Source: Bacillus sp. FJAT-29790 (lineage in GTDB: Bacteria; Bacillota; Bacilli; Bacillales; Cytobacillaceae). Taken from it: DNA of 35,332 bases. A model generated the notes under the pieces. That model ran no database searches. It was not told where the DNA came from and was given only the letters and a program-made list of their open reading frames with translations. A program made the position numbers and the translations under genes. Shown one piece after another: positions 1 to 35,332 of the stretch. The stretch is taken from contig NZ_JAHNZZ010000001.1 in assembly GCF_019039215.1 (NCBI RefSeq), positions 1,560,021-1,595,352 on the forward strand, in the 5' to 3' direction. Within the stretch, counting starts at the first letter, position 1, and each line of letters starts with the position of its first letter.

Positions 1-59
1 AATGAAAGGGTCTAGGTTGAAAGCACTTGCCGGTGAATTTACACAAAAACAAGGACTTG

Positions 60-290
60 ACAGTTCTATTGGACAGATATCGCTGTATATTCCACTTTTC
101 GGGCTCATTGAACGGTTCTATTGGACAGATATCGCTGTATATTCCACTTTTCGGGCTCATTGAACGGTTCTATTGGACAGATATCGCTGTAATTCCATTT
201 TTCGGGCTCATTGAACGGTTCTATTGGACAGATATCGCTGTAAATCCACTTTTCGGGCTCATTAAACAGTTCTATTAGACAGATTATATC
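60..290 (+). repeat. 52-bp tandem repeat array 1 (about 4.5 units)
   Basis: The core TATTGGAC recurs at 67, 119, 171 and 222, with a degenerate TATTAGAC at 273, giving steps of 52, 52, 51 and 51 bp. Each unit reads roughly TTCTATTGGACAGATATCG followed by CTGTATATTCCACTTTTC and GGGCTCATTGAACGG. It aligns in phase with the long array at 8597-9472: TTCTATTGGAC, CGGGC and ATTGA fall at the same offsets. The array lies downstream of the 3' end of the thiamine operon. An 83-codon open frame across it is a by-product of the repeat and is not a gene. Confidence 0.95.
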
Positions 291-299
291 TCTAACAAC

Positions 300-626
300 A
301 AATTTTTTGGTGGTTGATCAGTATTAAGATGGATTTTTGAGGCCCTAATCCGTTTATTAAGTTACCAATGAAGGGGAATATTCTCTTTTTATACAAAAAT
401 AACAAAGTTTGCGAAAACTGCCATCGAAATTAATTCCTCAAAAATTGAGCGTACCTAATGAGCTACGTTTGCTAGCCCTATCATTATGGAAAGAATGTTC
501 CATATTGATAGGGCTAAGAGGAATTCTGTTAGCTTCATAGCAGCTTTTTTCGTTCAGTTATCAAAAGTCTTATTCGGTTGCTTAGCCAGACTTATCGCAT
601 TTACAGCCGCTCCATCCACTTTCCAT
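300..626. other. Gene-free stretch with an 18-bp-arm hairpin
   Basis: I see no convincing gene here. The only structure is an imperfect palindrome at about 474-515. Arms AGCCCTATCATTATGGAA and TTCCATATTGATAGGGCT differ from perfect pairing at one position and enclose AGAATG. There is no adjacent T-run on either strand, so it is not a textbook terminator, although it lies 110 bp beyond the thiF stop and could end or stabilise that transcript. Confidence 0.6.
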
Positions 627-1646
627 TTAACCTAAATAACGATGATACAACGTTTTCGCTTCCGCAATATCTTTCGTTCCGTGAATGAGGACACGACCAT
701 CTTTAAAAATAACTAATCGATGGATTCCTATCGCAAAGGAAAGTAAATATGGATTTCGTTCTATTTTTCCTCCTTGGACTTGGAGGATCTTTTCAAGATG
801 TTCCAGATCTCTTTCCATTCTCTCTGGTGGGCGAATCTGCACGGTGTCCCGCCCGCATAAAACCGCTGTTTTTGTTCGATTTGAATAAGAAAGATTTGGA
901 TATGTTCGCTCTGTTCCACATGACAAGCAGCTGTCTTTTTTAACTTTTGCTACATTAATGGATGTATGCTGGTTCTTCCATAAATCAAATGAAACGAGTT
1001 TGCTTCTAAGGGAATCGTAATCTTCCACAAGAATTTTTAAAGCTTCTGTTACCTGGTTTGAAACAACCATTTGAACGGCAGGACTAATAATTCCTGCCGT
1101 ATCACAAGTTAAGCCACCAAGTGGAACCGTTTCTAGTAAACAATTTAAACATGGAGTGACCCCTGGAATAATCGTATAACTAATCCCATAACTTCCAACA
1201 CAGGCTCCATAAATCCATGGAATCTTGTATTTTTGAGAAATATCATTAATTAGCATTCTCGTATCAAAGTTATCAGTCGCATCCATAATTAAATCGACAC
1301 CGTCAACAAGACTCTCCATCTCTTCTGGTGTTACATCTAGAACAAAAGATTCTATGTCCACATCCGAATTCACTAATTTCAATCTTCTCGCAGCAGCTAC
1401 AGCTTTTGGCGTTCGTTTTTCAGCATCTTCTTCGCAAAAAAGCTGCTGTCTTTGGAGATTGCTCCACTCCACATAATCCCGATCAACTATTGTTAGCTTT
1501 CCGACCCCTGCTCGAACGAGCGCTTCAGAACTTCCAGTTCCAAGCGCCCCTACTCCAATCACTAAAACGTGTTTCTTTCGAATTTTGCTTTGGCCTTCTA
1601 TTCCAATAGGCGCAAATAATTCTTGACGTGAATAGCGTTCACTCAC
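627..1646 (-). CDS. thiF: ThiF, sulfur-carrier adenylyltransferase (thiazole synthesis)
   Basis: This 339-residue cytoplasmic E1-like enzyme adenylates the C-terminal glycine of ThiS so that it can receive sulfur for thiazole assembly. The ThiF/MoeB/HesA fold is visible: the nucleotide-binding GVGALG at residues 31-36, the R-Q-Q-L region around 66-69, and TDNFDTR near 124-130. The probable Zn ligands are C166/C169 (CLNC) and C240/C243 (CLSC). Cys181 in GGLTCDTAG matches the conserved thiol near 184 in E. coli ThiF. The roughly 90-residue C-terminal extension resembles the length of Bacillus ThiF (from memory). Its ATG overlaps the thiG stop by 4 bp (ATGA), so translation is probably coupled. 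It is the last gene of the operon; thiD, which follows thiF in B. subtilis, is absent. Confidence 0.93.
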
Positions 1647-2410
1647 CCAATACTCATCCCTTCCAGCGGGCTGCTTGCGGTTGCATACTCTTTCTTCGGA
1701 ATTCGGCCCGCCTCATATCCAAATCGACCTGCCTCAATGGCGAGTTTCATTGCTTTTGCCATTTTGACCGGATCCTTTGCACCTGATACAGCTGTGTTAA
1801 GAAGAACTGCGTCTGCACCTAGCTCCATGGCAATGGCAGCATCTGAAGGTGATCCAATACCAGCGTCTACAATGACTGGGACATTCGACTGTTCAATAAT
1901 AAACCGTATATTCAATGGATTGATAATTCCCTGCCCTGAACCAATCGGAGACGCACCAGGCATAATCGCATGACAGCCTAATTCTTCTAAGCGTTTGGCC
2001 AGCAGAACATCATCTGACGTATACGGTAACACAATAAACCCTTCTTTTACCAATTCTTCCGATGCCTTTAGCGTTTCTACTGGATCAGGAAGCAATGTTT
2101 TTTGACAGCCAATCACTTCTACTTTAATCATATCGCAAAGACCAGATGCCTTTGCAAGTTTCGCAATTCGAACCGCTTCTTCTGCCGTTTTTGCCCCTGC
2201 CGTATTTGGGAGAAGTGTATATTTTTGTAGATCCAGCTTTTCTAAAAAATTGGGCTGGCTCGCTTCGAAAATATTCATTCTTCGAACAGCAAATGTTAAA
2301 ATTTCTGTTTCTGACACTTCTACTGCTTCCTTTTGAATATCGAAATTTGGATATTTCCCTGTACCTAGTAATAATCTTGAATTAAATTGATATGGACCGA
2401 TTTTTAACAT
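1643..2410 (-). CDS. thiG: ThiG, thiazole synthase
   Basis: ThiG (255 aa, usual length) condenses 1-deoxy-D-xylulose 5-phosphate, dehydroglycine from ThiO and sulfur from ThiS thiocarboxylate into the thiazole phosphate carboxylate. The family's N-terminal [10 protein letters not shown], the Schiff-base lysine (K96 in DMIKVEVIG) and the phosphate-binding loop segments [10 protein letters not shown] and [11 protein letters not shown] are all readable. It is a cytoplasmic (beta/alpha)8 enzyme. The stop overlaps the thiF start, and the ATG at 2410 lies 1 bp after the thiS stop, consistent with tight coupling of ThiS, ThiG and ThiF, which act together. Confidence 0.96.
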
Positions 2411-2411
2411 G

Positions 2412-2615
2412 TCATCCGCCTCCTACAAAATGGACTATTTCAACTCTGTCCCCATTGGACAGGCGTGTTTCCTGATGATTTCCTTTTTCTAAAATATCCT
2501 GATTTAATTCCACAATCACTACCTTTTGATCTAAGCTAAAATGTTGCAATAGCTCTGAAACCGTTCCAATTTCAGCAGGAACTTTTACGAAGTCCCCATT
2601 AATAACTAATTCCAC
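2412..2615 (-). CDS. thiS: ThiS, thiazole sulfur-carrier protein
   Basis: This is a small ubiquitin-like sulfur carrier ending in the required C-terminal Gly-Gly (HFVGGG), which ThiF adenylates and which becomes a thiocarboxylate. Start choice: the open frame reaches a GTG at 2624, but that codon sits only one base from GAGG. The GTG at 2615 (reading M-E-L-V-I-N-G) has normal spacing from GAGGT and gives 67 aa, close to the roughly 66 aa of Bacillus ThiS. It lies between thiO (14-bp gap) and thiG (1-bp gap) in the operon. Identity is secure; the exact start could be either GTG. Confidence 0.92.
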
Positions 2616-2629
2616 GTTTTTCACCTCAT

Positions 2630-3754
2630 TTATGAAACAATCATTTTTAAAGAACGCTCCACCCTGAATGCAGACAATTCAGGAACAGCCTTTCTTTCTA
2701 CCAAATCTGCTATCAGCTCTCCAGTAACTGGAGAAAGTAAAATTCCATTTCTAAAGTGACCCGTTGCAATGAAAATCCCATGATATTCTGGGTGTTCACC
2801 AATATATGGCAGGCCATCTCCTGTTTGGGGCCGGATACCTGCCCATGCTTTTTCCCACTCTGCTTCAGTTATAGCAGGGATAAGCTGCTTTGCTTTTTCC
2901 ATTAAAGTTGAAATTCCTTCTAGACTTACTTTTTGGTCGAATGTATGGGGGATCATCGTTGCACCAACGATGATTCTCCCTCCAACTTTTGGTACAATAT
3001 AGCACCCCTGTGAAAAAATTGTTTTTTCCAGCAATGGCCGATGTGTTTTAACGGAAAAACATTCCCCTTTTACTGGATAGGTATCAAGCCTAACCCCTGC
3101 CTCCCGAAGAAGGTGGCTGCTCCAAGCACCACTTGCTACGATGACATTTTCGCTTAAAAATTCCCCTTCACTTGTAACAACACCTTTAACCCTTGAATTT
3201 TCGATGCGGAAAGAATGCACTGTTACGAATTCCTTTATTTCAGCCCCAAGAATAGCAGCCGATTTTGCAAAGGCAATGGCTAGCTGATAGGCAGAGACAT
3301 GGCCATCTTTAGAGATATACATTGCCCCTCTAATAGCATCAGAGAGTTGTGTTTCATAGATTCTTAATTCAGCTGTTGAAAACCATTCCGCCTCCTCTCC
3401 TGCACTTCGTTGAATGTCGATAATCCTCTTTAACTCTGCCTCTTGCTCACTAGTAAGTGCTACCTTAAACATTCCCTTGTTGACGAATTCGATATCGATC
3501 CCACTTATTTCTTTTAATTCACCTGACAGAGACGGAAACATCCCCCTGCTCCTTTTAGCCAGTTGAAAAAGTGGTCCATCTTCTTCTAGCTCGGCTTGTG
3601 CGCCTAACATTCCGGCAGCCGCACCAGATGATTTGCTAGAAAGCCTATCTTTTTCCAATATCAGGACCTTTTTACCTCGTTTTGCTAGATTATAAGCAAT
3701 AGCTCCTCCATTTACACCACCTCCTACAATGATGGCGTCATATATGCAGCCCAT
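2630..3754 (-). CDS. thiO: ThiO, glycine oxidase (FAD)
   Basis: ThiO is a 374-aa FAD enzyme of the DAO family that oxidises glycine to the dehydroglycine (iminoacetate) used by ThiG. The N-terminal dinucleotide fold is IIVGGGVNGGAIAYNLA at about residues 8-24, followed by the acidic ribose-binding end (LILEKD). The C-terminal segment with GIRPQTGDGLPYIG and ATGHFRNGILLSP is the family's second FAD/substrate signature, including the conserved Arg. The ATG is preceded by AGAGGG at proper spacing and sits one base after the tenI stop. Length and position match thiO in Bacillus thi operons. Confidence 0.93.
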   Translation of the reverse strand: MGCIYDAIIVGGGVNGGAIAYNLAKRGKKVLILEKDRLSSKSSGAAAGMLGAQAELEEDGPLFQLAKRSRGMFPSLSGELKEISGIDIEFVNKGMFKVALTSEQEAELKRIIDIQRSAGEEAEWFSTAELRIYETQLSDAIRGAMYISKDGHVSAYQLAIAFAKSAAILGAEIKEFVTVHSFRIENSRVKGVVTSEGEFLSENVIVASGAWSSHLLREAGVRLDTYPVKGECFSVKTHRPLLEKTIFSQGCYIVPKVGGRIIVGATMIPHTFDQKVSLEGISTLMEKAKQLIPAITEAEWEKAWAGIRPQTGDGLPYIGEHPEYHGIFIATGHFRNGILLSPVTGELIADLVERKAVPELSAFRVERSLKMIVS

Positions 3755-3755
3755 C

Positions 3756-4367
3756 TTACACCCTCTTTCCTAAAGCTTTAGAATACTCTTTCACAGCTTG
3801 TAACGGATCCTCTGCTTCAAGGACGCCTGACATAACAGCTATCCCTTTTGCACCAGCTTCTAGTACGAAGCTGCAATTAGAAGGTTTTATTCCCCCGATT
3901 GCAATGATTGGCATACTAGTACTCCCCGTGATTTCTTTAAGTCCCTCTATACCCTTAGGGGGGAGATCTAGTTTTGAGTTTGTTGGAAACACATGCCCGT
4001 AAATCGCATAATCAACACCTTTTTCGGATACCTCTTTAGCTTCATTAACTGAATGTATCGAGCTGCCTACTCGAATTCCCGGGAATGCTTGCTTTACGAC
4101 CCCAGAATCTAAACTGTGAAAGGCAAGCTGTACTCCAAAGGTCTTCATTGTCCAAGCTACATCCACTCGATCGTTAATAATAATTTTTGAAAGTGGAATA
4201 TTTTTTTCCGTTAATATGTTTACAGCTTGGTAGAGTTGTAAAGCACTCATCTGCTTTTCCCTAAGGTGGAAAAAATCGACATACTCTTGAATTTCTGTTG
4301 CAATCTCAGCAAGTTTTTCAATTGGCTGTTTCCCAGTCGAAATAATGTGAAGCTCAGATGAAGCCAT
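3756..4367 (-). CDS. tenI: TenI, thiazole tautomerase
   Basis: This 203-aa ThiE-like TIM-barrel protein is best read as TenI, which aromatises the ThiG product. The tautomerase His is present in YGHVFPTN (H125), equivalent to the catalytic His of B. subtilis TenI; this argues against thiamine-phosphate synthase ThiE, as do the operon position and the divergent early region (FFHLREK). The phosphate-loop segments IIAIGGIKPSN and GAKGIAVMSG are conserved. In B. subtilis tenI directly follows tenA; here ykoEDC lies between them. The gap to ykoC upstream is 31 bp. Confidence 0.88.
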   Translation of the reverse strand: MASSELHIISTGKQPIEKLAEIATEIQEYVDFFHLREKQMSALQLYQAVNILTEKNIPLSKIIINDRVDVAWTMKTFGVQLAFHSLDSGVVKQAFPGIRVGSSIHSVNEAKEVSEKGVDYAIYGHVFPTNSKLDLPPKGIEGLKEITGSTSMPIIAIGGIKPSNCSFVLEAGAKGIAVMSGVLEAEDPLQAVKEYSKALGKRV

Positions 4368-4398
4368 GTTGGAAAACTCCTTTGTATAGAATAAACTT

Positions 4399-5181
4399 CT
4401 AAATGACTAAATAAGGGAAATGAATGGAAACATAATACCCTGCCAAAAGCAGTAGGGCAAAGTATGAAATGAATACGAGATCAATTTTGGAAAATCCAAT
4501 TGCATAATAGTACGTTCGATTCCTTGTATCCGAAAACCGTTTTGCCTCCATCGCTACAGCGATCCGATGTGCACGTCTAATACTTCCGGATAACATCGGA
4601 ATCGAATACGCTTTGATTTTAAAATAAAGCGAACGTATTCCTTTTTGCCTTTCTACCCCACGTACCTTCATCGCATTTTGGATCGTTTGAAATTCCTCCA
4701 TCATGATCGGAATTAGCCGTAATCCTGCCATAAAGCTATAGGCATATTTAGGTTTAAGCTTGACTTGCTGCATTAAGGAATAAAACAAGTACACGGGTCT
4801 AGTTGTTAAGGCAAAGGTTAATCCTAGTGCTGCAAAAACGATTGCCCGAGAGCCAACTAGTAATCCTCTTAAAAAACTTTCTTTCGAAATATGCACAAGC
4901 CCCCACTTAAACCAAGTTGTTTCCCCCTTTCCAAATAAAATCATTGAAATAGACGTAGATAAAAAAATCGCCAAAAATGGAATTAAAAATAAGAGAATGC
5001 GTTTTATTGGGTGGCCTGTATAACACAAAAATAAGATAAATACCGCGATGGTCAAGTTAATCAAAAAATTCAAGTCATGAATAAATAACACCGCGATAAA
5101 TAACACGATCAATACAGCTAGCTTTACACTTGGATTAATCCGGTGAAGCCATGTTTCCTTACTTGATAAATCCATTTGCAT
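4399..5181 (-). CDS. ykoC: YkoC, ECF transporter transmembrane subunit (EcfT type)
   Basis: This 260-aa integral membrane protein has N-terminal hydrophobic helices, a central helical pair, a cytoplasmic coupling region and a final helix. The coupling region carries the two short EcfT motifs that dock on the ATPases, MKVRGVERQ and MEAKRFSD. Position between the tandem ATPase YkoD and TenI fits YkoC of the YkoEDC transporter, predicted from riboswitch regulation in the family to import a thiamine precursor such as hydroxymethylpyrimidine. The ATG at 5181 follows AAGGGGG; an out-of-frame ATG lies just upstream. Confidence 0.88.
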   Translation of the reverse strand: MQMDLSSKETWLHRINPSVKLAVLIVLFIAVLFIHDLNFLINLTIAVFILFLCYTGHPIKRILLFLIPFLAIFLSTSISMILFGKGETTWFKWGLVHISKESFLRGLLVGSRAIVFAALGLTFALTTRPVYLFYSLMQQVKLKPKYAYSFMAGLRLIPIMMEEFQTIQNAMKVRGVERQKGIRSLYFKIKAYSIPMLSGSIRRAHRIAVAMEAKRFSDTRNRTYYYAIGFSKIDLVFISYFALLLLAGYYVSIHFPYLVI

Positions 5182-5194
5182 GCCATCGCCCCCT

Positions 5195-6661
5195 TTATAC
5201 CGATACTAATTCAGGCTCCAGGAAACGATTATGCGTTACCTTTTTATCACTGATTACTATCCCATCTTTAATCGTTAAAACTCTTGTGGCAAAGTTTCTA
5301 GTAATATGATCATCATGCGTAACCATAATGATTGTCGCACCTTGCCTTCGATAGTCCTCAATCAATTCAAGCAAGGCAAACGTATTTCTTGAATCCTGCC
5401 CAAAGGTCGGTTCGTCTAAAAGAATGAGCTTCTGTTCCTTCACAATGGAGGCTGCAACACTTAAGCGGCGCTTTTGCCCCATAGATAATTGATAAGGATG
5501 TTTTTCCCAATGTTCTGCTAGATGGAACAAGTCAAGAAGTTCTTTGACTTGTTGGTCTATTTCCGGGACAGCCATTTTATCTAACCGTAAGGAGTAAGCG
5601 ATTTCTTCATATACTGAGTTCGTCACAAATTGAAATTCGGGATTTTGAAAAACAAACGTCATCATATCAGTTAATTGTTTTACTTTTTTAATAGACGTAT
5701 CAGCTAACTCATATTGTCCCGTTGTCTTAATAAATTGCATTAATGCATGAAGGAATGTGCTTTTTCCTGCACCATTTTTCCCTCTTACAACAATCCATTC
5801 TCCTGAATACGCCTGAAATTCTTCAACGAAAATTTTTGATTGTTTTTGCCGTAATCCTTTAAAATCCTGCAAATATAAAACCGTCTCCCTATTTTCAAAT
5901 TGTGCCTTCTCACGTATGGGGTGGTTGTCCTTTACATACTCTTCCCAAACACCTGGAAACCAGATTCCTTGTTCTTTCATTTCACTCTTGTACATGGCAA
6001 GGATGGTTTCCTTTGGCCCATCTGCCATAATCTGACCTTCTTCATTAAAAAGCACAATTCGGTCAATAAATTCTAAGACGTGATCAATTTTATGTTCCAC
6101 AATAATGACCGTCTTGTCTTTACCCACTTCTTTTAAAACCTGCCAAATTTCTTTCGTACCCTCAGGGTCAAGCATAGCTGTCGGCTCATCCAAAAATAAC
6201 ACATCTGGTTCCAGTGCCAAGATCGATGCAATGGCTAAACGTTGTTTCATCCCACCTGATAATGTATGAATGCTTGTGTGGATATCTTCAAGGTTTAACC
6301 CAACCTGCTGCAGGTGATAATGAATTCGTTCTTTCATTTGATGTTGCGGAATTTCCATATTTTCAAGGACGAAAGCGATTTCTTCATCGACAAATGGCAT
6401 ACAAAACTGACTATCTGGATCTTGAAAAACATACCCCCATGAAGAAGAACATTTATGTTCTTCTGCTTTCATAGGGACTTCAATGGAATGAGGGATCAGT
6501 CCACTTAATACTTGTAAAAACGTCGACTTTCCACAACCGGATGGTCCTAGCAAAAGAACCTTCTCCCCTTTTGAGAAAGAAGCGGATAAATCCTTAAATA
6601 ATAAAGAATCTTCCCCCGGGAATTTCAATCTTAACTTTTCAACATGTACTACTCGTTCCAT
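5195..6661 (-). CDS. ykoD: YkoD, tandem ATPase of the thiamine-precursor ECF transporter
   Basis: The 488-aa protein carries two complete ABC ATPase domains in one chain. Domain 1 has Walker A GPSGCGKST (39-47), signature LSGGMKQR (134-141) and Walker B VLFLDEP (154-160). Domain 2 has Walker A GKNGAGKST (294-302), a divergent signature LSMGQKRR (392-399) and Walker B LILLDEP (412-418), followed by the switch His in MVTHD. Fused ATPases are typical of the Yko and Cbi-like ECF systems, where they pair with EcfT (YkoC) and the S component (YkoE) at the membrane. Substitution of the first G in the second signature may mean the two sites are not equivalent. Confidence 0.92.
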   Translation of the reverse strand: MERVVHVEKLRLKFPGEDSLLFKDLSASFSKGEKVLLLGPSGCGKSTFLQVLSGLIPHSIEVPMKAEEHKCSSSWGYVFQDPDSQFCMPFVDEEIAFVLENMEIPQHQMKERIHYHLQQVGLNLEDIHTSIHTLSGGMKQRLAIASILALEPDVLFLDEPTAMLDPEGTKEIWQVLKEVGKDKTVIIVEHKIDHVLEFIDRIVLFNEEGQIMADGPKETILAMYKSEMKEQGIWFPGVWEEYVKDNHPIREKAQFENRETVLYLQDFKGLRQKQSKIFVEEFQAYSGEWIVVRGKNGAGKSTFLHALMQFIKTTGQYELADTSIKKVKQLTDMMTFVFQNPEFQFVTNSVYEEIAYSLRLDKMAVPEIDQQVKELLDLFHLAEHWEKHPYQLSMGQKRRLSVAASIVKEQKLILLDEPTFGQDSRNTFALLELIEDYRRQGATIIMVTHDDHITRNFATRVLTIKDGIVISDKKVTHNRFLEPELVSV

Positions 6662-6673
6662 GCTTATCCATCC

Positions 6674-7258
6674 TTACTTTTGATCAAGTGCCTGATAATC
6701 CTTACTTGAAGCTGGACGAACAAGATTTGTTACGCCTGTTGCTTCTAAAACTTTCACAAGATAGTAAGCGAATACACCTGCAAATAGAATTGAACCTAAA
6801 AATCTAGCGATCATAAACAGTGTTAAATTCCAAGCAACAAGGTCGCCAATTTCTGAATAGGCAAAATCCATCACGATCGATCCAATGCATGAACCAATGG
6901 CAGCTAACACAACGACCGAGATATTAAATCGTTTATACCTAAAAGCAGCAAATATCATCTCTGCAAACAATCCTTGGACAACGCCATATAGTAGAACAGT
7001 TAACCCCCACGGGGATCCTAAAATGAATTCCCCTGACGCTGCCGCAATTTCCGCAAGCAAGGCAACACCAGGTTTTCGAATAATCAAAAACGCAACGGTA
7101 GCAGCAATAAACCACATGCCATACAGAAATTGATCTACATGTAAACCGAATGGCTTTACGGCATAATACACAGAACCCCAAAGGATATAAACAATGCCAA
7201 ATGCAATAGCAATCACGATTGTCACTAATATATCCGTCAATTTTAACCCTTTAGTCAT
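6674..7258 (-). CDS. ykoE: YkoE, substrate-binding (S) subunit of the ECF thiamine-precursor transporter
   Basis: A membrane protein of about 194 aa with around six hydrophobic helices. The family's YkoE features can be read: an N-terminal helix followed by LWGSVYYAVKPFG, then G-rich helices and a polar segment GSPWGLTVLLYG. Start choice: the frame stays open to 7366, but the ATG at 7258 (M-T-K-G-L-K) is preceded by GAGGAG at ideal spacing, so the upstream 36 codons are not used. B. subtilis has ykoF (a soluble HMP/thiamine-binding partner) upstream of ykoE; here the gene upstream is tenA and no ykoF is present. Confidence 0.88.
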   Translation of the reverse strand: MTKGLKLTDILVTIVIAIAFGIVYILWGSVYYAVKPFGLHVDQFLYGMWFIAATVAFLIIRKPGVALLAEIAAASGEFILGSPWGLTVLLYGVVQGLFAEMIFAAFRYKRFNISVVVLAAIGSCIGSIVMDFAYSEIGDLVAWNLTLFMIARFLGSILFAGVFAYYLVKVLEATGVTNLVRPASSKDYQALDQK

Positions 7259-7417
7259 ACGATCATCTCCTCGATAATGACACTTCAAGTTGTTCTTTAA
7301 TGAAGTAAAGGGGCGGAGCGGAGCAAGTAGGCCGATTGGCTCGAAAACAGACCAAGTCGGCTTCAAAAATTAACGAGACCTGGCTTCACTCACACCGCCT
7401 TATTGTGCTAGTTTTAT
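7259..7417 (-). other. tenA-ykoE intergenic spacer with small hairpin
   Basis: This 159-bp spacer is the longest gap inside the operon. On the minus strand it contains a possible stem GCCGACTTGG / CCAATCGGC at about 7331-7361 with one bulge. No T-run follows, so processing or mRNA stability is as likely as attenuation. No ORF is supported. Confidence 0.35.
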
Positions 7418-8137
7418 TTAATTGTACGATTTTGCCTCCGTAGTAAATGATGGTGTTGAAACGCCATTTTGGTTTTGGATCGGCCAAGTTTCTAAACGGT
7501 GCGCCATTTCCCAAAAAGAGTACTCATATTGACTACTGAGTATAAAATGCTCTTTCATTCGTTCCCTATCTGTTTCTGTCACCTTTTCAGCGATCTCATC
7601 TATTCTATTAATTTGTTCCTCCACCAATGTACGGAACCAATTGCCTCCATATGCAGCGATCCACTCTTGATAAATTGGTTCTTCTGGTGTACAACCTTGA
7701 AGTCTCTCACCGATTTCATAGTACAACCAGTAGCAAGGCAAGATAGCAGCAATGATGTCGCCTAAATGACCTGAATAGGCTGCACGATACATATGTGATG
7801 TGTATGCATATGCCGTAGGTGCAGGCTTAAAGTTTTTCTTTTCTTCTTCTGTAATGCCCAGTCTATTTGAAAAATTCTCATGAAGCCTTAATTCAGCTTC
7901 ATATGTTCCTTGTGCATGACTTGCTAGGCGACTCGTTGTATGTAGATCCACTGCTTTCACTGCACCTAAAGCTTGAACTCTTGCAAAATGTGATAAATAG
8001 TAAGCATCCTGCATGACATAATAACGAAAACACTCTAATGGCAATGTCCCATCACCAATTCCCTTTACGAATGGGTGATCAAAGCTTGCATTCCAAATGT
8101 GATCGACTTCTCTACGAATTTCCTTTGAAAATGTCAT
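7418..8137 (-). CDS. tenA: TenA, aminopyrimidine aminohydrolase (thiaminase II)
   Basis: TenA (239 aa) hydrolyses aminomethyl-aminopyrimidine from degraded thiamine to hydroxymethylpyrimidine for salvage. The catalytic residues known from B. subtilis TenA fall at the same numbers here: D44 (MQDAYY), C135 (LPCYWLYYE) and E205 (SQYEYSFW). Start choice: a TTG at 8152 is in frame, but the ATG at 8137 has GGAGGG seven bases upstream and is clearly the start. It is the first gene of the riboswitch-controlled operon, consistent with salvage and import being induced when TPP is low. Confidence 0.96.
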   Translation of the reverse strand: MTFSKEIRREVDHIWNASFDHPFVKGIGDGTLPLECFRYYVMQDAYYLSHFARVQALGAVKAVDLHTTSRLASHAQGTYEAELRLHENFSNRLGITEEEKKNFKPAPTAYAYTSHMYRAAYSGHLGDIIAAILPCYWLYYEIGERLQGCTPEEPIYQEWIAAYGGNWFRTLVEEQINRIDEIAEKVTETDRERMKEHFILSSQYEYSFWEMAHRLETWPIQNQNGVSTPSFTTEAKSYN

Positions 8138-8234
8138 ATTTTCTCCCTCCAATTTAATATTTCAGAAGTTGACTCAATCATGAATATTGATGAACCACGT
8201 AACCCCATCCCATCGATCACCTCAATTTCTGCAA

Positions 8235-8268
8235 ATAAAAAACCACTTTCTCATAAAGAAAGTGGTTG
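8235..8268 (-). terminator. Riboswitch-controlled intrinsic terminator
   Basis: On the minus strand, AACCACTTTCT - TTATG - AGAAAGTGGTT is followed by TTTTTTATTT. The 5' arm (CCACTTTC) can instead pair with GAAGTGG at the 3' end of the TPP aptamer, so aptamer P1 and an antiterminator compete for the same bases. TPP binding should favour termination before tenA. Confidence 0.92.
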
Positions 8269-8300
8269 TATTAAAAAATACTAGACGATTAACCGTCAAT

Positions 8301-8437
8301 CCCACTTCCCTACGCTGGTATAGTCCAGATCAGGTTCTAAGAGTCTTAAAGCAATACTTTAATCTCAGCCCTTTTGGTAAAAATAAGCATGTGATTTCTT
8401 TTTCAGCTTATTATTTACCTAAGGCACCCCTAGTGGT
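8301..8437 (-). promoter_or_regulatory. TPP riboswitch (THI element)
   Basis: On the minus strand the conserved thi-box blocks appear in order: CCACTAGGGGTGCC (P1/P2 5' side), GGGCTGAGAT, AACCTGATCTGG, and ACCAGCGTAGGGAAGTGG closing P1. The optional P3a stem is long: GGTAAATAATAAGC pairs with GCTTATTTTTACC around a loop of about 17 nt. Together with the downstream terminator at 8235-8268 this is a transcription-attenuation switch controlling the whole tenA-thiF operon. Confidence 0.97.
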
Positions 8438-8471
8438 AAAAATTGTGTATTCAATTAATTTCTCATTTGAC

Positions 8472-8502
8472 TACATACTACCATGATAAATTTATTTGTC
8501 AA
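8472..8502 (-). promoter_or_regulatory. Promoter of the thiamine operon
   Basis: A consensus -35 box TTGACA (minus strand, 8502-8497) precedes a TAGTAT-like -10 after about 16-17 bases, placing a start just upstream of the TPP aptamer. This is a motif match only; the -10 is weak. Confidence 0.6.
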
Positions 8503-8596
8503 ACACTTTTTCGAATAATAGGAATTTTCAAATCAATCATTTACTATTCTAATAACTAGATTATAGGAATAGTGCAAAAGTTTTTCAACTAAAACT

Positions 8597-9472
8597 TTAT
8601 TGAGTGCTTCTATTGGACCAAGATTTGTGGATTTACAAGATCTTGGGACAATTGAGTGCTCCTATTGGACCGAGATTAGTGGATTTCCAAGATCTCGGGA
8701 CTATGGAGTGCTTCTATTGGACCAAGAGTAGTGGATTTTCAAGATCTTGGGCCTATTGGATACTTCTATTGGACCGATTTTAGTGGATTTCCAAGATCTC
8801 GGGACTATGGAGCGCTCCTATTGGACCGATATTTGTGGATTTCCTAGCTCTCGGGACTATTGAGTGCTCCTATTGGACCAAGATTAGTGGATTTCCAAGC
8901 ACTTGGGCCTATAGGGTACTTCTATTGAACCGAGATTAGTGGATTTACAAGATCTTGGGCCTATTGAATGCCTCTATTGGACCGATTTTAGTGGATTTTC
9001 AAGATTCCGGGCCTATGGAGTGCTTCTATTGGACCAAGATTAGTGGATTACCAAGATCTCGGGCCTATGGAGTGCTTCTATTGGACCGAGATTAGTGGAT
9101 TTTCAAGATCTCGGGACTATGGAGCGCTCCTATTGGACCGATTTTAGCGGATTTACAAGATCTCGGGCCTATTGGGTACTTCTATTGGACCGAGATTAGT
9201 GTATTATCAAGCTCTCGGGCCTATTGAGTGCTTCTATTGGACCGAGATTAGTGGATTTCCGAGCCCTTGGGCCAATTGGGTACTTCTATTGGACCGAGAT
9301 TAGTAGTTTTCTAAGCTATCAGGCCTATTGAATGCTTCTATTGGATCGAGATTAGTGGATTTACAAGCTCTTTGGCCTATTGAGTGCTCCTATTGGACCG
9401 AGATTAGTGGATTTCCAAGCCCTCGGGCCTATTGAGTAATTCTATTGGACCGAGATTAGAGGATTATCAAGC
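8597..9472 (+). repeat. 52-bp tandem repeat array 2 (17 units, no indels)
   Basis: The core TATTGG (one unit TATTGA) begins at 8611, 8663, 8715, 8767, 8819, 8871, 8923, 8975, 9027, 9079, 9131, 9183, 9235, 9287, 9339, 9391 and 9443: exactly 52 bp each time, although units differ by several substitutions. A consensus unit is TATTGGACCGAGATTAGTGG, then ATTTCCAAGATCTCGGGCC, then TATTGAGTGCTTC. The unit contains a dyad: GGACCGAGAT pairs with ATCTCGGGCC, enclosing TGGATTTCCA. In units 1, 3 and 6 CCGAG/CTCGG becomes CCAAG/CTTGG on both arms. The array lies between the phage helicase gene and the thi promoter. Confidence 0.97.
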
Positions 9473-9519
9473 TAATAGTTTGACGCCATATAATCATATT
9501 CCTCCATGAAAAAAATTCT

Positions 9520-10830
9520 TTAGGAACCTGATGACAAATCCGCAAACCGCCCGTATTCCTTCACAAAAGCAAGCTCAATCGTTCCAATCGGACCATTCCG
9601 CTGTTTGGCGAGGATGATTTCGATGATGTTCTTCTGCTCTGATTGTTTATGATAATAGTCATCGCGGTAAAGAAATGCGATGACATCGGCATCTTGTTCG
9701 ATTTGGCCGCTTTCCCGCAGGTCAGAAAGCATCGGGCGTTTATCCTGCCGGCTTTCGACGCCCCGGCTAAGCTGGGAAAGCGCAATGACGGCGACATTCA
9801 ATTCTCGCGCCATTTGCTTTAGCCCCCTGCTAATTTCACTGATTTCTGCTTGCCGATTCGATTTATGCTTCGGATCGCCGACAATTAATTGCAAATAATC
9901 AATCACGACAAGGATTCTTTTCTGCTCTCCGTACTCCCTTCTCACCTTCCGCACCTTTGACCAAATATAGTTCATGTCCATGCCTGCTTTGTCAAAAATA
10001 TGTAGATTGGCCTTTGATATATTCCCCATCGCATCAGAGAACTGCTCCCAATCCATCTCATTAAAAAGCCTTTTTGGATTCCTCATTTTCATCGAGCTGA
10101 TCCTGCCATTGCAGCTAGCCGCTCTCTTCAACAGCTGCTTTTTTAACATTTCCAGTGAAAAAATAAGCGCAATATCGTTTTTCGAGGCATTTAGCGCAAT
10201 ATTTAAAGCAAAGGCTGTTTTCCCGACACTCGGCCTTGCCCCGACAACAATTAAATCCGACTCTTGAAACCCTCCTGTCAGTCGATCAACCTTCTTAAAG
10301 CCGGATGGTATCCCTGTTATTTCACCGAGATCCTTTCCGCAATCGGAATACAAATCTACTAAAGAAGACATAATTTCGCCAAGATCGTCATCGCCAAGAT
10401 GATCTTCTATCAGCATTAAGTCATGGATGCCCTCGCGCAGCGTTGTCGCAATATCCGCAAACCTAGCATCATTCCTGATTCTGCCTGCAATTTCGACTGC
10501 TTTCCGCTTTTGATAATATTCTTTGACTGTATCTTGATAAAAGCGAAAATTGGCGGTCGTTGGCACACTGCCAGCAAGCTTAGTTATGTAACTGATGCCT
10601 CCTATGCTTTCGAGATTCTGCGTGACAATCTCTTCAACAACAGAAATGACGTCAATCGGCTTTCCCTTCTCATTAAGACACTTAATCGCTGCAAAAAGGC
10701 GCTGTAATTTTTTCAAGTACAATTGCTCTGGCCTGATCGTGCAGTCTTTTACTAATCCTTCTTCTAAAAATAACGAACCAACGACAGCCTCTTCCGCCTC
10801 CTGATTAAAAAGCTCGAATTCTTGCATCAT
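9520..10830 (-). CDS. Phage-type DnaB replicative helicase
   Basis: The 436-aa protein is a DnaB-family hexameric 5'-3' helicase. The N-terminal DnaB domain (about residues 5-110) is followed by a RecA-like domain with Walker A GARPSVGKT (197-205), Walker B ILVVIDYLQL (306-315), the DnaB motif LSQLSRGVESR with R-x-D-K-R-P, and a C-terminal RNG motif (LAKQRNGPIG). Its partners point to a phage gene (SPP1 G40P type) rather than the host dnaC: it overlaps, by ATGA, a G39P-like loader gene. GC content is visibly higher than that of the flanks, a sign of transfer. Either of two adjacent ATGs (10830, 10827) could be used, behind AGGGGGGAGGG. The reading frame is intact. Confidence 0.92.
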   Translation of the reverse strand: MMQEFELFNQEAEEAVVGSLFLEEGLVKDCTIRPEQLYLKKLQRLFAAIKCLNEKGKPIDVISVVEEIVTQNLESIGGISYITKLAGSVPTTANFRFYQDTVKEYYQKRKAVEIAGRIRNDARFADIATTLREGIHDLMLIEDHLGDDDLGEIMSSLVDLYSDCGKDLGEITGIPSGFKKVDRLTGGFQESDLIVVGARPSVGKTAFALNIALNASKNDIALIFSLEMLKKQLLKRAASCNGRISSMKMRNPKRLFNEMDWEQFSDAMGNISKANLHIFDKAGMDMNYIWSKVRKVRREYGEQKRILVVIDYLQLIVGDPKHKSNRQAEISEISRGLKQMARELNVAVIALSQLSRGVESRQDKRPMLSDLRESGQIEQDADVIAFLYRDDYYHKQSEQKNIIEIILAKQRNGPIGTIELAFVKEYGRFADLSSGS

Positions 10831-11168
10831 CCCTCCCCCCTGCTGATGCCTAAAATTTCTCTCATTTTCGCAAGCTCCCTCTTTACCACTTCCTCACTTG
10901 CTGGTTTCCAGTCTATTTTTAAAATGTATGCTGTATCTGCACAATTCGGAATGGCCCGTGAAACGACTGCCGGTTTCTTGATCAAATCCGAAACCTTCGG
11001 AGGGTAAGGAGATTCTGCGACATAAGCAAGCAAATTTTCCCGGAGCTGATCAACTGTATAGTCTTTCAAGATTTTATGCCAAGAATCTACCTTTTCCTGA
11101 TCCAATTCAAACTGCTCGTAATAGACAGATATCAACGCCAATAAAGTAAATGCCTCGCGCTTAGTCAT
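10827..11168 (-). CDS. G39P-like phage helicase loader/inhibitor
   Basis: This 113-aa protein has the size, position and pattern of the SPP1 G39P family, which loads or restrains the phage DnaB helicase: an N-terminal MTKREAFTLLALISVYYEQF helix, a central D-x-V-x-x-W-H-x-x-L segment, and PYPPKVSDLIK before an extended C-terminus. It overlaps the upstream gene by 8 bp and the helicase gene by 4 bp, so the three are translated as a unit. Recognition comes from family memory and gene order, not from a search. Confidence 0.8.
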   Translation of the reverse strand: MTKREAFTLLALISVYYEQFELDQEKVDSWHKILKDYTVDQLRENLLAYVAESPYPPKVSDLIKKPAVVSRAIPNCADTAYILKIDWKPASEEVVKRELAKMREILGISRGEG

Positions 11169-11911
11169 CTAAATCAAAATCCTCCTCCCGCCACTGTTTC
11201 TTCGGCGATTTCTGGTTTAAATACGATTCAAACTTTGTCCCAAACAACGTCTCGGGCCTGAGATATTTATTCCAATTCGGATCATTCAGCCACTCTGCCG
11301 TCTTTAGGTCAACCACCTTTTTAAAATCACCCAGCGTAAATCCTTCCTTCCAACGTGCACGAATTAACTCCATTGTTTTTCTCGTGCCCGCTTTATAGGA
11401 TGCATTCGTTTTGTCATTCAAGTATTGAATCACTTCGGAAAAAGGGATATTATTTTTCTCTGTTGTAATCTCTGAAGTAATCTCTGGTATTGCTTGTGTC
11501 ATCCTGCTCCCTTGTTCGGCGCAATCTGAAGCACTGTTTGGCTCAATCTGGCTAGACAGCTGCTCACTAAGCGTTTTACCGACCCTTTCCAATTCGCCAA
11601 GCTTCTCATAGTCAATGCTGTACCACTTCGTTTGATCCATTTTTGAACGATTAAAATTCCCCGAAATTAAATAGCCTTGATTCTCCAGCGACTTAATCGT
11701 CCGCTTAATCGTACTTTCCGACCAAAACGGCAACTGCATCTGCCACTCCTTGTACGTGTTATAAATCCACTTCCTCCCCTCCATCATATGTGAACTTTTT
11801 ACGAGCCAATAATGGATCTGCTGCAAAACCACCGCCTCATTCAACCCCATCTTCAAAGCCAAAGACGGAATAATCATAATTGGACTTTCATTGATTAATA
11901 GCTTGGCTCAT
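11161..11911 (-). pseudogene. Phage replisome organizer (winged helix + Phg_2220_C), start region frameshifted
   Basis: The 238-aa open frame from ATG 11877 has an N-terminal winged-helix region typical of phage replisome organizers (GLNEAVVLQQIHYWL, then WSESTIKRTIKSLENQGYL), a linker, and a C-terminal domain (residues about 148-225: IQYLNDKTNASYKAG to YLRPETLFG) matching Phg_2220_C. ATG 11877 has no ribosome site. The natural start is ATG 11911-11909 with GGAGG seven bases upstream; it reads M-S and then, after one extra C near 11903-11906, K-L-L-I-N-E-S-P in frame with the ORF. Homologues usually begin M-x-K-L-L-I-D-E-S-P. The gene therefore looks broken by a 1-nt insertion, unless this is a sequencing error or an internal start is used. 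Confidence 0.75.
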
Positions 11912-12018
11912 CTGTACGCCTCCAAACTTTTCCCTTTATTAAAAGCAGTTCTGAGCTGGATCTCATCTAAAAGAGACAGAGCCTATAAATCTAACCTGAC
12001 CATTCTGAGATCTTCCAT
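11908..12018 (-). pseudogene. Possible small phage ORF interrupted by a stop
   Basis: On the minus strand, ATG at 12018 opens M-E-D-L-R-M-V-R-L-D-L, then a TAG, then in the same frame ALSLLDEIQL and RTAFNKGKSLEAYR to a TGA that overlaps the ATG of the replisome organizer (ATGA). The coupling suggests the remnant of the gene that once preceded it in the phage operon. No family is recognised; the reading is tentative. Confidence 0.3.
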
Positions 12019-12078
12019 TAGCTCACTGCCTTCTGCCTTTCATATATATGGAAGTTGAGAAAAAGGACATGGAGAACA

Positions 12079-12124
12079 AATAAAAAAAGAACGCTAGACA
12101 ACTATTGAGTTTGTTATCCAGCGT
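12079..12124 (-). terminator. Intrinsic terminator (minus strand)
   Basis: On the minus strand, GAACGCTGGATAAC and GTTGTCTAGCGTTC form a stem with two imperfect positions around AAACTCAATA, followed by TTTTTTTATTTG. It would end transcripts coming from the small ORF at 12272-12382. Confidence 0.75.
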
Positions 12125-12271
12125 TCATGCATATGTAAATGACGTACTCTTGCTCAATTCAATAAAACATTAGTTGGATACATTTCATAAAGACTTTATT
12201 TGAGAATAACGAACCATTTTTTTTATGTTTGAAGCTTGGTAGTCACTTAGATCAAATAGCGGAAATAAATA

Positions 12272-12382
12272 TTATTGTATTCGTTTTTCGGTTTGGTTAC
12301 ATACAGTGTTAATGTTCACCCAATTTGGTAGTTTAAATATTTGTTCTGCATCATTCGGACCTAATTGTTTCATTTCTTCCAT
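12272..12382 (-). CDS. Small hypothetical protein (36 aa)
   Basis: ATG at 12382 is preceded by GGAGG with a spacing of about 9 bases and opens a 36-codon frame, MEEMKQLGPNDAEQIFKLPN followed by WVNINTVCNQTEKRIQ. A minus-strand terminator lies 150 bp downstream at 12079-12124, so a short transcript unit is plausible. I do not recognise a family; it is soluble and without a signal or membrane segment. It could be the start of a longer gene that has been truncated. Confidence 0.4.
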   Translation of the reverse strand: MEEMKQLGPNDAEQIFKLPNWVNINTVCNQTEKRIQ

Positions 12383-12511
12383 CAGCTCTTTCCTCCATTA
12401 CAGAAGGAAAAATACGTTTCAAAGAAACGTTTAAGGGGAATTTTAGATTAAATACATAAATATCCATAGTCATATTATTAACATCAATTTTTAGCCTTTT
12501 ATAGTTTGCTA

Positions 12512-12560
12512 TTACTTATGCTACGGTTCACCGTAACGTATCTAAATGAGGTTTTTATTA
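12512..12560 (+). repeat. Dispersed element copy A (ACCGTA-N7-TAAATGAGG)
   Basis: Reads ACTTATGCTACGGTTCACCG, TAACGTATC, then TAAATGAGGTTTTTATTATG. Contains the near-palindrome TACGGT-TC-ACCGTA. Related copies lie at 14311, 15890, 21981, 25054 and, inverted, 32401. Confidence 0.7.
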
Positions 12561-12663
12561 TGTATTTTAAGAATAGTGCTTCACTCCCCGAATAAGGTCG
12601 GTGAATTCGACAAAATACGGGAAGTGTACACTTATTTCAATATAAAATGTAGAAATCATTATG

Positions 12664-12715
12664 TAAACTTTACTTTACATTATGCATAAAATATTTTACT
12701 AGAAGTAAAGTTGAC
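12664..12715 (+). promoter_or_regulatory. Promoter with inverted-repeat operator for the regulator cluster
   Basis: A perfect 10-bp inverted repeat, AACTTTACTT (12666-12675) and AAGTAAAGTT (12703-12712), flanks an AT-rich core with a -10-like TAAAAT. It lies just upstream of the first gene of a cluster whose second gene is a small XRE regulator, so autorepression through these arms is the natural inference. Confidence 0.55.
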
Positions 12716-12734
12716 CATACAGGGGGTGTAAAAC

Positions 12735-13181
12735 ATGACCTATCAAGAAAAGAAAAGTATCGTATCATTAATCAGCACCATACTAATTTTCGTATCTTAT
12801 TGCTTGTACATGTACCCTCAGTACCCTGAAGGGGGTCTGGAGTCGATTGAAACCTTTCGCTACTGGGGATCCTTCGTCCTCATCTTGACTGTAGTTTCCA
12901 TAGTTGCGCACATCATTATCAGCATTATTTTTAACACTCTCTTTAGAATTACGACGAGAGAAAAGGAACCCAGGTTTGCGGATGAACCGGATAAATTGAA
13001 TGAGCTGAAAGCGTTCCGAAATTCTTTTTTTGTGTTTATTCTCGGCATTCTTGTTGCAATGGGAGTGCTGATCATTTATCAGCCGTTACAAGTGATGTTC
13101 ATTATCCTGATAATTTCAGGATTCATTTCCAACGTGACCGACCCCATTACGAAATTTTATCATTATCGGAGAGGAGTGTAA
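12735..13181 (+). CDS. Four-helix membrane protein, partner of the XRE regulator (DUF2178-like)
   Basis: This 148-aa protein has four hydrophobic segments (about residues 9-27, 44-70, 98-112 and 116-134), with a charged cytoplasmic loop REKEPRFADEPDKLNEL between helices 2 and 3. Start ATG at 12735 is preceded by AGGGGGTG. The gene is followed after 2 bp by a small XRE regulator, an arrangement common in Firmicutes where a DUF2178-type membrane protein and a YgzD-like regulator are co-transcribed. Function is unknown; a membrane sensor or anti-regulator is only a guess. Confidence 0.75.
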   Translation: MTYQEKKSIVSLISTILIFVSYCLYMYPQYPEGGLESIETFRYWGSFVLILTVVSIVAHIIISIIFNTLFRITTREKEPRFADEPDKLNELKAFRNSFFVFILGILVAMGVLIIYQPLQVMFIILIISGFISNVTDPITKFYHYRRGV

Positions 13182-13183
13182 GA

Positions 13184-13408
13184 GTGGGCAAAAATCTTGT
13201 CGGCAATCATATTCGAAAATTACGATTCAACCATGATGAAATGACCCAGCAGCAGTTGGCTGACAAGGTGGGAGTAACAAGACAAACGATTGTGGCTCTC
13301 GAAAAGGGAAACTACTCTCCATCTCTAGAACTGGCTTTTCGAATTGCTCATGCCTTTAACTTACCTTTGGAAGAGGTATTCTTTTATGGGGACAACACCA
13401 AAGTTTAA
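13184..13408 (+). CDS. Small XRE-family transcriptional regulator (YgzD-like)
   Basis: This 74-aa single-domain helix-turn-helix protein starts at GTG 13184, within GGAGAGGAGTGTAAGAGTG. The HTH is readable as QQQLADKVGVTRQTIVALEK at about residues 22-41, followed by the usual NYSPSLELAFRIAHAF and VFFYGD ending. It probably represses the cluster through the AAGTAAAGTT inverted repeat at 12666-12712. It is tightly linked to the membrane gene before it and to a DUF4386 membrane protein after it. Confidence 0.88.
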   Translation: MGKNLVGNHIRKLRFNHDEMTQQQLADKVGVTRQTIVALEKGNYSPSLELAFRIAHAFNLPLEEVFFYGDNTKV

Positions 13409-13453
13409 GAAATACCTATAACGTTTATGAATTTATTAAAAGGCGGAGATAAA

Positions 13454-14152
13454 ATGAATTCAAACAAAAGAGCGGCAAAAATTGTGGGAGTACTATTTAT
13501 ACTTGCAGCCGTAGCAGCAATAATAGGTCTAACTTTATACAATCCCATCCTAAACGGTCCCGATTACCTGATTAAAGGTAGCGAACATGCCAACCAAGTG
13601 ATACTGGGAGCGCTTATGGAGTTAATTCTTGTCGTTTCAGTGGTTGGTACGGCAACGGTCATGTTTCCAATTTTACGAAAATATAATGAAACGATTGCTC
13701 TTTGGCATGTTTGCTTCAGATTTCTTGAAGCGGTTATCATTACGGTTGGTGTAATCAGTGTGCTGTCCCTGTTGACCTTAAGCAGGGAATTTGTAGCAGC
13801 AGGAGCCCCGGATAGCACCTCTTTTCAAGCATCAGGTATATTATTAAAAGCAGTACATGACTGGACCTTTCTGCTTGGGCCACTTTTCATGCTTGGTATC
13901 AATACAATGATGTACAGTTATCTATTTTATAAATCCAAGCTCGTGCCCAGGTTTATCTCCATCTTGGGTATGACAGGGGCAACTTGTGTTTTTATTTGTG
14001 CCTTGTTAGTCATGTTCGGTGTCATTCAGCAAATTTCTGTTTGGGGTGGTATTTTGGCCCTGCCTGTAGCAGCAAATGAAATGATTTTAGCAGTATGGCT
14101 CATCGTTAAAGGATTCAACGGTTCTGCATTAGATTCCCTGTCTGAAAAATAG
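13454..14152 (+). CDS. DUF4386 membrane protein
   Basis: A 232-aa integral membrane protein with about six hydrophobic helices. It begins with MNSNKRAAKIVGVLFILAAV, the standard start of the DUF4386 family, and keeps the family's polar stretch GSEHANQVILGALMELI and the FRFLEAVI and KAVHDWTFLLGPL segments. The frame extends upstream to 13427, but ATG 13454 follows GGCGGAG at good spacing. It lies 45 bp after the XRE gene and is followed by a terminator, so it is probably the last gene of the cluster. Function unknown. Confidence 0.85.
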   Translation: MNSNKRAAKIVGVLFILAAVAAIIGLTLYNPILNGPDYLIKGSEHANQVILGALMELILVVSVVGTATVMFPILRKYNETIALWHVCFRFLEAVIITVGVISVLSLLTLSREFVAAGAPDSTSFQASGILLKAVHDWTFLLGPLFMLGINTMMYSYLFYKSKLVPRFISILGMTGATCVFICALLVMFGVIQQISVWGGILALPVAANEMILAVWLIVKGFNGSALDSLSEK

Positions 14153-14242
14153 AAAGTGCCGAGATATTTGCATTTCAGAATTTTGAATATTAATTATTTA
14201 TGGGATTTATTCGAAGATTCTCTGCTTGAATCAGTAAAAAAA

Positions 14243-14279
14243 CAGAGCTGACTTGACTATTGGTCAACTCTATTTTTTT
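14243..14279 (+). terminator. Terminator after the DUF4386 gene
   Basis: AGAG, a bulge, then TTGAC-TATTG-GTCAA and CTCT form a short stem followed by ATTTTTTTA. A-runs on the left side make it potentially bidirectional. Confidence 0.6.
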
Positions 14280-14786
14280 ATGTTAAAAACAACAATGCTA
14301 GTTTTCTCAGTTACTTATGGTACGGTTCACCGTAATATATCTATATGAGGTTATTATTATTACAAGGACAAATGCCTGCAAAAATATAATCATTTTCATT
14401 ATCAATATTAAATACTTTTCTACGTCGAATAAAAAATTGTTTTCATTCCAGGCTTCGACATTTTCCACTTTACTTTTTTGGTAATATTTTCATATTATTT
14501 ATTTAGAAGTTTTCTTTTTATTGAATCAAATATTCACTTTTCTATATACTTTTAAGGAGCTAAAAGACCTACGCGATTAGCAAACAGCTGTTGATTGAAC
14601 AAAATACAGGGGTAATCCATTTCATGATGTAGGAGTCGCTATTTTGCGGTCGCTAAGGAGATAGCAGCCTGTTTCGAAACCTTGTCATAAGGAAAAGATC
14701 GCCATCGATATAGTAACCGCCGTATAGATGCGTAAAGCAGGAAACGTGGAAGGACCAAATATGGGCGAAAAATAAGGAGGATCGTT
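14280..14786. other. Gene-poor region upstream of the SDR
   Basis: An AT-rich stretch with the dispersed element copy B (14311-14358). The last 150 bp before the SDR are less AT-rich and contain short open segments interrupted by stops, possibly a gene remnant. Nothing recognisable was found. Confidence 0.4.
14311..14358 (+). repeat. Dispersed element copy B
   Basis: Reads TTACTTATGGTACGGTTCAC, CGTAATATATC, then TATATGAGGTTATTATT. Same arrangement as copy A, including the TACGGT-TC-ACCGTA dyad and the 7-base spacer. Confidence 0.7.
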
Positions 14787-15737
14787 ATGAAAGACAAAAT
14801 TGTTATAATTACAGGAGCCAATTCCGGGATTGGTAAAGCGGCGGCCCTTAAATTTGCAACAGAAGGATACCATGTTATCATGGCTTGCCGCAATATGGAG
14901 ATTAGTACAGCCGTACAAAGAGACATCATTAAAATCTCAAAAAATACGAATATAGATCTGATGAAGCTTGATATCTCTTCTTTTGATTCTATTCGTTCAT
15001 TTTGCACAGCTTTTAAAGCCAAATACCCGCGGTTGGACATCCTGATACATAACGCCGCCTACTTAAATCACGGTAAAAAAGAATATAAACTTAGTCCCGA
15101 GCATATCGAATTGTCTTTTGCTACAAATACATTCGGTCCTTTTTTAATGACTCGTTTATTGGTAGATCATCTTGCAAAATCACCAGACCCAAGAATCCTC
15201 AATGCTTGTACGACAAACATCAAAAATTTCTTCGACCCGAAAAGGAAGATCGAGTTCGACAATTTGCGTGGAGAACTGAGGAACACACGGCCTTATAGCA
15301 CTTATAAGATGTATGGAGACTCGAAAATGGCGTTACTGATGCTAACCTTCAAAATGGCAGAAGAATATAAAAGCATGGGGATCAAAGTCAATGCCCTTCA
15401 AATCAACCGCGTAAAACTATCAAAAGAGACCATTAAGAAAATGCATTCCTTTTGGAAAGTGTTTGCATGGGTACAAAATCTCACCAATCCTTTACCATCG
15501 GGCATGGCCGATAACTATTTTCAAATTTGTACTTCGGATGAATTTAAGAATGTTACCGGTCAACTGATCAATCATAAGAGAGAGATTATTAAACCATCTA
15601 CAACCGAAAAAGGCTTTACACAATTGAAGAACATCTTCGGTTCAAGCAGCTATCCTAGATACGCAACAAATCCTCAAAATATTGAACAGTTATGGAAGTT
15701 AAGCACCACGCTCATCGAAGAATACACTCAAAATTAG
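14787..15737 (+). CDS. Short-chain dehydrogenase/reductase (retinol-dehydrogenase-like)
   Basis: This 316-aa cytoplasmic NAD(P)-dependent oxidoreductase has a classical SDR cofactor motif TGANSGIG (9-16), an R in ACRN favouring NADP, the motif HNAAY (about 88-92), and Y176-x-x-x-K180 in MYGDSKMAL. The usual catalytic Ser in the V-S-S segment is replaced: the strand reads RILNACTTN, so Cys141/Thr142 occupy that place, which could alter or lower activity. The ATG follows AAGGAGG at ideal spacing. Substrate is unknown. It stands alone, with a strong hairpin about 50 bp after its stop. Confidence 0.88.
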   Translation: MKDKIVIITGANSGIGKAAALKFATEGYHVIMACRNMEISTAVQRDIIKISKNTNIDLMKLDISSFDSIRSFCTAFKAKYPRLDILIHNAAYLNHGKKEYKLSPEHIELSFATNTFGPFLMTRLLVDHLAKSPDPRILNACTTNIKNFFDPKRKIEFDNLRGELRNTRPYSTYKMYGDSKMALLMLTFKMAEEYKSMGIKVNALQINRVKLSKETIKKMHSFWKVFAWVQNLTNPLPSGMADNYFQICTSDEFKNVTGQLINHKREIIKPSTTEKGFTQLKNIFGSSSYPRYATNPQNIEQLWKLSTTLIEEYTQN

Positions 15738-15784
15738 TGAACTACCCCCTGTGAGTAGACAGTGGAAATAATTTAAAGTGGCTT

Positions 15785-15826
15785 AAACGGCCTTAGCCCT
15801 CTATACCAGTGGGCTGAGGCCGTCCT
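15785..15826 (+). terminator. Hairpin/terminator after the SDR gene
   Basis: ACGGCCTTAGCCC and GGGCTGAGGCCGT form a 13-bp stem (one G-T pair) around TCTATACCAGT, followed by CCTTATTTC. The T-run is weak, but the stem is strong and lies just downstream of the stop. Confidence 0.65.
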
Positions 15827-15889
15827 TATTTCACTCGAAATCAACCCAATAAAGATCTTTGATACAAATTTCCAAAAAACCCCACCTGT

Positions 15890-15940
15890 TTATAATACGG
15901 TTCACCATGATCTATCTAAATGAGGTTTTTTACTATGTAA
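15890..15940 (+). repeat. Dispersed element copy C
   Basis: Reads TTTATAATACGGTTCACCAT, GATCTATC, then TAAATGAGGTTTTTTACTAT. The right half of the dyad has diverged (ACCATG), but spacing to TAAATGAGG is kept. Confidence 0.6.
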
Positions 15941-16069
15941 TCTTAGAACTTATTTATAACAATTATCTATGTAAAAACTATTTTTTATTTTCGCCGTTGC
16001 TCAAAAAAAAACCAAGCATACATTAACCATTATGATACAAAAAAGCTGATGTGAAAGCGGTGATAACGT

Positions 16070-16828
16070 TTGGTTCATAAAGTCGGAAAACTGGAACAGT
16101 ACAGGCTATTAAATGCTAGCCAAATCCCCCCCGGATGCCTTCCAACTACTGCTGAATATTCACTAAAAAATTTGAAGGTTTTCTTAACGAAATTTAACGT
16201 AATCTACATTAAACATGATACTTCCGGTCAAGGTAGAGGGGTTTTCAAGGTCACTAAGGGGCAAAATCAAATTCATACACTAAATGGTTTTTCTATGCAG
16301 GGAAAGGCGATTAGCCAAGAGCTCAGAATTGAACAGATTCATAAGCTATTACAACCATTTGAAAGGTTAGGAAAATTAAATCCTTATATCATTCAGGAAG
16401 GGATTCAAAGTTTTCTTAAAAGTGGACAGCCCTTCAGTATCCGTGTTCATGTTCAATTTGTCAATGGCAAGTGGAAGATTGCCGGCATGTATGCAATGAT
16501 TAGTACTGAACAGCTTAAAGAAAATGGTATAGCTAATAACTATCGTGGCTCACAGGTTTTCACTACTCAGAACCTGATGCGGCACTATCTTAAGTTGAAT
16601 TCCAAAGAAGAAAGAGATCTTTTGGCAAAGATAAGGGACATTTCCATTCGTGCTTCTGAAGCAATGGCAAAAATATACCCTTCCAGAGAATATGGAATAG
16701 ATGTTGGGCTGCATAAAAATTTTAACCCTATGATCTTTGAAGTGAACAATACGCCCAGTATTCGAGGATTTTATCATATCAATCCACAGCTTTGGCACAG
16801 TATTGTTAAAATTCGAAAGAGCCTCTAA
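16070..16828 (+). CDS. YheC/YheD-family spore coat-associated ATP-grasp protein
   Basis: A 252-aa ATP-grasp protein. Recognisable features are LPTTAEYSLKNL near the start, the glycine-rich segment HDTSGQGRGVFKV, YIIQEGI, the FSIRVHVQF strand, and the C-terminal metal/ATP segment YGIDVGLHKNFNPMIFEVNNTPS. These match the endospore coat-associated YheC/YheD family of Bacillus; the protein is shorter than YheC or YheD and is essentially the catalytic domain alone. The start is TTG 16070 with GGTGAT upstream, which is weak, so the true start is not certain. It is a single-gene unit closed by a strong terminator. Expression during sporulation is an inference from the family. Confidence 0.82.
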   Translation: MVHKVGKLEQYRLLNASQIPPGCLPTTAEYSLKNLKVFLTKFNVIYIKHDTSGQGRGVFKVTKGQNQIHTLNGFSMQGKAISQELRIEQIHKLLQPFERLGKLNPYIIQEGIQSFLKSGQPFSIRVHVQFVNGKWKIAGMYAMISTEQLKENGIANNYRGSQVFTTQNLMRHYLKLNSKEERDLLAKIRDISIRASEAMAKIYPSREYGIDVGLHKNFNPMIFEVNNTPSIRGFYHINPQLWHSIVKIRKSL

Positions 16829-16892
16829 TTCCGTCAATAGTTTTTGCTCTCGATTGTATATTGAGAGATCGAATCTCTATTGGGATGTGTAA

Positions 16893-16958
16893 AACATACT
16901 AACATTAGTAGTACAAACCACGTCCTTGGTCTGTACTGCTATTGTTAGTATGTTTTTT
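16893..16958 (+). terminator. Long-stem intrinsic terminator
   Basis: AACATACTAACATTAGTAGT and its partner strand ending GTTAGTATGTT form a stem of about 27 bp with three mismatches around CGTCC, followed by TTTTTTAT. It ends the YheC/YheD-family gene and can partly act on the opposite strand. Confidence 0.85.
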
Positions 16959-17057
16959 ATGTTTGGTTTGTTAAATTGGTCTGTTGATTTCCGCTACAGG
17001 ATAACAGTGCCTATTCCTTCTAAACTTATCATATTTACGCGAATTTTATTGGATTTA

Positions 17058-18269
17058 CTATTCTTTACCTACTTTTATAGATATTTCATTAAAAATAGCC
17101 GGCCAGCTATCTACATTTCCCATCGATTTACCCGTTCGTAAAATAACAATATTATTTTCCGGAGACATATATAGGTATTGTCCATACTTTCCTATCGCAA
17201 AATAGTCTAAACCACCATTATTATTTGGTGTACTATACCACATGTATTTATATCCTATATTTTTATTTTCTAAAAATGACCCTTTATATTCATCACTATT
17301 TATAGGGAAGTCGCTAAATAGTGATTGTTTTAACCAATTTTCATTTACTATATGTTGCCCATTCCACGTACCACCATTAAGTAACATGCTACCTATCTTA
17401 ACAAAGTCGATCGCTTTGAAATTAATACCGCTCTCCATCTTTTCAAAACCTGTTACTTTACTGTCTAGACTCCATGAAGCATTATTTTCAGCTCCGATTT
17501 TATCCCAAACTTTCTGTTCGAAATATTCCGATACATGTTTCCCCGTACTTCGCTCCAGTATGATGCCAAGTAATAAAGGATGATAATTATTATAATGAAA
17601 TCTTTTCTGGTATTTTGTCGTCAGCTTATTATGAGTCAACGCTAAATTACGTAAATCAGGCATATAATAAGTTTTAGCATCGTCGCCAAACCAGATATTC
17701 CCTTCCTCATAGCTAATGTTTGAACGCATCAAAAGTAAATCTTCAATTGTAACTCCTTCCATACTTGTTCCTTTGAACTCGATTATATAATCAGCTATAG
17801 ACTGTTTTACACTTTTAATATAACCATCTTCAATCGCCATTCCAATTAACAACGAATCAATTGACTTAGCCATTGAAAAAGATGTATTGACAGTATCCTT
17901 GTCATATCCGTTGTAATATTCTTCAAGCACTACCTTGTCATCGTGGACAATAATAAATGACGTCGTATTTGTTTCCTTTAAAAAGGTATCCAAAGGCTTG
18001 TTTCTGCTTTTTCCACTAAACATATAGTCTATTGGCATAGTTTTTAAGGATTCATCCAGGCCATATTTGTAATAATAGGGCTGTGAGCTTTTTTGAATAA
18101 TCCGCTCGGGAAATACTTTGTAATCCGTTACATCCGAATCTCCATTTACTATCGTCCTAACAACATATTGTGGGGAAAATAGTAATGAGGAAACGAATAC
18201 AAGAAGAACAGAAAATATCAAGGAAATTATTAAGAAAAAAAGTAATAGCTTGGTAGTTTTTTTTATCAT
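17058..18269 (-). CDS. Serine hydrolase of the class C beta-lactamase / PBP4* family
   Basis: A 403-aa protein with an N-terminal membrane anchor or signal (hydrophobic residues 9-31 after MIKKTTK), so the catalytic domain lies outside the cell. The active-site S132-M-A-K135 (SxxK) sits in FSMAKSIDSLLIG, and Y227-N-N229 supplies the Y-x-N motif. The third motif is loosely represented by FAIGKYGQ. These define the beta-lactamase-related penicillin-binding/esterase group (COG1680); resistance, peptidoglycan hydrolysis and esterase activity cannot be told apart from sequence. The ATG is preceded by GGAGG at good spacing. It stands alone. Confidence 0.9.
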   Translation of the reverse strand: MIKKTTKLLLFFLIISLIFSVLLVFVSSLLFSPQYVVRTIVNGDSDVTDYKVFPERIIQKSSQPYYYKYGLDESLKTMPIDYMFSGKSRNKPLDTFLKETNTTSFIIVHDDKVVLEEYYNGYDKDTVNTSFSMAKSIDSLLIGMAIEDGYIKSVKQSIADYIIEFKGTSMEGVTIEDLLLMRSNISYEEGNIWFGDDAKTYYMPDLRNLALTHNKLTTKYQKRFHYNNYHPLLLGIILERSTGKHVSEYFEQKVWDKIGAENNASWSLDSKVTGFEKMESGINFKAIDFVKIGSMLLNGGTWNGQHIVNENWLKQSLFSDFPINSDEYKGSFLENKNIGYKYMWYSTPNNNGGLDYFAIGKYGQYLYMSPENNIVILRTGKSMGNVDSWPAIFNEISIKVGKE

Positions 18270-18495
18270 TTTACCTCCATAATTTCAAAAAAATAGTTTG
18301 ACCTGAAAGTTATTGTCTATTCCATTTTACTTTAAAAATAGAAAAAAATGCTACACTCCTCCTCAAATAGTAAAAATGACAATATCATGAAAATCAATAA
18401 TTAAACCAATTTTAATCATAAAATCGATACCTAGCATTCCAATAAATCCGTTAAAAGGAATATTCAAATCTAATCGAGAGTTTCCCCAAATAGGA

Positions 18496-18520
18496 AAAAG
18501 CTGTCACAAAGACAGCTCCG
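18496..18520 (-). terminator. Terminator of the MFS gene
   Basis: On the minus strand, AGCTGTC-TTTGT-GACAGCT is followed by TTTTTCC, about 30 bp after the MFS stop codon. Confidence 0.85.
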
Positions 18521-18549
18521 ATGTTGTGTCTTTACTCTTAATTGTTAAG

Positions 18550-19842
18550 TTATATATTTAACGAATTTTCTTCAACGATTACCCTAGTCGGTTGCTTTTT
18601 AATGACAATAACAAATAAGCTTGCCAATAAGCAGAATATTCCTGCCAAGAAAAATGCCCACGTATAAGTATTGAATAATTTATATAGGAGTCCCCCGCCA
18701 AAGGCTGCAGCTGCTGCACCAGCTTGATGAGAAGCAAAAATCCATCCATAAACGATTCCACTTTTTTTTATTCCAAACACTTGCCTCGCTATACCAATGG
18801 TTGGTGGCACAGTTGCAATCCAATCTAACCCATAAAACACAGCAAAAATTAGAAGTAATGTGTACGAGCCTTCAGAAAGCGCAAAAGGAAGTATAACAAG
18901 TGATCCCCCCCTTAATAGGTAGTACCAAAACAATAACCATCTATTATCAAAACGGTCTGATAACCAACCTGAAAGGGTTGTTCCTACTAAATCAAAAACT
19001 CCCATAAACGAAAGGAGCGATGCGGCTGTAACCAAGGGGATACCAAAGCTTACACAATAAGAAACAAAGTGAGTACCAATTAGTCCACTTGTTGAAAGTC
19101 CACAAATAAAAAAGCTGCCTGATAACAACCAAAACTCTTTTACCTTTACTGCATCAAATAACCCGTTAAAAGCAAGCAAAATCGGGTTATTCTTCTCTTC
19201 ATCAATATTAACTTGTGTTTCTTTTTCACGACCATAAGGAAGCAAGCCCACATCTTTAGGAGAGTTTTTCATAAATAAAAAAATAATCACTAGCATAATC
19301 AGACTAAGTATCAATATTAATGTAATTGCCGAACGCCACGAATATTTATCAATGATAATGGCTAAGATGGGAAGCAATATTAATTGACCTGTTGCAGTGC
19401 TTGCTGTCAATATTCCTAACGCAAGTCCTCTTCTTTTTTCGAACCATCGGTTTGCAATATATGGGCTTAATACGGTTAGAAATAACCCTGAACCTAAGCC
19501 TATAATAACGCCCCAGATGATAATGAGCTGCCACTGCTGTTGCATAATAAACGTAAGCAAGGTACCTGATAACAGCGTAGCCATAGATAACATCATCGTC
19601 TTCTTTATTCCCAGCACTTCTATTAATGCAGCCATAAAAGGACCTGATATACCATATAAAAATAAACCCACAGCAAAAGCTAAAGATATAACTGAACGGT
19701 CCCAGCCAAATTCTTCTTCAAAGGGTTCTATGAAGACACCTGAAGATGACCTTATAATTCCAGCAACAATAATGGAAAAGAAAGTAATACATAAAATAAT
19801 CCAACTATAATGAATACGAATTCGATTCAAAATCTCACCCAC
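18550..19842 (-). CDS. MFS transporter (OFA/CynX-like)
   Basis: A major facilitator permease of about 430 aa with 12 hydrophobic segments and a charged central loop (YGREKETQVNIDEEKNN). Family motifs include the loop-2-3 region EVLGIKKTMMLS, a SGVFIEPFEEEFGW N-terminal segment seen in oxalate/formate-antiporter-like MFS proteins, and SGWLSDRFDNRW in the second half. The open frame runs to 19935, but those 31 codons read through the divergent promoter region; GTG 19842 (V-G-E-I-L-N-R) or TTG 19830 is the more likely start. It is divergent from an XRE-cupin regulator that probably controls it. Substrate unknown. Confidence 0.85.
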   Translation of the reverse strand: MGEILNRIRIHYSWIILCITFFSIIVAGIIRSSSGVFIEPFEEEFGWDRSVISLAFAVGLFLYGISGPFMAALIEVLGIKKTMMLSMATLLSGTLLTFIMQQQWQLIIIWGVIIGLGSGLFLTVLSPYIANRWFEKRRGLALGILTASTATGQLILLPILAIIIDKYSWRSAITLILILSLIMLVIIFLFMKNSPKDVGLLPYGREKETQVNIDEEKNNPILLAFNGLFDAVKVKEFWLLSGSFFICGLSTSGLIGTHFVSYCVSFGIPLVTAASLLSFMGVFDLVGTTLSGWLSDRFDNRWLLFWYYLLRGGSLVILPFALSEGSYTLLLIFAVFYGLDWIATVPPTIGIARQVFGIKKSGIVYGWIFASHQAGAAAAAFGGGLLYKLFNTYTWAFFLAGIFCLLASLFVIVIKKQPTRVIVEENSLNI

Positions 19843-19865
19843 AATCCTAAATAGAATGGTAAAAT

Positions 19866-19941
19866 CATTATAATAACTAAAATGGACATTATAATAATTT
19901 ATTATATTGTACAACATGGACATTATAATGTTCAAGGGAGG
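19866..19941. promoter_or_regulatory. Divergent MFS/XRE-cupin promoter with repeated operator
   Basis: The 14-mer ATGGACATTATAAT occurs twice in direct orientation (19882-19895 and 19916-19929), 34 bp apart. The second forms the palindrome ACATTATAATGT, and TTGTACAA lies between them. TATAAT within the repeat could serve as -10 for the rightward gene. Binding by the adjacent XRE-cupin protein is an inference. Confidence 0.55.
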
Positions 19942-19950
19942 TTTTTAAAT

Positions 19951-20508
19951 TTGGAGAAAATTCAAGGAATTATTTCGAATAATCTAAGAAGGATTAGAAA
20001 TAAACGAAAACTAAGTTTGGATGATTTATCAACAATAACTGGTGTAAGTAAAAGCCTTTTACGGCAAATCGAAAAGGAAGAATCCAACCCAACAATTACA
20101 ACTATATGGAAAATTGCTGATGGATTAAAAATACCGTTTTCTTCTCTAATGAAATACGAATTCCCTGATACGGAAATTGTTAGAAAACAAAATATTGATG
20201 CACTTATTGAAGATAAAGGTTTATATCGTCTCTACCCTTACTTTAATTTTGAGGAACAAAAGCCTTTTGAAATGTATTCAGTTGAAATGGAGCCTTCAGC
20301 TCGTTTGAAAGCAAACCCTCACAATTCAGGGGCAATAGAGTGTATAACCGTTTTTAGTGGCACTCTGTGTCTTACTATTAATGAGACGGAAAATATCTTA
20401 CATACAGGCGATTCCATTAAATTTAAAGCTGACACCCCGCATTCTTATTCCAATCCAAGCAGCAAACTTACAATATTAAGTATGGTCATTTACTATCCGG
20501 AATCATAG
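19951..20508 (+). CDS. XRE-cupin transcriptional regulator
   Basis: A 185-aa two-domain regulator. The N-terminal helix-turn-helix (about residues 8-65) includes LSLDDLSTITGVSKSLLRQI and NPTITTIWKIADGLKIPFSSL. The C-terminal cupin_2 barrel (about 105-182) includes IECITVFSGTLCLTI and HTGDSIKFKADTPHSYSN. Such proteins sense a small molecule in the cupin and often control an adjacent transporter. Start choice: TTG 19951 has GGGAGG nine bases upstream; the longer frame from 19882 would cross the promoter. It is transcribed away from the MFS gene and ends at a perfect terminator. Confidence 0.9.
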   Translation: MEKIQGIISNNLRRIRNKRKLSLDDLSTITGVSKSLLRQIEKEESNPTITTIWKIADGLKIPFSSLMKYEFPDTEIVRKQNIDALIEDKGLYRLYPYFNFEEQKPFEMYSVEMEPSARLKANPHNSGAIECITVFSGTLCLTINETENILHTGDSIKFKADTPHSYSNPSSKLTILSMVIYYPES

Positions 20509-20510
20509 AA

Positions 20511-20540
20511 AAGAGAATGCCCACTCGGCATTCTCTTCTT
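20511..20540 (+). terminator. Terminator of the XRE-cupin gene
   Basis: AAGAGAATGCC-CACTC-GGCATTCTCTT with CTTATG after it; 11-bp perfect stem beginning 3 bp after the stop codon. Confidence 0.8.
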
Positions 20541-20699
20541 ATGTATTTTCTTCAACTAACCTCCCTCTATATAGAAAGAATTATCTCCTCTGATAGTACA
20601 TTTTTTCGCAATTTTACAAAAAGAGGTACATATCTCTCTAACAATTTGGTCAACATACCTATATAGCAAGCAGAACGAACTTAAGGGAGAATGTTAAAA

Positions 20700-21959
20700 A
20701 TGAGAATAACAAAAGTAAATACACTTTTAGCATTGTTGAAGGCCATTTTTGAAAATATACCACAAGTGTTGGAAGTTGAAGGTTCCATTCTTTCCCCTCA
20801 TTCAATTATTTTACCTGAAGGCTATAAATTAACCGGAAAAGATGATGAATCATGTATGATAAGCTTCAATAATAGTGATGGTTTTGGAGTGACTCGCGAT
20901 AATACCATCTCAAACCTAACCGTTATGACAAAACATTCAAACCGAGCAATTTATACAGTGTCTGGTATTCAGGATATGGGGAATATTGTCCTTGAAAATT
21001 TGCATATATCAGGTCAGGTTTCCATTATTTCTAGACAAAGAACGAACAGGATTAATCTTAATGTAAACAATATCCACATTACCTCTTGCGACTCGAGACA
21101 TTATAGCGAGCAACCGCAAAAGTATGGTGTTAATGTGTACCAAGGAGCAATGACCGTATACAATTTCAATTCAGATGCAAACAGTCAAATTGATTGCAAT
21201 TTAACAAACATCTCCATAGGCTTTAAAAACGCTCCTGTTTTTGGCTCAGGTATTTTTATTTGCGGATTTAGCGATGAAGGCGGCAAGGTTAATTTAGAAA
21301 CACTTAGCACAGGAGCTGTCTATTCAAATGGAATGCTGCCGTATGGGACAGCCGATATTATTACCGCGGCTGTCTTTATTGTGTATGGTGTGGATGCAAA
21401 AACAGTTGAACATCATGGCGAGATTGTGACTTACGGTGTTAATGACATGGTTTTGGATACATGGGGAAAAGTTGAAAAGTGGGTTAGCCATTTCCCGGTA
21501 GTATCTTATGGACCAAGCGGCATCGGATTTGTGAATTTTGGAACGGTAAAAGATTTCGTGGCGCAGGATATTATTACCTATGGATTAGGGGCAAGAGGGT
21601 TTAACCAATATGATGGTACAGTTGAAAATATTAAGTTTAAATCAATCACAACCTATGGGGATGGATCCATTGGAATACAAGTCAGTAAGCCCATTGGAAC
21701 TATCATTGTGGAAGAAAACGTCACAACCTATGGCTCTGTGGGCAACTCCCTCGTTAAAGGCGTGAATATGAAACTTGCGGCAAGCGCCATAAGTATTAAG
21801 TCAGGTGGCAAAATTGAAAGTTTGACCGTTAATGGCGACATTATTACGAACGGTGATGATGTTACAAGTTATGCATTGGAGGGCGGAGAAGTTAAGGAAC
21901 TGAACATTAAGGGGAAAATCATCGCTAATGGTAAAAATTCAAAGGAAAATACAAAATAA
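20700..21959 (+). CDS. Repetitive beta-helix-like protein of unknown function
   Basis: A 419-aa protein with no signal peptide or membrane helix. From about residue 60 it is built of short beta-strand turns rich in Gly, Asn, Thr and Val, with a recurring T-Y-G or S-Y-G step (EIVTYGVND, VVSYGPSGIG, DIITYGLGARG, SITTYGDGSIG, NVTTYGSVG) spaced by about 22-27 residues, as expected for coils of a right-handed beta-helix. The C-terminal part ends with ESLTVNGDIITNG and ELNIKGKIIANG. The first 55 residues include GSILSPHSIILPEGYKLTG, a cap-like region. ATG 20700 is preferred over ATG 20691 because GGGAGA directly abuts the latter. Pectate-lyase-like catalytic motifs were not seen; a structural or adhesive role is only a guess. 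Confidence 0.7.
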   Translation: MRITKVNTLLALLKAIFENIPQVLEVEGSILSPHSIILPEGYKLTGKDDESCMISFNNSDGFGVTRDNTISNLTVMTKHSNRAIYTVSGIQDMGNIVLENLHISGQVSIISRQRTNRINLNVNNIHITSCDSRHYSEQPQKYGVNVYQGAMTVYNFNSDANSQIDCNLTNISIGFKNAPVFGSGIFICGFSDEGGKVNLETLSTGAVYSNGMLPYGTADIITAAVFIVYGVDAKTVEHHGEIVTYGVNDMVLDTWGKVEKWVSHFPVVSYGPSGIGFVNFGTVKDFVAQDIITYGLGARGFNQYDGTVENIKFKSITTYGDGSIGIQVSKPIGTIIVEENVTTYGSVGNSLVKGVNMKLAASAISIKSGGKIESLTVNGDIITNGDDVTSYALEGGEVKELNIKGKIIANGKNSKENTK

Positions 21960-21980
21960 ACGCAACTAATCGAGGAAAAA

Positions 21981-22039
21981 CATCATAAGTAAATGAGGTT
22001 TTTAAGTACAGTCGTAAATCACTTTCAACAATAAAAGCC
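21981..22039 (+). repeat. Dispersed element copy D with downstream 59-bp repeat
   Basis: CATCATAAGTAAATGAGG TTTTTAAGTACAGTCG and the next 20 bases recur at 25064-25119 with one mismatch over almost 60 bp. The left ACCGTA half of the element is missing here. Confidence 0.75.
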
Positions 22040-22069
22040 AGCTCAAAGCTGGCTTTTATTGTTGAAAGT
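22021..22069 (+). terminator. 22-bp perfect stem-loop downstream of the beta-helix gene
   Basis: The arms at 22021-22042 and 22048-22069 are perfectly complementary over 22 bp (beginning ACTTTCAACA and ending TGTTGAAAGT), enclosing TCAAA. TTTT occurs within the right arm. It can terminate the gene ending at 21959, but its length and perfect symmetry also suit a mobile-element end. Only its left arm is present in the copy at 25054-25119. Confidence 0.65.
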
Positions 22070-22127
22070 AAATAGTTTAGCACTTCGGTAATTTTTGGTA
22101 TAATTTGGGCGGTGACAGGCTCCAATA

Positions 22128-22253
22128 TTAAGGTTGCCTCATGTTTCCATTATAGTTGTATGACGTATTGGTCATAATGCCGCGGGCATAGGTTGAATAT
22201 GCGTGGAGCATACTTCCATCTCCATCTCTGTAGAAAACACTCACACCCTCCCT
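22128..22253 (-). pseudogene. DUF899 (thioredoxin-like) gene fragment
   Basis: The minus-strand frame contains EGVSVFYRDGDGSMLHAYST followed by YARGIMTNTSYNYNGN. This matches the characteristic DUF899 segment, which in intact members reads G-x-S-V-F-Y-x-D-x-D-G-S-x-x-H-T-Y-S-x-Y-x-R-G with N-x-x-Y-x-Y after it. Intact proteins are about 200 aa or more; only about 40 residues remain, and the surrounding frame does not continue the family. Identified from motif memory. Confidence 0.65.
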
Positions 22254-22394
22254 ATTGGATTGTGAAACGATCGTTGGTTCTCTCGGGTGTTTCTTTAAGC
22301 AGAATAAGCGTAGAGAAACATCTCTCAAGCCTATCTTCCATCCAATCCTTTATCGATAATCAAGCTAGAAAAGTTCATTTTTTAAAAACACTTA

Positions 22395-23138
22395 TTAGGT
22401 AAATGAGCTAGACGACTTATTATTTCTTATAGTAGCGTAAATAATAAGAACACCGAGAATGACTCCAAGAACAAGAGATGATCCTGAAGTACCTAGATTT
22501 AACCCACCTTTTTCAATCGGCTTTGTAAGGTAATCTCCAAATGTTGCTCCAAAAGGGCGAGTTAGGACAAAGGCAAGCCAAAATAAGAATACGCGAGAAA
22601 TTTTTGTGAAATACTTGGCTAGGATTATGAGAGCTAATAGAATTCCGATTAGAACGGCTCCTCCAACATATCCAAGACCAGAACTATCCGCCAAGAAATC
22701 ACCTAAAGCTGTACCTAAAGTATTGGAGAATAGGATGGCAATCCAATAAAGTATTTCAACTTTACGTGTGCGAATATCATGGATATTCAACGAACGTTCA
22801 CTTACATACCAATAGGCAAATATAATCAATAATATACAAACTAATATCGTGGAACCAATTGCATACCCCAACCCTAGAGTACGATCCATAAAATCAGACA
22901 TCGTTGTTCCAGCGATGGCGGTTGAAGTAATGACAAGCCAATAGATGATTGGATAATACCTTTTGGATATAAGTTGAGCGATAAGAGTGATTATAAACAG
23001 AGCAAATAAAATTATGGTGCTGGCCCCATATCCTACTCCCATCGTCATGGACAACAAGTCTCCTGCTGTTTCACCTAGTGTCGTGGCATCAATCTTCATG
23101 ATCCAAAAGAGAAGTGTGACTTGTGGAATTTTATTCAT
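22395..23138 (-). CDS. COG4705 membrane protein with four internal repeats
   Basis: A 247-aa integral membrane protein made of four repeats of about 60 residues. Each carries a polar G-(D/E) motif followed by G-x-G-Y or similar: TTLGETAGDLLSMTMGVGYG, TTMSDFMDRTLGLGYAIGS, NTLGTALGDFLADSSGLGYV, and PFGATFGDYLTKP with GGLNLGTS. This is the pattern of the uncharacterised COG4705 family. The frame stays open 45 codons further to 23273, but ATG 23138 begins the family sequence MNKIPQVTLLFWIMKI. The conserved acidic residues inside helices suggest transport of a cation; that is inference. Confidence 0.82.
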   Translation of the reverse strand: MNKIPQVTLLFWIMKIDATTLGETAGDLLSMTMGVGYGASTIILFALFIITLIAQLISKRYYPIIYWLVITSTAIAGTTMSDFMDRTLGLGYAIGSTILVCILLIIFAYWYVSERSLNIHDIRTRKVEILYWIAILFSNTLGTALGDFLADSSGLGYVGGAVLIGILLALIILAKYFTKISRVFLFWLAFVLTRPFGATFGDYLTKPIEKGGLNLGTSGSSLVLGVILGVLIIYATIRNNKSSSSFT

Positions 23139-23307
23139 TTGTGATTTATCCCTTCTTTCAAAACGGATGTCTTTTCTATTATGTTGAATTGGCCATACAT
23201 CTATACTAGCTGGTACTCTATTTGTTTTTGATTTGATCCCCACTAGCCTTGCACACCTTTGAAATAATCCCATATTTTCAAAAAAAGCATTTACTCATAA
23301 GAAAAAA

Positions 23308-23760
23308 ACTCCTATTGTGGAAGTTGTTGACCTTGTTATGTTTCCTAAACAAACAAGTCTTCTACAAAGGAGTTTTTCAATTGAATAATAAAAGTATTGG
23401 TCGGGAAATGCTTATTTGTCAATGCTTATCCTTCTTCCAACAGAGGATTTCGACTGTCTATTGATAGATTACGGGAAGTATAGGCTATCGACAAAGTCAC
23501 TATTAAAGATTTTCGTTGCAGCTCAGTTAGACTGGTGAAGCTCTTACAACAACATGTAAGAAAAACTAAAAGCTTATCCAAATTTGTGCGAAGAAATGGG
23601 GATCAAAGATATTAGTGGCGCTCAATTAAGTCGCCGAATTAATGACATTTAGCGACGAGGAGGCTCCTCGACCGCCCGCGATCGCTAAGTCCTGCAACGA
23701 AAATCAACAGCTACGTTTAACATAGCCAAAACAAAAAAAGACGGTGCTTTATTTTAAAGC
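23308..23760 (+). pseudogene. Internally deleted IS4-family element (transposase remnant)
   Basis: A TTG start at 23381 with AAAGGAG eight bases upstream opens MNNKSIGREMLICQCLS. After a one-base deletion near 23432 the frame continues LPTEDFDCLLIDYGKYRLST, then KSLLKIFVAAQLDW, a TGA, SSYNNM, a TAA, and EKLKAYPNLCEEMGIKDISG with AQLSRRINDI. This resembles the N-terminal quarter of Bacillus IS4-family transposases (family memory). At about 23651 the similarity stops, and KSCNENQQLRLT before a stop (ending near 23731) looks like the transposase C-terminus, so most of the middle is deleted. A hairpin AAAAACTCCT / AGGAGTTTTT precedes the start, as at the left end of such elements. Confidence 0.65.
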
Positions 23761-23857
23761 AGCACGTCTGATAGCTGAATAATAAACAAGGAATTTTTCT
23801 ATGAATGCTGACCTAATAAAGCAGAACATTTAGCGAGGAAATTAATATTAATATGCT

Positions 23858-24304
23858 CTAAAATGCCCTTTGACTTCCATATAGGAGATCCGATGTTAAA
23901 AAGGCTCCGACAGGCGGAAGGGCACCCGTGCTTATTGGAGGTCCAATAAGTGCTCTATCAGTTGTAGCAATCCAAGTTCCGCTATCTCCTGCCTGCAATG
24001 AAGTGGATTTCAAAACAAACCGTCCATTTATTATTAAGTGACGAACTTTAATTGTTGCGTCATCAAAAATATCTAATTTACCAGAAAACGATGCATAAGG
24101 TGATTCAAACCTTAGTTGTTTAGCATGTTCGTCCCAGTATCCATTGATAGGAACCGGTTCCCCTCGAAAATTGGCAGTACCTATTACCGTGTTGCCTGAA
24201 ACTGAGTTGATAGTAAGTACCCCCCTTAAAATCGGTCTTCCTGCAATTTCAGTGCTAAGTCCCCACCTTGACGGAAAGGGCAAACTAACAGATACATTTT
24301 GCAA
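23858..24304 (-). CDS. Hypothetical beta-rich protein (148 aa)
   Basis: The frame starts at TTG 24304 with GGAGG seven bases upstream, an excellent site, and encodes MQNVSVSLPFPSRWGLSTEI and onward for 148 aa. The protein is rich in alternating hydrophobic strands (GVLTINSVSGNTVIGTANF, FESPYASFSGKLDIFD, RHLIINGRFVL) with no signal peptide, membrane helix or Cys. It looks like a small beta-barrel or beta-sandwich, reminiscent of lipocalin-like or OAA-type repeats, but I do not recognise a family. It lies alone between IS debris and a long gene-free region. Confidence 0.6.
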   Translation of the reverse strand: MQNVSVSLPFPSRWGLSTEIAGRPILRGVLTINSVSGNTVIGTANFRGEPVPINGYWDEHAKQLRFESPYASFSGKLDIFDDATIKVRHLIINGRFVLKSTSLQAGDSGTWIATTDRALIGPPISTGALPPVGAFLTSDLLYGSQRAF

Positions 24305-24895
24305 AATTATTCCTCCTTTTGTGTTATATAGGAAAAGTATATGCAGTGTTATAAAAATTGGAGATTGACAAGAACAAAATACACAAGATCTTTAGCTGAA
24401 ACTATATATGATTAAGTGTAGTTAAAAAAATATTTAAGAAGGAAGTTTGGCTATTTGCGTAGCAGGTTGACAGTAACATCTTTCCATTTATCCCCGCTTC
24501 AGCGAAATATCCAATGCTTTCCTTATCCGCTGAAAAAAACTTTAGTTAGGATATAAGGGCTAATTTAGACAAGTATCTTCAAGGAGCAATAAGAACGCTT
24601 AGAATCGGGATAAAATTTTCCGTTTGACATGGGGTCTTCCAATGAGTTCATTTGGTACAAAACTAAGCCATTATGAAAGATACTTTTTCGGTGACACTAT
24701 TCGATTAGCAAGTGTTTTATATAAAAACTATCTAAAAAGATAAACATGTTAAAAAAATTAGCAAATTATAAATCTAAAATTTGATTGTAACTGATCCAAT
24801 TTTCCAGTTACATTAATCTCCAGTCAAATATCCACAAACCTTTACGCTTTCAACAAAAAACAGGGTATCTACACTTGATGTGACCCCAAAAAGTT
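24305..24895. other. Gene-free region with scattered short frames
   Basis: No supported gene. One frame at 24603-24743 (+) reads NRDKIFRLTWGLPMSSFGT then KLSHYERYFFGDTIRLASVL and YKNYLKR before a stop. It looks protein-like but has no ribosome site or recognised family, so it may be a gene remnant. Confidence 0.3.
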
Positions 24896-25008
24896 AGAGT
24901 TTTATATTAAGCAGCTAATTGGCTGGTATGGAGACGGTATTGAACCGGACTCATGCCTGCCAATTTTTGCTTTATACGTTTGTTATTATAAAAAAAAATA
25001 AATCCATG
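24880..25008 (-). pseudogene. IS3-family (IS150-like) transposase 3' remnant with terminal repeat
   Basis: The minus-strand frame from 25008 to the stop at 24907 reads HGFIFFYNNKRIKQKLAGMS followed by PVQYRLHTSQLAA. The Y-N-N-K-R-I-x-x-K-L-x-G-(L/M)-S-P-V-x-Y-R signature is the C-terminus of IS3-family OrfB transposases. Directly beyond the stop lies GTGACCCCAAAAAGTTAGAG (24880-24900), a typical IS3-type terminal inverted repeat. Only the last 34 codons and one end survive. Confidence 0.88.
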
Positions 25009-25053
25009 TTGGTAATGCTATCCCTATCAATATAACATGGTGTTTTCGGTAAG

Positions 25054-25139
25054 GGGAACCGTATCATAAGTAAATGAGGTTTTTAAATACAGTCGTAAAT
25101 CACTTTCAACAATAAAAGCTATTTGTTTTTGATTTGATC
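25054..25139 (+). repeat. Dispersed element copy E, a mosaic of two other loci
   Basis: 25057-25090 carries AACCGTATCATAAG and TAAATGAGGTTTTTA. 25064-25119 matches 21985-22040 with one mismatch. 25118-25138 (CTATTTGTTTTTGATTTGAT plus C) is identical to 23217-23237. The segment therefore joins two sequences that are 1.2 kb apart, in the same order, further upstream. Confidence 0.75.
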
Positions 25140-25182
25140 TAGGCACAGTATTATCAGCGAATAATTAACCGTTTCGCGCCAC

Positions 25183-25389
25183 TTAACCAAAAAGGTAAAG
25201 AAAATCGATTAACGTAGCGGTTACCTGTGCTAAGAAATTATCGTAGTTTCTAGTATCGAACCACAAGGCCCAATTGTTACCAACACGTCCAAACTCGGAC
25301 CGAAGAATAAGGAATTGGTTCGGAAAGAAGAAGTATGTTAGAGGTGCGATAAGTAGCAACAACCTGAAGGTTTTATTGTGGTCATATTC
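25183..25389 (-). pseudogene. Open frame remnant of an unknown hydrophobic protein
   Basis: A 68-codon stop-free minus-strand frame reads NKTFRLLLLIAPLTYFFFPN, QFLILRSEFGRVGNNWALWF and DTRNYDNFLAQVTATLIDFL before TAA. Composition looks protein-like (a hydrophobic stretch, then W/F/N-rich), but there is no start codon with a ribosome site and a stop lies just upstream. Probably the 3' end of a truncated gene; family not recognised. Confidence 0.3.
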
Positions 25390-25400
25390 TTATAAAACTA

Positions 25401-25434
25401 GGATTGGGGTCTTTTCCCCAATCCTAATTTTTTC
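25401..25434. terminator. Terminator, probably bidirectional, beyond the EamA gene
   Basis: AGGATTGGGG-TCTTTT-CCCCAATCCT is a perfect 10-bp stem followed on the plus strand by AATTTTTTCC and on the minus strand by AGTTTTAT. It lies 65 bp past the EamA stop. Confidence 0.75.
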
Positions 25435-25496
25435 CTTTTAAATAAAACAGTATCATAATTTAACACAAAGTTATTTTAATAAAAGCATCCAAAACT

Positions 25497-26399
25497 CTAC
25501 CCCTTAATATGCTGCCTAACTCTAAAAAGACTACTCCCAAGTTCGTTTAATGCAATCGCTGCTAATATAATAGCCGTGCCTAACCACTGAAGCGGAGTTA
25601 TCGCTTCTGACAAAATAATGTTGGCTGATAAGATGGCGATCGGTAATTCAATGGATGTTAATATATTGGCGATTCCACCTGAAACCAATGGTGCACCCAC
25701 TGCAAAAAATAGTGGGGGAATAACAGCTCCAAATAGCGAAACACCGACGGCAGTCTTTAATAAGTTTGCCTCCAATGGCAGTACAGTTGGAATATCACGC
25801 ATGAATACGACTAGTACTAAGATAGTTGATCCTGTTGCCATCAAAGAGGTCCGAGTCCATGGATCCACATTTACAGCGACCTTTCCGCTAAAAAAAATAA
25901 ATCCGGCATAGGTGAATGCAGCTAGAATTCCAAAAAGGAAACCTTTAAAAGGCAGCCCCTGTATGTCGCCATTTAATATATTGGAAGCAAAAAAGACCCC
26001 GATCAAAATTAAAATGATGGACAATACGGTTACAGGCGCAGGTTTTATTTTGCTGAAAATCCATTCTAAAATAATTCCTATCCAAACGAATTGAAACATT
26101 AAAATGATAGCCAATGAGGCCGGCAGATATTGCATCGCCCCATAATAAAAAATACTTGTTAACCCGACAAAACAACCGGTTATCATAATTTGAGGAACAT
26201 TCTTCTTATTAAGCCCTTTAAAGCTGGGGCGTTTAATTAGAGTGAAAGACCATAATAAAAATGAGGAAATAATCATTTGAACGATATTAATTTGGCCAAG
26301 TGAGTAGCCGTAGCTAAACCCCAATTTAGCAAATATCGGTGTAAAACCAAAACATCCAGCACCTAATAATACAAATAAAATACCTTTATTTAATTTCAT
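25497..26399 (-). CDS. EamA/DMT-superfamily permease
   Basis: A 300-aa membrane protein with ten hydrophobic segments in two homologous halves of five, the EamA (drug/metabolite transporter) architecture. The first half begins GILFVLLGAGCFGFTPIFAK and includes IMITGCFVGLTSIFYYGAMQ, the second contains GVSLFGAVIPPLFFAVGAPL and ends LQWLGTAIILAAIALNEL, all typical for the family. The ATG is preceded by GGGAGG at good spacing and a TATAAT lies about 40 bp further upstream. Substrate is not predictable. It is a single-gene unit. Confidence 0.9.
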   Translation of the reverse strand: MKLNKGILFVLLGAGCFGFTPIFAKLGFSYGYSLGQINIVQMIISSFLLWSFTLIKRPSFKGLNKKNVPQIMITGCFVGLTSIFYYGAMQYLPASLAIILMFQFVWIGIILEWIFSKIKPAPVTVLSIILILIGVFFASNILNGDIQGLPFKGFLFGILAAFTYAGFIFFSGKVAVNVDPWTRTSLMATGSTILVLVVFMRDIPTVLPLEANLLKTAVGVSLFGAVIPPLFFAVGAPLVSGGIANILTSIELPIAILSANIILSEAITPLQWLGTAIILAAIALNELGSSLFRVRQHIKG

Positions 26400-26801
26400 T
26401 ATAAAACCTCCCTGCGCTCAAAACTACCGAACTATTATATCATAAATAGGAGATTGCCTGTTCCTAGTCATTCTTTTGAGAGAGAGGTTCTATAACTAGA
26501 TTTTATTGGATTTTCATTGTTCCCTTATTTGTATTAAACGAACTATCATTTATTAATAATATTTAAAAGTGATATTAAAAAGGAATATCGCACAGTTTTA
26601 TCCGAAAAATCGGGCTTGTTATATCAAAGCTGTTTTTCTCCTTATACTCCGAATAGTTCAGATAAAATTCAAACAATTGGAGGCATGAGCTTTACCTCTG
26701 AAAATGAGTGTAATCTAGCATAAGGATTGCTTTTGTAACAAAATGGCATTTCCTATCGTCTAATTGGTGAAACTGAACAAAAAGTCTAGGAGGAACATCA
26801 T
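26400..26801. other. Intergenic region between divergent genes
   Basis: About 400 bp between the divergent EamA and lipoprotein genes. Apart from the TATAAT upstream of EamA, I see no gene, repeat or clear hairpin. Confidence 0.5.
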
Positions 26802-27737
26802 TTGAATAAAACATTTACCATCGCAGGTACGCTCCTTTTGAGTATGTCCCTATTTGGCTGTTCAAGCACGACCAACACCTCTCCAGAGCAACCGTCTGAG
26901 CAGGCATCCAAAAAACCAAAGGAGCAGCCGCAGGAAGCTGTTCAATCCGATAAGGAACTCGTGACTAAGATTGCTGAGGAATTTGGCAAAAAGCTGCAAG
27001 TGGTATCGCTGCTAGCGCCGAAAGAGGATCTGAAGAAGAATATGACAGACCAGTATGGGGGCCTCATTGCGGCGCCCTTATTGGAAAATTGGATCAATAA
27101 CCCGTCAAGCGCTCCAGGACGCTTGACGTCAAGCCCATGGCCGGACCGGATCGAGATTCTTTCTGTTGAGAAGGTCACGGATGCATCTTATAAGATAAAT
27201 GGAGAAATTATCGAGATCACAAGTGTGGAGAAGGAAAATGGAGGCTTTGCGGCCAAACAGCCAATAGGTCTTACCGTCGAAAAGATTAATAATGACTGGC
27301 TCATCACCGATGTAACGCTAGGCGAGTACGCGTCCAATGGCATTCAGTATAAAAATACAGAATATGGGTTTGAAATTTCCTTACGAGAAAGCTGGAAGGA
27401 TTATAAAATTTTAACCGATAAGTGGGAAGGCATGTCACCGCAAAGCAGTAAGGCAGTTGAAGCGGGTCCTCTAATTTCCATCAGGCATCCGCATTGGACG
27501 GTGCAGAACCCGCACCAGGATATCCCGGTTATGGTGTTCACCCATGAGCAGTGGGGTGCGATGCAGAAAGAGAAATTCCACATCGGTGCCGCACCAATGA
27601 ATCCTAAAGAGCTAGGACGCAACGCGGATTACGTCTTTGCCCTGCCAGCAAGGTATAACTATGCGTTCCCGACCGGGTATGAAGAAGTTGAGGAGATATT
27701 AAATAGCGGGGCTTTTAAGATCAGTGAAGAGAAATAA
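26802..27737 (+). CDS. Lipoprotein of unknown function
   Basis: A 311-aa secreted lipoprotein. The signal peptide MNKTFTIAGTLLLSMSLFGC ends in lipobox L-F-G-C20, followed by a Ser/Thr/Pro/Lys/Gln-rich linker to about residue 50. Residues 60-175 form an alpha+beta domain (EEFGKKLQVVSLLAP, then INGEIIEITSVEK and LTVEKINNDWLITDVTLGEY, resembling the ending of NTF2-like or DUF4878-type domains). A second domain from about 183 opens with KNTEYGFEISLRESWKDYKI, the PsbP/DUF-like 'stress-response' strand pattern seen in many Bacillus lipoproteins. Start is TTG 26802 with AGGAGG eight bases upstream. Single-gene unit. GC content is higher than its neighbours. Confidence 0.85.
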   Translation: MNKTFTIAGTLLLSMSLFGCSSTTNTSPEQPSEQASKKPKEQPQEAVQSDKELVTKIAEEFGKKLQVVSLLAPKEDLKKNMTDQYGGLIAAPLLENWINNPSSAPGRLTSSPWPDRIEILSVEKVTDASYKINGEIIEITSVEKENGGFAAKQPIGLTVEKINNDWLITDVTLGEYASNGIQYKNTEYGFEISLRESWKDYKILTDKWEGMSPQSSKAVEAGPLISIRHPHWTVQNPHQDIPVMVFTHEQWGAMQKEKFHIGAAPMNPKELGRNADYVFALPARYNYAFPTGYEEVEEILNSGAFKISEEK

Positions 27738-27910
27738 CAAATCACTCCTTTAATAGAATTTATTTAAGAATCTATTCTATGACACTCCTGAAACTCATGT
27801 CATCAAAAACAACAACCTTCTAAAAACAGCCTTATCTTAATATGTTCCAAGGTTTATTATTAATAACTCTTCTTGTTCTTCGTAAACATGAAACAAAACA
27901 TACACGTTAA

Positions 27911-27941
27911 AAAAGGAGCATCCCCGATGATGCTCCTTTTA
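27911..27941. terminator. Bidirectional terminator between lipoprotein and dehydrogenase genes
   Basis: AAAAGGAGCATC-CCCG-ATGATGCTCCTTTT: a stem with T-runs in both directions, TTTT on plus and TTTTTT on minus. It lies 7 bp beyond the dehydrogenase stop (minus) and 170 bp beyond the lipoprotein stop (plus). Confidence 0.88.
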
Positions 27942-27947
27942 ACTGTT

Positions 27948-28907
27948 TTAATAGCCACGTTTCCGATCTACCAGCCCGTGTAATGGCTGTTCATTTAAGA
28001 ATCGTTTTAAATTTTCAACAAAAAAGTTGCTCACTCCGTCTGCGGTGCTTGGTCCTGATAGATGTGAAGTGACGTACACATTTGGCATCGACCAGATGAC
28101 ATGTTCTTTAGGCAATGGTTCTATCTCAAATACATCGAGGACCGCCGCCTGAAGATGGCCTGATTGCATGACAGATATTAATTCCTCTTCGGCAATCAAT
28201 GCTCCGCGGCCAACATTAATCAGACAGGCATTCGGTTTCATTGCTAAAAGAAGGTTCCTGTTAATGATTTGATATGTGGCATCGGTTAAAGGAAGAGTTA
28301 TGACCAAATAATCAAGATCTTTAACAAATTCACCCCATTGATCTGAAGCAAAGTGACAATCCACTAATTGAGCTTTTTCCCCACTAAAGCTTAATCCCTG
28401 CACATTCATATCAAATGCTCGAGCTTTTCTTACAATCTCAGCTCCGATTGATCCAAGACCGGCCACCCCGATCGTTTTACCCGCTAGAGATTCAGAAATG
28501 AAAGGATCCCAGCGCTGTTCCTTTTGCGATTGTCTCATACGGGAACCGTCTTTCACTATGTCCAAGAGAAACGTAAATACATATTCAGATATATAACCTC
28601 CGAACTGATTAACAATTCGGGTTAGTGTTATGCTTTTAGGTATCGAATGGTCTGCAATCAAATCATCGACTCCCGCTCCCATCGACTGAAACCAGCGAAC
28701 AGATGAAGCAATTGGTGTATTTAGTAACTGGGTAGGAAATTTCCATCCCAAAATAACTTCAGTACCAGGTAAATATCTTTCCACTTCCTCCAAAGTTGCC
28801 GCTGCCCTTACCGATGTAAACCCATAATCGCGGATACATTTAGCATAAGCTTTAGCTTCTGTCTGCTCGGGACTAAACACAAGAATATTAGGCTCGGATG
28901 CACTCAT
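27948..28907 (-). CDS. D-2-hydroxyacid dehydrogenase (NAD)
   Basis: A 319-aa cytoplasmic oxidoreductase of the 2-hydroxyacid dehydrogenase family, closest in look to the glyoxylate/hydroxypyruvate-reductase-like group. The NAD fold is GVAGLGSIG (147-155). The catalytic triad can be placed at R234 (INVGRGALI), E261 or E263 (DVFEIEPLP) and H282 (VTSHLSGPST). The frame is open to 28988, but ATG 28907 (MSASEPNILVF) follows GGAGAG with correct spacing. It stands alone between a terminator and the hairpin repeat array 3. Substrate not predictable. Confidence 0.9.
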   Translation of the reverse strand: MSASEPNILVFSPEQTEAKAYAKCIRDYGFTSVRAAATLEEVERYLPGTEVILGWKFPTQLLNTPIASSVRWFQSMGAGVDDLIADHSIPKSITLTRIVNQFGGYISEYVFTFLLDIVKDGSRMRQSQKEQRWDPFISESLAGKTIGVAGLGSIGAEIVRKARAFDMNVQGLSFSGEKAQLVDCHFASDQWGEFVKDLDYLVITLPLTDATYQIINRNLLLAMKPNACLINVGRGALIAEEELISVMQSGHLQAAVLDVFEIEPLPKEHVIWSMPNVYVTSHLSGPSTADGVSNFFVENLKRFLNEQPLHGLVDRKRGY

Positions 28908-29384
28908 TGAACTACTCTCCTTTTTGATATGTAATTTCGATCGAATAATTAAAGTTGTCGGTTTCTTTTTAATAAATATGAAGCTCAATCTTCGTCATAA
29001 ATAATTTATCGATATAATTCTTCATAGTTTATTCGTCATCGAAAGGCCAAAAACCTTTTTCTGCTATCTGCATCGCTAGTTAAAGAAAGTATCTTTATGT
29101 AAATACTTATATAAAAAATAATACAAACAAAAACCTCACCAATATGAAAAAGCCACCAAATATGGCAGCTAGTTGTTCACTCTTTGCATCTGCTAGTTGA
29201 AGAAGAACTATATTTACTCTACTAGAATCGAAACTGCACTATAAATCAATAACAAAGCCATAACCATATTAAAATGATCTCGATACTTTGTGAGGAATCT
29301 CTGAAACAAATAAAAGCATATTAGCCCCCTTCTAAGATGTAATTAAATATGATCATCTAATAACCGACTCAAGTGACAATTGAC
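28908..29384. other. Gene-poor region upstream of the dehydrogenase
   Basis: AT-rich sequence holding the probable dehydrogenase promoter and a doubtful small frame at 29214-29319, listed separately. Nothing else was seen before array 3. Confidence 0.4.
29214..29319 (-). pseudogene. Possible small membrane peptide with a frame break
   Basis: On the minus strand ATG 29319 has AGGGGG upstream and reads MLLFVSEI, but this frame soon stops. One frame over, FQRFLTKYRDHFNMVMALLL followed by IYSAVSILVE ends at 29214: a basic stretch then a hydrophobic helix, as in small Bacillus membrane peptides. A one-base indel near 29300 would join them. Tentative. Confidence 0.3.
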
Positions 29385-29745
29385 ATTTCTAAAGCGTTTC
29401 CCAGTAAAAATGTCCGTCTTTGAAGGAATAACGGACATTTCCAAGGCGATTACCAATGTAATTGTCCGTCTTTGAAGGAATAACGGACATTTCTTAGGCG
29501 ATTACCCATGAAAATGTCCGTCTTTGAAGGAATAACGGACATTTCTTAGGCGACTACCTATGAAAATGTCCGTCTTTGAAGAAATAACGGACATTTCTTA
29601 GGCGATTACCTATGAAAATGTCCGTCTTTGAAGGAATAACGGACATTTCTTAGGCGTGTCCAAGTGGAAATGTCCGTTTTGGAATTGATAACGGACATTT
29701 CAAAGCCATTTTCAAGTAGAAACGTCCCTTATAAAGATGGAATCC
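29385..29745 (+). repeat. 52-bp tandem repeat array 3 (7 units, hairpin TGTCCGT/ACGGACA)
   Basis: TGTCCG begins at 29411, 29463, 29515, 29567, 29619 and 29671, with a degenerate CGTCCC at 29723: exactly 52 bp each time, with a partial unit before the first. The unit is TGTCCGTCTTTGAAGGAATA, ACGGACATTTCTTAGGCG, ATTACCTATGAAAA. TGTCCGT and ACGGACA form a 7-bp stem in every complete unit, even in the divergent sixth. In phase with array 2, GGAC-N5-TTAG-N2-GATT-N-CC is shared. It lies directly beyond the DUF4317 stop. Confidence 0.95.
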
Positions 29746-29747
29746 CC

Positions 29748-30914
29748 TCAGCCCAGAAACGTTTCCGGAATCAATTTAAACCCTTCAATGACAGTATCTT
29801 CATCAACCTCAATTAATAAACAGCGCTTGCCATTGACGGTAACCTGTCTGACATATTTTAAATCTTGGGGGCTAATCGCAATATTCGCTACTTTCGTGTT
29901 AATTTTAATCGATTTCGATGTATAATTTGGAACAATGCTGCTTGCTTTGAGCTCATACTTCTCGTCATCAATCACTTTTTGGAAGGCCATTTCTACTTTT
30001 TCGGTTTGAACTTCCTCCACTCCGCTTACCTTTAATACACGTTCCACATCTTTGTAATCCAATGTAGGAGCATCTTCCTCTTCTTCATCCATCATTCGGT
30101 TAATTTCTTCATATACATTGGAAAGGGTGGAAGCGTCTAGCTCGTCCCCTACTACCTCTTTTACAATTTCTTCGAATACCGCTTTATCTTCCTGTGCGGT
30201 CATAATCGCTTCACCGTTCAATACTTCCTCGATAAAATGAATATCCGGCTGATTAGGTTTCCCTGCTGAATAAAGGACGTGGTTCACATCTGCCGAATGA
30301 TCCGTAAAACTAGGAAACAAAAAGCCCGCTACGGGAGATGTGAGATTAATAATAGAATCAACCACAATGCTGGACTTGAATTCCTTTTCAACATAATCAA
30401 ATAATAATGTTCGTTTCGGCTGTTCCGATTGATTGATGCTGCAGAGAATAAATGGATGGGTATACACTTCATCCCTAACACTCACTTCAGATTCTTCACT
30501 ACTTCTTTTCGTTGGTTTAAAATATTCTCCCCGAATAAAGGTAACAACCATATCGACTTCGTATTGAACGTCTTTAAACATTTTTTCAACAAGCAAAAGC
30601 ATTTGCTCATTCCAACCTTCTGCATCTTCAGCTTGCAGCCCTTCGTGAAGAATAATCTGGCTGTGATCCACTACTTCACGCTGAAACTTTACATCAAATA
30701 ATTTCACATCCATCTGACCAGTCAGCACCTTTTTAAAGTTAGCCATAAATAACTCTTGCTGCTCCTGGTCTAACATTGGAAACGGCTGGCTTTCCATATG
30801 ATAAATATCGCTGCTTTCCTTCCTTATATAAACATTAAAAATGTCAGAAATCTTTAATAAATCATTATTTAGTTTAAATTGTTTCCGAATATTTGCTACG
30901 TCTTTTTTATTCAT
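29748..30914 (-). CDS. DUF4317 family protein
   Basis: A 388-aa soluble protein beginning MNKKDVANIRKQFKLNNDLL, the hallmark start of DUF4317, with the acidic segment MMDEEEEDAPTLDYKDVERV at about residues 290-310 and the C-terminal KSIKINTKVANIAISPQDL. The family is common and uncharacterised in Firmicutes. No signal, membrane segment or catalytic motif is evident. ATG 30914 has a modest GGAGAT upstream. It is a single-gene unit with array 3 immediately after the stop. Confidence 0.88.
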   Translation of the reverse strand: MNKKDVANIRKQFKLNNDLLKISDIFNVYIRKESSDIYHMESQPFPMLDQEQQELFMANFKKVLTGQMDVKLFDVKFQREVVDHSQIILHEGLQAEDAEGWNEQMLLLVEKMFKDVQYEVDMVVTFIRGEYFKPTKRSSEESEVSVRDEVYTHPFILCSINQSEQPKRTLLFDYVEKEFKSSIVVDSIINLTSPVAGFLFPSFTDHSADVNHVLYSAGKPNQPDIHFIEEVLNGEAIMTAQEDKAVFEEIVKEVVGDELDASTLSNVYEEINRMMDEEEEDAPTLDYKDVERVLKVSGVEEVQTEKVEMAFQKVIDDEKYELKASSIVPNYTSKSIKINTKVANIAISPQDLKYVRQVTVNGKRCLLIEVDEDTVIEGFKLIPETFLG

Positions 30915-31020
30915 GGAAAAGTCTATCTCCTATCTAGTATTCGTCTTTCTTAATGTACATAATCCTACGCTCTGCTAAATACTTCAAACTTAAATCAATC
31001 GGATTTGTGTTCCCGCACAT

Positions 31021-31064
31021 AAAAATATAGGAACCATAATAAATAGGGTTTCCTATATTTAAAA
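31021..31064. terminator. Terminator of the DUF4181 gene, bidirectional
   Basis: AAAAATATAGGAACC and GGGTTTCCTATATTT form a stem with one bulge around ATAATAAATA; on the minus strand TTTTTATG follows, on plus AAAATC. It lies 46 bp beyond the DUF4181 stop. Confidence 0.7.
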
Positions 31065-31109
31065 TCAACTATCTCATTCATTAATTCAATAAAGATTCCC
31101 TTTTCGCAT

Positions 31110-31520
31110 TTATATTAATCCAAAAAAATCAGTCTTAAACAGTGTAAAAAACAATATAAGAATAAATACTATTTGACTAATTGTTAATTTATAAGCATTC
31201 GGATTTTCTGCATACTTTCGCTCCATAACTGCTCTAATTGTTTCAGAAACAACAATAAAAATAAATATTATTAACCACGATTGTGAGAACTCAATCCAAG
31301 CCATAACATAACCCAACAAGAGAATGACTATGGTAATAATTCTGATTGTCCAATCAATTTTTTTATGTTTCTCATTAATATGGTTGTATGAAAAGAATTT
31401 ATTTTTCTCCTTAATTTTTAACCACTTTCTCATTATTGTATTAAAAGCAATCAACAATATAAATACACTGGCTAATAACAATATTAAATTCATCCAAAAA
31501 GTAGGCTCTACACCATACAT
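31110..31520 (-). CDS. DUF4181 membrane protein
   Basis: A 136-aa protein with four hydrophobic helices (about 9-29, 57-75, 81-95 and 113-134). The basic loop MRKWLKIKEKNKFFSYNHIN after helix 1 and the ESIRA-like VVSETIRAVMERKYAENPNAY between helices 3 and 4 are characteristic of DUF4181, a small Bacillus membrane family of unknown role. ATG 31520 follows GGGAGGGG. Single-gene unit. Confidence 0.85.
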   Translation of the reverse strand: MYGVEPTFWMNLILLLASVFILLIAFNTIMRKWLKIKEKNKFFSYNHINEKHKKIDWTIRIITIVILLLGYVMAWIEFSQSWLIIFIFIVVSETIRAVMERKYAENPNAYKLTISQIVFILILFFTLFKTDFFGLI

Positions 31521-31695
31521 AAATTTCCCCTCCCATTTACATTTTGAATATGATACAAACCATTAATAACGTGTTTGCCATCGTCTGATTTTATCAGATA
31601 GCTGTGTTAATCTTTAATATTGATAAAATAATAATTTTTTTGGGAGGCTTTTATAATACAAAGTTTCCCAAGTCGTTTGAATGGCGTAATCTCTG

Positions 31696-32139
31696 CTAAT
31701 TCCAATCATTGTAAGTGTAATACTTTTCTAGAGATATAGGTTTGTAATTTGGGCAGAAATCAAGTAAATTCCGTCTTCTTTTTTCAAGGGCTGTATTTGA
31801 TGAAAAAATTTCACATACATCATTTTTATCTTTGATTTCAATATCTTTTAGACAGAACACTTCATTATCGTTATCACCATATGGACAGAAGTTACCGTAT
31901 CTACACGATTGGCAGGAAGCTATTCTTATATTCTTCGGAAGCACTTTTTGTAGATTCTTAATAGCCAATTCCGTAACATCCGATGCCTTTGATATAAAAC
32001 GTTGCCTTTCTAAATAAATTTCATAGTGGATATTTTTCAATTCGTCATCTTCTGATTGCTCATAAAATACTTTTGTAGGTATTACGGTAAGCATATCATC
32101 AATCAGATAATAAACTGACAATGTTTTTTCTATTAACAA
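31696..32139 (-). CDS. Cysteine-rich hypothetical protein (147 aa)
   Basis: The first 70 residues are an alpha+beta region without Cys; all six Cys lie in the second half (C76, C79, C85, C96, C109, C129), beginning ASCQSCRYGNFCPYGDNDNE and VFCLKD, then DVCEIF and DFCPNY. The C-x2-C-x5-C-P-Y-G pattern suggests a metal site, probably Zn or Fe-S. I recall similar uncharacterised proteins in scattered Firmicutes but cannot name the family. The start is TTG 32139, with AGGAG eleven bases upstream, slightly long. A small frame lies just upstream (32170-32352). Confidence 0.65.
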   Translation of the reverse strand: MLIEKTLSVYYLIDDMLTVIPTKVFYEQSEDDELKNIHYEIYLERQRFISKASDVTELAIKNLQKVLPKNIRIASCQSCRYGNFCPYGDNDNEVFCLKDIEIKDKNDVCEIFSSNTALEKRRRNLLDFCPNYKPISLEKYYTYNDWN

Positions 32140-32637
32140 TAGTTGGTCATCTCCTTTCTATTATCTACTCTAAATACTGAATTTCGACAAACGTAAAGTA
32201 TCATAGGTCCTGTCATATATAAATGAAGTGAGCAGAAATTCTTTTATATTGTGCTTAGTGCTTTCGTTGCTACGACTATCTAAGAATAAGAATTGTCGAG
32301 ATACTTTGTAGCCACTACCGTTGTAAACCATTATATTTTCCAAATCGAACATCGTGTTCTGATGAACAATGAGGACACTCGAATCCTTCCTTGAAGCGAG
32401 TTTCCCTCATTTACTTAAGATACGGTTCCCCGATACCTCTCTAACTGCGAATTTAAAAAAGAACCTTCAATCCAAAGAAAGATCAAAGATTCTGCGTTTT
32501 ATTTCCAATGATATTCTAGTATTTACTCAATTGCTTAAGTGAATTTTTTATTTTATCTCTGTTTTTTTCAATCTTTGCCTTTTCAATCTCTTCATAATAG
32601 AAACGATCCAATCCTTTTGGTTTCTGCATCCAAAGGA
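32140..32637. other. Gene-poor region before the Cys-rich gene
   Basis: Contains a 60-codon minus-strand frame (32170-32352, starting MFDLENIMVYNGSGYKVSRQ) with no ribosome site, and the inverted dispersed element F at 32401-32440. The frame is protein-like and could be a truncated gene, but it has no recognised family. Confidence 0.3.
32401..32440 (-). repeat. Dispersed element copy F (inverted)
   Basis: On the minus strand it reads GGGGAACCGTATCTTAAG then TAAATGAGGGAAA, matching copy E over the GGGGAACCGTATC-N-TAAGTAAATGAGG part. Confidence 0.65.
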
Positions 32638-32640
32638 TTA
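32605..32640 (-). terminator. Possible terminator overlapping the mqo stop
   Basis: AATCCTTTGG and CCAAAAGGATT (minus strand) form a stem around ATGCAGAAA, with one unpaired A. No strong T-run follows, so the call is weak. Confidence 0.35.
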
Positions 32641-34140
32641 ACTAAAGACCGGTTCTTTTTCACATAGACCGAGCGTCTGCGCTGTTGAAGTATGAATTTC
32701 GTGCAGGAGCTCTTGGCTTTCCATTAGTGACACGCCATAAGAAGGAATCATTTCTTTGATTTTCGGTTCCCACTCTTTCACATGTTGCGGGAAGCATTTA
32801 TTGATAACCTCAAGCATAACTTGAACGGCAGTAGAAGCACCCGGAGATGCGCCTAGTAATGCTGCGATTGAGCCATCAGCAGCAGTAATCACTTCCGTAC
32901 CAAATTGAAGCGTTCCTTTGCCTCCAGCTTCGGTATCTTTAATAACTTGTACACGTTGGCCCGCTACTACTAAATCCCAATCCTCAAGCTTAGCGTTGGG
33001 GATAAACTCACGTAACTCTTCCATGCGCTGTTCTTTCGATAACATAACTTGCTGAATGAGGTATTTTGTCAATGACATCTCTTTTGCGCCTGCCGCCAAC
33101 ATCGTTAAGACATTATTCTGTTTTACGGAAGTTACTAAATCGAACATTGAACCAGTTTTTAAGAACTTTGGTGAGAAGCCGGCAAATGGTCCAAATAGTA
33201 ACGATTTTTTGTTGTCGATATATCTTGTGTCAAGATGCGGAACGGACATTGGCGGAGCACCAACCTTAGCTTTGCCGTATACTTTTGCATGATGCTGCGC
33301 TACAACATCCGGATTATTACACACCATAAATATTCCGCTTACCGGGAATCCGCCAATATGTTTTCCTTCAGGAATACCGGATTTTTGCAGTAAATGTAGG
33401 CTTCCTCCCCCGCCTCCGATAAAGACGAATTTCGCAGTATGGCGTTCGACAGTACCGCTAGCCGAATTCCGCACTTTCAATTCCCACAAGCCATCGCTAG
33501 TACGTTTAATATCACTAACACAATGGTTGTAGTTTATATCAACATTTTTACTCTCTAAGTGGTCAAATAACATGCGCGTTAAAGCACCAAAGTTGACATC
33601 AGTTCCAGAGTCGATTTTTGTTGCCGCTATAGGTTCATTCGATGCGCGGTCTTGGATCATAAGCGGAATCCATTCCATTAATTTTTCAGGATCATCGGAA
33701 AATTCCATCCCTTTGAATAGGGGATTATTTGAAAGCGCTTCAAATCGATTCTTTAAAAAGGTTACATTTTGTTCCCCTTGTACGAAACTCATATGAGGCA
33801 ATGGCATAATAAAGTCCTGTGGATTTTGTATCAGCTTGCTGTTTACAAGATAAGACCAAAACTGCATTGAAACCTGAAACTGTTCATTAATTTTTATGGC
33901 TTTACTAATATCTACAGATCCATCCGGTTTTTCGACCGTGTAGTTAAGCTCGCACAATGCCGCATGCCCCGTTCCCGCATTATTCCATTCGTTAGAGCTT
34001 TCCTCTCCTGCGTTTGCGAGCTTCTCAAACACTGTAATTTCCCATTCCGGTGCTAATTCTTTCAAGAGTGTCCCTAATGTCGCACTCATGATTCCGGCGC
34101 CTATTAAAATAACGTCTGTTTTTGTTTCTCTGATGCTCAT
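32638..34140 (-). CDS. mqo: Malate:quinone oxidoreductase
   Basis: A 500-aa peripheral membrane flavoprotein that oxidises malate to oxaloacetate and passes electrons to the quinone pool. The FAD site [18 protein letters not shown] opens the protein, followed by the family's signature [53 protein letters not shown], and the C-terminal [17 protein letters not shown]. Length is standard. The ATG at 34140 follows a purine-rich stretch (CAGGAGAAAAGG). Transcribed alone. Confidence 0.97.
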
Positions 34141-34729
34141 TTATATCAACCTTTTCTCCTGAAATTTGCAGAAAAGATGTAAGCGTCACACCAAGCTAAG
34201 GCGCGACCTAGTCACAAACCTTTCCTGTCTCTTAAAACCATATCAAAGTGTATTGCAATGAATATATAGATTCGAAATATCTACTATTATATGATAATTA
34301 TAAATTATTTAAAAGCTGAAAAAAATGAGAAGTCCATCAATAAAGCCTAGTAACACACATAAGCCCCCGCCTTAACCGGCTTCTTGCTAGGGTTAAGGCG
34401 CCTCCTGAAATGATTATATGTTCCAAAAAGTATCTTTTACTATATTGTTATAATATAGTTCGTGTGAAGAAATCAACTTTAATTTAACTGCGCCATTAAG
34501 GTGTTGGTAATATATGAAAATCGTTCATCCCTCGTTGTTATTACCCAGCATGCTGTCTTTTATCCGCTTGGTAATTACGTTTTTTTGTGACCACCCAAGT
34601 AAACATTATCGACCAACTTCAGCGTTTTCTTTAGTCTGTTTTCTAAAAGATTGTTGTTTTTAGATTCATTTACAATATCCAAAATTTTCTGCTATGATAA
34701 TATAAAATGGTAATTCATTGGAGGTACTT
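34141..34729. other. Intergenic region with a G+C-rich inverted repeat
   Basis: No gene is seen in about 590 bp. A perfect inverted repeat, CGCCTTAACC (34368-34377) and GGTTAAGGCG (34391-34400), encloses 13 bases without a T-run. The region should hold the divergent promoters of mqo and the downstream gene; TATAATATA at about 34448 is one candidate. Confidence 0.45.
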
Positions 34730-35173
34730 ATGAAAAGAATAACGTTGTTACCTCTATTACTAATATTTACGATCTCTTCCACTGTTCAAGCATTATCTTG
34801 GGCTTATCCTTTTGTTGTTTGGAAAGGGAAGCTTTATGAAGTTAAACAAGAAATAATTATCAAAGATAGTGAGATTGGTAAAATCGTTGGGGAAGTAAAA
34901 ACCAAACCTAATGATATGACTGGAAATTATTACGGAGATGCTTCAAACTATTACCCAAAAGGAACAAAATATTATGAAATAAAAGGGACATCAACTTCCA
35001 CCTCAATTGCAATAAAAGAAGATAAACAGTGGGTAAATGCTGATTATGTCCACAAAGCACCTTTTCACATAATGAATGTAATCTCTAACTTCTATTTCAT
35101 ATCTGCTGTTATAATAATTGCACTTATTATAGTCGGAGTCTTATTCCGAACTAATAAGACTAAAAATCAATGA
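34730..35173 (+). CDS. Secreted/membrane-anchored hypothetical protein
   Basis: A 147-aa protein with an N-terminal signal peptide (MKRITLLPLLLIFTISSTVQ, likely cut after A-L-S or nearby), an extracytoplasmic domain rich in Tyr, Lys and Gly (SWAYPFVVWKGKLYEVKQE, YYGDASNYYPKGTKYYEIKG), and one C-terminal transmembrane helix near 120-140 with a basic tail (TNKTKNQ). The topology is a small exported domain tethered to the membrane. ATG 34730 is preferred to TTG 34718 because TTGGAGG lies upstream of it at good spacing. No family recognised. Confidence 0.75.
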   Translation: MKRITLLPLLLIFTISSTVQALSWAYPFVVWKGKLYEVKQEIIIKDSEIGKIVGEVKTKPNDMTGNYYGDASNYYPKGTKYYEIKGTSTSTSIAIKEDKQWVNADYVHKAPFHIMNVISNFYFISAVIIIALIIVGVLFRTNKTKNQ

Positions 35174-35195
35174 TTATATAGAAACCAATTCATTT

Positions 35196-35222
35196 TCGAC
35201 CTCTTTTTGAGGTCTTTTATTA
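35196..35222 (+). terminator. Terminator at the end of the window
   Basis: GACCTC-TTTTT-GAGGTC followed by TTTTATTATA, 25 bp beyond the previous stop codon. Confidence 0.85.
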
Positions 35223-35332
35223 TACACTTCTTAGTGTTTCAACCGTTGTATAATTTGATTTTTGACACGATGAAATAAGCATTTGTCCCACCTGATCCGT
35301 TTCTATTTTTTACTAAGGCTGTTTTGCATAAA

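Follow-up and report, generated by a model that had tools for sequence, protein, structure and literature searches.

A class of intergenic 52-bp tandem arrays in Bacillus sp. FJAT-29790 and its relatives, possibly helically phased DNA-wrapping sites at gene 3' ends

The tandem array at positions 8598–9492 of the window (the whole 35,332-nucleotide stretch of Bacillus sp. FJAT-29790 DNA that was analysed) belongs to a class of intergenic arrays with a 52-bp unit that is widespread in the genus. The explanation favoured here, tentatively and at somewhat less than even confidence, is that they are helically phased DNA-wrapping sites for a bending protein, probably gyrase, at gene 3' ends, where they would absorb transcription-driven supercoils. 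The features of the window are:

63–284, plus strand: second 52-bp array, of the CTATTGGAC family, about four units (TRF, sequence, unit lengths)
7418–8137, minus strand: tenA (TENA/THI-4 family), the first gene past the riboswitch (Pfam)
8290–8441, minus strand: TPP riboswitch aptamer RF00059, 77.8 bits (family match)
8560–8588, minus strand: candidate sigma-70-like promoter TTGAAA-17-TATAAT, 11 of 12 consensus positions matched (promoter scan)
8598–9492, plus strand: focal 52-bp array (TRF, unit table, alignment)
9520–10830, minus strand: DnaB-like replicative helicase gene (gene calls, Pfam)
29382–29701, no strand assigned: third 52-bp array, of another family (GGACATTT...AAATGTCC), 6.2 copies, 0% indels (TRF, sequence, context, Pfam)

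The 52-bp array given in the preliminary description is real: TRF reported it at 8598–9465 with a period of 52, 16.7 copies, 82% matches, 0% indels and a score of 1113. Sixteen full units span 8609–9440, preceded by the trailing 11 bp of a partial unit (8598–8608) and followed by a seventeenth (9441–9492) that matches over only about 30 bp, then diverges, and has an identity of 0.56–0.65 to the other units. Seventeen TATTGG cores had been described at 8611 + 52n, and this register holds at 16 of the 17 positions; the core of unit 7 (8923) reads TATTGA, unit 17 is partial, and two further TATTGG motifs lie off register, at 8754 and 9170. The many substitutions said to separate the units were readily seen, with a mean pairwise identity of 0.805 across the 17 units that is almost flat with distance along the array. 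In units 1–16, which align without a gap and all run head-to-tail in one orientation (alignment, TRF), 88 cells deviate from the consensus and at least 64 substitutions are needed on a tree. The array also proved to be intergenic and spacer-free as described, lying between the DnaB-like gene on one side and the TPP riboswitch and tenA on the other. A CRISPR identity was rejected, the units being contiguous and diverged and spacers being absent. Protein coding was likewise rejected, since the unit length of 52 cannot be divided by 3 and the array is covered by none of the called genes, and so was a plasmid or phage origin, blastn of plasmid and phage collections having given no match. A BLAST search against 100 relatives returned a single 42-bp stretch, in one relative.

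The DnaB-like gene, the TPP riboswitch and tenA all lie on the minus strand. The stop of the DnaB-like gene (9520) is 55 bp from the TRF end of the focal array, and the −35 box of the promoter-like site (8588–8560, minus strand) starts 10 bp from the array's low end; taken whole, the promoter scan was not above shuffles, and the 8560–8588 site is a consensus match only. The segment at 9520–11877 holds the DnaB-like helicase gene, a short gene to which Pfam assigns no family and a Phg_2220_C gene (conserved phage C-terminal domain), and looks like a phage replication remnant beside the array. Of the other two arrays, that at 63–284 has a spacing of 51 bp in 2 of 4 measured cases, and that at 29382–29701 begins 47 bp past the stop of a DUF4317 gene. 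An ORF of 422 residues at 20691–21959 carries repeated short glycine-containing stretches with an adhesin-like beta-helix look, the translation being judged by eye.

The tenA beside the TPP riboswitch (7418–8441) shares 89% identity with Peribacillus loiseleuriae over residues 1–223. A tenA like it (59–65% identity) was found in 4 of 35 other genus genomes, a relative at 34–38% in 29 and none in 2. Because identity reaches 89% to P. loiseleuriae and at most 65% within its own genus, the sequences suggest that tenA and its riboswitch may be an accessory or transferred thiamine operon, and because a similar tenA occurs in only 4 of the 35 other genomes the focal locus is not traceable across species. 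The upstream flank of tenA in several other genera carries differently spelled tandem arrays, with a period of 40–42 bp in six of seven loci, as if this intergenic site repeatedly drew arrays. The seven are:

L054 9374–9555: array upstream of tenA in another genus
L059 9444–9566: the same
L071 9835–9945: the same
L082 9720–9904: the same
L102 9525–9643: the same
L105 9508–9603: the same
L124 9678–9949: the same

Unit length was counted with the spacing left free between 37 and 67 bp. In family A (CTATTGGAC, own genome, including the focal array), 48 of 49 pairs were spaced at 52 bp and one at 51, and the family's other arrays in the genome thus lack the variable unit lengths that had been set against the preliminary description's view of a constant length. 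In the second family, family B (TCCGAAGTTG, present in 14 of the 36 genomes searched), 363 of 383 pairs were spaced at 52 bp, a figure obtained by subtracting 15 shorter pairs (13 at 51, one at 50, one at 45) and 5 longer ones (four at 53, one at 63); these odd-length pairs are not all independent, three successive 51-bp units occurring together in genome G010. In fetched arrays, exactly 52 bp was measured for 81 of 85 units of family A (own genome) and 194 of 202 of family B. Five of the eight odd-length family B units lie within the first two of their array (binomial P 0.02, in a test picked post hoc), and changes in unit length are mostly not compensated by the neighbouring unit. At two places in genome G001 (C1:4901101–4901214 and 4901725–4901838), which are 624 bp or 12 x 52 apart, a 51-bp unit is followed by a 53-bp unit, summing to 104. 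With units of 45, 50, 51, 53, 54 and 63 bp present, the 52-bp rule is strong and not absolute.

The claim that length is held while sequence changes, for which a test of indels against substitutions had been proposed, was borne out when that comparison was made. Unit length changes amount to 0.012–0.013 per substitution in families A and B, whereas ordinary intergenic DNA of 80 named relatives shows 0.07 gap openings per substitution at 95–99.9% identity, 0.10 at 85–90% and 0.20 at 75–80%. Gap openings against the consensus in 52 arrays came to 70 per 1787 mismatches (0.039), 2–5 times below ordinary intergenic DNA, and to 49 per 1675 (0.029) without L015, L019 and L204, which have a 51-letter consensus and contribute 21 openings. 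From these counts, gaps are about 2–7 times and unit length changes about 5–15 times rarer than in ordinary intergenic DNA, and since some openings cancel within an array, net length is better kept than gaps are avoided. A recent single-origin expansion, the other possibility raised at the outset, is at odds with units that are about 80–88% identical and with family B arrays at shared loci in different species.

The count of the repeat in its own genome and in relatives, proposed earlier, showed the focal array to be one of many intergenic 52-bp arrays belonging to several sequence families. Fifty-two of 95 intergenic TRF rows of period 18–120 had a period of 51–52 in 1.63 Mb from five genus genomes, a sample partly chosen around known matches and with about 2 kb counted twice; of its 18 coding rows in the same period range, none did. 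In a match-blind sample of 400 kb taken from another five species, a period of 51–52 was found in 5 of 15 intergenic rows, and two others lay at 54 and 104; the 54-bp row was all that one of these species gave, and another had none near 52. The longest run of successive 52-bp units is about 19. Families were told apart by eye, CTATTGGAC occurring in the own genome, TCCGAAGTTG in 14 of 36 genus genomes, CTCATGGCGACCG-like units in several, and others besides, and several different cores are found at one 52-bp pitch within a single genome. Among 299 genomes sampled from the taxonomic class the TCCGAAGTTG pair was found in 2, both from one other genus of the same family, with all 10 pairs at 52 bp. 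A class-level control (373 kb, 20 genomes) gave 11 intergenic rows, too thin for a conclusion, of which 6 were 73–148-bp rows of one CRISPR-like locus and one was at 53 bp. In one control genome, several CRISPR-like rows with a period of about 73 bp, their repeat closing with GGGGACTGAAAG, were noted in L297 (G113:C1) at 4356–15798. Among the matches listed in an open-access literature search on repeats, pitch and gyrase, there was no paper on 52-bp intergenic arrays in Bacillaceae.

A second class of intergenic arrays was noted in L205 (2359–2896 and 18978–19300), L040, L197 and L226, with spacings mostly of 20 and 21 bp, or about two helical turns. A period of 20 or 21 accounts for 24 of the 95 intergenic rows of the five-genome sample, and the motif TATTTGCA occurs in the arrays of L205, L040 and L197. 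The 20 and 21 bp spacings often alternate, and in 13 such arrays from the same genomes 47 gap openings were counted per 294 mismatches (0.16), so that indels are commoner than in the 52-bp class.

At 10.4 bp per turn, 52 bp corresponds to 5.0 turns of B-DNA, as the preliminary description had pointed out. AT dinucleotides in 49 unit consensi show a power excess at harmonic 5 (10.4 bp), with a mean z of 2.0 and 43% of consensi above z 2, whereas the other 15 harmonics have mean z values of −0.51 to 0.28 and two sets of 400 control intergenic 52-mers gave mean z values of 0.11 and 0.17 at 10.4 bp, 7.5% and 10.3% of them exceeding z 2; within one family, the arrays that enter these statistics are not independent of each other. 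The mean AT z at 10.4 bp lies between 1.1 and 3.1 in all eight genome-by-family groups, GC dinucleotides in the unit consensi have a mean z of 1.3, and AA/TT alone gives 2.2 for the class and 0.67 for focal family A. In the focal array, AT phasing at 10.4 bp is absent (WW z 0.7, AA/TT z −0.3), and the best harmonic is at 6.5 bp. Predicted bend, computed from a dinucleotide wedge table and kept as weak evidence, has a class mean z of 1.13 and a focal z of −0.8, below shuffles. Periodicity in the filler alone was as strong at 8.7 bp as at 10.4 bp, the filler offering too little resolution.

Spacings were also fitted directly. In the 20–21 bp class, TTTGCA spacings up to 110 bp fit best at 10.25 bp (R 0.62, 345 spacings), and off-lattice values such as 36 and 45 occur as well; TATCGG spacings fit best at 10.05 bp (48) and ATGAGCG spacings at 10.35–10.4 bp (23). 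For the 46 intergenic periods between 18 and 110 bp at tenA loci in 80 named genomes, the best fit is 10.3 bp (R 0.68, and 0.67 for the 25 periods of at least 30 bp), whereas 32 coding periods peak at 13.95 bp (R 0.54) with an R of 0.46 at 10.3. When the 51–52 bp arrays were removed from the genus intergenic periods, the remaining 43, a few of them TRF sub-rows (25–29 bp) of 52-bp arrays (L029, L212, L213) or of a 51-bp one (L026), gave an R of 0.556 at 10.4 and 0.564 at 8.5, so that 10.4 was not singled out; 18 genus coding periods gave 0.09 at 10.4. The five-turn idea gains from the AT phasing of the class and from a second class at 20–21 bp; in the focal array the 10.4-bp AT signal is lacking (z 0.7).

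Under the favoured explanation, selection would act on rotational phase, 52 bp being kept as five turns of B-DNA, and the DNA would therefore be bound or wrapped in register. That one pitch recurs in differently spelled arrays behind the genes of related species makes evenly phased wrapping sites for a DNA-bending protein a likely interpretation, and the DNA of the arrays may accordingly be bent or wrapped by a protein that should accept arrays of different sequence. This wrapper would be DNA gyrase, with RemA as the second named candidate. Gyrase would load beside gene 3' ends at the arrays and take up transcription-driven supercoils there, and the focal array, which abuts the promoter-like site, may in addition influence that site from upstream. 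A broader form of the explanation, to which we give somewhat less credence, is that in intergenic arrays throughout Bacillaceae genomes the inherited trait under selection could be a pitch of 2 or 5 turns of B-DNA rather than the sequence, the arrays being wrapping stations after gene ends that buffer transcription-driven supercoiling and whose cores are replaced from one species to the next under a constant pitch.

Both candidates have features that match. In Escherichia coli, the gyrase motif shows phased 10-bp G/C variation with periodic arms that match the 35–52 bp wrapped on the GyrA CTD, and both BIME-2 and the regions downstream of transcribed operons are enriched in gyrase sites (PMC6379681). 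Gyrase would thus fit the placement and the phasing of the arrays; against it, the BIME-2 signal goes up when transcription is inhibited (PMC6379681). RemA sites in Bacillus are AT-rich, weakly conserved protected repeats of 7 bp with 3-bp gaps, giving a 10-bp step, and DNA wrapping is suggested for the octameric RemA ring (PMC8481266). RemA would fit the lineage and the 10-bp step, although the sites described for it lie upstream of promoters; the class's AT phasing appears compatible with RemA-type elements every 10 bp. A RemA-like gene was found in 36 of 36 genus genomes, including the own genome, and also in Synechococcus and Thermotoga. As such genes occur elsewhere and gyrase is, to our knowledge, universal, neither protein explains why the pitch is common here.

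The conservation of the cores speaks for a different type of protein. Between arrays, identity of the core (17–19 positions, selected after conservation had been seen) is 0.96 against 0.45 for the filler in family B and 0.92 against 0.56 in family A, and although the filler sequence is not conserved between arrays, its length is kept. The cores are imperfect dyads (e.g. GTCCGAA-N11-TTCGGAC and ATAGA-N5-TCTAT), and unit consensi of 52 arrays have mean folding z values of −1.06 and −0.92 on the two strands, a mild and near-equal tendency that fits a dyad in the DNA. Such strong conservation would suit a sequence-reading protein better than gyrase, and the leading rival, retained because of these cores and considered unlikely overall, is that each unit is an operator for a sequence-specific dimeric protein, the 52-bp pitch setting dimers on one helix face so that a filament forms and the families representing different proteins or specificities. 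Several cores at one pitch in one genome argue, however, against the site of any one protein being what sets the pitch, and no protein is linked to the arrays here.

Placement relative to genes bears on both the wrapping explanation and a neutral one. The 53 arrays of 51–52 bp lie in 36 co-directional, 14 convergent and 1 divergent gaps, two being not callable, whereas 500 reference gaps, taken from the same stretches with a minimum length of 200 bp, comprise 321 co-directional, 64 convergent and 115 divergent ones; divergent gaps are therefore depleted (Fisher P 9e-5) and convergent gaps enriched (P 0.0096). Of the 51 arrays for which both neighbouring genes were called, 50 follow the 3' end of one or both, a position like that of REP/BIME elements, although the gene calls came from a simple script, so that small genes may be missed. 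In co-directional gaps the median distance from the upstream stop to the array is 104 bp, and that from the array to the following start codon is 234 bp. By Pfam, the genes that precede 10 of the 22 arrays in genome G001 comprise ribosomal protein L25, two transporters, a BacA-family protein, an acetyltransferase, a LacI regulator, SpoIVA and three without a family; being mixed, with one ribosomal, they give no sign of strong transcription.

Several of the 30 family B loci (L131–L160, of which L133, L147 and L160 come from G001 itself) share their locus, among the matches listed, with arrays of G001, G003 or G005, the flanks being about 83–94% identical. Flanking anchors were compared in 21 rows, of which ten were self-matches or repeats of one pair, leaving eleven (four at a single locus). 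The anchor distance differs by whole units (0, 1, 5 or 6) within 1 bp in 4 of the 11, is off whole units by 4–9 bp in another 4, and by 19–22 bp in 3, in which one anchor lies 68–229 bp out. The whole-unit differences indicate that in family B copy number changes while the site stays.

These observations would also be expected, in part, if the arrays had no function, duplication favouring whole helical turns making them and neutral persistence keeping them where they do least harm, which we regard as rather improbable. Avoidance of divergent gaps and a preference for 3' ends are what tolerated junk would show, copy number varies between species, some of the 40–42 bp arrays of other genera contain indels (TRF 0–11%), and the 20–21 bp arrays have an ordinary gap ratio. 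A bias at birth, however, leaves unexplained why diverged units stay at 52 bp (0.012–0.013 length changes per substitution, against 0.07–0.20).

Much less probable are REP/BIME-like mobile elements spread by a transposase specific for the dyad core. In one genome, same-family arrays are scattered, at 3' ends and with conserved dyad cores, as this would have it, but the units run head-to-tail in one orientation with no alternation, a single 52-bp pitch across families is unexpected, and the main hairpin of the focal array is not kept by compensating changes: its covariation is 0.097 against 0.096 in shuffles (228 of 500 as high), 79.9% of cells pairing and 20% being unpaired. Last and least probable, a transcribed array forming a chain of RNA hairpins (terminator, RNase target or RNA sponge) was rejected as the main reading, for although the whole focal array folds better than shuffles as RNA (plus strand z −6.1, minus strand z −2.6), main-stem covariation is at shuffle level, the terminator-like sites lie outside the array, and across the class there is no strand preference, the array having the strand of the upstream gene in 15 and the opposite strand in 12 of 27 scorable cases.

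Bacterial noncoding tandem repeats mostly serve as typing markers and are assumed to be neutral. A 52-bp length held across families and species, the depletion of length changes and the AT phasing of the class together suggest that sequence alone may suffice to reveal selection on the rotational setting of DNA. Should a wrapper of the gyrase or RemA type bind them, the arrays would amount to a map of supercoil sinks in a Gram-positive chromosome, and the link of transcription to DNA topology would become directly testable.

Like bacterial minisatellites or VNTRs, the arrays are head-to-tail, as in the focal array, and vary in copy number between species at one locus, as in family B; unlike them, different families share one pitch and length changes are depleted. 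They resemble the BIME-2 and REP elements of E. coli in being intergenic and repetitive and in having dyad cores, but BIMEs alternate in orientation and are not known to keep one fixed pitch, whereas the arrays run head-to-tail at 52 bp with cores that differ between families. The BIME-2 of E. coli hold gyrase cleavage sites (PMC6379681). Strong gyrase sites (Mu SGS, pSC101) are described as having phased sequences that bind gyrase better and arms matching 35–52 bp on the GyrA CTDs (PMC6379681); the corresponding phased AT/GC variation reaches a mean z of 2.0 in the class and 0.7 in the focal array. Those sites are single, each in a motif of about 130 bp around the cleavage centre, whereas the arrays have up to about 19 units and the focal one is without AT phasing. 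The RemA operator regions described in Bacillus are short and upstream of promoters (PMC8481266), whereas the arrays here have a 52-bp unit and lie mostly after gene ends.
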